Shown here: piece by piece, positions 1 to 64,000 of the stretch
Layout: every line of letters starts with the position of its first letter
How positions within the stretch are numbered: the stretch's first letter is position 1
Source of the DNA: Streptococcus sp. oral taxon 431
Lineage (GTDB): Bacteria > Bacillota > Bacilli > Lactobacillales > Streptococcaceae
DNA: 64,000 nt
Reading direction: 5' to 3'
NCBI RefSeq assembly: GCF_001553685.1
Contig: NZ_CP014264.1
Coordinates: forward strand, 1,062,001 to 1,126,000
Notes under the pieces: generated by a model
What the model was told of the DNA's origin: nothing
Databases searched by the model: none
Seen by the model: only the letters and a program-made list of their open reading frames with translations
Program-made: the position numbers and the translations under genes

Positions 1-1
1 A

Positions 2-733
2 ATCGGTGAAAGTTTGGAACACTATGCAGAAAGTGAGTTTAACAAGGTTCGAAGCTTTGCCTTTCCAAATGCATACTTTGAGAAGGACAATAAGGTTTCA
101 GCACGTGGTTCTAAGGGCGATTTTATCTTCCGTGATTTTGATGAAAATGGACTAGAATTCATTTCCATCATGTTTGAGATGAAAAATGAAGCAGACGGGA
201 CAGAGAAGAAACATAAAAATGCAGACTTCTATAAAGAGTTGGATAAGGATCGTCGTGAGAAAAACTGTGAGTATGCAGTTTTGGTAAGTATGCTTGAGGC
301 TGATAACGACTACTTCAATACTGGGATTGTCGATGTTAGTCACGAATATGATAAGATGTATGTCATTCGTCCCCAGTTCTTTATCCATTTGATTGGACTC
401 TTGCGCAATGCTGCACTGAATTCTCTCAAATACAAGCAGGAATTGGCTTTGGTTCGCGAGCAAAATATTGACATTACGCATTTCGAGGAAGATTTGGATG
501 CCTTTAAGGTAGCCTTTGCAAAGAACTATAATTCAGCTTCTGTTAACTTTGGTAAGGCCATTGACGAAATTGACAAGGCTATCAAACGCATGGAAGAAGT
601 CAAGAAATTCCTAACAACATCAGAAAACCAACTCCGCCTTGCTAACAACAAATTGGATGATGTTTCCGTTAAAAAATTGACTCGGAAGAATCCGACTATG
701 AAAGCAAAATTTGAAGCCTTGAAGGAAGACTAG
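2..733 (+). CDS. DUF2130 family protein, 5' end outside the window
   Basis: The frame is open from the first bases of the window (reads I-G-E-S before the first possible start, a TTG at 14), so this is the C-terminal part of a longer gene; the family is usually around 400 residues and about 244 are present. The charged region with GDFIFRD and FEMKNE followed by a long helical, lysine/glutamate-rich tail is typical of the DUF2130 family, whose biochemical role is not established. The FEMKNE stretch looks like a beta strand and could belong to a nuclease-like fold, but that is only an impression. The next gene follows 9 bases later and is probably co-transcribed. Confidence 0.75.
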   Translation: MGESLEHYAESEFNKVRSFAFPNAYFEKDNKVSARGSKGDFIFRDFDENGLEFISIMFEMKNEADGTEKKHKNADFYKELDKDRREKNCEYAVLVSMLEADNDYFNTGIVDVSHEYDKMYVIRPQFFIHLIGLLRNAALNSLKYKQELALVREQNIDITHFEEDLDAFKVAFAKNYNSASVNFGKAIDEIDKAIKRMEEVKKFLTTSENQLRLANNKLDDVSVKKLTRKNPTMKAKFEALKED

Positions 734-742
734 GAGGATCCT

Positions 743-1186
743 ATGCAGATACGAAAAGCAACCATGAAAGATGCTGAAGCCCTACTGTCTTTATACGAAG
801 ACTTGGGCTATCCAACGACCGCTTCTAATCTGTCTCGACGTTTAGAAATGATTCTTTCTCAACCACATTATGGCTGTCTTCTAGCTGAAAGAAACGGAGA
901 AATTTTAGGTTTCTTAGGTTATGCAAAGCTCTTCTTTTTTGAAACAGATGGATCTTATTATCGTATTTTAGCTTTGTCAGTTGCAAAAGAAACAAGACGA
1001 CAAGGAATTGCTAGTAGGCTAATTGATGAATTGAAAAAACAAGCAGTAAAAGAAGGAGTTAAGGCACTGGCTCTAAATAGTGGATTAACCGCTGAACGAA
1101 ATGCTGCACATCAGTTTTATCAGGCAGTTGGATTTGAAAAAGTGACTGCCGGCTTTGCCTTGCATTTAAAAACTCAACATAAATAA
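743..1186 (+). CDS. GNAT family N-acetyltransferase
   Basis: A 147-residue protein of the size of a single GNAT domain. The acetyl-CoA binding motif is visible in the middle (ALSVAKETRRQGIASRLIDEL, with the R/Q-x-x-G-I-A/G signature around residues 85-95), and the C-terminal NAAHQFYQAVGFEK motif is the usual final GNAT element. Substrate cannot be told from sequence. A good Shine-Dalgarno (AGGAGG, 733-738) precedes the ATG, and the gene sits just 9 bases behind the DUF2130 gene, so the two probably share a transcript. Confidence 0.85.
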   Translation: MQIRKATMKDAEALLSLYEDLGYPTTASNLSRRLEMILSQPHYGCLLAERNGEILGFLGYAKLFFFETDGSYYRILALSVAKETRRQGIASRLIDELKKQAVKEGVKALALNSGLTAERNAAHQFYQAVGFEKVTAGFALHLKTQHK

Positions 1187-1217
1187 ATCATGAAAAAATA
1201 GTAGAGGGAACGAAGTA

Positions 1218-2022
1218 ATGTCTTCAACAAAAGGGAAAACATTATATTTTAACGATAAGAGCATGGATTATGTGACCTTTGGAAAAGGGAATCAACCTCT
1301 GGTAATTATACCAGGATTGGGCGATGGACTACAAACGGTTAAAGGTATGGCTATGTCTTTTTCAATCACATACCGTATACTTGCCGAACGTTACAAAATT
1401 TATGTTTTTTCTCGAATCAATGAGTTGAGGCAGGGTTATACCACCCGGGATATGGCAGCAGATGTTGCAGAAGCAATGGTGGTATTGAATATTACCAGTG
1501 CCTATGTTATGGGGATTTCACAAGGTGGGATGATTGCCCAATGGCTAGCTGTAAACTTTCCAGAAAAGGTTCAAAAGCTCATTTTAGCCGTGACCACTGC
1601 AAAACTAAGTAATCTAGGCAGGGGAGAGAATTAGTCGCTGGCTGAACCTGAGTCAAATAGGAAATTATAAAGATCTGATGATTGATATCGCTCGTCATTC
1701 TTACACGACTAAATCCTTTGGAAAATTTAAATACCTTTATCGAATAATGGGAATTTTTGGTCATATTAAAGATAAACAACGTATTGATATTCAGTCTGTA
1801 TCTTGTTTGAAACATGATAGTCTAGATTTTTTGGAAAAAATCAACTGCCCTACGTTAATCATTGGAGCAGAAAAAGATGATGTTCTTGGCGTAGATGATT
1901 CGTTTGGATTGCATCATCATATCAGAGGTAGTCAACTGATTATATTACCAGGGTGTGGACATGCACTCTATGAACAGAATAAGGATTTCCAAAAAAGAGT
2001 TTTAGTATTTTTAGAAAGTTAA
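1218..2022 (+). pseudogene. alpha/beta hydrolase, split by a frameshift
   Basis: Two consecutive reading frames together make one alpha/beta-hydrolase of about 268 residues. The first part (1218-1634) carries the oxyanion region (IPGLGDG) and the nucleophile elbow G-I-S-Q-G-G with the catalytic serine; the second (1678-2022 from its first ATG) carries the late acid (GAEKDDVLG) and the catalytic histidine (GCGHALYE). The frames join at a run of four G (1621-1624): removing one G gives a continuous G-R-E-R-I-S-R-W-L-N reading. The likely cause is a +1 slip in the G run, so the nucleophile and histidine are on separate frames and the enzyme should be inactive unless the shift is a sequencing error or is bypassed by ribosomal or transcriptional slippage. 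It ends 3 bases before truB. Confidence 0.8.
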
Positions 2023-2025
2023 TAA

Positions 2026-2904
2026 ATGAACGGTATTATCAACTTAAAAAAAGAGGCGGGGATGACCTCGCATGATGCAGTTTTCAAGCTGCGTAGGATT
2101 TTAGGAACTAAGAAGATTGGTCATGGAGGGACTTTAGACCCTGATGTTGTCGGTGTTTTACCCATTGCCGTCGGTAAGGCAACCCGCATGGTCGAGTTTA
2201 TGCAGGACGAGGGTAAAGTCTATGAAGGAGAAATAACTCTTGGATATTCTACAACAACTGAAGACGCTAGTGGTGAAGTTGTTGCAGAGACACCAGTATT
2301 GTCTCCTTTAGATGAAAAGATTGTTGATCAAGCGATTGCCAGTCTGACAGGTCCAATCACTCAGATTCCACCTATGTACTCGGCTGTCAAGGTCAATGGT
2401 CGCAAACTCTATGAATATGCGCGTGCTGGTCAGGAAGTGGAGCGTCCAGAACGTCAGGTGACGATTTATAGTTTTGAACGAACAAGTTCCATTTTCTATG
2501 AAAATAATCTGGCTCGATTTACCTTCCGTGTAAAATGTAGCAAAGGGACTTATATCCGGACCTTGTCAGTTGACTTGGGAGAAAAACTTGGCTATGCAGC
2601 TCATATGTCTTATTTAACACGAACAAGCGCTGCGGGCTTACAGTTAGATGATGCTTTGACCTTGAATGAAATTGAGGAAAAGGTTCAAGCTGGTGAGTTA
2701 GACTTTCTTCATCCCTTAGAGATTGGTACAGGTGACTTAGTTAAGGTTTATTTGACCCCAGAGCAGGCTGAAGAAGTGCGTTTTGGTCGCTTTATTGAAT
2801 TGGAGCAAACTGAGAAGGAATTGGCTGGTTTTGAAGGTGATAAGTTATTAGCCATTTTAGAGAAACGGGATACTCTTTATAAACCAAGAAAGGTTTTCAA
2901 TTGA
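2026..2904 (+). CDS. truB: tRNA pseudouridine(55) synthase TruB
   Basis: 292 residues, normal TruB length. It isomerises U55 in the T-loop of tRNAs to pseudouridine. The N-terminal [19 protein letters not shown] start and the G-G-T-L-D-P-D motif are diagnostic; Asp38 in TLDPD is the catalytic aspartate. The C-terminal part after residue about 230 is the small PUA-like extension found in Firmicute TruB. The ATG follows the stop of the broken hydrolase by 3 bases, so translation may be coupled. In many streptococci truB is followed by ribF; here ribF lies 10 kb away. Confidence 0.95.
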
Positions 2905-3013
2905 TTAGGACCGGTGGTAAAATTGCAAACTGATGTTTAGTTTAAAAAAGCTGAAAGACAATTTAGTTTAGAAGAGAAATTGTTTTGAAAAAGGGTTGAA
3001 AACACGGTGATAT

Positions 3014-3042
3014 TTGACAGTTTTGCTTGCTTATGATAATAT
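3014..3042 (+). promoter_or_regulatory. sigma-A promoter of rocS
   Basis: TTGACA at 3014-3019, a 17-base spacer and TAATAT at 3037-3042, with TG one base before the -10 (extended -10). It lies 38 bases before the rocS start. The truB-rocS gap otherwise shows no terminator or other structure. Confidence 0.75.
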
Positions 3043-3080
3043 TTAAATAAAGAAAAGCTAGAAAACTTTCAGAGGATATT

Positions 3081-3572
3081 ATGAGTATTGAGATGACTGT
3101 AAGTGAGATTGCTGAGGTTTTGGGCTTGTCCCGCCAAGCAATCAATAACCGTGTCAAGGAATTACCTGAAGAAGATACGACTAAAAATGATAAAGGAGTC
3201 ACTGTGGTAACTCGCAGTGGCTTGATTAAGCTTGAAGAAATCTACAAAAAAACTATTTTTGAAGATGAACCTGTTAGTGATGATGTGAAGCAACGTGAAT
3301 TAATGGAGATTCTTGTTGATGAAAAGAACGCTGAAATCATCCGTCTTTATGAGCAATTAAAGGCTAAAGACAAACAGTTAGCTGAAAAAGATGAACAGAT
3401 GCGTGTCAAAGACCGTCAAATCGCAGAAAAAGATAAGCAATTGGATCAACAACAACAGTTAACCCTACAAGCCATGAAGGACCAAGAAACCCTTCAGTTG
3501 GAGTTGGATCAGGCTAAGCAAGAAGTACAAGCAACGAAGAAAGGCTTCTTTGCTCGCTTATTTGGAGGATAA
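3081..3572 (+). CDS. rocS: RocS-like chromosome segregation protein (DUF536)
   Basis: 163 residues. An N-terminal helix-turn-helix (residues 3-28, VSEIAEVLGLSRQAINNRV) is followed by a long coiled coil built of K-D-K-Q-L/E-K-D repeats (about residues 80-150) and a short amphipathic C-terminal helix (KKGFFARLFGG) suited to membrane contact. This order and length match RocS of S. pneumoniae, a DNA- and membrane-binding protein that works with ParB in chromosome segregation and protects the nucleoid from division. The C-terminal DUF536 family is also seen in plasmid replication accessory proteins, the main alternative. It has its own promoter and a terminator, so it is monocistronic. Confidence 0.8.
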   Translation: MSIEMTVSEIAEVLGLSRQAINNRVKELPEEDTTKNDKGVTVVTRSGLIKLEEIYKKTIFEDEPVSDDVKQRELMEILVDEKNAEIIRLYEQLKAKDKQLAEKDEQMRVKDRQIAEKDKQLDQQQQLTLQAMKDQETLQLELDQAKQEVQATKKGFFARLFGG

Positions 3573-3576
3573 GAAA

Positions 3577-3617
3577 AAACTGCTTGGTTTCTAGATATAA
3601 CCAAGTAGTTTCTTTTT
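3577..3617 (+). terminator. Rho-independent terminator after rocS
   Basis: A 13-bp stem with one mismatch (3577-3589 pairs with 3599-3611) and a U-rich tail follow directly behind the rocS stop codon. Confidence 0.85.
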
Positions 3618-3641
3618 CAAATACAATAAGGAATGGATAAG

Positions 3642-4232
3642 ATGGAAAAATTAAGAGATTATATTTCATTTGATTTGGAATTTAATAAACACCAAGATAA
3701 AACTCACTTGATTCAGGTATCTGCAGTCCGTTTTAAAGATGGTGAAGAAGTAGGAGCATTTGACTCATATGTTCATACCGATGTACCATTGAAAAGTTTT
3801 ATAAACGGCTTAACGGGTATCACGTCTGAAACCTTGAAAGATGCACCGATGGTGGAGGAAGTTCTTAAGAATTTTCAAGACTTTGTTGGTGAATTACCCC
3901 TTGTTGGTTATAATGCAGCCAAGAGTGATTTACCAATCTTACTAGAGTATGGATTGGATTATAGTCGTCAATATCTAGTCGATCTCTATGATGAAGCTTT
4001 TGAGCGACGGAGTTCGGATCTTCACGGCATTGCAAATCTAAAATTACAGACTGTTGCTGAATTTTTAGGATTCAAGGGGCAGTCTCATAATAGTTTAGAG
4101 GATGCACGAATGACTGCGCGTGTTTATGAAGCTTTTCTAGAATCTGATGAAAGCAGAATTTTACTGGACTCCAAGAGTAGCCTGAACTCTAATCCTTTTG
4201 GTGGACTAGATTTGTCACAGTTTTTTGATTAG
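3642..4232 (+). CDS. DnaQ-like 3'-5' exonuclease (DEDDh family)
   Basis: The DEDDh signature is visible: SFDLEFN (D11, E13) for Exo I, a central aspartate in GYNAAKSDLP for Exo II, and HNSLEDARMTARV with His and Asp for Exo III. It probably trims single-stranded DNA or RNA ends; it is a stand-alone exonuclease of 196 residues rather than the PolC-embedded or DinG-fused type. An earlier in-frame ATG exists at 3633, but the AAGGA Shine-Dalgarno (3628-3632) touches that codon; it is 9 bases from the ATG at 3642, which I therefore chose. The gene is followed after 8 bases by the phosphodiesterase, forming a probable operon. Confidence 0.8.
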   Translation: MEKLRDYISFDLEFNKHQDKTHLIQVSAVRFKDGEEVGAFDSYVHTDVPLKSFINGLTGITSETLKDAPMVEEVLKNFQDFVGELPLVGYNAAKSDLPILLEYGLDYSRQYLVDLYDEAFERRSSDLHGIANLKLQTVAEFLGFKGQSHNSLEDARMTARVYEAFLESDESRILLDSKSSLNSNPFGGLDLSQFFD

Positions 4233-4240
4233 GAGGTTTT

Positions 4241-6004
4241 ATGAAACCTGAAAAACCTAAAAAATTGGGTTTTAAAAAGATTTACCTCAATCTTGATAAA
4301 ATCCTCTTTCTATTTTTTCTAATCTTCATGCTGGTAGACTATATTTGGTTGCCACTGAACTCATTGATAGCAGGTTTTTTACTCAGTCAGACGGGCTATT
4401 TATTTATTTCCTATAACAATGTTTTTGAAATTTTAAAACATGCGCCTTTAGTCAGCCTTGGGTTTTTAATCTTAATAGCCATTAACCTTTTAGTAGCCTA
4501 TTTTCAACTAAGTCTCCTCTTTATTGGGGCTCGACACCTTCTCTATCACGAGAAACGAACCTTGATTGAGTATAGTCGCAAGGTCTTTCGTGAAAGTATA
4601 GCCTTTATGAAACGTCTGACTCTTTCCAAGGCCTTGTTTATCTTCGTTTATATTGCTATGATTTTTCCGTTTATCAGGAAGATTTTTAAAATTTATTATT
4701 TTAATAAAATAGTGATACCTGAGTTTATTCAGACCTACATGGAAGACAAATACTGGATGTGGTGGATTGGTTTTATCATCTTATCAATCCTCTTCCTATA
4801 CGTTTCTGTTAAGTTGATTTTTGTTTTGCCAAAAATCTTTTATGACAAAATGACGGTTAAGGAAGCAGTGGTTTACAGTTTAGAAAAAACCAGAAATCAT
4901 TTTTGGTTTTACGCTTGGCATCTCTTTCTCATTGTTGTCAAAACAAATCTTTTCTTTTATTTACCTTTAATTCCTCTATTGATGATCCAGTCTTTAGCAG
5001 ATGGTCTCACACACCGAGAATCATTGATTCTAGCTATTTCAAACTATATTTTGATTAAAAATATCCACTATATGTCTTTAACCTACTTCTTGGTTAAGTT
5101 TACCTCCTTTTTAACTGGTGAGGAGTTGGATATTATGCCAAGACGGAAAAAGGACCATATTATGAGATGGGGTGTAATGGGGTGCGCAAGTATCTTCTTT
5201 GCGATTGAAGGCTATATTTATCTCGAAGCACCCGTAGTCAATCCTCCACTTGTCATCTCTCACAGAGGAGTTTCTAATGGGAATGGTGTCCAAAATACAG
5301 TTGAATCCTTAGAAAAAACAGCTCAGTTAAAACCAGATTTAGTTGAGATGGATGTGCAAGAAACAAAGGATGGTCAGTTTGTCATGATGCATGATGCGAA
5401 CCTAAAAAGTTTAGCGGGATTAAATGTAACACCACAAGACTTAACTTTAGATGAGTTGAAGCAATTAGATATTTATGAAAATGGTTATCAGACTAAAATA
5501 TCTAGCTTTGATGATTATATAAATCGTGCCAATGACCTTCATCAGAAATTGCTGATCGAAATAAAAACAAGTCGAAAAGATAGTGCTCAGATGATGGATC
5601 ATTTTCTAGATCAATATGGAGCAAAAATTAAAATCTATGGGCATCAGATGCAATCTTTGGATTATCATGTTATTGAAAAAGTTACCCAGTATGATAAAGA
5701 GATTCCAGTCTATTTCATACTGCCCTATAATTCCGTTTTTCCAAGAACAAATGCTACAGGTTATACCATGGAATATTCTACCTTAGATGAATATTTTGTA
5801 ACCAAGCTTTGGAATACAAAACAAAAACTCTATGTATGGACAATCAATGGTTCGGAATCCTTTGATAAGTCCCTACGTTTGGGAGTTGATGGTATGATAA
5901 CAGATGATTTGGAAAAAATTAAAGAAGAGCTTGAGACCGCTCAGGAAGATCCTGAATATACGGACTTGCTTCTCAAGAAAGCAACAGAAATATTTACTTT
6001 CTAG
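4241..6004 (+). CDS. Membrane-anchored glycerophosphodiester phosphodiesterase
   Basis: 587 residues in two parts. Residues 1-330 hold a multi-spanning membrane domain (about eight hydrophobic segments) of the type fused to GDPD enzymes in Gram-positive bacteria. Residues 336-587 are a GDPD TIM barrel with the catalytic set visible: H341-R-G, E369-x-D371, and H384-D. The enzyme hydrolyses glycerophosphodiesters to glycerol-3-phosphate and an alcohol, presumably at the membrane face and possibly acting on lipid headgroups or teichoic acid linkages; the exact substrate is not evident. A 19-residue tail past the barrel is charged. It shares a transcript with the exonuclease upstream and is closed by a bidirectional terminator. 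Confidence 0.88.
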   Translation: MKPEKPKKLGFKKIYLNLDKILFLFFLIFMLVDYIWLPLNSLIAGFLLSQTGYLFISYNNVFEILKHAPLVSLGFLILIAINLLVAYFQLSLLFIGARHLLYHEKRTLIEYSRKVFRESIAFMKRLTLSKALFIFVYIAMIFPFIRKIFKIYYFNKIVIPEFIQTYMEDKYWMWWIGFIILSILFLYVSVKLIFVLPKIFYDKMTVKEAVVYSLEKTRNHFWFYAWHLFLIVVKTNLFFYLPLIPLLMIQSLADGLTHRESLILAISNYILIKNIHYMSLTYFLVKFTSFLTGEELDIMPRRKKDHIMRWGVMGCASIFFAIEGYIYLEAPVVNPPLVISHRGVSNGNGVQNTVESLEKTAQLKPDLVEMDVQETKDGQFVMMHDANLKSLAGLNVTPQDLTLDELKQLDIYENGYQTKISSFDDYINRANDLHQKLLIEIKTSRKDSAQMMDHFLDQYGAKIKIYGHQMQSLDYHVIEKVTQYDKEIPVYFILPYNSVFPRTNATGYTMEYSTLDEYFVTKLWNTKQKLYVWTINGSESFDKSLRLGVDGMITDDLEKIKEELETAQEDPEYTDLLLKKATEIFTF

Positions 6005-6011
6005 GTAAGAC

Positions 6012-6045
6012 AAAAGAGGCTGAATTGAACATCAGCCTCTTTTTA
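6012..6045. terminator. Bidirectional terminator between the phosphodiesterase gene and ebfC
   Basis: A 12-bp perfect stem (AAAAGAGGCTGA / TCAGCCTCTTTT) with an 8-base loop and T runs on both strands sits between two convergent genes. Confidence 0.85.
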
Positions 6046-6050
6046 TACTA

Positions 6051-6350
6051 TTAGAATGGTAATTTACCAGCAAAAGCCCCTAGTTTCTTTTTAGTTGCTT
6101 CATCAATTTGCTCAAGAGCAGCATTGACTGCTTGAACTGTCATATCTGATAGAGTTTCAATATCTTCTGGGTCAACAACTGCTGGATTGAAGTCAATCCT
6201 AACAATTTTCTTGTCTCCTGTTAGTGTAGCAGTTACAAGGTTTTGGGCAGAAGTTCCAACAAATTCTGTAGCAGCAAGTTCAGCTTGACTTTGCTCCATT
6301 TGTTTTTGAAGTTTTTGAGCTTGACGCATCATGTTTTGCATATTCATCAT
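6051..6350 (-). CDS. ebfC: YbaB/EbfC family nucleoid-associated protein
   Basis: 99 residues, the normal size of the family. A Met/Gln-rich N-terminal helix ([22 protein letters not shown]) leads into a beta-sheet core with [27 protein letters not shown], then a helical end. EbfC proteins are dimers that bind DNA with little or weak sequence preference. Two ATG codons are adjacent (6350 and 6347); the Shine-Dalgarno (AAGGAAG) lies about 11 bases upstream of the first. It is transcribed alone on the minus strand and diverges from the lic operon. Confidence 0.9.
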
Positions 6351-6455
6351 GGTGGTATATAGCTTCCTTTTCTATTATTTTCCCTACTATTTTAACAATT
6401 TTAACTAGAAAAGTCTAATTTAAATCTAAGTATTATCTTAGAACCAACTTTAAAC

Positions 6456-6499
6456 TTTAAGGTTTCTTTAAGGTTTCTTTAAGGTTTCTATACTATTCT
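6456..6499 (+). promoter_or_regulatory. CiaR-type operator/promoter (three TTTAAG repeats) of the lic operon
   Basis: TTTAAG occurs at 6456-6461, 6467-6472 and 6478-6483, each separated by the identical spacer GTTTC. The established CiaR binding site is two TTTAAG copies 5 bases apart at the -35 position of the activated promoter, and the lic operon is a known member of the pneumococcal CiaR regulon. The last copy is followed after 10 bases by TATTCT (6494-6499), a possible -10. Three copies instead of two offer two overlapping binding sites. Confidence 0.8.
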
Positions 6500-6650
6500 G
6501 AAGAACTCTATATTAATAGAATTGATTAGATCTTGATAGGAGAAATGAGAAAATCATTTGTATTTTATAAAAGAAAGTTCACTAGGAAGAAATAATGTTC
6601 AGATTAAGGTTTAAAAAGAGCGTTTTCTAGGCATAAAGTCTTTGTATTTC

Positions 6651-6680
6651 TTTCAAGATAGAGCCAGATTGTGATATAAT
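6651..6680 (+). promoter_or_regulatory. Second, constitutive-type promoter of tarI
   Basis: TATAAT at 6675-6680 with TG one base upstream (TGaTATAAT) and TTTCAA at 6651-6656 with an 18-base spacer. A start near 6687 would give a short leader to the tarI ATG at 6726, which is preceded by AAGGAG. Confidence 0.75.
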
Positions 6681-6725
6681 AGTTAACAATAAGTTTTTTT
6701 TAGAATGAACTAAAGGAGTATAAAA

Positions 6726-7433
6726 ATGATCTACGCTGGAATTTTAGCGGGTGGCACTGGCACACGCATGGGGATCAGTAATTTGCCTAAACAATTTCTT
6801 GAGTTGGGAGATCGCCCAATCTTAATTCACACTATTGAGAAATTTGTTTTGGAACCAAGTATTGAGCGAATTGTAGTTGGAGTTCACGGGGACTGGGTGA
6901 CACACGCAGAAGATTTAGTTGAAAAATTCCTTCCACTCCATAAAGATCGTATCATTATCACCAAAGGTGGTGCAGATCGAAATTCTAGTATTGAAAAGAT
7001 CATCGAAGCCATTGATGCTTACCGTCCAATCGCAGAAGATGATATCGTGGTCACTCATGACTCTGTTCGTCCTTTTATCACACTTCGAATGATTCAAGAC
7101 AACATTGAACTGGCTAAAAATCATGATGCTGTCGATACCGTGGTTGAAGCAGTCGATACCATTGTAGAGAGTACAAACGGACAATTCATCACAGATATTC
7201 CAAACCGTGCCCATCTCTATCAAGGACAAACTCCACAAACCTTCCGTTGCAAGGACTTTATAGATCTCTATGGTTCTTTATCAGCAGAAGAAAAAGAAAT
7301 TTTGACAGATGCATGTAAAATCTTTGTCATTAAGGGAAAAGATGTAGCCTTGGCTAAGGGTGAATACTCTAACCTTAAAATTACAACAGTTACAGACTTG
7401 AAGATTGCTAAAAGCATGATTGAGAAAGACTAA
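6726..7433 (+). CDS. tarI: CTP:ribitol-5-phosphate cytidylyltransferase TarI
   Basis: 235 residues of the IspD/TarI cytidylyltransferase family: the nucleotide-binding N-terminus LAGGTGTRMG and the downstream PKQFLEL are visible, as is the substrate-side VTHDSVRPF. It joins CTP and D-ribitol-5-phosphate to CDP-ribitol for teichoic acid chains. IspD is the main sequence alternative, but the adjoining tarJ and lic genes settle the call. It is the first gene of a five-gene operon in the order known from S. pneumoniae (tarI-tarJ-licA-licB-licC). Confidence 0.94.
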   Translation: MIYAGILAGGTGTRMGISNLPKQFLELGDRPILIHTIEKFVLEPSIERIVVGVHGDWVTHAEDLVEKFLPLHKDRIIITKGGADRNSSIEKIIEAIDAYRPIAEDDIVVTHDSVRPFITLRMIQDNIELAKNHDAVDTVVEAVDTIVESTNGQFITDIPNRAHLYQGQTPQTFRCKDFIDLYGSLSAEEKEILTDACKIFVIKGKDVALAKGEYSNLKITTVTDLKIAKSMIEKD

Positions 7434-7437
7434 AGAC

Positions 7438-8460
7438 ATGATTAATCAAATTTATCAACTGACAAAGCCAAAGTTTATCAATATCAAATATCAAGAAGAA
7501 GAGATTGATCAAGAGAATCAAATCCTTATTCGACCAAACTATATGGCAGTTTGTCATGCGGATCAACGCTACTACCAAGGTAAACGCGATCCAAAAATCT
7601 TATCAAAGAAACTTCCAATGGCTATGATCCACGAGTCTTGTGGAACGGTCATTTCTGATCCAACTGGTACTTATCAAGTGGGTCAGAAGGTTGTCATGAT
7701 TCCAAATCAACCACCTATGCAGAGTGACGAGGAATTTTATGAAAACTACATGACTGGAACTTATTTCCTATCGAGTGGTTATGATGGGTTTATGCGAGAA
7801 TTCGTTTCTCTACCTAAGGATCGTGTGGTATCTTATGAGGACATCGAAGATACAGTAGCTGCCATTACTGAATTTGTCAGTGTTGGCATGCACGCCATGA
7901 ATCGTTTCTTGACAGTTTCTCACAGTAGACGTCAGCGTATTGCAGTGATTGGGGATGGTAGTCTAGCTTTTGTCATGGCTAATATTATCAACTATACCTT
8001 GCCTGAAGCAGAGATTATCGTCATTGGGCGCCACTGGGAGAAATTGGAACTCTTCTCTTTTGCTAAAGAGCTCTATATTACGGATAGCATCCCAGAAGAT
8101 CTTAGTTTTGACCACGGTTTCGAATGCTGTGGTGGTGATGGATGCGGGCCTGCTATTAATGACTTGATTCGTTACATCAAACCACAGGGAACCATTCTCA
8201 TGATGGGCGTTAGCGAGTATAAGGTTAATATCAATACTCGTGATTCCTTGGAAAAAGGTCTACTATTAGTTGGCTCTTCTCGTTCTGGAAGAGTTGACTT
8301 TGAAAATGCAATACAGATGATGGAAGTTAAAAAATTTGCAAATCGTCTGAAAAATATCATTTATCTGGAAGAACCAGTGAGAGAAATCAAGGACATTCAT
8401 CGTGTTTTTGCAACAGACCTTAATACTGCCTTCAAGACAGTATTTAAGTGGAAAGTCTAA
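7438..8460 (+). CDS. tarJ: Ribulose-5-phosphate reductase TarJ
   Basis: A zinc-type alcohol dehydrogenase (MDR family) of 340 residues. It reduces ribulose-5-phosphate to ribitol-5-phosphate with NADPH and hands the product to TarI. Visible landmarks are NYMAVCHADQRYYQG near the N-terminus (zinc-ligand cysteine), the MIHESCG motif and the Rossmann turn AVIGDGSLA. I start it at the ATG at 7438 (M-I-N-Q-I-Y), 4 bases after the tarI stop; an in-frame ATG at 7420 would overlap tarI. No strong Shine-Dalgarno is seen, so translation is probably coupled to tarI. Confidence 0.92.
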   Translation: MINQIYQLTKPKFINIKYQEEEIDQENQILIRPNYMAVCHADQRYYQGKRDPKILSKKLPMAMIHESCGTVISDPTGTYQVGQKVVMIPNQPPMQSDEEFYENYMTGTYFLSSGYDGFMREFVSLPKDRVVSYEDIEDTVAAITEFVSVGMHAMNRFLTVSHSRRQRIAVIGDGSLAFVMANIINYTLPEAEIIVIGRHWEKLELFSFAKELYITDSIPEDLSFDHGFECCGGDGCGPAINDLIRYIKPQGTILMMGVSEYKVNINTRDSLEKGLLLVGSSRSGRVDFENAIQMMEVKKFANRLKNIIYLEEPVREIKDIHRVFATDLNTAFKTVFKWKV

Positions 8461-8472
8461 TGGAGGATTATT

Positions 8473-9342
8473 GTGAAGGAAATCGTTAAAGAAAAGATTG
8501 TTTCTTTATTAGCTGGTGATGAAGAAATTCAGAGCGTTGAACAGTTGGGTGGAATGACTAATCAAAACTATTTGGTTAAAACATCCTCAAACCAGTACAT
8601 CGTTAAGTTTTTCGGTAAAGGTACGGATAAATTAATCGACCGCCAGAATGAAAAGTACAATCTTGAATTGTTGAAAGATTTAAAATTAGATGTAGAAAAT
8701 TATCTTTTCGATATTGAAGCAGGAATTAAGGTTAATCAGTACATTGAAAATGCTGAAACGCTTGATTCAACTATCATTAAAACCAAATTTGAAAAGATTG
8801 CGCCAATTCTACAAACGATTCATGCGTCTGGTAAAGAATTAAAAGGAGAGTTTGCTCCATTTGAGGAAATCAAAAAATATGAATCCTTGATTCAAGGAGA
8901 GATTTCCTATCCAAACTATGAAGCTGTCAGAAAATCGGTAATTTCTCTAAAAGACCAACTTGAAGAAATTGGAATTGAGAAGAAATCTTGTCATATTGAT
9001 TTGGTTCCAGAAAACTTTATTGAAGCGCCAGATGGACATCTCTACCTCATCGATTGGGAATATTCTTCCATGAATGACCCTATGTGGGACTTGGCAGCTC
9101 TCTTTCTAGAGTCTGAATTTACACCGGAAGAAGAGGAAGAATTTCTAGCTTATTACGAGAGTGAACAGACACCAGTTTCTAGGGAAAAAATTCGTATTTA
9201 TAAGATTTTACAAGACATTATTTGGAGCCTTTGGACTATTTACAAAGAAGAAAATGGTGCAGATTTTGGAGATTATGGAATTTCTCGTTATAATAGAGCT
9301 GTTAAAGGTTTGACATATTATGGAGGTTCAGATGAAAAATAA
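8473..9342 (+). CDS. licA: Choline kinase LicA
   Basis: 289 residues with GTG start and a strong GGAGG (8462-8466). LicA phosphorylates imported choline. The choline/ethanolamine kinase fold is shown by the N-terminal GGMTNQNYLVKT loop, the Brenner-type HIDLVPENF (catalytic Asp and Asn) and the metal-binding IDWEYSSMNDPMWDLA. It lies between tarJ and the choline permease, overlapping the latter by 11 bases. Phosphocholine on teichoic acids anchors choline-binding proteins in these species. Confidence 0.95.
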   Translation: MKEIVKEKIVSLLAGDEEIQSVEQLGGMTNQNYLVKTSSNQYIVKFFGKGTDKLIDRQNEKYNLELLKDLKLDVENYLFDIEAGIKVNQYIENAETLDSTIIKTKFEKIAPILQTIHASGKELKGEFAPFEEIKKYESLIQGEISYPNYEAVRKSVISLKDQLEEIGIEKKSCHIDLVPENFIEAPDGHLYLIDWEYSSMNDPMWDLAALFLESEFTPEEEEEFLAYYESEQTPVSREKIRIYKILQDIIWSLWTIYKEENGADFGDYGISRYNRAVKGLTYYGGSDEK

Positions 9343-10210
9343 AAATGGAGTTTCCTTTGGTCTACTATCAGGTGTATTCTGGGGATTAGGATTAACTATT
9401 AGTGCTTATATTTTTTCAATCTTTACAGAGCTGTCACCTTTTGTAGTAGCAGCAGCACACGACTTTCTTAGTATTTTTATCTTGCTAGGATATCTTTTAG
9501 TTAAAGAAGGAAAAGTACGTTTTTCAATCTTCTTGAACATTCGAAATGTTAGTGTCATTATTGGAGCATTATTAGCTGGGCCGATTGGTATGCAGGCCAA
9601 TCTCTATGCGGTTAAGTATATTGGTAGCTCTTTAGCTTCTTCGGTTTCAGCAATTTATCCTGCAGTTTCTGTCCTTCTGGCCTTCTTTATTTTAAAGCAC
9701 AAGGTTTCTAAGAATACAGTATTTGGAATTTTATTAATCATTGCAGGGATTATTGCTCAGACTTACAAGGTTGAACAAGTTAATTCCTTCTATATCGGAA
9801 TTCTGTGTGCCTTGATTTGTGCTCTTGCTTGGGGAAGCGAAAGTGTTCTAAGCTCATTTGCTATGGAAAGTGATCTCAGTGAACTCGAAGCCCTCTTGAT
9901 TCGACAAGTAACTTCCTTCCTGTCCTATCTTGTTATTGTTCTCTTCTCGCATCATTCATTTGCAGAAGTGGCAAATGGACAATTGTTGGGACTTCTGATT
10001 GTCTTTGCAGCATGTAATATGATTTCTTATCTAGCCTACTATATTGCTATTAATCGATTGCAGCCAGCAAAAGCAACAGGTCTAAATGTGAGTTATGTAG
10101 TATGGACTGTTTTGTTTGCAGCAATTTTCTTGGGCTCGCCCCTTAATTTACTGACCATCATTACTTCACTTATCGTAATGGCTGGTGTTTATATTATTAT
10201 TAAAGAATAA
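9332..10210 (+). CDS. licB: Choline permease LicB (DMT/EamA family)
   Basis: 292 residues with about ten transmembrane helices in two EamA halves, the drug/metabolite transporter architecture. By position and family it imports choline for LicA. The upstream ATG at 9320 is in frame, but GGAGG at 9322-9326 lies after it and is properly spaced from the ATG at 9332, so the shorter form (M-K-N-K-N-G-V) is chosen; it overlaps the end of licA, suggesting coupled translation. Confidence 0.92.
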   Translation: MKNKNGVSFGLLSGVFWGLGLTISAYIFSIFTELSPFVVAAAHDFLSIFILLGYLLVKEGKVRFSIFLNIRNVSVIIGALLAGPIGMQANLYAVKYIGSSLASSVSAIYPAVSVLLAFFILKHKVSKNTVFGILLIIAGIIAQTYKVEQVNSFYIGILCALICALAWGSESVLSSFAMESDLSELEALLIRQVTSFLSYLVIVLFSHHSFAEVANGQLLGLLIVFAACNMISYLAYYIAINRLQPAKATGLNVSYVVWTVLFAAIFLGSPLNLLTIITSLIVMAGVYIIIKE

Positions 10211-10222
10211 AGGAGAAAACGC

Positions 10223-10912
10223 GTGAAAGCGATTATCTTAGCAGCCGGATTGGGAACTCGTTTGAGACCCATGACAGAAAACACTCCCAAAGCATTGGTT
10301 AAAGTCAATCAAAAGCCATTGGTTGAATATCAAATTGAATTTTTAAAAGAACGCGGAATTGATGACATTATCATCGTTGTAGGTTATTTAAAAGAACAAT
10401 TCGACTATCTTAAAGAAAAGTACGGAGTTCGGTTGGTATTCAACGATAAGTATGCTGATTACAATAACTTTTACTCACTTTACTTGGTGAAAGAAGAGTT
10501 GGCTAACAGCTATGTTATTGATGCGGATAATTATCTTTTCAAGAATATGTTCCGCAATGATTTGACTCGTTCGACTTATTTCAGTGTTTATCGTGAAGAT
10601 TGTACCAACGAATGGTTCCTAGTTTACGGTGATGACTACAAAGTTCAAGATATTATTGTCGATAGCAAAAATGGACGCATCTTGAGTGGTGTATCATTCT
10701 GGGATGCTCCAACAGCTGAAAAGATTGTTGGTTTTATCGATGAAGCCTATGCAAGTGGCGAGTTTGTTGACCTCTATTGGGACAATATGGTTAAAGATAA
10801 TATCAAAGAACTAGATGTTTACGTAGAAGAGTTGGAAGAAAACTCTATCTATGAAATCGATAGTGTTAAAGATTATCAAAAATTAGAGCAGATTCTTTCT
10901 TCACAAAAGTAA
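10223..10912 (+). CDS. licC: CTP:phosphocholine cytidylyltransferase LicC
   Basis: 229 residues, GTG start behind AAGGAG. The nucleotidyltransferase signature LAAGLGTRLRPMTENTPKAL is at the N-terminus, and a metal-binding Asp follows in YVIDADNYLF. It makes CDP-choline, the donor used by LicD-type transferases for teichoic acid decoration; no licD gene is in this window. It is the last gene of the operon; no clear terminator follows before the pyr promoter 36 bases downstream. Confidence 0.94.
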   Translation: MKAIILAAGLGTRLRPMTENTPKALVKVNQKPLVEYQIEFLKERGIDDIIIVVGYLKEQFDYLKEKYGVRLVFNDKYADYNNFYSLYLVKEELANSYVIDADNYLFKNMFRNDLTRSTYFSVYREDCTNEWFLVYGDDYKVQDIIVDSKNGRILSGVSFWDAPTAEKIVGFIDEAYASGEFVDLYWDNMVKDNIKELDVYVEELEENSIYEIDSVKDYQKLEQILSSQK

Positions 10913-10948
10913 GCAACTTTTATGAACTGATACCTTACCTATTTTTAC

Positions 10949-10977
10949 TTGACTTTTCACGTTTGATACAGTATACT
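10949..10977 (+). promoter_or_regulatory. Promoter of the pyrK-pyrDB leader
   Basis: TTGACT (10949-10954), a 17-base spacer and TATACT (10972-10977), giving a start near 10984 and a leader of about 175 bases before pyrK. Confidence 0.85.
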
Positions 10978-10988
10978 AGTGAAAATTT

Positions 10989-11125
10989 AACCTTTAAGGG
11001 AAGTCCAGAGAGACTTACAAGGTGTCAGAGAAAAGAAACTACGATTGAAACAAGTAAGCAAGTGCTTATTTGCTACTTTTGTGTGAATATCTTAACTGAA
11101 ACCTTGCAATGCAAGGTTTTTCTTT
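10989..11125 (+). promoter_or_regulatory. PyrR-dependent attenuator leader of pyrK-pyrDB
   Basis: The leader contains AGTCCAGAGAGACTTACAAGG (around 11002-11022), which fits the conserved PyrR binding loop (UCCAGAGAGGCU...AAGG) of Bacillus and lactic acid bacteria pyr mRNAs, flanked by the pairing strands CCTTTAAGG and the region after ACAAGG. Downstream lies a terminator hairpin (11099-11107 with 11111-11119, stem AAACCTTGC) with a U run. In the known mechanism PyrR with UMP stabilises the first hairpin and lets the terminator form, so pyrK and pyrDB would be shut off when pyrimidines are plentiful. The antiterminator fold was not computed. Confidence 0.82.
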
Positions 11126-11159
11126 ATCTGATCCCCTTAAAATTTAAGGAGGAAAAGTT

Positions 11160-12909
<1,750 letters not shown>

Positions 12910-12938
12910 GTTTTATGTACCGAATTCAGTCTAAATTG

Positions 12939-12967
12939 TTTTGAAAGCGCCATTTTTCTGGTATAAT
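12939..12967 (+). promoter_or_regulatory. Promoter of ribF
   Basis: TATAAT at 12962-12967 with a TTGTTTTGAAA stretch at the -35 region. A start near 12974 falls almost on the ribF ATG at 12975, and no Shine-Dalgarno is present, so this promoter would give a leaderless or nearly leaderless ribF mRNA. Confidence 0.6.
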
Positions 12968-12974
12968 AAATACT

Positions 12975-13886
12975 ATGATTATTACAGTACCTATTAAAAC
13001 AGAAAAAGATATTGCAACACCAGGACCAAACGTCCTTGTACTTGGTTATTTTGATGGAGTTCACCTTGGACATCAAAAATTATTTGATATAGCTTCTAAC
13101 ATTGCTGCTGAAAAGCGCCAGGGAGTAGCTCTAGTAACTTTTAACGAATCACCAAAACTAACTCTGAATCAATATTCACCTGAACACTTATTGCATATTC
13201 TGAATGCTAGTGAACGTGAACGTCGATTGAAGCGAGCTGGAGTTGAGAGCTTGTATTTGATGGATTTCACTAGTCGAGTAGCAAATATGACTGCAAAAGA
13301 ATTCATTGATACCTACGTCAAGGAAGCAAAGGCAGATACGATTGTAGTTGGTTTTGACTATACTCTTGGTTCAGATAGAAAAACAGCTGAGGATTTAAAA
13401 GAACTCTTCCATGGTGAAGTGGTTGTTGTTCCACCAGTTGAGGACAAAAAGGGGAAAATTAGTTCAACGCGCATTCGCCAAGCCATTCTAGAAGGAGATG
13501 TAAAAGAAGCAGGCAAACTTTTGGGATTCCCTTTACCAACGAGAGGTGTAGTGGTTCACGGAAATGCTCGAGGTCGAACTATTGGCTTCCCAACAGCTAA
13601 TCTAGTCAACTTGGATCGGACATATATGCCAGCTGATGGTGTTTATGCTGTTGACGTTGAAATTCAAAGAAAAGTCTATCGTGGTATGGCGAGTCTAGGT
13701 AAAAATGAAACCTTTGATGGCGAAGAAGAGCGTTTTGAAGTTCATATCTTTGATTTTTCTGACGATATCTATGGGGAAACTGTCATCGTTTCCTGGTTGG
13801 ACCGTATCCGTGATATGGTAAAATTTGATAGTGTTGATCAATTAGTTAAGCAACTAGAAGAAGATGAAAAGATAGCTAGAAAATAA
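12975..13886 (+). CDS. ribF: Bifunctional riboflavin kinase / FAD synthetase RibF
   Basis: 303 residues. The N-terminal half is the FAD synthetase (FMN adenylyltransferase) with GYFDGVHLGHQKL and the SSTRIR motif; the C-terminal half is the riboflavin kinase with RGRTIGFPTANL. It converts riboflavin to FMN and FAD. No Shine-Dalgarno is visible before the ATG; the -10 box ends 7 bases before it. An FMN riboswitch is not present in the 65-base gap to pyrD. Confidence 0.95.
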   Translation: MIITVPIKTEKDIATPGPNVLVLGYFDGVHLGHQKLFDIASNIAAEKRQGVALVTFNESPKLTLNQYSPEHLLHILNASERERRLKRAGVESLYLMDFTSRVANMTAKEFIDTYVKEAKADTIVVGFDYTLGSDRKTAEDLKELFHGEVVVVPPVEDKKGKISSTRIRQAILEGDVKEAGKLLGFPLPTRGVVVHGNARGRTIGFPTANLVNLDRTYMPADGVYAVDVEIQRKVYRGMASLGKNETFDGEEERFEVHIFDFSDDIYGETVIVSWLDRIRDMVKFDSVDQLVKQLEEDEKIARK

Positions 13887-13901
13887 AATCAAAAAATAGT
13901 A

Positions 13902-13930
13902 GAGTTTGGGATTTTCTCAAACTCTTTTTT
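13902..13930 (+). terminator. Terminator after ribF
   Basis: Stem GAGTTTG (13902-13908) with CAAACTC (13918-13924) and a seven-T run. Confidence 0.85.
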
Positions 13931-13951
13931 AGATAGGGAATTAGCAATCTA

Positions 13952-14056
13952 ATACTCTTCAAAAATCAAATTCAAACCGCGTCAACGTCGCCTTGCCGTA
14001 CTCAAGTACAGCCTGCGGCTAGTTTCCTAGTTTGCTCTTTGATTTTCATTGAGTAT
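13952..14056. repeat. BOX element, A-C type without a B module
   Basis: About 105 bp with imperfect terminal inverted repeats (ATACTCTTCAAAAATC at the left, GATTTTCATTGAGTAT at the right). The boxA part includes CGTCAACGTCGCCTTGCCGT, one mismatch from the well-known BOX-PCR primer target; the boxC part includes CAGCCTGCGGCTAG and ends TTTGCTCTTTGATTTTC. The usual boxB modules are missing. BOX elements are non-autonomous repeats characteristic of pneumococcus and close relatives and are transcribed as stable stem-loops. It lies between ribF and the unknown membrane protein gene. Confidence 0.85.
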
Positions 14057-14086
14057 AAAAAATGTATTTTAAAAACTGATCAATTT

Positions 14087-14095
14087 TGATATAAT
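14087..14095 (+). promoter_or_regulatory. Extended -10 promoter of the 14123 gene
   Basis: TGaTATAAT 27 bases upstream of the ATG; no good -35 seen. Confidence 0.6.
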
Positions 14096-14122
14096 TTAAT
14101 TATCAAACTAAAGGAGGCACTT

Positions 14123-15088
14123 ATGTTTAAGGAAAAAAGAAATAAAGGATTTATTTCTGCCCTAGTCATTGCGCTGATTTTTTTGGCTTTGGCAGGATTG
14201 ATGGGATTTTTGGGGAATAAGCATAAAAACCCCACAAAAGAATTTGCCAGTGATAATTATTCAGGAGTTGAAGTACGGATGCCGGTTTATGATATCTATC
14301 CAGAGGTGGTAGGGGAAGTTGAAGGCGGAAGTGTACTTTATCTTGTCCAATATAGTAAGGACGGAGATGGAAAATATGCAGTAATCGAAGCTAGCGAGAA
14401 TGATGCCACAATTAAGAGTATCATGGAGCAAGCAGAGGCTGGAACTCTTTACGATTATCCAGCAACCATAATTGGAACTCAACTACAACCACTTGCTACC
14501 AAAAAGAATAAGTCAAGAAATAATCGTATTGTCGATTTATCAGGCTTTTTAAAGTCTATCCTTGAACCATCATCAGTTGTTTATCAAAATATGAATAGCA
14601 ATCTTTATTTAAGTACGACTGAACATGCCAATGATGGCTGGATATTTATCATTGGGGTGATTTTCTTTGGGGGAACAGGAGTATTTTTAGTAGTAAGTGC
14701 CTTTCTTATCCGGAAAAAAACGATTGCTTCTCTGGAAGAAATTTATCAAGCCTATCCAGAATTGCAAGGAAACGTTGAAAATATGGCTGGTTTAGCAGAC
14801 TTTTATGATGAAAATTTAAAAGTAATTCTCTATAAAAACCACCTCATCACCTACTATAAAGGAACGCAAGCTTTAGATCTAAGAGATGTAGACCATCTTT
14901 ATCTTGTAGAAACGAAGATTAATAAATCATTGTTTTCGAAAAAAATTTATCAATTTTGTTATATCCGTAAGAATGGCAAGAAAAAACAAGATATGGTTTT
15001 GAAATCAACAAAAACAGTTCAAGAAGAGCTTGAAGAACTTTGGAGTCTTATCTCAAAAAATTACCCTGATATTCAACTTGGAGTTTAA
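14123..15088 (+). CDS. Unknown membrane protein with two transmembrane segments
   Basis: 321 residues, not recognised. A first transmembrane helix lies at residues 10-31 after a basic N-terminus (K-E-K-R-N-K), a second at about 173-196 and is followed by R-K-K. This predicts an extracellular domain of about 140 residues between them and a cytoplasmic C-terminal domain of about 125 residues. Extracellular sequence has a YPEVVGEVEGGSVLYLVQY stretch; the C-terminal part is beta-rich (KVILYKNHLITYYKGTQALDLRDVDHLYLVET) and could be a PH-like fold, a guess. Good AAAGGAGG; own promoter and terminator. It precedes the giant adhesin gene but the terminator separates the two transcripts. Confidence 0.75.
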   Translation: MFKEKRNKGFISALVIALIFLALAGLMGFLGNKHKNPTKEFASDNYSGVEVRMPVYDIYPEVVGEVEGGSVLYLVQYSKDGDGKYAVIEASENDATIKSIMEQAEAGTLYDYPATIIGTQLQPLATKKNKSRNNRIVDLSGFLKSILEPSSVVYQNMNSNLYLSTTEHANDGWIFIIGVIFFGGTGVFLVVSAFLIRKKTIASLEEIYQAYPELQGNVENMAGLADFYDENLKVILYKNHLITYYKGTQALDLRDVDHLYLVETKINKSLFSKKIYQFCYIRKNGKKKQDMVLKSTKTVQEELEELWSLISKNYPDIQLGV

Positions 15089-15092
15089 AAAG

Positions 15093-15119
15093 AAAGCATC
15101 AAAATTTTGATGCTTTTTT
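15093..15119 (+). terminator. Terminator after the unknown membrane protein gene
   Basis: Self-complementary AAAGCATCAAAATTTTGATG arm pair followed by a T run. Confidence 0.8.
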
Positions 15120-15184
15120 AATATTTATTTAAGTGAATTACTATAAAATATCAAATCGTTTTACTTTTATTACTTTGTAAAAAA

Positions 15185-15193
15185 TGGTATGAT
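15185..15193 (+). promoter_or_regulatory. Extended -10 promoter of the giant adhesin gene
   Basis: TGgTATGAT about 55 bases before the ATG, with no convincing -35; AAGGAG (15235-15240) is 8 bases before the ATG. Confidence 0.5.
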
Positions 15194-15248
15194 AAAAGAT
15201 AGGGTAAAATACTATTTTTCCAAAATCCGAACTTAAGGAGAAAATAAT

Positions 15249-18200
15249 ATGTTTTTTAGACGTCAGGAAGGACGATATAGAGAAACAGACCGAGTAACGA
15301 GGTATAAATTGATCAAGTCAGGGAAACACTGGCTTCGAGCATCTACCTCTCTTTTTGGTTTGTTCAAGGTTCTTCGTGGTGGTATTGATACAGCTCAAGT
15401 TACAACAGAAGTCGTTGAAGATCGTGTTTCAACATCCCTAACTGGGCTTGATATCCTCAAGGGGATAGCTGCTGCGGGAACCGTCATAGGTGGAGGGATT
15501 GCGACTCAATCTCATGTCTATGCCAATGAACAGACTGCTGTTGAAAAAGTAGTTGAAGGTAAGGAAGTTCTCGCTAATGCGGACCAAGCTACCTTGGGAA
15601 CAGTTGGTCAAGATGATCAAGAAACACCAACTTCAGATACAACTTCTCAGTCATTAAGTGAGAGTGAATCAGTATCAGCGAGTGAATCTGCATCTGTATC
15701 AGCAAGCACAAGTGCGTCTGAGTCAGCCTCAACAAGTGCATCTGTATCAGTAAGCACATCAGCTTCAGAGTCGGCAAGTACCTCTGCATCTGAGTCAGCC
15801 TCAACGAGCGCTTCGGCTTCGGCATCGACAAGTGCATCTAAGTCAGCGTCAACAAGTATCTCTGCTTCATCAACTGTAGCAGGATCACAAACAGCTACGA
15901 AAGAAACTGTAACCGAAGCTGGCAAAGAAACAAGCTCGCTAACTGATAAAGTAGGTGAATCATCAGAAACGGCATCGACAACTTTAGAGGGCAAGGTAAC
16001 CCTTAATACCCTAATCTCTAAAGTAGAGAAAGTTTCAGATTCAACTACCAACTTCTCGTCTTCTGCAACAGATCTTGTAGCCACAACTGCCGCTACAGAA
16101 GCAACTGCTAAGAAGGTCGAAGAAGATCGTAAGAAACTTGCTAAACTTTCAGCTGAGATGGGTGAGTATCTTGCAAAAGCTGCTGGTTTGCCAAATACCG
16201 ATTCAGCTATCACTAAGGTGAATGCTGCTGTAGTAGAGATTGAAAAAGCACTTGCAGATCCGACAGCTGATTTGACAGCAGTCGTGCAAAAGGCAACTTC
16301 GGCTCGCAATGCTATCGCTAATGTTGTTTTGAACGCGAATTCAGATCAGCTGAATAACCTTAATGGTCAAGCTAATTCTCAAAGCGATGATACTAGATCA
16401 ATAGATCCCCAAAATCAGTCTAAACTTGATTCTGAAAAAGAAATTTTAGACCAAAATCTGTCTGAAGCAGAAATTCTAAAAAAACTAGCAAGTGATTATG
16501 CAGCGTCAGTTACTAATGCTGATCAAAAAGCAGTTATTGAACAAGCTATTGCTAATGTTCAGAAGGAGATCACTGCAAGTACTGATTTGCTTAGTACAAA
16601 TGCCAGTCTCCAATCCTATCCTGAGCAACGCAAGCGTTTAGGAGATTCCATTGATCAGTTGATAGCTTCTATGAATGCTGCTGGTTTTTCTGGCAATACG
16701 ACTGTAAATGGTGCTCCTGCAATTAGTGCCAGTTTAAACATTGCTAAAGGTCAGACAAAAGTTTATATAGGTGCCGGTAAAGATTCAAATAATATCCCAA
16801 TTTACTATAAATTGACAGTATCAAATAATGGATCAAAACTGACCTTTGTTTATACAATTACTTATGATAATCCTAAAACGTCGACTGTAGAAAAGCCTTC
16901 ATCCTTGTCTTATGGATATTCTATCTATAATACAGGAAAAGCTTATCAAACTATGTTTACGCTAGGGAAGGGATTAGGAACACCTTCAAGTGTAACAAAC
17001 TACATTACGGATTCTAGCGGTAAGCAAGTTGCTAATCCTCAGTCAAATACTACCCCTACCTTTACTATTGGAACTGGGAATTATACATGGTCAGATGGGT
17101 ACCAAATGAATGGGTATCAGGCTAAGCAGGGGTATGGTTTAACATCAACTTGGACTGTACCGATTACTGGAACGGATACATCTTTTACCTTTACCCCTTA
17201 CGCTGGTAGAACTAATGTATCTGGAACGAACTTTTTCAATAGTGGAGTAAAAGTAGTTGAATCTGAATCTAGTACAACCAGTCAGTCGCTTTCACAATCC
17301 AAGTCACTCTCAGTAAGTGCTAGTCAAAGCGCTTCGGTGTCAGCCTCAACAAGTGCCTCAGCTTCAGCGTCGACTAGCGCATCTAAGTCAGCGTCAACGA
17401 GTGCCTCAGCCTCAGCATCGACCAGCGCATCTAAGTCAGCTTCAACGAGTGCCTCAGCTTCAGCCTCGACAAGTGCATCTAAGTCAGCGTCAACAAGTGC
17501 GTCTAAGTCAGCCTCGACAAGTGCATCTAAGTCAGCTTCAACGAGTGCCTCAGCTTCAGCCTCGACAAGTGCATCTAAGTCAGCCTCGACAAGTGCGTCT
17601 AAGTCAGCCTCGACAAGTGCATCTAAGTCAGCGTCAACAAGTGCGTCTAAGTCAGCCTCGACAAGTGCATCTAAGTCAGCCTCGACAAGTGCGTCTAAGT
17701 CAGCCTCGACAAGTGCATCTAAGTCAGCGTCAACAAGTGCGTCTAAGTCAGCCTCGACAAGTGCATCTAAGTCAGCCTCAACGAGTGCCTCAGCTTCAGC
17801 CTCGACAAGTGCATCTAAGTCAGCCTCAACGAGTGCCTCAGCTTCAGCCTCGACAAGTGCATCTAAGTCAGCCTCGACAAGTGCATCTAAGTCAGCGTCA
17901 ACAAGTGCGTCTAAGTCAGCCTCGACAAGTGCATCTAAGTCAGCCTCGACAAGTGCGTCTAAGTCAGCCTCGACAAGTGCATCTAAGTCAGCGTCAACAA
18001 GTGCATCTAAGTCAGCCTCAACGAGTGCCTCAGCTTCAGCCTCGACAAGTGCATCTAAGTCAGCCTCAACGAGTGCCTCAGCTTCAGCCTCGACAAGTGC
18101 ATCTAAGTCAGCATCAACAAGTGCCTCAGCTTCAGCCTCGACAAGTGCGTCTAAGTCAGCGTCAACGAGCGCCTCAGCTTCAGCATCGACCAGCGCATCT

Positions 18201-21200
18201 AAGTCAGCGTCAACGAGCGCCTCAGCTTCAGCCTCGACAAGTGCATCTAAGTCAGCGTCAACAAGTGCGTCTAAGTCAGCAAGCACATCAGCTTCTGAAT
18301 CAGCAAGCACAAGCGCGTCAGAATCAGCGTCAACCAGTGCAAGCCAGTCAGCAAGCACATCGGCATCAGAATCAGCATCAACAAGTGCGTCAGAGTCGGC
18401 AAGTACAAGTGCTAGTCAATCAGCAAGCACATCGGCCTCAGAGTCAGCGTCAACCAGTGCGAGCCAATCAGCAAGCACAAGCGCGTCAGAATCAGCGTCA
18501 ACCAGTGCGAGCCAATCAGCAAGCACATCGGCTTCTGAATCAGCATCAACAAGTGCTAGTCAATCAGCAAGCACATCGGCATCAGAGTCAGCGTCAACAA
18601 GTGCGAGCCAATCAGCAAGCACAAGCGCTTCTGAGTCAGCAAGTACAAGTGCAAGCCAATCAGCAAGCACATCGGCTTCAGAATCAGCATCAACAAGTGC
18701 GTCAGAGTCAGCAAGCACATCGGCTTCTGAATCAGCATCAACAAGTGCTAGTCAATCAGCAAGCACAAGCGCATCAGAATCAGCAAGCACATCAGCCTCT
18801 GAGTCAGCATCAACATCAGCTTCTGAATCAGCATCAACAAGTGCTAGTCAATCAGCAAGCACATCGGCTTCAGAATCAGCATCAACAAGTGCGTCAGAGT
18901 CAGCAAGCACATCGGCTTCTGAATCAGCATCAACAAGCGCCTCTGAATCAGCAAGCACAAGCGCTTCTGAGTCAGCAAGTACAAGTGCAAGCCAATCAGC
19001 AAGCACATCGGCTTCTGAATCAGCATCAACAAGTGCGTCAGAATCAGCAAGCACATCAGCCTCTGAGTCTGCATCAACAAGTGCTTCAGAATCAGCAAGC
19101 ATATCGGCTTCTGAATCAGCGTCAACAAGTGCGTCAGAGTCAGCAAGCATATCAGCTTCTGAGTCAGCATCAACAAGTGCGTCAGAGTCAGCAAGCACAT
19201 CGGCTTCTGAATCAGCATCAACAAGTGCGTCAGAGTCAGCATCAACATCAGCTTCTGAATCAGCAAGTACATCAGCTTCAGAGTCAGCGTCAACAAGTGC
19301 GTCAGAATCAGCAAGCACATCGGCTTCAGAATCAGCATCAACAAGTGCGTCAGAGTCAGCGTCAACAAGTGCATCAGAATCAGCAAGCACATCAGCTTCT
19401 GAATCAGCATCAACAAGCGCCTCTGAATCAGCAAGTACATCAGCTTCTGAATCAGCATCAACAAGCGCCTCTGAATCAGCAAGTACATCAGCTTCTGAGT
19501 CAGCGTCAACAAGTGCGTCAGAGTCTGCATCAACATCAGCTTCTGAGTCAGCGTCAACAAGTGCATCAGAGTCAGCAAGCACATCGGCTTCTGAATCAGC
19601 ATCAACAAGCGCATCAGAATCAGCAAGCACATCAGCTTCTGAATCAGCATCAACAAGCGCCTCTGAATCAGCATCAACAAGCGCATCAGAATCAGCAAGC
19701 ACATCGGCTTCTGAATCAGCATCAACATCAGCTTCTGAGTCAGCATCAACAAGTGCGTCAGAATCAGCAAGCACATCGGCTTCTGAATCAGCATCAACAA
19801 GCGCATCAGAGTCAGCATCAACATCAGCTTCTGAATCAGCAAGCACATCGGCTTCTGAATCAGCATCAACAAGTGCGAGCCAGTCAGCAAGCACAAGTGC
19901 CTCAGAATCAGCAAGCACATCAGCTTCTGAGTCAGCGTCAACCAGTGCAAGCCAATCAGCAAGCACAAGTGCGTCAGAGTCTGCATCAACATCAGCTTCA
20001 GAGTCAGCATCAACAAGCGCCTCTGAATCAGCAAGTACATCGGCTTCTGAATCAGCATCAACAAGTGCTTCAGAGTCAGCAAGCACAAGTGCCTCAGAAT
20101 CAGCAAGCACATCGGCTTCTGAATCAGCATCAACAAGTGCTTCAGAGTCAGCAAGCACATCGGCTTCTGAATCAGCATCAACAAGTGCGTCAGAATCAGC
20201 AAGCACAAGCGCATCAGAGTCTGCATCAACATCAGCTTCTGAATCAGCATCAACAAGTGCGTCAGAGTCAGCAAGCACATCGGCTTCTGAATCAGCATCA
20301 ACAAGTGCCTCAGAATCAGCAAGCACATCAGCCTCTGAGTCAGCATCAACAAGTGCGTCAGAGTCTGCATCAACATCGGCTTCTGAATCAGCATCAACAT
20401 CAGCTTCTGAGTCAGCGTCAACAAGTGCGTCAGAGTCAGCAAGCACAAGTGCCTCAGAATCAGCATCAACGTCTGCATCTGAGTCAGCATCAACATCAGC
20501 TTCTGAATCAGCATCAACAAGCGCATCAGAATCAGCAAGCACATCGGCTTCTGAATCAGCATCAACATCAGCTTCTGAGTCAGCATCAACAAGTGCGTCA
20601 GAATCAGCAAGCACATCGGCTTCTGAATCAGCAAGCACATCGGCTTCTGAATCAGCATCAACAAGTGCAAGCCAATCAGCAAGCACATCAGCCTCTGAGT
20701 CGGCATCAACAAGTGCGTCAGAGTCAGCATCAACAAGCGCATCTGAATCAGCAAGCACAAGCGCATCTGAGTCAGCATCAACATCAGCTTCTGAATCAGC
20801 AAGCACATCGGCTTCTGAATCAGCGTCAACAAGTGCTTCAGAGTCAGCAAGCACAAGTGCGTCAGAATCTGCATCAATGTCAGCCTCTGAATCAGCAAGC
20901 ACATCGGCTTCTGAATCAGCGTCAACAAGTGCGTCAGAGTCAGCAAGCACATCGGCTTCTGAATCAGCATCAACAAGTGCGTCAGAATCAGCAAGCACAT
21001 CAGCTTCTGAATCAGCATCAACAAGTGCGTCAGAGTCAGCAAGCACATCGGCTTCTGAATCAGCATCAACGTCTGCATCTGAGTCTGCATCAACATCAGC
21101 TTCTGAATCAGCATCAACAAGCGCCTCAGAATCAGCAAGCACATCGGCTTCTGAATCAGCATCAACATCAGCTTCTGAGTCAGCATCAACAAGTGCCTCA

Positions 21201-24200
21201 GAATCAGCAAGCACATCAGCCTCTGAGTCAGCATCAACAAGTGCGTCAGAGTCTGCATCAACATCGGCTTCTGAATCAGCATCAACAAGCGCCTCTGAGT
21301 CAGCATCAACCAGTGCTTCAGAGTCAGCAAGCACATCAGCTTCTGAATCAGCATCAACAAGTGCGTCAGAATCAGCGTCAACAAGCGCATCAGAGTCTGC
21401 ATCAACGTCAGCCTCTGAGTCAGCATCAACAAGTGCATCAGAGTCAGCAAGCACAAGCGCATCAACATCAGCTTCTGAATCAGCAAGCACATCGGCTTCT
21501 GAATCAGCGTCAACAAGTGCGTCAGAGTCAGCAAGCACATCAGCTTCTGAGTCTGCATCAACAAGTGCGTCAGAGTCAGCAAGCACATCGGCTTCTGAAT
21601 CAGCATCAACAAGTGCTTCAGAGTCAGCAAGTACAAGTGCGTCAGAATCTGCATCAACGTCAGCCTCTGAGTCAGCATCAACAAGCGCCTCTGAATCAGC
21701 AAGCACATCGGCTTCTGAATCAGCGTCAACAAGTGCGTCAGAGTCAGCAAGCACATCGGCTTCTGAATCAGCATCAACAAGTGCTTCAGAGTCAGCAAGC
21801 ACATCGGCTTCTGAATCAGCATCAACAAGTGCGTCAGAGTCAGCAAGCACAAGTGCATCAGAATCAGCAAGCACATCAGCTTCAGAATCAGCAAGCACAT
21901 CAGCCTCAGAGTCAGCATCAACAAGTGCGTCAGAGTCAGCATCAACATCAGCTTCTGAATCAGCATCAACAAGTGCGTCAGAGTCAGCATCAACAAGCGC
22001 CTCTGAATCAGCAAGTACATCGGCTTCTGAATCAGCATCAACAAGTGCTTCAGAGTCAGCAAGTACAAGTGCCTCAGAATCAGCAAGCACATCGGCTTCT
22101 GAATCAGCATCAACCAGTGCTTCAGAGTCAGCAAGTACAAGCGCATCAGAATCAGCAAGCACATCGGCTTCTGAATCAGCATCAACAAGTGCATCAGAGT
22201 CAGCAAGCACATCGGCTTCTGAATCAGCATCAACAAGTGCGTCAGAGTCAGCAAGCACATCGGCTTCTGAATCAGCAAGCACAAGTGCGTCAGAGTCTGC
22301 ATCAACATCAGCTTCTGAATCAGCATCAACAAGTGCGTCAGAGTCAGCATCAACAAGTGCATCTGAGTCAGCAAGCACAAGCGCATCAGAATCAGCAAGC
22401 ACATCGGCTTCTGAATCAGCGTCAACAAGTGCGTCAGAGTCAGCAAGCACAAGTGCGTCAGAGTCAGCAAGCACATCGGCTTCTGAATCAGCATCAACCA
22501 GTGCGTCAGAGTCTGCATCAACATCAGCTTCTGAATCAGCATCAACAAGCGCCTCTGAATCAGCAAGCACATCGGCTTCTGAATCAGCATCAACAAGTGC
22601 GTCAGAGTCTGCATCAACAAGCGCATCAGAATCAGCAAGCACATCAGCTTCTGAGTCAGCATCAACAAGTGCATCTGAGTCAGCAAGTACAAGTGCATCA
22701 GAATCAGCAAGCACATCGGCTTCTGAATCAGCGTCAACAAGTGCGTCAGAGTCTGCATCAACAAGTGCATCTGAGTCAGCATCAACAAGCGCATCAGAAT
22801 CAGCAAGCACATCGGCTTCTGAATCAGCGTCAACAAGTGCGTCAGAATCAGCAAGCACAAGTGCGTCAGAATCAGCAAGCACATCGGCTTCTGAATCAGC
22901 ATCAACAAGTGCGTCAGAATCAGCAAGCACATCAGCCTCTGAGTCAGCATCAACAAGTGCGTCAGAGTCTGCAAGCACATCGGCTTCTGAATCAGCGTCA
23001 ACAAGTGCGTCAGAGTCAGCAAGCACAAGTGCGTCAGAGTCAGCAAGCACATCGGCTTCTGAATCAGCATCAACCAGTGCGTCAGAGTCTGCATCAACAT
23101 CAGCTTCTGAATCAGCATCAACAAGCGCCTCTGAATCAGCAAGCACAAGCGCATCAGAATCAGCATCAACGTCTGCATCAGAGTCAGCAAGCACATCGGC
23201 TTCTGAATCAGCATCAACAAGTGCGTCAGAGTCTGCATCAACAAGCGCATCAGAATCAGCAAGCACATCAGCTTCTGAGTCAGCATCAACAAGTGCATCT
23301 GAGTCAGCAAGCACAAGCGCATCAGAATCAGCAAGCACATCGGCTTCTGAATCAGCGTCAACAAGTGCGTCAGAGTCAGCAAGCACAAGTGCGTCAGAGT
23401 CAGCAAGCACATCGGCTTCTGAATCAGCATCAACCAGTGCGTCAGAGTCTGCATCAACATCAGCTTCTGAATCAGCATCAACAAGCGCCTCTGAATCAGC
23501 AAGCACAAGCGCATCAGAATCAGCATCAACGTCTGCATCAGAGTCAGCAAGCACATCGGCTTCTGAATCAGCATCAACAAGTGCGTCAGAGTCTGCATCA
23601 ACAAGCGCATCAGAATCAGCAAGCACATCAGCTTCTGAGTCAGCATCAACAAGTGCATCTGAGTCAGCAAGCACAAGCGCATCAGAATCAGCAAGCACAT
23701 CGGCTTCTGAATCAGCGTCAACAAGTGCGTCAGAGTCAGCAAGCACATCGGCTTCTGAATCAGCATCAACAAGTGCGTCAGAGTCTGCATCAACATCAGC
23801 TTCTGAATCAGCATCAACAAGCGCCTCTGAATCAGCAAGCACATCGGCTTCTGAATCAGCGTCAACAAGCGCGTCAGAGTCTGCATCAACATCGGCTTCT
23901 GAATCAGCATCAACAAGCGCCTCTGAATCAGCAAGCACATCAGCCTCTGAGTCAGCATCAACAAGTGCGTCAGAGTCAGCATCAACAAGTGCATCAGAAT
24001 CAGCAAGCACATCGGCTTCTGAATCAGCGTCAACAAGTGCGTCAGAGTCAGCAAGCACATCAGCTTCTGAGTCAGCATCAACCAGTGCGTCAGAGTCAGC
24101 AAGCACATCGGCTTCTGAATCAGCATCAACAAGTGCGTCAGAGTCTGCATCAACATCAGCTTCTGAATCAGCATCAACAAGCGCCTCTGAATCAGCAAGC

Positions 24201-27200
24201 ACAAGCGCATCAGAATCAGCAAGCACATCAGCCTCTGAGTCAGCAAGCACAAGTGCATCAGAGTCAGCAAGCACATCGGCTTCTGAATCAGCATCAACAA
24301 GTGCGTCAGAGTCAGCAAGCACATCGGCTTCTGAATCAGCGTCAACAAGCGCATCAGAGTCAGCAAGCACATCGGCTTCTGAATCAGCATCAACAAGTGC
24401 GTCAGAGTCAGCATCAACAAGCGCATCAGAATCAGCAAGCACATCGGCTTCTGAATCAGCGTCAACAAGTGCGTCAGAGTCAGCAAGCACATCGGCTTCT
24501 GAATCAGCGTCAACAAGTGCGTCAGAATCAGCAAGCACATCGGCTTCTGAGTCAGCGTCAACAAGTGCATCAGAGTCAGCAAGCACATCGGCTTCTGAAT
24601 CAGCGTCAACAAGTGTGTCAGAGTCTGCAAGCACATCGGCTTCTGAATCAGCATCAACAAGCGCCTCTGAATCAGCAAGTACATCAGCTTCTGAGTCAGC
24701 GTCAACAAGTGCGTCAGAGTCAGCAAGCAAAAGCGCTTCTGAATCAGCATCAACAAGTGCGTCAGAATCAGCAAGCACAAGCGCATCAGAGTCAGCATCA
24801 ACATTAGCTTCTGAATCAGCAAGCACATCAGCTTCTGAGTCAGCGTCAACAAGTGCATCAGAGTCAGCAAGCACAAGCGCATCAGAATCAGCATCAACGT
24901 CTGCATCAGAGTCAGCAAGCACATCGGCTTCAGAATCAGCATCAACAAGCGCGTCTGAGTCTGCATCAACGTCAGCCTCTGAGTCAGCGTCAACAAGTGC
25001 GTCAGAGTCAGCAAGCAAAAGCGCTTCTGAATCAGCATCAACAAGTGCGTCAGAATCAGCAAGCACAAGCGCATCAGAGTCAGCATCAACATTAGCTTCT
25101 GAATCAGCAAGCACATCAGCTTCTGAGTCAGCGTCAACAAGTGCATCAGAGTCAGCAAGCACAAGCGCATCAGAATCAGCATCAACGTCTGCATCAGAGT
25201 CAGCAAGCACATCGGCTTCAGAATCAGCATCAACAAGCGCGTCTGAGTCTGCATCAACGTCAGCCTCTGAGTCAGCATCAACAAGTGCGTCAGAATCAGC
25301 AAGCACAAGCGCATCAGAATCAGCATCAACAAGTGCATCTGAGTCAGCCTCAACGTCAGCTTCTGAGTCAGCAAGTACAAGTGCGAGTCAATCAGCAAGC
25401 ACAAGCGCATCAGAGTCAGCATCAACATCAGCTTCTGAATCGGCATCAACAAGTGCGTCAGAGTCAGCGTCAACATCAGCATCTGAATCAGCCTCAACGT
25501 CAGCTTCTGAGTCTGCATCAACAAGTGCGTCAGAATCAGCAAGCACAAGCGCATCAGAATCAGCATCAACAAGTGCATCTGAGTCAGCCTCAACGTCTGC
25601 ATCAGAATCAGCCAGCACATCAGCTTCTGAGTCAGCGTCAACAAGTGCGTCAGAGTCTGCATCAACATCAGCTTCAGAATCAGCCAGCACATCAGCATCT
25701 GAATCTGCAAGCACAAGCGCCTCTGAGTCAGCATCAACGTCAGCTTCTGAGTCAGCAAGTACAAGTGCGAGTCAATCAGCAAGCACAAGCGCATCAGAGT
25801 CAGCATCAACATCAGCTTCTGAATCGGCATCAACAAGTGCGTCAGAGTCAGCGTCAACATCAGCATCTGAATCAGCCTCAACGTCAGCTTCTGAGTCTGC
25901 ATCAACAAGTGCGTCAGAATCAGCAAGCACAAGTGCGTCAGAATCAGCAAGCACAAGTGCGTCAGAGTCAGCGTCAACCAGCGCTTCTGAATCAGCCTCA
26001 ACGTCAGCTTCTGAGTCAGCATCAACAAGTGCGTCAGAATCAGCAAGCACAAGCGCATCAGAGTCAGCGTCAACCAGCGCTTCTGAATCAGCAAGCACAA
26101 GCGCCTCTGAATCAGCAAGCACAAGTGCCTCAGAATCAGCATCAACAAGCGCATCAGAGTCAGCATCAACAAGTGCGTCAGAATCAGCAAGCACAAGCGC
26201 ATCAGAGTCAGCAAGTACAAGTGCATCAGAATCAGCAAGCACATCGGCTTCTGAATCAGCAAGTACATCAGCTTCTGAGTCAGCGTCAACCAGTGCGTCA
26301 GAGTCAGCAAGCACAAGCGCTTCTGAATCAGCGTCAACCAGTGCGTCAGAATCAGCAAGCACAAGCGCATCAGAGTCTGCATCAACATTAGCTTCTGAAT
26401 CAGCAAGCACATCAGCTTCTGAGTCAGCGTCAACAAGTGCATCAGAGTCAGCAAGCACAAGCGCATCAGAATCAGCATCAACGTCTGCATCAGAGTCAGC
26501 AAGCACATCGGCTTCAGAATCAGCATCAACAAGCGCGTCTGAGTCTGCATCAACGTCAGCCTCTGAGTCAGCATCAACAAGTGCGTCAGAATCAGCAAGC
26601 ACAAGCGCATCAGAATCAGCATCAACAAGTGCATCTGAGTCAGCCTCAACGTCTGCATCAGAATCAGCCAGCACATCAGCTTCTGAGTCAGCGTCAACAA
26701 GTGCGTCAGAGTCTGCATCAACATCAGCTTCAGAATCAGCCAGCACATCAGCATCTGAATCTGCAAGCACAAGCGCCTCTGAGTCAGCATCAACGTCAGC
26801 TTCTGAGTCAGCAAGTACAAGTGCGAGTCAATCAGCAAGCACAAGCGCATCAGAGTCAGCATCAACATCAGCTTCTGAATCGGCATCAACAAGTGCGTCA
26901 GAGTCAGCGTCAACATCAGCATCTGAATCAGCCTCAACGTCAGCTTCTGAGTCTGCATCAACAAGTGCGTCAGAATCAGCAAGCACAAGTGCGTCAGAAT
27001 CAGCAAGCACAAGTGCGTCAGAGTCAGCGTCAACCAGCGCTTCTGAATCAGCCTCAACGTCAGCTTCTGAGTCAGCATCAACAAGTGCGTCAGAATCAGC
27101 AAGCACAAGCGCATCAGAGTCAGCGTCAACCAGCGCTTCTGAATCAGCAAGCACAAGCGCCTCTGAATCAGCAAGCACAAGTGCCTCAGAATCAGCATCA

Positions 27201-30200
27201 ACAAGCGCATCAGAGTCAGCATCAACATCAGCTTCTGAATCGGCATCAACAAGTGCGTCAGAGTCAGCGTCAACATCAGCATCTGAATCAGCCTCAACGT
27301 CAGCTTCTGAGTCTGCATCAACAAGTGCGTCAGAATCAGCAAGCACAAGTGCGTCAGAATCAGCAAGCACAAGTGCGTCAGAGTCAGCGTCAACCAGCGC
27401 TTCTGAATCAGCCTCAACGTCAGCTTCTGAGTCAGCATCAACAAGTGCGTCAGAATCAGCAAGCACAAGCGCATCAGAGTCAGCGTCAACCAGCGCTTCT
27501 GAATCAGCAAGCACAAGCGCCTCTGAATCAGCAAGCACAAGTGCCTCAGAATCAGCATCAACAAGCGCATCAGAGTCAGCATCAACAAGTGCGTCAGAAT
27601 CAGCAAGCACAAGCGCATCAGAGTCAGCAAGTACAAGTGCATCAGAATCAGCAAGCACATCGGCTTCTGAATCAGCAAGTACATCAGCTTCTGAGTCAGC
27701 GTCAACCAGTGCGTCAGAGTCAGCAAGCACAAGCGCTTCTGAATCAGCGTCAACCAGTGCGTCAGAATCAGCAAGCACAAGCGCATCAGAGTCTGCATCA
27801 ACATTAGCTTCTGAATCAGCCTCAACGTCTGCATCAGAGTCAGCAAGCACATCGGCTTCAGAATCAGCATCAACAAGCGCGTCAGAGTCAGCATCAACAA
27901 GTGCATCAGAGTCAGCAAGCACATCAGCATCTGAGTCTGCATCAACGTCAGCCTCTGAGTCAGCATCAACAAGTGCGTCAGAATCAGCAAGCACAAGCGC
28001 ATCTGAATCAGCATCAACAAGTGCATCTGAGTCAGCCTCAACGTCTGCATCAGAATCAGCAAGCACATCAGCTTCTGAGTCAGCGTCAACAAGTGCGTCA
28101 GAGTCTGCATCAACATCAGCTTCAGAATCAGCCAGCACATCAGCATCTGAATCTGCAAGCACAAGCGCCTCTGAGTCAGCATCAACGTCAGCTTCTGAGT
28201 CAGCAAGTACAAGTGCGAGTCAATCAGCAAGCACAAGCGCATCAGAGTCTGCATCAACATCAGCTTCTGAATCAGCATCAACAAGCGCATCAGAGTCTGC
28301 ATCAACAAGTGCGTCAGAGTCAGCGTCAACATCAGCATCTGAATCAGCCTCAACGTCAGCTTCTGAGTCAGCATCAACAAGTGCGTCAGAATCAGCCAGC
28401 ACATCGGCTTCAGAATCAGCAAGTACAAGTGCGAGCCAGTCAGCAAGCACAAGTGCGTCAGAGTCAGCAAGCACATCAGCATCAGAGTCAGCGTCAACCA
28501 GCGCTTCTGAATCAGCCTCAACGTCAGCTTCTGAATCAGCATCAACAAGTGCGTCAGAGTCAGCAAGCACATCGGCTTCTGAATCAGCAAGCACAAGCGC
28601 ATCAGAATCAGCATCAACGTCTGCATCAGAGTCAGCAAGCACATCGGCTTCTGAATCAGCATCAACAAGTGCGTCAGAGTCTGCATCAACAAGCGCATCA
28701 GAATCAGCAAGCACATCAGCTTCTGAGTCAGCATCAACAAGTGCATCTGAGTCAGCAAGCACAAGCGCATCAGAATCAGCAAGCACATCGGCTTCTGAAT
28801 CAGCGTCAACAAGTGCGTCAGAGTCAGCAAGCACAAGTGCGTCAGAGTCAGCAAGCACATCGGCTTCTGAATCAGCATCAACCAGTGCGTCAGAGTCTGC
28901 ATCAACATCAGCTTCTGAATCAGCATCAACAAGCGCCTCTGAATCAGCAAGCACATCGGCTTCTGAATCAGCGTCAACAAGTGCGTCAGAGTCAGCAAGC
29001 ACATCGGCTTCTGAATCAGCATCAACAAGTGCGTCAGAGTCTGCATCAACAAGCGCATCAGAATCAGCAAGCACATCAGCTTCTGAGTCAGCATCAACAA
29101 GTGCATCTGAGTCAGCAAGCACAAGCGCATCAGAATCAGCAAGCACATCGGCTTCTGAATCAGCGTCAACAAGTGCGTCAGAGTCTGCATCAACAAGTGC
29201 ATCTGAGTCAGCATCAACAAGCGCATCAGAATCAGCAAGCACATCGGCTTCTGAATCAGCGTCAACAAGTGCGTCAGAATCAGCAAGCACAAGTGCGTCA
29301 GAATCAGCAAGCACATCGGCTTCTGAATCAGCATCAACAAGTGCGTCAGAATCAGCAAGCACATCAGCCTCTGAGTCAGCATCAACAAGTGCGTCAGAGT
29401 CTGCAAGCACATCGGCTTCTGAATCAGCGTCAACAAGTGCGTCAGAGTCAGCAAGCACAAGTGCGTCAGAGTCAGCAAGCACATCGGCTTCTGAATCAGC
29501 ATCAACCAGTGCGTCAGAGTCTGCATCAACATCAGCTTCTGAATCAGCATCAACAAGCGCCTCTGAATCAGCAAGCACAAGCGCATCAGAATCAGCATCA
29601 ACGTCTGCATCAGAGTCAGCAAGCACATCGGCTTCTGAATCAGCATCAACAAGTGCGTCAGAGTCTGCATCAACAAGCGCATCAGAATCAGCAAGCACAT
29701 CAGCTTCTGAGTCAGCATCAACAAGTGCATCTGAGTCAGCAAGCACAAGCGCATCAGAATCAGCAAGCACATCGGCTTCTGAATCAGCGTCAACAAGTGC
29801 GTCAGAGTCAGCAAGCACAAGTGCGTCAGAGTCAGCAAGCACATCGGCTTCTGAATCAGCATCAACCAGTGCGTCAGAGTCTGCATCAACATCAGCTTCT
29901 GAATCAGCATCAACAAGCGCCTCTGAATCAGCAAGCACAAGCGCATCAGAATCAGCATCAACGTCTGCATCAGAGTCAGCAAGCACATCGGCTTCTGAAT
30001 CAGCATCAACAAGTGCGTCAGAGTCTGCATCAACAAGCGCATCAGAATCAGCAAGCACATCAGCTTCTGAGTCAGCATCAACAAGTGCATCTGAGTCAGC
30101 AAGCACAAGCGCATCAGAATCAGCAAGCACATCGGCTTCTGAATCAGCGTCAACAAGTGCGTCAGAGTCAGCAAGCACATCGGCTTCTGAATCAGCATCA

Positions 30201-33200
30201 ACAAGTGCGTCAGAGTCTGCATCAACATCAGCTTCTGAATCAGCATCAACAAGCGCCTCTGAATCAGCAAGCACATCGGCTTCTGAATCAGCGTCAACAA
30301 GCGCGTCAGAGTCTGCATCAACATCGGCTTCTGAATCAGCATCAACAAGCGCCTCTGAATCAGCAAGCACATCAGCCTCTGAGTCAGCATCAACAAGTGC
30401 GTCAGAGTCAGCATCAACAAGTGCATCAGAATCAGCAAGCACATCGGCTTCTGAATCAGCGTCAACAAGTGCGTCAGAGTCAGCAAGCACATCAGCTTCT
30501 GAGTCAGCATCAACCAGTGCGTCAGAGTCAGCAAGCACATCGGCTTCTGAATCAGCATCAACAAGTGCGTCAGAGTCTGCATCAACATCAGCTTCTGAAT
30601 CAGCATCAACAAGCGCCTCTGAATCAGCAAGCACAAGCGCATCAGAATCAGCAAGCACATCAGCCTCTGAGTCAGCAAGCACAAGTGCATCAGAGTCAGC
30701 AAGCACATCGGCTTCTGAATCAGCATCAACAAGTGCGTCAGAGTCAGCAAGCACATCGGCTTCTGAATCAGCGTCAACAAGCGCATCAGAGTCAGCAAGC
30801 ACATCGGCTTCTGAATCAGCATCAACAAGTGCGTCAGAGTCAGCATCAACAAGCGCATCAGAATCAGCAAGCACATCGGCTTCTGAATCAGCGTCAACAA
30901 GTGCGTCAGAGTCAGCAAGCACATCGGCTTCTGAATCAGCGTCAACAAGTGCGTCAGAATCAGCAAGCACATCGGCTTCTGAGTCAGCGTCAACAAGTGC
31001 ATCAGAGTCAGCAAGCACATCGGCTTCTGAATCAGCGTCAACAAGTGTGTCAGAGTCTGCAAGCACATCGGCTTCTGAATCAGCATCAACAAGCGCCTCT
31101 GAATCAGCAAGTACATCAGCTTCTGAGTCAGCGTCAACAAGTGCGTCAGAGTCAGCAAGCAAAAGCGCTTCTGAATCAGCATCAACAAGTGCGTCAGAAT
31201 CAGCAAGCACAAGCGCATCAGAGTCAGCATCAACATTAGCTTCTGAATCAGCAAGCACATCAGCTTCTGAGTCAGCGTCAACAAGTGCATCAGAGTCAGC
31301 AAGCACAAGCGCATCAGAATCAGCATCAACGTCTGCATCAGAGTCAGCAAGCACATCGGCTTCAGAATCAGCATCAACAAGCGCGTCTGAGTCTGCATCA
31401 ACGTCAGCCTCTGAGTCAGCGTCAACAAGTGCGTCAGAGTCAGCAAGCAAAAGCGCTTCTGAATCAGCATCAACAAGTGCGTCAGAATCAGCAAGCACAA
31501 GCGCATCAGAGTCAGCATCAACATTAGCTTCTGAATCAGCAAGCACATCAGCTTCTGAGTCAGCGTCAACAAGTGCATCAGAGTCAGCAAGCACAAGCGC
31601 ATCAGAATCAGCATCAACGTCTGCATCAGAGTCAGCAAGCACATCGGCTTCAGAATCAGCATCAACAAGCGCGTCTGAGTCTGCATCAACGTCAGCCTCT
31701 GAGTCAGCATCAACAAGTGCGTCAGAATCAGCAAGCACAAGCGCATCAGAATCAGCATCAACAAGTGCATCTGAGTCAGCCTCAACGTCAGCTTCTGAGT
31801 CAGCAAGTACAAGTGCGAGTCAATCAGCAAGCACAAGCGCATCAGAGTCAGCATCAACATCAGCTTCTGAATCGGCATCAACAAGTGCGTCAGAGTCAGC
31901 GTCAACATCAGCATCTGAATCAGCCTCAACGTCAGCTTCTGAGTCTGCATCAACAAGTGCGTCAGAATCAGCAAGCACAAGCGCATCAGAATCAGCATCA
32001 ACAAGTGCATCTGAGTCAGCCTCAACGTCTGCATCAGAATCAGCCAGCACATCAGCTTCTGAGTCAGCGTCAACAAGTGCGTCAGAGTCTGCATCAACAT
32101 CAGCTTCAGAATCAGCCAGCACATCAGCATCTGAATCTGCAAGCACAAGCGCCTCTGAGTCAGCATCAACGTCAGCTTCTGAGTCAGCAAGTACAAGTGC
32201 GAGTCAATCAGCAAGCACAAGCGCATCAGAGTCAGCATCAACATCAGCTTCTGAATCGGCATCAACAAGTGCGTCAGAGTCAGCGTCAACATCAGCATCT
32301 GAATCAGCCTCAACGTCAGCTTCTGAGTCTGCATCAACAAGTGCGTCAGAATCAGCAAGCACAAGTGCGTCAGAATCAGCAAGCACAAGTGCGTCAGAGT
32401 CAGCGTCAACCAGCGCTTCTGAATCAGCCTCAACGTCAGCTTCTGAGTCAGCATCAACAAGTGCGTCAGAATCAGCAAGCACAAGCGCATCAGAGTCAGC
32501 GTCAACCAGCGCTTCTGAATCAGCAAGCACAAGCGCCTCTGAATCAGCAAGCACAAGTGCCTCAGAATCAGCATCAACAAGCGCATCAGAGTCAGCATCA
32601 ACAAGTGCGTCAGAATCAGCAAGCACAAGCGCATCAGAGTCAGCAAGTACAAGTGCATCAGAATCAGCAAGCACATCGGCTTCTGAATCAGCAAGTACAT
32701 CAGCTTCTGAGTCAGCGTCAACCAGTGCGTCAGAGTCAGCAAGCACAAGCGCTTCTGAATCAGCGTCAACCAGTGCGTCAGAATCAGCAAGCACAAGCGC
32801 ATCAGAGTCTGCATCAACATTAGCTTCTGAATCAGCAAGCACATCAGCTTCTGAGTCAGCGTCAACAAGTGCATCAGAGTCAGCAAGCACAAGCGCATCA
32901 GAATCAGCATCAACGTCTGCATCAGAGTCAGCAAGCACATCGGCTTCAGAATCAGCATCAACAAGCGCGTCTGAGTCTGCATCAACGTCAGCCTCTGAGT
33001 CAGCATCAACAAGTGCGTCAGAATCAGCAAGCACAAGCGCATCAGAATCAGCATCAACAAGTGCATCTGAGTCAGCCTCAACGTCTGCATCAGAATCAGC
33101 CAGCACATCAGCTTCTGAGTCAGCGTCAACAAGTGCGTCAGAGTCTGCATCAACATCAGCTTCAGAATCAGCCAGCACATCAGCATCTGAATCTGCAAGC

Positions 33201-36200
33201 ACAAGCGCCTCTGAGTCAGCATCAACGTCAGCTTCTGAGTCAGCAAGTACAAGTGCGAGTCAATCAGCAAGCACAAGCGCATCAGAGTCAGCATCAACAT
33301 CAGCTTCTGAATCGGCATCAACAAGTGCGTCAGAGTCAGCGTCAACATCAGCATCTGAATCAGCCTCAACGTCAGCTTCTGAGTCTGCATCAACAAGTGC
33401 GTCAGAATCAGCAAGCACAAGTGCGTCAGAATCAGCAAGCACAAGTGCGTCAGAGTCAGCGTCAACCAGCGCTTCTGAATCAGCCTCAACGTCAGCTTCT
33501 GAGTCAGCATCAACAAGTGCGTCAGAATCAGCAAGCACAAGCGCATCAGAGTCAGCGTCAACCAGCGCTTCTGAATCAGCAAGCACAAGCGCCTCTGAAT
33601 CAGCAAGCACAAGTGCCTCAGAATCAGCATCAACAAGCGCATCAGAGTCAGCATCAACATCAGCTTCTGAATCGGCATCAACAAGTGCGTCAGAGTCAGC
33701 GTCAACATCAGCATCTGAATCAGCCTCAACGTCAGCTTCTGAGTCTGCATCAACAAGTGCGTCAGAATCAGCAAGCACAAGTGCGTCAGAATCAGCAAGC
33801 ACAAGTGCGTCAGAGTCAGCGTCAACCAGCGCTTCTGAATCAGCCTCAACGTCAGCTTCTGAGTCAGCATCAACAAGTGCGTCAGAATCAGCAAGCACAA
33901 GCGCATCAGAGTCAGCGTCAACCAGCGCTTCTGAATCAGCAAGCACAAGCGCCTCTGAATCAGCAAGCACAAGTGCCTCAGAATCAGCATCAACAAGCGC
34001 ATCAGAGTCAGCATCAACAAGTGCGTCAGAATCAGCAAGCACAAGCGCATCAGAGTCAGCAAGTACAAGTGCATCAGAATCAGCAAGCACATCGGCTTCT
34101 GAATCAGCAAGTACATCAGCTTCTGAGTCAGCGTCAACCAGTGCGTCAGAGTCAGCAAGCACAAGCGCTTCTGAATCAGCGTCAACCAGTGCGTCAGAAT
34201 CAGCAAGCACAAGCGCATCAGAGTCTGCATCAACATTAGCTTCTGAATCAGCAAGCACATCAGCTTCTGAGTCAGCGTCAACAAGTGCATCAGAGTCAGC
34301 AAGCACAAGCGCATCAGAATCAGCCTCAACGTCTGCATCAGAGTCAGCAAGCACATCGGCTTCAGAATCAGCATCAACAAGCGCGTCAGAGTCAGCATCA
34401 ACAAGTGCATCAGAGTCAGCAAGCACATCAGCATCTGAGTCTGCATCAACGTCAGCCTCTGAGTCAGCATCAACAAGTGCGTCAGAATCAGCAAGCACAA
34501 GCGCATCTGAATCAGCATCAACAAGTGCATCTGAGTCAGCCTCAACGTCTGCATCAGAATCAGCAAGCACATCAGCTTCTGAGTCAGCGTCAACAAGTGC
34601 GTCAGAGTCTGCATCAACATCAGCTTCAGAATCAGCCAGCACATCAGCATCTGAATCTGCAAGCACAAGCGCCTCTGAGTCAGCATCAACGTCAGCTTCT
34701 GAGTCAGCAAGTACAAGTGCGAGTCAATCAGCAAGCACAAGCGCATCAGAGTCTGCATCAACATCAGCTTCTGAATCAGCATCAACAAGCGCATCAGAGT
34801 CTGCATCAACAAGTGCGTCAGAGTCAGCGTCAACATCAGCATCTGAATCAGCCTCAACGTCAGCTTCTGAGTCAGCATCAACAAGTGCGTCAGAATCAGC
34901 CAGCACATCGGCTTCAGAATCAGCAAGTACAAGTGCGAGCCAGTCAGCAAGCACAAGTGCGTCAGAGTCAGCAAGCACATCAGCATCAGAGTCAGCGTCA
35001 ACCAGCGCTTCTGAATCAGCCTCAACGTCAGCTTCTGAGTCTGCATCAACATCAGCTTCTGAATCAGCATCAACAAGCGCCTCTGAATCAGCAAGTACAT
35101 CAGCTTCAGAGTCAGCGTCAACAAGTGCGTCAGAGTCTGCATCAACAAGTGCGTCAGAGTCAGCAAGTACAAGCGCATCAGAATCAGCAAGCACATCGGC
35201 TTCAGAATCAGCATCAACATCAGCTTCTGAATCAGCATCAACAAGTGCGTCAGAATCAGCAAGTACATCAGCTTCTGAGTCAGCGTCAACAAGTGCTTCA
35301 GAGTCTGCATCAACAAGTGCTTCAGAATCACCAAGCACATCGGCTTCAGAATCAGCATCAACAAGTGCCTCTGAATCAGCAAGTACATCAGCTTCTGAGT
35401 CAGCGTCAACAAGCGCATCAGAATCAGCGTCAACAAGCGCCTCTGAATCAGCATCAACAAGTGCATCAGAATCTGCAAGTACAAGCGCATCAGAATCAGC
35501 AAGCACATCGGCTTCAGAATCAGCGTCAACAAGTGCGTCAGAGTCTGCAAGCACATCAGCTTCTGAATCAGCATCAACAAGCGCCTCTGAATCAGCAAGC
35601 ACAAGCGCATCAGAGTCTGCATCAACATCAGCTTCTGAATCAGCATCAACAAGTGCGTCAGAGTCAGCAAGCACATCGGCTTCAGAATCAGCATCAACAA
35701 GTGCCTCTGAATCAGCAAGTACATCGGCTTCTGAATCAGCAAGCACATCAGCTTCTGAGTCAGCGTCAACCAGTGCAAGCCAATCAGCAAGCACAAGTGC
35801 GTCAGAGTCTGTATCAACATCAGCTTCTGAGTCAGCATCAACAAGCGCCTCTGAATCAGCAAGCACAAGCGCATCAGAGTCTGCATCAACATCAGCTTCT
35901 GAATCAGCATCAACAAGTGCAAGCCAATCAGCAAGCACATCGGCTTCAGAGTCAGCGTCAACAAGTGCGTCAGAGTCAGCAAGCACATCGGCTTCAGAAT
36001 CAGCATCAACAAGTGCGTCAGAGTCTGCATCAACATCGGCTTCTGAGTCAGCATCAACAAGTGCGAGCCAATCAGCAAGCACATCGGCTTCAGAATCAGC
36101 ATCAACAAGTGCAAGCCAATCAGCAAGCACATCTGTTGTTACAAGTAAGGGAATGCCAGAAAGCTTGTCACTTGATAGCTTAGATATTGATAGTATTATT

Positions 36201-36563
36201 ACATCTGATTCAATTAGTACATCAGTATCACAATCACTATCATTATCAGCAAGTATTAGTCAATCAATGCCTCGTTCAACATCAGCAAGCACAAGCACCT
36301 CAACATCAATGCCTCATTCGGCATCAACAAGTGTAAGTGCTTCAACATCAGCGACTCATTCGACTTCAACGACTCATTCGACTTCAACGACTCATTCGAC
36401 TTCAACTAGTCAAGTTCTACAAACTGATACCACTAAGGCCCGTAAGCAATTACCAAATACAGGTGAAACTGCTTCAGCTACAAATGCTCTCCTTGGAGTT
36501 GTAGCAGGTCTAACTGGATTAGGATTAGTGGCTAAACGTCGTAAGCGTGATGATGAAGAATAA
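15249..36563 (+). CDS. Giant serine-rich repeat surface adhesin, LPxTG-anchored (7104 residues)
   Basis: A serine-rich repeat glycoprotein of the GspB/PsrP/Fap1 class. Order: long signal peptide (residues 1-92) with the KxYKxGKxW-type motif ([11 protein letters not shown]) and a hydrophobic glycine-rich segment ending SHVYA before N-E; short serine-rich region 1 (about 130-210); non-repeat region (about 211-669) with two helical stretches (278-366, 391-480) and a beta-rich domain (496-669) that is the probable ligand-binding part; serine-rich region 2 (about 690-6960) of roughly 780 octapeptides S-A-S-x-S-A-S-T; a degenerate serine/threonine stretch (6961-7060); sortase motif LPNTGE (7068-7073), hydrophobic helix and R/K-rich tail. 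Such proteins are O-glycosylated and exported by the accessory SecA2/SecY2 system; none of those genes is in the window. It is monocistronic. It recalls the giant MonX protein reported for S. mitis B6, from memory. The product is far longer than the 2000-5000 residues usual for the class. Confidence 0.93.
15636..15877 (+). repeat. Serine-rich region 1 coding repeat
   Basis: About 80 codons of S-x-S-A-S-x-S-A repeats between the signal peptide and the non-repeat region, with E, T, V and K at the variable position. Units are more diverged than in region 2. Confidence 0.85.
22350..28530 (+). repeat. Internal large duplication, copy 1
   Basis: Matches 28730-35035 at an offset of 6432 bases over most of its length (for example the V unit at 24614 and 31046, the K units at 24728/25016 and 31160/31448). 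It lacks 48 bases near 22560 and 72 bases near 27820 relative to copy 2, so the offset is 6384 at the left end and 6504 at the right end. Left border is approximate because all units look alike. Confidence 0.85.
28730..35035 (+). repeat. Internal large duplication, copy 2
   Basis: Second copy of the 22350-28530 segment. Reading base by base, the two copies are identical over long stretches with isolated differences (for instance two C/T changes at 22688 and 22694 against 29120 and 29126). The right border is sharp: identity ends at about 28528 and 35038, where the following bases differ (GAATCAGCATC against GAGTCTGCATC). Confidence 0.85.
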
Positions 36564-36602
36564 ATCTTCTAACGATTCTATTAGTTGATTAATCCGATCA
36601 AA

Positions 36603-36633
36603 AAACCTGAAAGATATAACTTTCAGGTTTTTT
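36603..36633 (+). terminator. Terminator after the giant adhesin gene
   Basis: 11-bp stem AAACCTGAAAG / CTTTCAGGTTT with T run, 40 bases after the stop. Confidence 0.88.
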
Positions 36634-36702
36634 AGTTTTATAATATTTTTGCTTGGTAAATATCTATAAACATTTCGGGAACTTTTTATAATTTTTGCAA
36701 AA

Positions 36703-36753
36703 TAAAAAACTAGCCATGGAATTAGTAGTAGCTACTAGATTCTATGACTAGTT
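36703..36753 (-). terminator. Terminator after the DeoR-family gene
   Basis: On the minus strand, arms ACTAGtCATaGAATC and GATTC-like AATTCcATGgCTAGT pair around TAGTAG/CTACTA, followed by TTTTTTATTTT. It closes the DeoR gene that converges on the adhesin gene. Confidence 0.75.
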
Positions 36754-36760
36754 GTAGAGT

Positions 36761-37528
36761 TTAAGGCTTAGACTTGATAATTTTAGTTTGTTTAGATAGG
36801 GATAGGAGCGTTTGGTCACTTAATTTAGAATCAGTGATAATAGTGTCGATATCTGAAATATTGTAAAATGTAAAGAAATCAAATTTATCAAATTTGCTAT
36901 GGTCAGCTAGGAGATACTTTTTATTGGCGTTTTCCAGTGCTAATTTCTGAGCTTCACCTTCGTCTTCACTAAAGGTAGCGATAGCATGATCCTTGATACC
37001 ATTACAACTAACGAAGGCTTTTGAAAATTGCAAACTAGCGATATCTTGAAGGGTTAGAGTACCTACAAAGGCTCCAGTAATTGAACGATAATTACCACCG
37101 ATTAGAATGAGATCAGTTAGCTTACGCTCATTTAGAACGAGAAATACAGGTAAACTATTGGTAACAACTCGAATGTTATCGATAGCAAGCTCACGCGCAA
37201 AGAATTCTAATGTGGTACCTGGACCAATGAAAATAGTTTCTCTTTCTTCAACCAAGTGACCGGCAAAGCGAGCAATTTCTTGTTTTTCTGCTGTCTGTAA
37301 CCCCTGTTTTTCAACGTTAGAACGCTCATTGTTTAACAAAGAACCTGTTCGAAGTTTTTCAGCTCCACCATGAACTCGAACCAGCAAATCCTTATCCGCT
37401 AACTCTTGTAAATATCGTCTAGCTGTCATATCGGAAATATCAAGGCGATTCATAATCTCTTTAACAGTGATAGTCCCTTTTGTATTAACAATTTCTAAAA
37501 TAGTATCTAGTTTTTCTTGCTTCAGCAT
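36761..37528 (-). CDS. DeoR/GlpR-family repressor, LacR-like
   Basis: 255 residues. N-terminal DeoR helix-turn-helix (residues 6-56; DISDMTARRYLQELADKDLLVRVHGGAEKL is the family signature) and a C-terminal sugar-phosphate-sensing DeoRC domain (IFIGPGTTLEFFARELA; VVTNSLPVFLVL; GGNYRSITGAFVG). Such proteins repress sugar operons and are released by a phosphosugar. Its sequence is closest in style to LacR of streptococci, and in S. pneumoniae (from memory) a lacR lies near nrdHEF beside the tagatose-pathway lac operon. No sugar genes are next to it here, so its target is unknown. A GGGGTGG sequence precedes the ATG. Confidence 0.85.
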   Translation of the reverse strand: MLKQEKLDTILEIVNTKGTITVKEIMNRLDISDMTARRYLQELADKDLLVRVHGGAEKLRTGSLLNNERSNVEKQGLQTAEKQEIARFAGHLVEERETIFIGPGTTLEFFARELAIDNIRVVTNSLPVFLVLNERKLTDLILIGGNYRSITGAFVGTLTLQDIASLQFSKAFVSCNGIKDHAIATFSEDEGEAQKLALENANKKYLLADHSKFDKFDFFTFYNISDIDTIITDSKLSDQTLLSLSKQTKIIKSKP

Positions 37529-37602
37529 TGAACCACCCCCAAATCTAATATTATTTTATCATATTTTAAACAGCTAAGCAACTTAAAGAAAACAAAAATA
37601 AA

Positions 37603-37646
37603 CAAAAAAAAACATCTAGTTTTTAAATAAACTTAGATGTTTTTTA
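37603..37646 (-). terminator. Terminator after nrdF
   Basis: Stem AACATCTA / TAGATGTT with T runs on both sides; works for nrdF on the minus strand, 10 bases after its stop. Confidence 0.82.
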
Positions 37647-37655
37647 GGTTAGGTA

Positions 37656-38618
37656 TTAATTTAGTCCATAGTTATAGTCATCATCCTGCATAGCTTCAAC
37701 TTCACCAAGTAGATAACCATTACCAACTTGAGAGAAGAAGTCGTGGTTTGATGTACCAGTTGAAATCCCGTTCATAACGATTGGGTTGACATCGTCCGCT
37801 GAGTCAGGGAAGAGAGGATCTTGCCCAAGATTCATAAGAGCTTTATTAGCATTGTAACGAAGGAAGGTTTTAACTTCTTCAGTCCAACCAACACCGTCAT
37901 AGAGGCTTTCTGTGTAGCCTTCTTCATTCTCGTAAAGAGTGTAGAGCAGGTCGTACATCCATTCTTTGAGTTTTTCTTGCTCTTCTTCTGGCAATTCATT
38001 GAAACCAAGCTGGAACTTGTAGCCGATGTAGGTTCCGTGAACTGACTCATCACGAATAATCAATTTGATAATTTCTGCTACGTTGGCCAACTTGTTGTTT
38101 CCAAGATAGTAGAGTGGTGTAAAGAAACCAGAGTAGAAAAGGAAGGTTTCAAGGAAAACACTAGCTACTTTCTTCTCAAGAGGAGTTCCGTTTAGGTAGA
38201 TTTCATTGATAATTTCAGCTTTTTTCTGAAGATATGGATTGGTGTTGGTCCATTCGAAAATCTCTTCTATTTCTGACTTAGTATTCAAGGTAGAAAAGAT
38301 AGAAGAGTAAGACTTAGCATGAACAGATTCCATAAATTGGATATTGTTAAAAACAGCTTCCTCGTGAGGCGTACGAATATCAGCACGAAGGGCTTGAACA
38401 CCAGTTTCTGATTGCATGGTATCAAGAAGGGTCAAACCTCCAAAAACTTTACCAACAAGGTCTTTTTCCTTGTTAGAAAGCTTTCTCCAGTCATCTAGGT
38501 CATTTGACAAGGGAATACGCGTATCGAGCCAGAACTGCTCAGTCAGTTTTTCCCAGGTTGATTTGTCAATGACATCTTCGATGGCATTCCAGTTAATGGC
38601 TTTGTAGTAAGTTTTCAT
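37656..38618 (-). CDS. nrdF: Class Ib ribonucleotide reductase beta subunit NrdF
   Basis: 320 residues, the usual NrdF length. It carries the dimanganese/diiron centre and tyrosyl radical: metal ligands fit the ferritin-like motifs around E-x-x-H (METVHAKSYSS region written QFMESVHAKS) and IRDESVHGTYIG. It works with NrdE to make deoxyribonucleotides, with NrdH as reductant. It lies 173 bases downstream of nrdE with a hairpin in between. The activator nrdI is not in the window. Confidence 0.95.
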   Translation of the reverse strand: MKTYYKAINWNAIEDVIDKSTWEKLTEQFWLDTRIPLSNDLDDWRKLSNKEKDLVGKVFGGLTLLDTMQSETGVQALRADIRTPHEEAVFNNIQFMESVHAKSYSSIFSTLNTKSEIEEIFEWTNTNPYLQKKAEIINEIYLNGTPLEKKVASVFLETFLFYSGFFTPLYYLGNNKLANVAEIIKLIIRDESVHGTYIGYKFQLGFNELPEEEQEKLKEWMYDLLYTLYENEEGYTESLYDGVGWTEEVKTFLRYNANKALMNLGQDPLFPDSADDVNPIVMNGISTGTSNHDFFSQVGNGYLLGEVEAMQDDDYNYGLN

Positions 38619-38697
38619 TTGAAATCTCTTTCTGTGTGTAGTAATACGATAACGTAATCATTCTTATTTTATCATAATTCTATACTATAATCGAACA

Positions 38698-38721
38698 AAA
38701 AGTCGGAAGCCCGACTTTTAT
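38698..38721 (-). terminator. Hairpin between nrdE and nrdF (terminator or processing site)
   Basis: Minus strand reads AAAAGTCGGGCTTCCGACTT followed by TTTG: a 9-bp stem with a 4-base loop and T tail, intrinsic-terminator-like. Downstream, TATGATAAAAT (minus strand, around 38665-38677) could act as a -10 for nrdF alone. Confidence 0.7.
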
Positions 38722-38791
38722 ATTCTTACATGATTTTATCAGCAAAATACGTTTAATGGATTAAGTAAATGTAATTTTTTTGAGAGTTGAA

Positions 38792-40951
38792 TTAAATCAC
38801 ACAGCTTTCACATTGGTTAGCACCGACTTCTCCACCATCATCTGTAAAGGTACGGACGTAGTAGATAGACTTGATACCTTTGTTGAAGGCATAGTTACGA
38901 AGGATAGACAAGTCACGTGTCGTTTGTTTGTTTTCTTTCTTCCATTCGTAAAGGCCTGTTGGAATATCACTACGCATGAAGAGTGTGAGTGAAATTCCTT
39001 GGTCAACGTGCTCGGTTGCAGCAGCATAAACATCAATGACCTTACGCATATCCATGTCATAAGCAGAAGTGTAGTAAGGAATTGTTTCTGTTGACAAACC
39101 AGCAGCAGGATAGTAAATCTTACCGATTTTCTTCTCTTGGCGTTCTTCGATACGTTGCGTAATTGGGTGGATAGAAGCAGAAACATCGTTGATGTAACTG
39201 ATAGAACCATTTGGCGCTACAGCAAGGCGATTTTGGTGGTAAAGTCCATCTGCTTTAACTTTATCACGAAGTTCAGCCCAGTCGGCAGCAGTAGGGATAA
39301 AGATATCTTTGAAGAGTTCTTTAACACGGTCTGATTTTGGAAGGAATTCGCCAGTCAAATACTTATCAAAGTAGCTACCGTTGGCATAATCTGATTTTTC
39401 AAAGTTGTGGAAGGTGATACCTCGTTCACGCGCGAGGTTATTAGATTCTACCAAGGTCCAGTAGTTCATAAGCATAAAGTAGATACTAGTAAACTCAACA
39501 GACTCAGGGGATCCATACTCAATCAGTTGTTGGGCAAGGTAACTGTGAAGTCCCATGGCACCAAGACCAAAAGTATGAGCTTGGCTATTTCCATGATCAA
39601 TCGTAGGTACAGCTACGATGTGTGAACTATCTGTAACGAAAGTAAGGGCACGGACCATGGCGCGGATAGAACGACCAAAGTCAGGTGAAGTCATCATGTT
39701 TACTACGTTTGTTGAACCGAGATTACATGAAACATCAGTACCCATTTTTAGGAATTCTTGCGCATCGTTGATAAGACTTGGTTCTTGCACTTGGAGAATC
39801 TCAGAACACAAGTTACTCATGATAATCTTACCATCAACTGGATTTGCACGGTTAGCAGTATCAATGTTGACGACATAAGGATAACCAGATTCTTGTTGCA
39901 ATTTAGAAATTTCAGTTTCCAAATCACGCGCCTTGATTTTTGTCTTACGGATATTTGGATTTGCGACTAGCTCATCGTATTTTTCAGTGATGTCGATGTA
40001 GTTGAACGGCACACCGTATTCAAGCTCAACAGAGTATGGGCTGAAAAGGTACATTTCTTCATTTTTGCGAGCCAATTCGTAGAATTTATCTGGTACCACA
40101 ACACCAAGTGAGAGAGTCTTGACACGAACTTTTTCATCGGCATTTTCCTTCTTAGTTGAAAGGAAGGCGATAATGTCTGGGTGGAAGACATTGAGGTAAA
40201 CAACCCCAGCACCTTGACGTTGACCCAATTGGTTTGAGTAAGAGAAGCTGTCTTCGAAAAGCTTCATAACTGGTACGACACCAGAAGCAGCACCCTCATA
40301 CCCTTTGATAGGTGCTCCAGCTTCACGAAGGTTGCTGAGGGAAATTCCCACGCCACCACCGATACGTGAAAGTTGAAGAGCTGAGTTGATAGAACGTCCG
40401 ATAGAGTTCATATCATCGGTTACCTGGATCAAGAAGCAAGATACCAACTCACCACGACGCGCACGGCCTGCATTCAAGAAAGAAGGAGTAGCAGGTTGAT
40501 AACGTTGGTGGATGATTTCGTTGGCAATATCGATAGCAATCGCTTCATCACCATCTGCGAAATAAAGGGCGTTAAAGAAGACGCGGTCTTCCATGCTTTC
40601 AAGATAGTACTCCCCATCATTAGTTTTCAAAGCATACTGATTATAGAATTTATAGGCAGCCATGAAAGATTTAAATTGGAAGTTTTGATCCTTAATAAAT
40701 TGATGCAGTTCTTCCAAAAATTCTGGACGGTATTTCTTGATAAATGCTGTCTCAATGTAGTTATGCTCAATGAGGAAGTTGATCTTATCCGTAATTGAGT
40801 TAAAAACCATTGTATTTGGTACAACATTTTCTTTAAAGAAGGCTTCTAAAGCTTCTTTGTCTTTGTGAAGCATGATTTGTCCATTAACAGGACGGTTAAT
40901 TTCGTTGTTAAGACGGAAGTAAGTCACATCTTCAAGTTGTTTTAATCCCAT
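38792..40951 (-). CDS. nrdE: Class Ib ribonucleotide reductase alpha subunit NrdE
   Basis: 719 residues. Large subunit with the active-site cysteines: N-terminal GELVSCFLIQ, the radical-accepting Cys in MGTDVSCNLGSTNV / LCSEIL region, and the C-terminal redox pair in GANQCESCVI, which is re-reduced by NrdH. No ATP-cone precedes the catalytic domain, as normal for class Ib. Second gene of nrdH-nrdE-nrdF on the minus strand, 68 bases behind nrdH. Confidence 0.96.
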   Translation of the reverse strand: MGLKQLEDVTYFRLNNEINRPVNGQIMLHKDKEALEAFFKENVVPNTMVFNSITDKINFLIEHNYIETAFIKKYRPEFLEELHQFIKDQNFQFKSFMAAYKFYNQYALKTNDGEYYLESMEDRVFFNALYFADGDEAIAIDIANEIIHQRYQPATPSFLNAGRARRGELVSCFLIQVTDDMNSIGRSINSALQLSRIGGGVGISLSNLREAGAPIKGYEGAASGVVPVMKLFEDSFSYSNQLGQRQGAGVVYLNVFHPDIIAFLSTKKENADEKVRVKTLSLGVVVPDKFYELARKNEEMYLFSPYSVELEYGVPFNYIDITEKYDELVANPNIRKTKIKARDLETEISKLQQESGYPYVVNIDTANRANPVDGKIIMSNLCSEILQVQEPSLINDAQEFLKMGTDVSCNLGSTNVVNMMTSPDFGRSIRAMVRALTFVTDSSHIVAVPTIDHGNSQAHTFGLGAMGLHSYLAQQLIEYGSPESVEFTSIYFMLMNYWTLVESNNLARERGITFHNFEKSDYANGSYFDKYLTGEFLPKSDRVKELFKDIFIPTAADWAELRDKVKADGLYHQNRLAVAPNGSISYINDVSASIHPITQRIEERQEKKIGKIYYPAAGLSTETIPYYTSAYDMDMRKVIDVYAAATEHVDQGISLTLFMRSDIPTGLYEWKKENKQTTRDLSILRNYAFNKGIKSIYYVRTFTDDGGEVGANQCESCVI

Positions 40952-41019
40952 AAAAAATCCTTTATCTAATTACAAAAGAAAGGCTTCTAAGGTAGACATA
41001 GAAGCTTTAGTCCTGATTC

Positions 41020-41238
41020 TTAAGCAAGTTGTTTGAGTTTACCTGGTTGGAAACCAGAGAAAACTTCTGTCGGTGTCTGAATAATAGGAGCAGCACTAAA
41101 GCCAAGCTCTTTTACTTGATCAATGTATTCAGGTTGTTCATCAAGATTGATTTCTTTATATTCAACATTATTACTGTCTAAAAAACGTTTCGTCATTTTA
41201 CATTGGACACAGTTGTTTTTAGAATATACGGTTACCAT
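41020..41238 (-). CDS. nrdH: NrdH glutaredoxin-like redoxin
   Basis: 72 residues with the C-V-Q-C active site (MVTVYSKNNCVQCKMTKRFL) and the conserved WSGFRP-like segment as VFSGFQPGKL. It supplies electrons to NrdE. First gene of the nrd transcript, with AAGGAG 7-8 bases before the ATG and a near-consensus promoter. Confidence 0.95.
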   Translation of the reverse strand: MVTVYSKNNCVQCKMTKRFLDSNNVEYKEINLDEQPEYIDQVKELGFSAAPIIQTPTEVFSGFQPGKLKQLA

Positions 41239-41274
41239 TTCTGTAACTCCTTTTAAAAAAATTATTACTTTCTT

Positions 41275-41302
41275 AGTATATCAGAAAAAAAAACTTTGTC
41301 AA
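41275..41302 (-). promoter_or_regulatory. Promoter of nrdHEF
   Basis: On the minus strand TTGACA (41302-41297), 16-base spacer, TATACT (41280-41275); start near 41268, leader about 30 bases. Confidence 0.85.
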
Positions 41303-41351
41303 CTTTCTAAAACTAAATCTTGTGTACTTGTTTTACTGATTTTACCAACAA

Positions 41352-41367
41352 ACACAATATATAGTGT
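41352..41367. promoter_or_regulatory. NrdR box
   Basis: ACACAATATATAGTGT fits the NrdR consensus (acaCwAtATaTwGtgt) at all defined positions and is palindromic. NrdR represses ribonucleotide reductase genes when dATP is high. It lies 50 bases upstream of the nrdH -35. Confidence 0.78.
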
Positions 41368-41423
41368 AGGGTTGAAAAATAACTAAAGAAAAATCAATGA
41401 TTTCATTATAGACGTCTTAATAA

Positions 41424-41439
41424 AAACTACATACTGTGT
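41424..41439. promoter_or_regulatory. Second, weaker NrdR-like box
   Basis: AAACTACATACTGTGT matches the NrdR consensus at about 13 of 16 positions, 72 bases from the first box (about seven helical turns). NrdR boxes normally occur in pairs about 31 bases apart, so this spacing is unusual. Confidence 0.45.
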
Positions 41440-41508
41440 TTTGTTAAATTTAATAGAAGATTTTCAGCAAGTTATCTGAAAGGAAATTGAAGAAAGTCCA
41501 TAAAATAC

Positions 41509-41537
41509 TTGAAAAATATCAATGAAGGTGATATAAT
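41509..41537 (+). promoter_or_regulatory. Promoter of ptsHI
   Basis: TTGAAA (41509-41514), 17-base spacer, TATAAT (41532-41537) with TG one base before it; leader about 60 bases. The 363-base nrdH-ptsH gap holds this, the nrd promoter and the NrdR boxes. Confidence 0.88.
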
Positions 41538-41601
41538 ACTAAATTGTAAGGGTTATCAGATATGTAACTCAACAAGAAAACTATTAAAGGAGAGTCAAAC
41601 T

Positions 41602-41865
41602 ATGGCTTCTAAAGATTTCCACGTAGTGGCAGAAACAGGTATTCACGCACGTCCAGCAACATTGTTGGTACAAACTGCTAGCAAATTTGCTTCAGATATC
41701 ACTCTTGAGTACAAAGGTAAATCAGTTAACCTTAAATCTATCATGGGTGTAATGAGCCTTGGTGTTGGTCAAGGTGCTGACGTTACAATCACTGCTGAAG
41801 GTGCAGACGCTGATGACGCTATCGCTGCAATCTCAGAAACAATGGAAAAAGAAGGATTGGCATAA
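41602..41865 (+). CDS. ptsH: Phosphocarrier protein HPr
   Basis: 87 residues. His15 in GIHARPAT is the PTS phosphorylation site and Ser46 in [11 protein letters not shown] is the HPr kinase regulatory site. HPr passes phosphate from Enzyme I to sugar EII complexes, and HPr-Ser-P is the CcpA co-repressor. An upstream in-frame TTG falls in the promoter; the ATG at 41602 behind AAAGGAG is the start. Confidence 0.97.
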
Positions 41866-41869
41866 GGAA

Positions 41870-43603
41870 ATGACAGAAATGCTTAAAGGAATCGCAGCAT
41901 CTGACGGTGTTGCAGTTGCAAAAGCATATCTACTCGTTCAACCGGATTTATCATTCGAGACTGTTACAGTCGAAGATACAAATGCAGAAGAGGCTCGTTT
42001 GGATGTTGCTCTTGAAGCTTCTCAAAACGAGCTTTCTCTTATCCGCGAGAAGGCTGTAGGTACGCTTGGTGAAGAAGCGGCACAAGTATTTGACGCCCAC
42101 TTGATGGTTCTTGCTGACCCTGAATTGATTGGTCAAATCAAAGAAACTATCCGTGCTAAGAAAGTGAATGCAGAAGCAGGTCTGAAAGAAGTTACAGACA
42201 TGTTTATCACAATCTTTGAAGGCATGGAAGACAACCCATACATGCAAGAACGTGCAGCGGATATCCGCGACGTAACAAAACGTGTATTGGCTAACCTCCT
42301 TGGTAAAAAATTGCCAAACCCAGCTTCTATCAATGAAGAAGTGATCGTGATCGCTCACGACTTGACTCCATCTGATACAGCTCAATTGGACAAAAACTTT
42401 GTAAAAGCTTTTGTAACAAACATTGGTGGTCGTACAAGTCACTCAGCTATCATGGCTCGTACACTTGAAATCGCTGCAGTTTTGGGTACAAATAATATCA
42501 CTGAAATCGTTAAAGATGGTGACCTACTTGCTGTTAATGGTATTACAGGTGAAGTGATTATCAACCCTACTGAAGAACAAGCAGCTGAATTCAAAGCAGC
42601 TGGTGAAGCTTACGCTCAACAAAAAGCTGAGTGGGCACTCTTGAAAGATGCTCAAACAGTTACTGCTGACGGTAAACACTTCGAATTGGCAGCAAACATT
42701 GGTACTCCAAAAGACGTTGAAGGTGTTAATGACAATGGTGCAGAAGCTGTCGGTCTTTACCGTACAGAGTTCTTGTACATGGATTCTCAAGACTTCCCAA
42801 CTGAAGACGAGCAGTACGAAGCATACAAGGCTGTTCTTGAAGGAATGAACGGTAAACCAGTTGTTGTCCGTACAATGGATATCGGTGGTGACAAGGAACT
42901 TCCTTACTTCGATATGCCTCATGAAATGAACCCATTCCTTGGATTCCGTGCACTTCGTATCTCTATCTCTGAAACTGGAGATGCAATGTTCCGCACTCAA
43001 ATCCGTGCTCTTCTTCGTGCTTCTGTACACGGTCAATTGCGTATCATGTTCCCAATGGTTGCGCTTTTGAAAGAATTCCGTGCAGCTAAAGCAGTATTCG
43101 ATGAAGAAAAAGCAAACCTTCTTGCTGAAGGTGTTGCAGTTGCGGATGACATCCAAGTTGGTATCATGATTGAAATTCCTGCGGCAGCTATGCTTGCAGA
43201 CCAATTTGCAAAAGAAGTAGACTTCTTCTCAATTGGTACAAACGACTTGATCCAATACACAATGGCTGCTGATCGTATGAACGAGCAAGTTTCATACCTT
43301 TACCAACCATACAACCCATCAATCCTTCGTTTGATCAATAACGTTATCAAAGCAGCTCACGCTGAAGGTAAATGGGCTGGTATGTGTGGTGAGATGGCTG
43401 GTGACCAAACAGCTGTTCCACTTCTTGTCGGAATGGGCTTGGATGAGTTCTCTATGTCAGCTACATCTGTACTTCGTACACGTAGCTTGATGAAGAAACT
43501 TGACACTGCTAAAATGCAAGAATACGCTAACCGTGCTCTTACTGAATGTTCAACAATGGAAGAAGTTCTTGAACTATCTAAAGAATACGTTGACTTCGAT
43601 TAA
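41870..43603 (+). CDS. ptsI: PTS Enzyme I
   Basis: 577 residues. It takes phosphate from phosphoenolpyruvate on His191 ([12 protein letters not shown]) and transfers it to HPr; the C-terminal PEP-binding barrel shows GIGTND-type motif as [13 protein letters not shown] and the catalytic MCGEMAGD cysteine. It starts 4 bases after the ptsH stop. The AAGGA that would serve it abuts the ATG at 41870; a second ATG at 41879 is better spaced (10 bases), so the true start could be there, giving 574 residues. Confidence 0.96.
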
Positions 43604-43613
43604 TCAATTACAA

Positions 43614-43645
43614 ATCCTTGTAGCTTCTAGCTATGAGGACTTTTT
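43614..43645 (+). terminator. Terminator after ptsI
   Basis: Stem TCCTtGTAGCT / AGCTAtGAGGA with one mismatch and TTTTT. Confidence 0.78.
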
Positions 43646-43728
43646 CTTCTCTTTTTGTAGAAAACTCCATCTGTAAAATTTATCAAAAATATGGTAAAAT
43701 AGACAAGGGAAAATACAAGGAGGCTACA

Positions 43729-44367
43729 ATGCAAAATAGACCAATCATTATCGGAGTAACAGGGGGATCTGGAGGAGGAAAGACAAGCGTATCTAAAGCA
43801 ATCTTATCGCATTTTCCAAATGAGAAAATAGCTATGATTGAGCATGATTCCTACTATAAAGATCAATCACATCTAACCTTTGAAGAACGTATCAAGACCA
43901 ACTACGACCACCCTTTTGCTTTTGATACTGATTTGATGATTGCGCAAATCAAAGAGTTGTTGGCAGGACGTCCAGTTGATATTCCTACCTACGACTATGC
44001 TGCCCATACCAGAAGTTCTAAAACCTATCGTCAAGAACCCCAAGATGTCTTTATCGTAGAAGGAATCTTGGTTTTGGAGGACAAACGTCTTCGTGATTTG
44101 ATGGATATCAAGATTTTCGTAGATACAGATGATGATGTCCGTATCATTCGTCGTATTAAGCGTGATATGGAAGAACGTGGTCGTAGTTTAGATAGCGTTA
44201 TTAACCAGTATCTTGGTGTAGTGAAACCCATGTATCATCAATTTATCGAGCCAACAAAGCGTTATGCAGATATCGTTATTCCAGAAGGAGTGACCAATAC
44301 AGTAGCTATTGATTTGTTAACAACAAAGATTGAAAAGATTTTAGAAGAAGCACGTCTTGCCCAATAA
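43729..44367 (+). CDS. udk: Uridine kinase
   Basis: 212 residues. P-loop GGSGGGKT at 12-19, the HDSYYKDQ substrate motif and [12 protein letters not shown] are characteristic of Udk, which phosphorylates uridine and cytidine to the monophosphates (pyrimidine salvage). The frame is open upstream to 43633, but AAGGAGG sits 6 bases before the ATG at 43729, and a possible -10 (TGGTAAAAT) lies around 43692-43700, inside the longer frame. Confidence 0.95.
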
Positions 44368-44544
44368 TAAGCAGATAAAAAGGCTGTGGGAAAGTAAAGA
44401 TTTTATCAAGATTGAACCTTTTTCTCATATCCGTGAATCTTTACAATCATGCTTTTAGATAGAGAAAAATATTGTTTCAAAGGATTTTTTGACTCTTTAA
44501 AATTCACTAAATGCTGGAGTAGAGTTTCAGCGCAAATAAAAATC
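44368..44544. other. Intergenic remainder after udk
   Basis: Non-coding stretch with no good open frame. It carries degenerate, hairpin-poor sequence; AAAAAGGCTGTGGG... resembles the start of intergenic repeats seen elsewhere in these species, but I cannot place it in a family. Confidence 0.4.
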
Positions 44545-44575
44545 GAGGTCGGGATTTTCCCGACCTCTTATTTTT
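44545..44575. terminator. Bidirectional terminator between udk and the ECF gene
   Basis: 9-bp perfect stem GAGGTCGGG (44545-44553) / CCCGACCTC (44559-44567), loop ATTTT, T-rich on both sides; abuts the stop codon of the minus-strand gene. Confidence 0.85.
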
Positions 44576-45131
44576 TGATTTTTTCAAGTCTCGGAACAAT
44601 AACTAGGGTGAGTATTGCTGAGATAATCAGTTCTGCGATAGAGTTTGTTGAGATAACAGTAGCTAATAGTTTTTGGATATTTCCGTCAAAAACATTTCCA
44701 AAAAGGAAGAAGATACCGCCTAGTACAAATACAGTATTGGTAAGTGAACCGAGAGCTCCCGCAAAGATAAGCCCCGCCTTGTTTCTGAGGAGTTTATAGA
44801 CAAAGTATGGTGTCAAACCGATTAAGATACGAGGAATAATAGCAATAGCAAGTGAAGCTAGATTCCCATTTGGTACAAAAGGAGAGAAGAGGTAGCTAGT
44901 TGGGAGAATAGTGATCGTATTGACAGTCAAGCTAATCATTCCCATCAAGAAACCTAAGATAGCCCCAATCCGTGGTCCGTAGATGATACTAGCAATGATG
45001 ACCGGGATATGGACAATGGTTGGTTTAATTGGAAATGGCAAGACATTAAAGACAATAGAGCTCAGCAAATGAATGACAATCATGCTGGCAAAAAAGATAG
45101 CAATAGGAGCAATATTAGAGCGTTTGTTCAT
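44568..45131 (-). CDS. ECF transporter S component, probably for pantothenate
   Basis: 187 residues with five to six hydrophobic helices and the S-component features PFPIKPTIVHIPVIIASIIYGPRIGAILGFLMG. It binds a vitamin and works with the shared EcfA1/A2/T module encoded elsewhere. It overlaps coaC by 17 bases at the end of a coaB-coaC transcript, so pantothenate (PanT type) is the likely substrate; that is a context inference. Confidence 0.82.
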   Translation of the reverse strand: MNKRSNIAPIAIFFASMIVIHLLSSIVFNVLPFPIKPTIVHIPVIIASIIYGPRIGAILGFLMGMISLTVNTITILPTSYLFSPFVPNGNLASLAIAIIPRILIGLTPYFVYKLLRNKAGLIFAGALGSLTNTVFVLGGIFFLFGNVFDGNIQKLLATVISTNSIAELIISAILTLVIVPRLEKIKK

Positions 45132-45666
45132 GAAGTTTTTCCTTTATCTGTTGTAAAATAGTATCAAGATCAGCGAGAGCACCACGTCCCACATCGCCAC
45201 AGGCCAGTAGGGACTCTTTTGGAGCAATAATTGAATAACCATAAGTTTCTAAAGTTTTTAAGTTTGTTTGAGTTGCTGGATGGTCATACATTTTGGTATT
45301 CATAGCAGGTGCCACTAGTTTTGGAATATAGTGGGGCAAGGCAAGAGCAGTAGAGGTTACCATGTTGTCGGCAAAACCATATGCTACTTTTGCAATCGTA
45401 TTAGCAGTAGCAGGGGCAAGGATAAACAAATCTGTTTCTTTGCCAAGTTCGATATGATTGACTTTGTCAGGATAAGGTTCCTGCATAACATCCAGATGTA
45501 CCGTATTTTGAGATAGGACTTGAAGGGATAAAGGTTGGATAAAGGCAGTCGCAGCCTGGGTCATAAGTACCGTAACAGAATGCCCCTGTTTCTTCAAGTT
45601 ACTAACCAAATCAGCAGCCTTGTAAGAAGCAATAGAGCCTGTAACAGCGAGTGTAATACGAGCCAT
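45115..45666 (-). CDS. coaC: Phosphopantothenoylcysteine decarboxylase
   Basis: 183 residues, stand-alone CoaC flavoprotein. N-terminal ITLAVTGSIASYKAADL, the catalytic histidine in NHIELGKETDL and the substrate-binding PAMNTKMYDHPATQTN motif. It decarboxylates phosphopantothenoylcysteine to phosphopantetheine in CoA synthesis. In most bacteria CoaB and CoaC are one protein; streptococci have separate genes, as here. Confidence 0.95.
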   Translation of the reverse strand: MARITLAVTGSIASYKAADLVSNLKKQGHSVTVLMTQAATAFIQPLSLQVLSQNTVHLDVMQEPYPDKVNHIELGKETDLFILAPATANTIAKVAYGFADNMVTSTALALPHYIPKLVAPAMNTKMYDHPATQTNLKTLETYGYSIIAPKESLLACGDVGRGALADLDTILQQIKEKLHEQTL

Positions 45667-45677
45667 AATTTTCCTTT

Positions 45678-46367
45678 CTAACAGTCAAATCCTTGAATTT
45701 TTTCCACTAACAAGTCAGCAATTTCTTGTTTGTGGGTAGCAATCTGATAATCATTCTTTTCAACTAGGTAAGCCAGGTGTTGATCAGCATTAATCTGAGT
45801 GAGGTCATTAGCGACAATCAAGTCAGCTTGATTCTTTTCAAGACTTTCTCTAGCGATTTGAATCAGATGCTCCTTGGTAACATCGACAAGCAGTTTAAAG
45901 CCGATGAGATGAATATTGGGGTTCCATTCTTTGACAAGAGCAATAATTTTTGGATTTTTCTTGAGAAATAGGACTTGCACCTCATCCTTTGAGGAGATCT
46001 TTGTTTCCATATTTTTCTTATGCAAAAACTCACTTAAATCTTGGCTTGCTTGAACTTGGTCAAGACCAGTCATGTAAACAGGACTATAGTCAGAGACTGC
46101 CATGGAATGAATCAAAACTTGATAATCAGGAACAATCCGTTTCATCTCTCGAAGTAAACCGGAAGAGTCTTTGATTTCAATGATGGATAAATTTGAGTGT
46201 GGAGCTGGTTTTAAGGCTTGTTGCGTAGTAATCAGACAGACCTGATGCCCAGCCTTTAGTAAAGCCTCAGTTATTACTTTACCAAGTCTACCGGTAGAGT
46301 GGTTGGTAATGGAGCGAACTCTATCAATGGCTTCGCTTGTACCACCAGATGTAACTAAAATTTTCAT
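45678..46367 (-). CDS. coaB: Phosphopantothenate-cysteine ligase
   Basis: 229 residues from the chosen start. It joins phosphopantothenate and cysteine using CTP or ATP. Landmarks: MKILVTSGGTSEAID, ITNHSTGRLG (nucleotide site), HSMAVSDYSP and the KKNPKIIALVKEW segment. An in-frame ATG at 46382 lies at the -10 box, so the ATG at 46367 is preferred; no Shine-Dalgarno precedes it and the mRNA may be leaderless. Confidence 0.92.
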   Translation of the reverse strand: MKILVTSGGTSEAIDRVRSITNHSTGRLGKVITEALLKAGHQVCLITTQQALKPAPHSNLSIIEIKDSSGLLREMKRIVPDYQVLIHSMAVSDYSPVYMTGLDQVQASQDLSEFLHKKNMETKISSKDEVQVLFLKKNPKIIALVKEWNPNIHLIGFKLLVDVTKEHLIQIARESLEKNQADLIVANDLTQINADQHLAYLVEKNDYQIATHKQEIADLLVEKIQGFDC

Positions 46368-46373
46368 AGAACT

Positions 46374-46402
46374 ATTGTACAAAAAAATGAGCAGTAAGTA
46401 AA
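46374..46402 (-). promoter_or_regulatory. Promoter of coaB-coaC-ECF, giving a leaderless start
   Basis: Minus strand: TTTACT (46402-46397), 17-base spacer, TACAAT (46379-46374), then 6 bases to the coaB ATG. Initiation 6-8 bases after the -10 would fall on the ATG. Confidence 0.6.
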
Positions 46403-46446
46403 ATGAAAGCGATAAAATATAACTAAACTTTATAACTATATTATTA

Positions 46447-46475
46447 TTGACAATTAATTTAAGATATAAGATAAT
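46447..46475 (+). promoter_or_regulatory. Promoter of the two-gene membrane cassette
   Basis: TTGACA (46447-46452), 17-base spacer, GATAAT (46470-46475), 33 bases before the ATG; AAGGGGAAG is the Shine-Dalgarno. Confidence 0.72.
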
Positions 46476-46508
46476 TATTTTAGTTATATATGTAAAGGGG
46501 AAGCAGTT

Positions 46509-47708
46509 ATGGACTTTTTTAAATTTGCAGATAATATGGTTAAAGAAGCTAGTAAAGTAATTGATGATGCTAGTAAGACAACCAGTAGCGTACTTAATGA
46601 AGCTGGAAAAGCTTTAGATAGCGCTGGGAAAGTTACAGGAGATTTATTATCAGATTCTGTAAAAGTAATAGGAGATGTATCAAATAAGATAGGAAATGTT
46701 GTTTCAGACGTTTCAGGTCAAGCTGCTACAGTAGCGAATGATACTGTTCAACAAGTAACAGAGGTGACAACTAGCACAATCAATCAAGCTGGAAAAGTTG
46801 CAACTGAAGCAAAATCGCAAATTGATTCAATAGATCTTTTTAATGGTAAACTAAGGTCCGAAGCTGTTGAGAACTATCATGAATCTATTCAAACATATAA
46901 TGAAAAAGCCACAGATCTAACGAATAAATCGACTGAGCTTTATAAAACTAGAGACAAGGCGATTAAAGTTGTAAAAATTGTTGAAGAGAGAATTAGTAAA
47001 TTAGCAAATAAACCGAAAGAATTTGAAACAAAGTTAGAAGAAATAATTGTTGAAATACAGAATTTCGAAGATAAACAGTTAGCTATTACTCAGGCAATCA
47101 AAGAAGCAGAATTAGCCAGCGGTAGTACGGCAGCTACAGCTTCTTTAAGTGCTTTAGGTGTGACAGTCGCAACTTTAGGTCCTACTGCCGCTATGGGAGT
47201 CGCAACTACTTTTGGTGTCGCATCGACAGGAACAGCAATTTCTAGTTTGACAGGTGCAGCAGCAAATAGTGCGGCATTAGCTTGGTTAGGTGGAGGCAGT
47301 ATAGCCACAGGCGGAGGCGGTGTTGCTGCAGGTAATGCCTTTCTAGCTATGGCGGGGCCTGTTGGTTGGGGGATTGCTGGCTTAATGTTAACAGCGTCTG
47401 TCGGAGCAGGTGTTTTTGCTAATAAAAAAAACGAAGAAGTAGCTAAAGAAGCGCTTGATGAACAAAAGAAAATTGAGTTATTAATTAGACAAACTGAAAA
47501 ATCAATAATAGAAATTAGTGAATTAATTAATTTAATTGAAAAGCAAACTGAGGGGATTTACTTTGCTAATCTTTCATTAATTGGAAATGATTATAATTTA
47601 TTTACCGATGATGAAAAGTATCAAGCAGGTAGTTTGGTAAATTCAACCCTTTCTCTGACTGAAATGATCAATAAGGAAATTAAAGTAAATGATGGTTCAA
47701 GTTGCTAA
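46509..47708 (+). CDS. Unknown protein: amphipathic helices and coiled coil around a glycine-zipper membrane segment
   Basis: 399 residues, not recognised. Residues 1-110 are a run of short amphipathic, lysine/aspartate-spaced repeats (V-K-x-x-x-x-V-x-x-D-x-S pattern) like membrane-surface or LEA-type helices. Residues 115-200 form a coiled coil. Residues 205-305 are a long hydrophobic Gly/Ala-rich region with glycine-zipper spacing (LAWLGGGSIATGGGG, MAGPVGWGIAG). Residues 306-350 are a second coiled coil. A long-helix, hydrophobic-hairpin, long-helix order recalls ClyA/HBL-type helical pore-forming proteins; this is an analogy, not homology. No signal peptide. It overlaps the next gene by 20 bases. 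The DNA is more AT-rich than its neighbours. Confidence 0.75.
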   Translation: MDFFKFADNMVKEASKVIDDASKTTSSVLNEAGKALDSAGKVTGDLLSDSVKVIGDVSNKIGNVVSDVSGQAATVANDTVQQVTEVTTSTINQAGKVATEAKSQIDSIDLFNGKLRSEAVENYHESIQTYNEKATDLTNKSTELYKTRDKAIKVVKIVEERISKLANKPKEFETKLEEIIVEIQNFEDKQLAITQAIKEAELASGSTAATASLSALGVTVATLGPTAAMGVATTFGVASTGTAISSLTGAAANSAALAWLGGGSIATGGGGVAAGNAFLAMAGPVGWGIAGLMLTASVGAGVFANKKNEEVAKEALDEQKKIELLIRQTEKSIIEISELINLIEKQTEGIYFANLSLIGNDYNLFTDDEKYQAGSLVNSTLSLTEMINKEIKVNDGSSC

Positions 47709-49164
47709 TAGAGCATTCTATCAAGGTATTGGAGCATATGTAAATTGTCTTAATAATCTTAGAATTCAAGACTTACAAATTGCTATGAAAATGATTGAGG
47801 ATGAAGCTCGACAGGTCATTTTAAACAAGGACAATGCCTCTAAAATTCTAAACTATGCTAGAGATAACATTGAAGACGTTATTCTAAGGAATCGTGGAGG
47901 TAAGTACGGCGGTCACGGTTTTATTGCTGAATTCGCAGAAGCAGGTATTGTAAATGCTAGGAGAGCTTTTGAAGGATTAAATCCTATTGTAAAAGTATTG
48001 AATGATAATGGACCAGCCGATTTATTAATTGGCAGAAATACCATTCAAATGAAGTTTTATAATAATTTACGTGATGAATTAGCTCAATCATTTCATTACA
48101 GTGAAAAAATGAAAATGATGTTTCCAAAAGATCACGTGTTAGTATACGAAAAAATTATGACTGGCGCCAAAGAAGTTGAATTTAATGGTAAAAGATTGTC
48201 TATTAAACAAATTACGGATATACGACAAATGATTAATGATATTACTAAAAGCAAGGGACTTACTTCATATAAATCTTGGATGAAATCATCTGTTTTAAAT
48301 TATGATGATGCTCAAAAAAATTCAATTAACCCTCTTTTAGATTTTGAAGAGAAGAATATTCGTAAAACACTTAGACTGAAACAACAAGAATTAAATAAAA
48401 AAAGATTAGTAGCACAAAAAAAAGCATTACCAAATATAAAAGAAGCTAATAGGGTTGCAAAAAATGCAGCACTTCTACAAGGTGGTTTCTCTTTAATATT
48501 TAGTATATATAATAAGTATTCTGATGGTAAAAATATCTTCGAATTTGAACGAGATGACTGGGAGGATTGTGGGCTGGAAGCTTTAGAAGGTTCTGTTAAA
48601 GGAGCAATCTCCGGATATGCTATATATGGACTTACTAATGTTTGCAAAATGAGTGCTCCTAATGCAAGTGCATTTGTAACAGCAAGTTACGGCATAGTAG
48701 ATATTATTACTAAATTTAGAACAAATGAGATTACTGAGGATGAATTTATAAATTTTATAACTATCAATACATTGGATACAACATTAGCGACAATTGGTTC
48801 ATGTGTTGGTCAAACACTTATTCCTGTCCCTGTCTTAGGAGCAGTAGTAGGTTCAATTGCTACTTCAATAATTTGGGAAATAGGTAAAGGGATTTTAAGT
48901 GATAGGGAGCAGGAATTAATTCAAAATTACAGGGAAAACTTAGATAACCATATCAAAAACTTAGATGATAAATACAAGATTATTTTTAATGATATTATAG
49001 ATAAATATCATAAACTAGGACGATTACAGGATTACTCATTTGATTTATCACTCAATACTCGTCTCAGATTTGAGTATACAATTGAATTAGCTGAGCATAT
49101 AGGAGTTTCTGATAATCAAATTCTACATGATTTATCAGAAATTGATAGCTACTTTTTAAATTAG
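47689..49164 (+). CDS. Unknown membrane protein with possible PD-(D/E)XK nuclease motif
   Basis: 491 residues, not recognised. The N-terminal part has a helix GHGFIAEFAEAGIVNARRA (E81, E84), then PADLLIGRNTIQMKFYN with D111-x8-Q120-x-K122; an acidic helix followed by D...QxK is the layout of Mrr-like PD-(D/E)XK nucleases. Residues 220-260 form a basic coiled coil. Residues 295-400 hold hydrophobic glycine-zipper hairpins (GSVKGAISGYAIYG; LIPVPVLGAVVGSIATSIIWEIGKGI). The C-terminal 90 residues are helical and charged. ATG at 47689 has AAGGA 11 bases upstream and overlaps the previous gene, so the two are co-translated. No terminator is clear before fhs. A role in defence or contact-dependent toxicity is possible but unproven. 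Confidence 0.75.
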   Translation: MMVQVANRAFYQGIGAYVNCLNNLRIQDLQIAMKMIEDEARQVILNKDNASKILNYARDNIEDVILRNRGGKYGGHGFIAEFAEAGIVNARRAFEGLNPIVKVLNDNGPADLLIGRNTIQMKFYNNLRDELAQSFHYSEKMKMMFPKDHVLVYEKIMTGAKEVEFNGKRLSIKQITDIRQMINDITKSKGLTSYKSWMKSSVLNYDDAQKNSINPLLDFEEKNIRKTLRLKQQELNKKRLVAQKKALPNIKEANRVAKNAALLQGGFSLIFSIYNKYSDGKNIFEFERDDWEDCGLEALEGSVKGAISGYAIYGLTNVCKMSAPNASAFVTASYGIVDIITKFRTNEITEDEFINFITINTLDTTLATIGSCVGQTLIPVPVLGAVVGSIATSIIWEIGKGILSDREQELIQNYRENLDNHIKNLDDKYKIIFNDIIDKYHKLGRLQDYSFDLSLNTRLRFEYTIELAEHIGVSDNQILHDLSEIDSYFLN

Positions 49165-49293
49165 TCGAAATCTCAAACTATAGTTAAAACTTATAAAGGC
49201 ATATAAAAATTTAAATAGTAGCCAATAAATCCTTTGAGGACGCTATATTTACGAACGTTATCAAGCTTTATGTCTGTTAAAAATCTTGTTTTG

Positions 49294-49302
49294 TGTTATA
49301 AT
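49294..49302 (+). promoter_or_regulatory. Extended -10 promoter of fhs
   Basis: TGtTATAAT at 49294-49302, 32 bases before the ATG. Confidence 0.7.
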
Positions 49303-49334
49303 GAATTAACACATTTGAGGTAGAGGAGTTTGTT

Positions 49335-51005
49335 ATGAAAACAGATATTGAAATTGCACAGAGTATCGAGTTAAAACCAATCGTTGATGTTGTAGAGAAA
49401 CTTGGCATCTCTTACGATGATTTGGAATTATATGGAAAATACAAGGCTAAGCTTAGTTTTGATAAGATTCGTGAAGTGGAAAGTAATCCAGTCGGTAAAT
49501 TGATCCTGGTTACAGCTATCAACCCAACACCTGCTGGTGAAGGAAAGTCAACCATTACCATCGGACTTGCTGATGCTTTGAATAAGATTGGTAAGAAAAC
49601 GATGATTGCTATTCGCGAACCTTCTCTTGGACCAGTCATGGGGATTAAAGGTGGTGCAGCTGGTGGTGGTTATGCCCAAGTTTTACCAATGGAAGACATC
49701 AACCTTCATTTTACTGGGGATATGCACGCTATCACAACTGCAAACAATGCTCTCTCTGCCTTGATTGACAATCACTTGCACCAAGGAAACGAGCTAGGAA
49801 TTGACCAACGTCGTATTCTTTGGAAACGTGTTGTTGACTTAAACGACCGTGCTCTTCGTCATGTAACTGTTGGACTCGGTGGTCCTCTTAATGGAATTCC
49901 TCGCGAAGATGGATTTGATATTACTGTTGCTTCAGAAATCATGGCTATCCTTTGCTTGGCAACTGACATTGAAGATTTGAAACGTCGCTTGGCAAATATC
50001 GTCATCGGTTACCGTTATGACCGTACACCTGTTTCAGTGGGTGATCTACAGGTTGAAGGTGCCTTGGCATTGATTTTGAAGGATGCTATCAAACCTAACT
50101 TGGTTCAAACAATCTATGGAACACCTGCCTTTGTACATGGTGGACCATTTGCCAATATCGCCCATGGCTGTAACTCAGTTTTGGCAACGAAAACGGCTCT
50201 ACGTTTAGCAGATTACACAGTGACAGAAGCTGGCTTTGGTGCAGACCTTGGTGCAGAGAAGTTCCTGGATATCAAGACTCCAAACTTGCCAACAGCTCCA
50301 AGTGCAGTAGTCATTGTAGCGACTCTTCGTGCCCTTAAAATGAATGGTGGAGTTGCTAAAGATGCTCTGACAGAGGAAAATGTGGAAGCAGTACGTGCTG
50401 GATTTGCAAACTTGAAACGCCACGTTGAGAATATCCGTAAGTTTGGTATTCCAGCAGTTGTTGCTATCAATGAATTTGTCTCTGATACAGAAGCAGAAAT
50501 CGCAGCCTTGAAAGAACTTTGTGCTTCAATCGATGTTCCAGTCGAACTAGCTAGCGTATGGGCTGATGGAGCTGAAGGAGGAGTGACTTTGGCTGAAACT
50601 CTCGTCAAAACAATTGACGAAAACCCAGCTAACTATACACGTTTGTATGACAACGACCTTTCTGTTCAAGAAAAAATTGAAAAGATTGTAACTGAAATCT
50701 ATCGTGGTAGCAAAGTAAACTTTGAGAAGAAAGCTAAAACCCAAATTGCACAAATCGTTCAAAATGGTTGGGATAAACTACCAATCTGTATGGCTAAGAC
50801 TCAGTACAGTTTCTCAGATAATCCAAACGCACTTGGAGCACCTGAAAACTTTGAAATTACCATTCGTGAATTGGTACCAAAACTTGGTGCAGGCTTTATT
50901 GTTGCCCTTACTGGTGATGTCATGACCATGCCTGGACTTCCAAAACGTCCTGCCGCTCTCAACATGGATGTTGAAAGTGATGGAACTGTTCTTGGATTAT
51001 TCTAA
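49335..51005 (+). CDS. fhs: Formate-tetrahydrofolate ligase
   Basis: 556 residues, normal length. It makes 10-formyl-THF from formate, THF and ATP for purine and formyl-Met-tRNA synthesis. P-loop TPAGEGKST and the family motifs [22 protein letters not shown] and [12 protein letters not shown] are present. Own promoter; terminator follows. In pneumococcus fhs lies beside coaB-coaC (from memory), so the two unknown genes appear inserted at this junction. Confidence 0.97.
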
Positions 51006-51014
51006 TTGAACAAC

Positions 51015-51048
51015 AAAAAGACAATCTCGAAATCGAGTTTGTCTTTTA
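51015..51048 (+). terminator. Terminator after fhs
   Basis: Stem AAAGACAA...CTCGA / TCGAG...TTGTCTTT with T run. Confidence 0.82.
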
Positions 51049-51055
51049 TATTAAT

Positions 51056-51090
51056 ACTAAAAAATCTCCTAGAATGTGACTAGGAGATTT
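51056..51090 (-). terminator. Terminator after lysS
   Basis: 11-bp perfect stem AAATCTCCTAG / CTAGGAGATTT, loop of 7, T run on the minus strand. Confidence 0.88.
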
Positions 51091-51095
51091 GTATT

Positions 51096-52595
<1,500 letters not shown>

Positions 52596-52691
52596 CTAGT
52601 TTTTACTCAATTCTTGATACGATGAGTCTTTTTTGCGGTACTCCCATTTTATCATAAAAGTCAAATAAATTCACGGATATTCTACAAAATC

Positions 52692-52722
52692 TAAAAAGAA
52701 CTTAACAGTGATTGCTAAGTTC
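52692..52722 (-). terminator. Terminator at the end of the histidine phosphatase gene
   Basis: Stem GAACTTA / TAAGTTC with TTTTT on the minus strand; its upstream arm overlaps the stop codon region. Confidence 0.75.
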
Positions 52723-53347
52723 AGTTATTATCTTGGTAAGAAGTGTCGTTCCAGACTATGAGGTTGAAGTTTGTAAAGTCTTGGGTTTCCAGAATAGTAA
52801 CACTAGCATTTGCTAGACCCCCATCTTTTCTAAGTAGCGGAGTATCATATCCTAGAAGAGTTCGAATACTGGCTGTAAGATTGGCTCCGTGACCAACAAT
52901 CATGACATGTTCAAAAGGTTTGGACTCTAATGATTTGACAAATTGAGTGGTACGCTGAGTTGTTTGATAGACAGACTCTGCACCAAACAAAGTCGAATCA
53001 AACTTAGCAAGATTGGTACGAAAAGCTTTTAATTGCTCGGGATAGATGGCTTCCAAGGTTGCAAATTTTGCTCCTTCAAGTTTCCCGAGTTGCCACTCTC
53101 TTAGAGAGGCTATTTCTACTAAAGGACAACTGACTTTCAGTTGACTTTGGATAATTTGAGCAGAAGTTTTAGCCCGAGGAAGATCACTAGAATAAATCAC
53201 ATCAAATGGAGTTTCTTGGAGATACTGCCCCAATTTTTTTAAGGTCTCAATGGATTCCTCAAGGAGTGGAGAGTCACCACTTGCTCCTTGAAAACGTCCC
53301 TCAAGATTCCAAAGTGTTTTACCGTGACGAATAAAATAGAATTTCAT
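52721..53347 (-). CDS. Histidine phosphatase family protein (phosphoglycerate mutase-like)
   Basis: 208 residues. The catalytic R7-H8-G9 (FIRHGKTLWNLEGRFQG) and the second histidine (MIVGHGANL) are present. Substrate is not predictable: members include small-molecule phosphatases and mutases; a dedicated glycolytic mutase is unlikely at this length and context. It overlaps the YbaK gene by 4 bases and ends an operon DUF368-ybaK-phosphatase on the minus strand. Confidence 0.87.
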   Translation of the reverse strand: MKFYFIRHGKTLWNLEGRFQGASGDSPLLEESIETLKKLGQYLQETPFDVIYSSDLPRAKTSAQIIQSQLKVSCPLVEIASLREWQLGKLEGAKFATLEAIYPEQLKAFRTNLAKFDSTLFGAESVYQTTQRTTQFVKSLESKPFEHVMIVGHGANLTASIRTLLGYDTPLLRKDGGLANASVTILETQDFTNFNLIVWNDTSYQDNN

Positions 53348-53829
53348 GTGTTACTTACCTCCAAGATATCTGCAAATTCAGCTTTAACAAAGGTTGCTAG
53401 ATCTTGAGGGTTGATAATGATACTATGACCTACTTCCCCTGCGGAAACAATCATTTCCTCCAGTTTAATAGCAGTTTGATCGATAAAGATAGGAAAGTTA
53501 TGTTTTTGACGAATCCCAACTGGATTATTGGCACCGTGGATATAGCCTGTTGTTTTTTCTAGGTCTTTTTGTGGAATCATGCTGACTTTCTTATTACCAG
53601 AAATCTTAGCTAGTTTCTTTTCAGAAAGATGTTCAGTGATAGGAAGGATACCGATAATGGGTCCAGTCTTATCTCCCAGCAGTGCTAGAGTCTTAAAAAT
53701 CTGACTCTTTTCATAACCTTGAGGCATCTCACCTTCCAGGGCATTAATTTGAATACCTGTATGGTTTATTCCTGCCTTGGTTAAAATTTGTTGGACCAAG
53801 GTTTTCTTGACTTTTACTTTTTTTGCCAT
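53344..53829 (-). CDS. ybaK: Cys-tRNA(Pro)/Cys-tRNA(Cys) deacylase YbaK-like
   Basis: 161 residues, single YbaK/EbsC editing domain. Visible features are KVKKTLVQQILTKAGI, the KTLALLGDKTGP strand and the GYIHGANNPVGIRQKHNFPIFID active-site region with the conserved G-x-x-x-P. It clears Cys mischarged on tRNA-Pro. Start overlaps the DUF368 gene stop by one base. Confidence 0.9.
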   Translation of the reverse strand: MAKKVKVKKTLVQQILTKAGINHTGIQINALEGEMPQGYEKSQIFKTLALLGDKTGPIIGILPITEHLSEKKLAKISGNKKVSMIPQKDLEKTTGYIHGANNPVGIRQKHNFPIFIDQTAIKLEEMIVSAGEVGHSIIINPQDLATFVKAEFADILEVSNT

Positions 53830-54671
53830 TATTTATACTTATCCTCCAATTGACTCATCCAGATTCCCAACCAAATCCCTAGTGCAAAGAAGAAAGCAAT
53901 CAGTACATATGAAACTAGAGACAAACCACTGTAACTGATACTTTCAGCATTGCCAGCGTTTGGAATAAGGATCAAAAGTGTACTTGATAGTACAATTCCA
54001 ATGATAAAATGATACACACGTGAGTGATATAGGCGAAGAGCGTAGTCCATGAATTTTGAAAAGATAATCAGAGTGATAAGAAGCCCAATCCCAATTGGTA
54101 AGAAGGTTCCTAACAAATCAAAAGTCTTGAACCCTGTTAACATAGGGCCATAAAGCCCAAGAATCAAGAGAAGATTGGAAGGACTAAGCCCTGGAACCAA
54201 AATTCCAAGCGCCAACAAACAACCAGCCAGTGTAAAGTTAAGGAAGCTTGCAGATAGAGAACCAACTACAAAATTCAAGGCGTAGAGGGCAAGACCTGAG
54301 ATGATGAAGGTTGCCCAAAACCATATGTGGTCAACCTTATCTCTGTCAGAATCACGAGTTGATTCTTTGACAAGACTTGGGATGGTACCAATGATAGCTC
54401 CAGCAAAACTCCACAATACATAAACTTGATAATTTTCTAAAAGATACTCAATTGGATAAGAGAAAAGTCCGATGCCCAGTAACATCCCAATACCGACAGG
54501 AAGGAAAAAGAGCAAATCTTCTTTTAAATTCTTAAAAGGATGGGCAAGAAAACGAATCATTCTCTCATAAATTCCTAAGATAGCGGCAAGAACGCCACCA
54601 GAAATCCCTGGTAGAATGAAACCTAGGGCGATTACAATTCCCTTAATAATTTTTGATAGCCATGATAACAT
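53829..54671 (-). CDS. DUF368 membrane transporter (undecaprenyl-phosphate translocase family)
   Basis: 280 residues with about eight to ten transmembrane helices and the family signature repeats GFILPGISGGVLAAILGIYERM near the N-terminus and GILVPGLSPSNLLLILGLYGPML near residue 160, an inverted-repeat pair. DUF368 proteins (PopT) have been shown to flip undecaprenyl phosphate back across the membrane for reuse in wall synthesis; this assignment is by family. First gene of the three-gene minus-strand operon. Confidence 0.88.
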   Translation of the reverse strand: MLSWLSKIIKGIVIALGFILPGISGGVLAAILGIYERMIRFLAHPFKNLKEDLLFFLPVGIGMLLGIGLFSYPIEYLLENYQVYVLWSFAGAIIGTIPSLVKESTRDSDRDKVDHIWFWATFIISGLALYALNFVVGSLSASFLNFTLAGCLLALGILVPGLSPSNLLLILGLYGPMLTGFKTFDLLGTFLPIGIGLLITLIIFSKFMDYALRLYHSRVYHFIIGIVLSSTLLILIPNAGNAESISYSGLSLVSYVLIAFFFALGIWLGIWMSQLEDKYK

Positions 54672-54734
54672 AGAGGGCCTCCGAGATTTATATTCTATAT
54701 AGATAAAACAGTGATTTAATACTGAAAAATAAAG

Positions 54735-54767
54735 AAAAGCAAGCAGAAAGCAATGTCTGACTTGCTT
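54735..54767 (-). terminator. Terminator after the GH25 gene
   Basis: Minus strand AAGCAAGTCAGA / TCTGCTTGCTT with one bulge, then TTCTTTATTTTTC. Confidence 0.72.
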
Positions 54768-54780
54768 ATTGTGATAGTGA

Positions 54781-55581
54781 TTAAGGATTTAAAAATAATT
54801 TTCTAAAGGTTTCTTCCTTGTTCTTTGATGAAGAAATGAGGTTCAAATCGAGGTGATGTTCAAATCCACCAAGATTTCCATGGGAAGTGTATTGGTGAAG
54901 GTCGTAGCTAAGATCTGTTTTTGGAGCACTCTCATAGTGACCTGAGTTGGTTCCATAGGAAGGTATCCAGATAGCCGAGTAATTATCAATGCTGATACTA
55001 TGTTCCTCCATAAAGTAAACACCAACATAGATACCAATATTTTTTGCTCCCAATGAAGCTAATTTGGCACGAAAGGCCTCAACGCCCTGATTCATGTCAG
55101 ACATAGTCTTTTCTTCAACATCAAGCCAATAGTAGCTAGGATTGTAAGGAGAAGCGGCGTTATAGAAGGCTTCAGCAGCTTTTTCCATTTCTTCGACATT
55201 TTTTCCAGCTACATAGGCGTAAACAGCAACTGGAACATTTCGTTTTTGGAATTCAGTGATATGTTCTTTATAAGCCTTATCGACTCCATTTTTGAATGAA
55301 GAATCGTTTTCAATAGAAACTTGAGCTCCACTATGAACCCGAACAATCGCACCTGAAATATTTTGAGTTAAGGTGTCATAATTAATCTCAGATGGTCTTT
55401 GCCAGCCAGAAACATCAATAATCGGCTTGTTGATATTATGTAAAGCTTGAGTTTCTACTTGAACTGGATTTTGCTTTGTTTTGACTGGATGGTCTTCAAA
55501 CTTGGGTCTGTTAATGATTAAAATACCCAAGATAGTCGCTAATACAGTAAAAATAAAAACAGGATTTATTTTCTTTCTCAT
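54781..55581 (-). CDS. GH25-family muramidase (lysozyme), membrane-anchored
   Basis: 266 residues. A basic start and hydrophobic helix at 8-24 form a signal anchor; residues 52-266 are a GH25 barrel with Asp56 in IDVSGWQ and the D154-x-E156 catalytic pair in YYWLDVEEK. It would cleave the MurNAc-GlcNAc bond of peptidoglycan outside the cell. No choline-binding repeats, unlike pneumococcal LytC. The ATG has no Shine-Dalgarno and the promoter places the mRNA start next to it. It diverges from glmU, a peptidoglycan precursor gene. Confidence 0.88.
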   Translation of the reverse strand: MRKKINPVFIFTVLATILGILIINRPKFEDHPVKTKQNPVQVETQALHNINKPIIDVSGWQRPSEINYDTLTQNISGAIVRVHSGAQVSIENDSSFKNGVDKAYKEHITEFQKRNVPVAVYAYVAGKNVEEMEKAAEAFYNAASPYNPSYYWLDVEEKTMSDMNQGVEAFRAKLASLGAKNIGIYVGVYFMEEHSISIDNYSAIWIPSYGTNSGHYESAPKTDLSYDLHQYTSHGNLGGFEHHLDLNLISSSKNKEETFRKLFLNP

Positions 55582-55589
55582 ACTTTTAT

Positions 55590-55618
55590 AGTGTATCGTA
55601 AATGGTGAAAAAAATCAA
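55590..55618 (-). promoter_or_regulatory. Promoter of the GH25 gene, giving a leaderless start
   Basis: Minus strand TTGATT (55618-55613), 17-base spacer, TACACT (55595-55590), then 8 bases to the ATG. Confidence 0.6.
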
Positions 55619-55697
55619 AAAAAAATACTCGAAATCATGTAGAGAATGCGATGTTTTAAAGCATTTGCCCTCTTTTGTGTTTGAATGAACAAATTTA

Positions 55698-55706
55698 TGA
55701 TATAAT
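55698..55706 (+). promoter_or_regulatory. Extended -10 promoter of glmU
   Basis: TGaTATAAT ending 31 bases before the glmU ATG. Confidence 0.75.
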
Positions 55707-55710
55707 ATAA

Positions 55711-57117
<1,407 letters not shown>

Positions 57118-57126
57118 GAGCTAACG

Positions 57127-57690
57127 ATGGAATTCGAAGAAAAGACTATAAGTCGTAAAGAAATCTATAAAGGACCGATCTTCCAATTGGTTCAAGACCA
57201 GGTTGAACTACCTTCTGGCAAAGGTAGAGCGCAACGTGATTTGATTTTCCACAATGGAGCAGTTTGTGTCCTTGCAGTCACTCCAGAAAATAAGATTGTC
57301 CTTGTTAAACAATATCGCAAGGCGATTGAAAAAATCTCTTATGAAATTCCTGCAGGTAAACTTGAAATCGGGGAGAATGCAGATCCAGAAGCAGCAGCCC
57401 TTCGTGAATTAGAGGAAGAGGCAGCCTATACTGGCAAATTAAGCCTTGTCTATGATTTTTACTCAGCGATTGGATTTTGTAACGAGCGCTTAAAACTTTA
57501 CTTGGCAAGTGATTTGACAAAAGTTGAAAATCCTCGTCCTCAGGATGAAGATGAGACTTTGGAGTTGCTTGAAGTCAGTCTAGACCAAGCTAAAGCACTG
57601 ATCCAGTCAGGAGATATTTGTGATGCCAAGACCATCATGGCTATCCAGTACTGGGAATTACAAAAAAATAGTGGAGGAACCCATGGGTAA
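57127..57690 (+). CDS. Nudix hydrolase, ADP-ribose pyrophosphatase type
   Basis: 187 residues. The Nudix box is at residues 77-99 (G77-K-L-E...R93-E94-L-E-E-E98-A). The preceding [18 protein letters not shown] is the ADP-ribose pyrophosphatase-style strand. It probably hydrolyses ADP-ribose to AMP and ribose-5-phosphate. The end overlaps the macP start by 8 bases. Confidence 0.9.
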
Positions 57691-57994
57691 ACCTTTATTA
57701 ACAGATGAAATGATTGAACGTGCCAATCGAGGAGAGGACATATCTGGTCCTCCCTTGCTTGATGATGAGGAAACTAAGATTTTACCGACTTCTTCTCAAA
57801 ATTTTGGCTATTCGCGAACCAGAGATCATGGTTTTAGCCAAGATACACTGACCATCGAAGTTGAACCTTCTATTCACAAAAGTCGTCGGATTGAAAATAC
57901 TAAGAGAAATGTCTTTAATTCTAAATTGAATAAAATTCTTTTTGCAGTTATTTTTCTCTTGATTTTGTTGATTCTAGCAATGAGATTTATTTAA
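57683..57994 (+). CDS. macP: MacP-like activator of penicillin-binding protein PBP2a
   Basis: 103 residues: a charged cytoplasmic N-terminal part ([19 protein letters not shown]), a linker, and one transmembrane helix at the very end (residues 84-103). Length, topology and the glmU-Nudix-pfs context match MacP of S. pneumoniae, which activates PBP2a and is phosphorylated by StkP on a threonine near residue 32; here Thr31 lies in DDEETK. The start is the ATG at 57683 behind GGAGG; the frame is open further upstream inside the Nudix gene. Confidence 0.85.
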
Positions 57995-58004
57995 GGGGTC
58001 TATC

Positions 58005-58700
58005 ATGAAAATTGGAATTATAGCAGCTATGCCAGAAGAGCTAGTTTACTTGATTCAACACTTGGACGATGCCAGCGAAGAAAAGGTTCTGGGAAATAGC
58101 TATCATACTGGTAAGATTGGTTCTGTCGAGCTTGTACTTGTAGAGAGTGGAATCGGGAAAGTCATGTCTGCTATGAGTGTCGCTATCCTAGCGGATCACT
58201 TTCAGGTTGATGCAGTTATTAATACTGGATCTGCTGGTGCAGTGGCAAATGGGATTGCAGTAGGCGATGTAGTGATTGCAGACAAGCTTGCCTATCACGA
58301 TGTTGATGTGACTGCCTTTGGCTATGATTACGGTCAAATGGCTCAACAGCCTCTCTATTTTGAATCAGACAAAAAGTTTATCAGTTTGATTCAAGAGAGT
58401 TTGTCTAAACTGGAACAAACTTGGCATTTAGGTTTGATTGCGACAGGAGACAGTTTTGTTGCTGGAGAAGATAAAATCAAAGCGATAAAAGAGCACTTCC
58501 CTCAAGTTCTTGCTGTAGAGATGGAAGGGGCAGCTATTGCTCAAGCAGCTCACGCTTTGAACCTACCTTTCTTAGTCGTTCGTGCCATGAGTGACAATGC
58601 CAACCATGAAGCATCCGTTTCCTTTGATGAATTTATCGTAGAAGCAGGACGTCGTTCTGCCCAAGCCCTAATGACGCTTTTGCAGTCTATAAAGGATTAA
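58005..58700 (+). CDS. pfs: 5'-methylthioadenosine / S-adenosylhomocysteine nucleosidase
   Basis: 231 residues (also called mtnN). MKIGIIAAMPEEL start, the VINTGSAGA strand, EMEGAAIAQAAH with the ribose-binding Met-Glu, and the catalytic Asp in VRAMSDNAN. It cleaves MTA and SAH, recycling methionine and feeding LuxS/AI-2 synthesis. Last gene of the glmU operon. Confidence 0.96.
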   Translation: MKIGIIAAMPEELVYLIQHLDDASEEKVLGNSYHTGKIGSVELVLVESGIGKVMSAMSVAILADHFQVDAVINTGSAGAVANGIAVGDVVIADKLAYHDVDVTAFGYDYGQMAQQPLYFESDKKFISLIQESLSKLEQTWHLGLIATGDSFVAGEDKIKAIKEHFPQVLAVEMEGAAIAQAAHALNLPFLVVRAMSDNANHEASVSFDEFIVEAGRRSAQALMTLLQSIKD

Positions 58701-58711
58701 TAGAATAATTA

Positions 58712-58890
58712 CTGAGAGTGGGACAGAAATCGGTAATTCGTTAGAATTCGATTTCGTCGTCCCACCTCCGCACAGTTGAGTAGGGCTGTAAAAGCTGATG
58801 AAATCAGCGTAGTAGAGCCCACTCAACCACTGCGTCTTGCTCGACAATCAAAAGAGAATTGAGAGGCTAGGACTTTTGTCCCAGCCTCTT
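58712..58890. repeat. Structured intergenic repeat with three hairpins, ending in a terminator
   Basis: Hairpin 1 pairs GTGGGACAGAAATCG (58718-58732) with CGATTTCGTCGTCCCAC (58749-58765). Hairpin 2 pairs GTTGAGTAGGGCT (58775-58787) with AGAGCCCACTCAAC (58814-58827), with an inner GCTGAT/ATCAGC. Hairpin 3 is GAGGCTaGGAC/GTCCcAGCCTC (58863-58887) with a T-rich tail and serves as terminator for pfs. The TGGGACAGAAATCG arm recurs after pcrA. It resembles mitis-group intergenic repeats; I cannot assign it to RUP or SPRITE with confidence. Confidence 0.7.
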
Positions 58891-58950
58891 CTTGTCTTGC
58901 CAACTAAAATAATCAGAAGGCTTCTGAGAAAAGTTATTTTCAAACTTTTT

Positions 58951-58959
58951 TGATATAAT
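58951..58959 (+). promoter_or_regulatory. Extended -10 promoter of pcrA
   Basis: TGaTATAAT 33 bases before the ATG. Confidence 0.7.
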
Positions 58960-58992
58960 AGAAACATTGACTTGAAGAATAAGGAAGAGAAA

Positions 58993-61281
58993 ATGAACGA
59001 ATTATTAAAGGGAATGAATGACCGTCAAGCTGAGGCTGTTCAAACGACTGAAGGTCCTTTGCTGATCATGGCGGGTGCTGGATCTGGTAAGACTCGTGTT
59101 TTAACCCACCGTATTGCTTACTTAATTGATGAAAAGATGGTAAACCCATGGAATATCTTGGCCATTACTTTTACCAATAAGGCGGCACGTGAAATGAAGG
59201 AGCGCGCTTATGGGCTCAACCCAGCTACTCAGGACTGTTTGATTGCGACCTTCCACTCTATGTGCGTGCGTATCCTACGTCGTGATGCGGACCACATTGG
59301 CTACAATCGCAATTTCACGATTGTGGATCCAGGGGAGCAGCGGACGCTCATGAAACGTATTCTCAAGCAGTTGAACTTGGATCCTAAAAAATGGAATGAA
59401 CGTACCATTTTGGGAACTATCTCCAATGCTAAGAATGATTTGATTGAAGATGTGGCTTATGCTGCCCAGGCAGGTGATATGTACACGCAAATTGTAGCTA
59501 AGTGTTATACGGCCTATCAGAAAGAACTTCGTCAGTCAGAGTCGGTGGACTTTGATGACTTAATCATGTTGACCTTGCGTCTCTTTGACCAAAATCCTGA
59601 TGTTTTGACCTACTACCAGCAGAAGTTCCAGTATATCCACGTTGATGAGTATCAAGATACCAACCATGCCCAGTATCAATTAGTTAAACTCCTGGCTTCA
59701 CGCTTTCAAAATATCTGTGTAGTTGGGGATGCAGACCAGTCTATCTATGGTTGGCGTGGTGCTGATATGCAGAATATCTTGGACTTTGAGAAGGATTATC
59801 CTCAAGCCAAGGTTGTTTTGTTGGAGGAAAATTACCGCTCAACCAAAACCATCCTCCAAGCTGCTAATGACGTTATCAAAAACAATAAAAATCGCCGTCC
59901 TAAGAATCTATGGACTCAAAATGCGGATGGAGAACAAATTGTCTATTATCGTGCTAATGATGAACAAGACGAGGCTGTTTTTGTAGCCAAAACCATCGAT
60001 GAACTTGGTCGTAGTCAAAACTTCCTTCACAAAGACTTTGCAGTTCTTTACCGTACCAATGCCCAATCTCGTACTATTGAAGAAGCTTTGCTCAAGTCCA
60101 ATATTCCCTATACCATGGTCGGTGGAACAAAATTCTATAGCCGTAAGGAAATCCGTGATATCATCGCTTATCTGAATCTCATTGCCAATTTGAGTGACAA
60201 TATCAGTTTTGAGCGTATCATCAATGAACCTAAACGTGGCATTGGCCCTGGAACAGTAGAGAAAATTCGTGACTTTGCCAACGTACAAAACCTGTCTATG
60301 CTAGATGCTTCAGCTAATATCATGTTATCAGGAATTAAAGGTAAGGCAGCCCAGTCGATCTGGGATTTTGCCAATATGATTCTTGATTTACGGGAGCAAC
60401 TAGACCAATTAAGCATTACTGAGTTAGTAGAAGCAGTCTTGGAAAAGACAGGCTACGTGGATATTCTCAATGCCCAGGCGACTTTGGAAAGCAAGGCTCG
60501 GGTTGAAAATATCGAGGAGTTCCTTTCTGTTACCAAGAATTTCGATGATAATCCAGATAATCAAGAAGAGGAAACGGGACTGGATAAACTCAGTCGATTC
60601 CTCAATGACTTGGCCTTGATTGCAGATACAGACTCTGGCAGTCAGGAAACATCAGAAGTAACCTTGATGACACTCCATGCTGCCAAGGGACTGGAGTTTC
60701 CAGTTGTATTCTTGATTGGGATGGAAGAAAATGTCTTTCCACTTAGTCGTGCAGCAGAAGACATGGATGAATTGGAAGAGGAACGCCGTCTAGCCTATGT
60801 CGGTATCACGCGCGCAGAGAAAATTCTCTATCTGACTAATGCTAACTCACGCTTGCTGTTTGGTCGAACGAACTATAATCGCCCAACACGCTTTATCAAT
60901 GAGATTAGTTCAGATTTGTTAACTTATCAAGGTTTGGCGCGTCCAGCTAATAGTAGCTTCAAAGCATCTTATAGCAGTGGTGGTGTCGCCTTTGGTCAAG
61001 GCATGAGCCTAGCTCAAGCTCTACAAGATCGCAAACGCAACGCAGCACCAAGATCAATTGAATCAAAAGGACTACCTTTTGGACAGTTTGCTACTGGATC
61101 AAAATCAACTTTAAGTGAAACCAGCTGGTCTATTGGTGATATTGCCCTTCATAAGAAGTGGGGCGAAGGAACTGTTCTAGAAGTTTCAGGAAGTGGATCT
61201 ACTCAGGAATTGAAAATCAATTTCCCAGAAGTTGGCCTCAAGAAACTCCTAGCCAGTGTAGCACCGATTGAGAAGAAGTAA
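58993..61281 (+). CDS. pcrA: ATP-dependent DNA helicase PcrA (UvrD family)
   Basis: 762 residues. SF1A helicase: Q-motif [10 protein letters not shown]-loop AGAGSGKT at 27-34, motif [14 protein letters not shown], motif [17 protein letters not shown], motif [19 protein letters not shown] and motif [12 protein letters not shown]-terminal linker and a Tudor-like end ([14 protein letters not shown]). Roles are repair, restart and removal of RecA and stalled RNA polymerase. The frame opens at a TTG (58972), but AAGGAAG fits the ATG at 58993. Confidence 0.96.
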
Positions 61282-61302
61282 GTTTTCTAAATGAATCTGA
61301 TT

Positions 61303-61467
61303 GAGGTTGGGACAAAAGATTCCGACCTCACTTTTTATTAGCAATGAAACTTTGACGCGGTAGCTGATTGAACTTTTTGTTGGTCTTTTAGACTCCAAAA
61401 AGCTCCTAATCATCCTCGCGGGGCTGGGACTACGAAATCGAGACTTTGTCTATCGATTTCTGTCCCA
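61303..61467. repeat. Structured intergenic repeat after pcrA
   Basis: First a terminator hairpin GAGGTtGG / CCgACCTC (61303-61329) with TTTTT; then a hairpin TGGGACTACGAAATCGA (61425-61441) / TCGATTTCTGTCCCA (61452-61467). The second shares its arms with hairpin 1 of the repeat upstream of pcrA, in the same sense of pairing, so pcrA is bracketed by related elements. The sequence between shows nothing else; the whole gap to the next gene is 314 bases and includes a promoter (TTCACT, 16, TATAAT at 61563-61568). Confidence 0.65.
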
Positions 61468-61595
61468 CCGCCATTTTTACGAATACTCTTATCACAATCT
61501 TGTGATAATTTACAAGTTTTTAACAAACAGCTTTTTAAACTTCACTATTTTTAAAAAAAGTGTATAATGGAAAATGTTTTTGAAAGGAGAAAAAA

Positions 61596-61856
61596 ATGAC
61601 TGAAAAACAAATGAAAACTTTAGGTTGGATTGCAACCTTTATGTCTGTAATGATGTATGTCTCTTATATTCCTCAAATTATGAACAACCTTGCGGGTCAA
61701 AAAGGGAATTTTATCCAACCAGCAGTAGCTGCACTTAACTGCAGTCTTTGGGTTTACTACGGTCTCTTTAAAAAAGAACGAGATATCCCTTTGGCAGCAG
61801 CCAATGCACCTGGTATCGTTTTTGGACTTATCACCGCTTTGACAGCTTTAATTTAA
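61596..61856 (+). CDS. SemiSWEET sugar transporter
   Basis: 86 residues and three transmembrane helices, the size of a SemiSWEET half-transporter that works as a dimer. The PQ-loop motif SYIPQIMNN is in helix 1 and NCSLWVYYGLFK holds the conserved Asn/Trp of the substrate pocket. It moves sugars by facilitated diffusion; substrate not known. AAAGGAG precedes the ATG. Monocistronic. Confidence 0.88.
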   Translation: MTEKQMKTLGWIATFMSVMMYVSYIPQIMNNLAGQKGNFIQPAVAALNCSLWVYYGLFKKERDIPLAAANAPGIVFGLITALTALI

Positions 61857-61930
61857 TATAGCTATTGAACTCTTCTTCGTATTTAAGCATGAAGGAGAGT
61901 TTTTCTTTATCCGAAATTCCTAAAAAAACA

Positions 61931-61939
61931 TGATATAAT
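61931..61939 (+). promoter_or_regulatory. Extended -10 promoter of the two-component system
   Basis: TGaTATAAT 22 bases before the response regulator ATG. Confidence 0.7.
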
Positions 61940-61961
61940 ACTATCAGAAAGGTTGGTGTTT

Positions 61962-62663
61962 ATGGCTAGAATACTTATCGTTGAAGATAATAATGAGATT
62001 CAAGAAATTTTGAGAACTCTTCTTTCTGAGGAGCATGAGGTGATTCAGGCCTTTTCTGGTACTGAAGGAATGATTCGATTTGAACAAGGTGACATTGATC
62101 TAATCTTGCTAGATATTATGCTTCCAGGAAAAAATGGCGATCAGGTTCTAAAAGCCATTAGACAAGATAGTTCAGTTCCTGTCATCATGCTAACTGCCCT
62201 AAGCGATAAAAAGCTCATCAGCCAATATCTCTTAGATGGTGCTAATGATTATATTGTAAAGCCCTTTGATTTGGATGAAATTTTTGCCAGGGTTACGGTA
62301 CAGTTACGTCAAAAAAGTGACAAGCAAGCAGCTGAAATCGAACATCCAGACAAGTTGATTCAACAGTTAAAAAATATTCAATTTGATGCAGATAGTTTTG
62401 AAATCAAAAATTGCCAGGAAACTATTCGCCTAGCTAAGAAAGAATGTTTGATTCTACAAACCTTGTTGGGACATCCTAAGAAAATTTTCACGAAAGAAGA
62501 ACTGTATGAATTAGTCTGGGAGGATACTTATTTACCAGGCGACAATACTCTCAACACTCATTTAAGCAATCTCCGTAAAAAATTAGGCCAACTAGATCCA
62601 GAGCAAGAGTATATTGAAACTATCTGGGGAGTTGGTGTTCGGTTAAAAGGAGATGAGCAATGA
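61962..62663 (+). CDS. OmpR-family response regulator
   Basis: 233 residues. Receiver domain with Asp51 as phosphoacceptor (LLDIMLPG), acidic pair E8-D9 and Lys100 (VKPFDLDE); C-terminal winged helix (residues 130-230; TKEELYELVWEDTYLPGDNTLNTHLSNLRKKLG). A TTG at 61953 is in frame but sits on the AAAGG; the ATG at 61962 is properly spaced. Overlaps the kinase gene by 4 bases (ATGA). Resembles regulators of peptide-antibiotic resistance systems. Confidence 0.92.
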   Translation: MARILIVEDNNEIQEILRTLLSEEHEVIQAFSGTEGMIRFEQGDIDLILLDIMLPGKNGDQVLKAIRQDSSVPVIMLTALSDKKLISQYLLDGANDYIVKPFDLDEIFARVTVQLRQKSDKQAAEIEHPDKLIQQLKNIQFDADSFEIKNCQETIRLAKKECLILQTLLGHPKKIFTKEELYELVWEDTYLPGDNTLNTHLSNLRKKLGQLDPEQEYIETIWGVGVRLKGDEQ

Positions 62664-63538
62664 TCTATATTTTACTTTCTTTGCTACTGCTGGTTATTAT
62701 CCTATTGACGATAGGGTTGATTCGCTATCATCTAGCACTCGTTAACTTGAGCCAACAGATTGAAGATAAGATTCTGACTGGAAGTATGAAGAGAATCGGA
62801 GTGTCAACTTTCTCCAAGGATTTTTTACATCTTTACCAGCAAATCAATCATCTCTTTCAAGAAGTTGAGCAGTCACGGTTGATTATGAAGCGTGAAAAAC
62901 AGACTTTGGACATGGCTATTAGTAATATTGCACATGATATTCGGACGCCTTTAACGATTGCGTCGGGTTATACTCAGCAATTACTTAAAACAGAAAATCC
63001 TGAGTCTGAGAGTTTGAAAAAAATTTCCCATCATCTCAATCAAGTTTCAAAACGTCTAGAGGCTCTTTTGGACTATCGTCGGTTAATGGAAGGAGCAGTT
63101 AAACCTGACTTATCTGAGTTAGAAGTCTCGACATTTATGACGCAAAAATTGCTAACCTATTATGATTCTTTTCAAACGGCAAAGATTGACCTTGATTTGC
63201 AAGTAGAACCTGGTTTGTATTTACTGACAGATTCGGAGTTATTAGACCGTATGTTACAAAATCTCATTGGCAATGTTTTAAAACATGGTAAGGATGAAGC
63301 GAGATTTTCTTTGAAGGAAGTGGACAATCATATCTGTTTGGAAATTGCTAATCTGGTTAAACAACCGATTCGTAAAATTGAAAATCTCAGTCAACGATTT
63401 TACTCTGAAAACCTTTCAGATACAGAAGAATCCTCTGGTTTAGGCCTTTATATTACTGAAGAACTATCCCATCTCCTTGGTGCAGAACTACAACTAAGTA
63501 CTGATGGTGCTTGGTTTACAGTTAAGATACTCTTTTAA
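62660..63538 (+). CDS. Sensor histidine kinase with a single N-terminal membrane segment
   Basis: 292 residues. One transmembrane helix (2-22), no extracellular sensor domain, a short linker, HisKA with His92 (NIAHDIRTPLTIASGY), and an HATPase with N-box NLIGNVLKHG and G-box SSGLGLYITEE. Such short kinases usually do not sense ligand alone but respond to a partner in the membrane, often an ABC transporter; one lies convergently next to it. Phosphorylates the regulator upstream. Confidence 0.9.
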   Translation: MIYILLSLLLLVIILLTIGLIRYHLALVNLSQQIEDKILTGSMKRIGVSTFSKDFLHLYQQINHLFQEVEQSRLIMKREKQTLDMAISNIAHDIRTPLTIASGYTQQLLKTENPESESLKKISHHLNQVSKRLEALLDYRRLMEGAVKPDLSELEVSTFMTQKLLTYYDSFQTAKIDLDLQVEPGLYLLTDSELLDRMLQNLIGNVLKHGKDEARFSLKEVDNHICLEIANLVKQPIRKIENLSQRFYSENLSDTEESSGLGLYITEELSHLLGAELQLSTDGAWFTVKILF

Positions 63539-63546
63539 AACAAGCA

Positions 63547-63579
63547 ACCTCCTCTTTTTGAATAGAGGAGGTCATTTTT
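63547..63579. terminator. Bidirectional terminator between the kinase and the ABC permease
   Basis: 9-bp stem ACCTCCTCT / AGAGGAGGT with T-rich ends; touches the stop codon of the minus-strand gene. Confidence 0.82.
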
Positions 63580-64000
63580 ATAAGCTTTTCTTTTTGAAAA
63601 CAGCAAGTCCACTTATGGTAAAGAATAGAATAACAGTCACTGTAACGATAATGGTGTATAGAACAGCTTGACTATAGGCAGTCATGGCATAGGCAAAATT
63701 CAAGGACAAATAGCGTAAAATCTCGATATCTGGAAAGATAAGCATTGGTGTTGAAAGCAAGATAGAACTGATTAAATAGCCTATGAAAACAGCCAAATAA
63801 GAATGAGTCACATATAGAATGAAGGAAACAATAGATAGCCAAGCTAGAAGGCAGAGAAATTGCAGAGAAATTGTTAGAAGTAGATTGCCAATAAATCCTT
63901 CTGGCATCGTACCAACCCCGTTTAGGATAGTTGCTGGTACAAAAGCAATAACTAGGCTAACAAAAATTTGCATTAGAGCGATACTGGCTAATACAACAGA
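63578..64000 (-). CDS. ABC transporter permease, C-terminal part (gene runs off the window)
   Basis: The frame stays open past the first ATG (63973) to the edge, reading S-V-V-L-A-S-I-A-L before it, so only the last 140 residues are seen. Four hydrophobic segments and a basic KKKSL tail match the end of an ABC-2/lantibiotic-immunity type permease. Its nearness to the two-component system suggests a bacteriocin or antibiotic export/resistance module; this is inferred. Confidence 0.65.
   Translation of the reverse strand, partial: SVVLASIALMQIFVSLVIAFVPATILNGVGTMPEGFIGNLLLTISLQFLCLLAWLSIVSFILYVTHSYLAVFIGYLISSILLSTPMLIFPDIEILRYLSLNFAYAMTAYSQAVLYTIIVTVTVILFFTISGLAVFKKKSL

What the first reader, a model, noticed from the sequence alone, without database searches (positions are those of the whole stretch)
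15249..36563. A single 7104-codon serine-rich adhesin gene fills a third of the window
The open frame is intact from a KxYKxGKxW-type signal peptide to an LPNTGE anchor. Its repeat region codes about 780 octapeptides with no frameshift or stop over 18.8 kb, which argues for selection or recent homogenisation. Known members of the class are mostly 2000-5000 residues. A giant protein (MonX) has been reported for S. mitis B6; this may be an allele or relative.
Basis: partly seen in the sequence, partly recalled or inferred. Interest (0 to 1): 0.75.

Follow-up and report, generated by a model that had tools for sequence, protein, structure and literature searches.

The report
Giant orphan serine-rich streptococcal adhesin
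A mouth-type streptococcus carries an intact gene for an unusually long sticky surface protein of a known family; it sits far from its export machinery, its extreme length comes from one recent doubling of its stalk, and its tip resembles that of a well-studied pneumococcal adhesin in a fuller form.

Summary
In detail: one uninterrupted 7,104-codon frame at 15249-36563 with an accessory-Sec signal peptide, two serine-rich regions, a binding head and an LPNTGE anchor. It is a serine-rich repeat protein (SRRP), but not an allele of MonX. The genome's accessory-Sec/glycosylation island lies about 740 kb away and holds its own SRRP, interrupted in this assembly. The window gene is a second, unlinked SRRP at a variable site between ribF and deoR-nrdFE: 8 of 14 close genomes have an SRRP there, 2 show the site empty. 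Its first 200 nt are 99.5% identical to the genome's own island copy and 75-76% to two other genomes' copies at this site, which suggests gene conversion. The exceptional length rests on a near-exact tandem duplication of about 6.3 kb. Without one 6,432-bp period it would be 4,960 residues, within the published range; that is also where assembly error would hide. The head is a Fap1-NRalpha-like helical bundle plus a PsrP-type keratin-10/DNA-binding domain. The four rows named S. pneumoniae lack part of this helical module, in the region reported as PsrP's self-aggregation segment; I saw that link in no passage I read. New member of a known kind.

The parts
15090..15119 (+). intrinsic-terminator-like hairpin that separates the gene from the upstream ORF
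   Evidence: pattern match only; the same hairpin was found on both strands; shuffles mean 0.0
15235..15240 (+). AAGGAG ribosome-binding-like site before ATG 15249; also where similarity to the island copy begins
15249..36563 (+). giant SRRP gene, 7,104 codons plus stop
15288..15407 (+). KxYKxGKxW signal peptide (residues 14-53); TIGR04224 aSec-adhesin N-terminal domain at residues 36-84
15633..15887 (+). SRR1 (residues about 129-213)
15888..16376 (+). non-repeat segment shared with the island-linked SRRP of the same genome (the 91% nt match, 15235-16376, ends here)
16407..16679 (+). three-helix module like Fap1-NRalpha
   Evidence: AlphaFold model; Foldseek prob 1.00, TM 0.83-0.86 by target length, rmsd 1.3-1.5, but E only 0.016-0.055
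16683..17267 (+). PsrP-type binding domain (residues 479-673), predicted pI 9.2
17268..36137 (+). SRR2 stalk, 6,290 residues: K/A-type units first, then mixed E/Q, then almost pure SASESAST
22341..28534 (+). first copy of the segmental duplication (6,194 bp)
28725..35038 (+). second copy (6,314 bp): 2 mismatches, +48 bp and +72 bp (2 and 3 units)
36450..36563 (+). LPNTGE sortase signal, hydrophobic stretch, charged tail and stop
36600..36633 (+). terminator-like hairpin after the gene
   Evidence: pattern match only

Best explanation
The gene encodes a second, 'orphan' serine-rich repeat adhesin of a Streptococcus infantis-like mitis-group streptococcus. Inferred: it is made as a preprotein, glycosylated in the cytoplasm by GtfA/GtfB and exported by SecA2-SecY2-Asp acting in trans from the genome's accessory-Sec island, then anchored by sortase. 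Shown from sequence and model: the head has a Fap1-NRalpha-like helical bundle followed by a PsrP-type keratin-10/DNA-binding fold, carried on a 6,290-residue serine-rich stalk. Inferred: the stalk carries the head past capsule and other surface polymers; the basic head binds keratin and extracellular DNA, and the helical module mediates tip-to-tip aggregation. The stalk grows and shrinks by in-frame recombination between 24-bp units. Its present length is mainly one recent tandem duplication of about 268 units, while purifying selection holds the octapeptide. The locus is a variable SRRP site, and the gene's 5' end was probably copied from the island SRRP.
For: Family: TIGR04224 64.2 bits (cut-off 25), KxYKxGKxW, SRR1-head-SRR2-LPxTG order. 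Export in trans: SecY2, Asp1, Asp2, SecA2 and GtfA over NCBIfam cut-offs at 327-336 kb of the same contig. Head: PsrP 3zgh E 3.9e-73; model matches 3zgi/3zgh first (58-62% id, TM 0.87-0.89 by target) and Fap1-NRalpha 3rgu/2kub with prob 1.00; 42 of 69 residues identical over the reported KRT10-binding stretch 273-341, numbering approximate; pI 9.24 against 9.48 for the PsrP part. Duplication: 5,126 bp exact; copies differ by 2 mismatches and unit-sized gaps. Selection. Variable site: SRRP beside ribF in 8 of 14 close genomes, empty in G125 and G074. Gene conversion: first 200 nt 99.5% identical to own island copy, 75-76% to G216 and G172 copies at this site, while the anchor is nearest to DD18's copy at this site (169 of 175, own island 164 of 175). 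SecY2 over cut-off in 13 of 14 close genomes.
Against: No expression, glycosylation or binding data; export in trans is inferred. Asp3 was not tested and the ORF in gtfB's place was cut by the fetched stretch and not tested. The island's SRRP carries an in-frame stop in this assembly. No promoter reached the scan's consensus. The length rests on an exact multi-kilobase repeat; the two copies span 12.7 kb, so shorter reads could not verify it (inference). The NRalpha match is structural (Foldseek E 0.016-0.055, 23-24% identity; three unrelated chains have smaller E but prob 0.28-0.41); by sequence Fap1 reaches only E 0.05, below two designed repeat proteins at 3e-5 and 4e-4. The gene-conversion comparison uses only the 8 of 16 sequences in which my pattern found the start; DD18's own 5' end is masked.
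Confidence: 0.82

Rival explanations
1. The 7,104-residue length is an assembly product: the about 6.3-kb block was duplicated by the assembler and the real gene is nearer 4,960 residues.
For: The copies are identical over 5,126 bp, far above the longest exact internal repeats in the 9 other SRRP genes measured: 428 bp in the island copy, 548 bp in G240, 461 in G224, 254 in G158, 68 in G182, 1,536 in G109, 809 in G099, 803 in G101, 239 in G183. Removing one 6,432-bp period gives 4,960 residues, close to the frames of G183 (4,938) and G240 (4,897).
Against: The genome is one contig; the copies differ by 2 mismatches and by whole-unit gaps of 48 and 72 bp, which a plain assembler duplication would not create (inference); exact in-frame duplications up to 1.5 kb also occur in other genomes held as one contig; another such genome has a 6,349-codon member.
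Confidence: 0.2
2. It is an allele of MonX/PsrP, the island SRRP moved by rearrangement.
For: PsrP-type head and the island-type 5' end.
Against: The island is elsewhere with its own SRRP; S. infantis DD18 and other genomes have SRRPs at the same ribF site; the flanks match relatives that lack any SRRP there.
Confidence: 0.05
3. The gene is unexpressed or drifting: an open frame without function.
For: No consensus promoter found.
Against: Strong excess of synonymous change, ribosome-binding-like site, flanking terminator-like hairpins, presence at one site in several genomes.
Confidence: 0.05

Closest known systems
PsrP of Streptococcus pneumoniae (4,776 aa in TIGR4; PDB 3zgh, 3zgi, 5jui)
   Same: Domain order, basic binding domain 58-62% identical by structure alignment, serine-rich octapeptide stalk.
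   Different: Not in the accessory-Sec island; about 2,300 residues longer; retains a full helical module that the 4 rows named S. pneumoniae lack in part.
S. salivarius SRRPs (SrpB type)
   Same: A partial SRRP named from S. salivarius (P0020) matches the head, helical module included, 185 of 312 identical; SrpB's likeness to PsrP-BR is published (PMC6973325, passage).
   Different: Whether P0020 is SrpB itself was not tested; only a partial sequence was seen.
Fap1 of S. parasanguinis (NRalpha 2kub/3rgu)
   Same: Three-helix module ahead of a beta domain.
   Different: Fap1's beta domain is CnaA-type, to which PsrP's domain is only distantly related (passages).
MonX of S. mitis B6
   Same: Giant serine-rich LPxTG protein.
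   Different: Island-linked, estimated about 4,200 aa. Of 4 published primers and one 70-mer, the best ungapped fits in the window were 21/25 (MonX-1r, near 16206; equally good in the island SRRP) and 49/70 (near 36480): related, not the same sequence.
Giant1-5 of Apilactobacillus kunkeei
   Same: Surface proteins of 3,000-8,000 aa (PMC12863079, start of abstract and passages).
   Different: No accessory-Sec targeting domain; alanine-rich repeats; the authors suggest they are not orthologs of SRRPs.

Membership tests
Serine-rich repeat glycoprotein adhesin (SRRP) | Long accessory-Sec signal peptide | tested here: met
   PF19258, TIGR03715 and TIGR04224 over cut-offs
[quoted passage not shown]
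   SRR1 129-213, SRR2 674-6963, head between
Serine-rich repeat glycoprotein adhesin (SRRP) | C-terminal LPxTG anchor | tested here: met
   LPNTGE at residue 7068
Serine-rich repeat glycoprotein adhesin (SRRP) | Accessory-Sec and glycosyltransferase genes in the genome | tested here: met
   SecY2, Asp1, Asp2, SecA2, GtfA over cut-off; Asp3 and GtfB not tested
Serine-rich repeat glycoprotein adhesin (SRRP) | Glycosylated and exported by that system | not testable with these tools
   needs protein work
PsrP/MonX allele | Encoded in the accessory-Sec island | tested here: not met
   island at about 303-337 kb, window gene at about 1,077 kb of the same contig
PsrP/MonX allele | PsrP-type binding domain | tested here: met
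   (PsrP); MonX head sequence not held
PsrP-type head | Binds keratin 10 and DNA | not testable with these tools
   only sequence, fold and charge compared
Fap1-NRalpha-like module | Three-helix bundle fold | tested here: met
   model helices 19-52, 56-81, 88-109; TM 0.83-0.86 to 3rgu/2kub by target length, prob 1.00
Fap1-NRalpha-like module | Detectable sequence relationship to Fap1 | tested here: inconclusive
   phmmer E 0.05, below two designed repeat proteins

The most novel reading that the evidence does not exclude
This commensal-type protein shows the fuller form of the PsrP head. Pneumococcal PsrP lost, by in-frame deletion, one helix and neighbouring sequence of a Fap1-NRalpha-like tip module, so the disordered 'self-aggregation region' studied in PsrP is the remnant of a folded oligomerisation module that relatives keep. 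The ribF-deoR site is a second, island-independent SRRP site that exchanges ends with the island copy while each locus swaps heads and stalk lengths.
Probability: 0.5. Interest if true: 0.6.

Novelty: new member of a known kind. Interest (0 to 1): 0.45.

Why it matters
It is the longest frame among the listed TIGR04224 matches in 284 Streptococcus species genomes (7,104 residues; next listed 6,349; list cut), above the 'over 5000' of a review (passage), and it shows how it got so long: in-frame segmental duplication under strong selection on the octapeptide. It separates the adhesin from its export island, so export in trans becomes testable by removing the island's secA2. And it links the aggregation segment of pneumococcal PsrP to the Fap1 tip module, which would join two lines of work.

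Tried and rejected
Searching for full-length giant relatives in the 5.8-billion-protein set gave none at E <= 0.001 among 737 candidates scored; a shortened query scored on its 328-residue head region gave 79. The antisense 5,762-codon frame (18844-36132, minus) is taken as a by-product of the repeat's codon make-up; no separate test was made. The named-genome scan found one relative, S. infantis DD18 (records very near the window may be left out there). Assembly artefact: kept as the main rival. The MonX-allele reading: rejected. A capsule link (one TIGR01007 match at 1858354-1858965) is suggestive only; that model also rang in 14 of 14 controls, over cut-off in 5. A contour length of about 1.6 micrometres for SRR2 (6,290 residues at a recalled 0.25 nm per residue) is arithmetic, not a measurement. 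The first selection counts used a residue filter that favoured conserved peptides; I repeated them without it.

Full report
OBSERVATION. The frame 15249-36563 (+) is open for 7,104 codons, with no N in the window. It begins with a KxYKxGKxW signal and the TIGR04224 accessory-Sec adhesin domain (64.2 bits, cut-off 25), and ends with LPNTGE, a hydrophobic stretch and a charged tail. Serine is 3,271 of 7,104 residues. SRR1 spans residues 129-213 and SRR2 674-6963, with the head between. A ribosome-binding-like AAGGAG precedes ATG 15249. Terminator-like hairpins lie at 15090-15119 and 36600-36633, so the gene is probably transcribed alone; no consensus promoter was found.

THE REPEAT. Cut into 782 octapeptides without any residue filter, the array has 185 distinct 24-mers but 14 peptides, in two registers half a unit apart. 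Non-synonymous/synonymous codon differences between distinct units are 0.053 (611 units, 105 distinct) and 0.154 (171 units, 80 distinct), against opportunity ratios of 2.65 and 2.63. Earlier filtered counts gave 0.109. Unit pairs are related, so I use this as an effect size only. Third codon positions vary; first and second hardly vary except where serine switches between TCN and AGY (filtered units). The array is held at the peptide level.

WHY IT IS SO LONG. The longest exact direct repeat is 5,126 bp (22695 and 29127, offset 6,432 bp = 268 units). Aligned, the copies 22341-28534 and 28725-35038 differ by 2 mismatches and by gaps of 48 and 72 bp, both multiples of 24. Removing one 6,432-bp period leaves 4,960 codons. 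I measured exact internal repeats in ten genes: this one, the island SRRP (428 bp), G240 (548), G224 (461), G158 (254) and G182 (68); G101 (803), G183 (239), G109 (1,536) and G099 (809). In three further fetched stretches (L079, L080, L084) the script did not find an SRRP frame. So in-frame duplication is ordinary and this scale is not. Whether both copies are real needs long reads.

HOW IT COMPARES IN LENGTH. Among TIGR04224 matches in 284 Streptococcus species genomes (139 with a match, 133 over the cut-off, 0 of 14 controls), this frame is the longest listed; next are 6,349 (G101), 4,938 (G183) and 4,897 (G240). The list was cut, so weaker matches were not seen, and many genomes are drafts in which such arrays break. 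G101's product differs in composition (serine 22%). In print I saw 970 to 'over 5000' (PMC7661464, passage) and 5,322 aa in S. oralis ATCC 35037 (PMC6722419, passage). I saw no longer SRRP in the listings (which asked for 'giant' with 'serine-rich repeat'); these cover open-licence text only.

WHERE IT SITS. The genome is one contig of 2,177,905 bp. Its accessory-Sec island runs from about 303 kb to at least 337 kb: an SRRP, four sugar- or glycosyltransferase-like genes, SecY2, Asp1, Asp2, SecA2, GtfA and an ORF in gtfB's usual place that was cut and not tested. The window gene is about 740 kb away. The island SRRP shares its first 1.1 kb (91% nt over 1,146 columns) and its anchor (94% over 176 bp) with the window gene; its head reads differently. 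It carries one in-frame stop within SRR2, with the same frame continuing to an LPNTGE anchor. A third KxYKxGKxW protein (2,413 aa, not serine-rich) is at 1911631-1918872.

THE SITE. I took as close the 14 genomes, own included, whose ribF product is at least 94% identical. A KxYKxGKxW signal lies 0.6-1.7 kb downstream of ribF in 7 (G000, G112, G172, G212, G216, G233, G267). The eighth, G068, is recognised by its PsrP-type head 2.4 kb from ribF; its coordinates are those of S. infantis DD18 (L013), where the same neighbours flank the gene. In G125 and G074 ribF and nrdF are 2.3 and 2.6 kb apart with no SRRP. G240 is rearranged, with no SRRP next to either ribF or nrdF in the stretches fetched. 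G171, G173 and G213 were not examined. G172's gene has only 1,538 codons and lies beside two ORFs that look by eye like insertion-sequence pieces; G233's has a stop. SecY2 is over cut-off in 13 of the 14; the exception, G074, has the empty site, but G125 has SecY2 and an empty site too. DD18 and the window match at 92-96% nt over flanking genes, so the host is S. infantis-like; its name was not determined.

GENE CONVERSION. In the first 200 nt the window gene is 99.5% identical to the island copy of its own genome, 80-82% to four copies elsewhere in G212, G213, G233 and G267 that I took as island type, and 75-76% to the ribF-site copies of G216 and G172 (8 of 16 sequences used, since my start pattern missed the rest). 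The similarity to the island copy begins at 15235, just before the start codon, whereas the DNA before it matches DD18's ribF site at 92.6%. DD18's own 5' end is masked, so its type is unknown. Over the last 175 nt of the gene the identity is 169 to DD18, 164 to the own island copy, 154 to G172 and 139 to G240 (ungapped). The likeliest reading is a copy of the 5' end from the island to the ribF site.

THE HEAD. Residues 479-673 match PsrP's KRT10-binding domain (3zgh, E 3.9e-73). The AlphaFold model (23 sequences, mean pLDDT 74, pTM 0.55) shows three helices and then this domain. Foldseek gives PsrP chains first (58-62% id, TM 0.87-0.89 by target) and Fap1-NRalpha chains with prob 1.00, TM 0.83-0.86, rmsd 1.3-1.5, but E only 0.016-0.055, among many unrelated chains of like E and low prob. 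Predicted pI is 9.24 (PsrP part 9.48), and 42 of 69 residues are identical over the published KRT10-binding stretch (41-43 by numbering chosen). Published for the relatives: PsrP binds KRT10 and DNA and self-aggregates (PMC3909270, PMC5007671, PMC2920850: passages; one of these papers disputes that residues 122-166 promote aggregation); Fap1-NRalpha directs pH-dependent adhesion and is modelled in tip-to-tip contact (PMC3601411, passages).

THE PNEUMOCOCCAL DIFFERENCE. I aligned P0001-P0063, 63 of the 79 relatives; the other 16 cover half or less of the query and were left out. 54 keep the helical module; the 4 named S. pneumoniae (P0050-P0053, partial) lack 28 residues that hold helix 2 and the stretch that forms the first part of helix 1; 5 S. 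epidermidis rows (P0058-P0061, P0063) have no such module. Outside those gaps the pneumococcal rows are close to the window protein. By parsimony these are deletions in the pneumococcal line; no tree was made. The remnant overlaps, by approximate numbering, the part of PsrP reported as its self-aggregation and disordered region, residues 122-166. I did not see this link in the passages read, and a search for PsrP together with NRalpha listed three papers; that is not proof that nobody has made it.

VERDICT. A real gene of a known kind but extreme: an SRRP of standard architecture, unlinked to its export island, of unusual length by a recent duplication that still needs long-read proof.

Noticed in passing
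G000 C1 303362-321263 (L008/L009): A second giant SRRP in the accessory-Sec island with a different head; one in-frame stop interrupts it in this assembly, roughly 60% along.
   Followed up: partly
window 18844-36132 (minus): Antisense open frame of 5,762 codons opposite SRR2; taken as a by-product of repeat codon usage.
   Followed up: no
L010, G000 C1 1911631-1918872 (minus): 2,413-aa KxYKxGKxW protein with MucBP-like repeats (name recalled) and a helical module like the window gene's, but not serine-rich.
   Followed up: partly
L011 and L012, G000 C1 1822621-1834236 and 472463-487001: Three very large surface-protein frames (3,871, 3,452 and over 1,159 aa) that share one N-terminal signal-like sequence.
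   Followed up: no
P0050-P0053 against the other rows: Four rows named S. pneumoniae lack part of the helical head module that 54 of 63 relatives keep.
   Followed up: partly
window 17268-36137: Serine codons at the same unit positions use both TCN and AGY boxes (11,458 of 42,213 synonymous codon differences between distinct filtered units), a natural test case for serine codon switching.
   Followed up: no
G101 C1 434700-454500 (L086): Another one-contig genome carries a 6,349-codon SRRP with a different repeat (STSASTSAVA-like), and a second SRRP frame of 4,278 codons about 14 kb upstream.
   Followed up: partly
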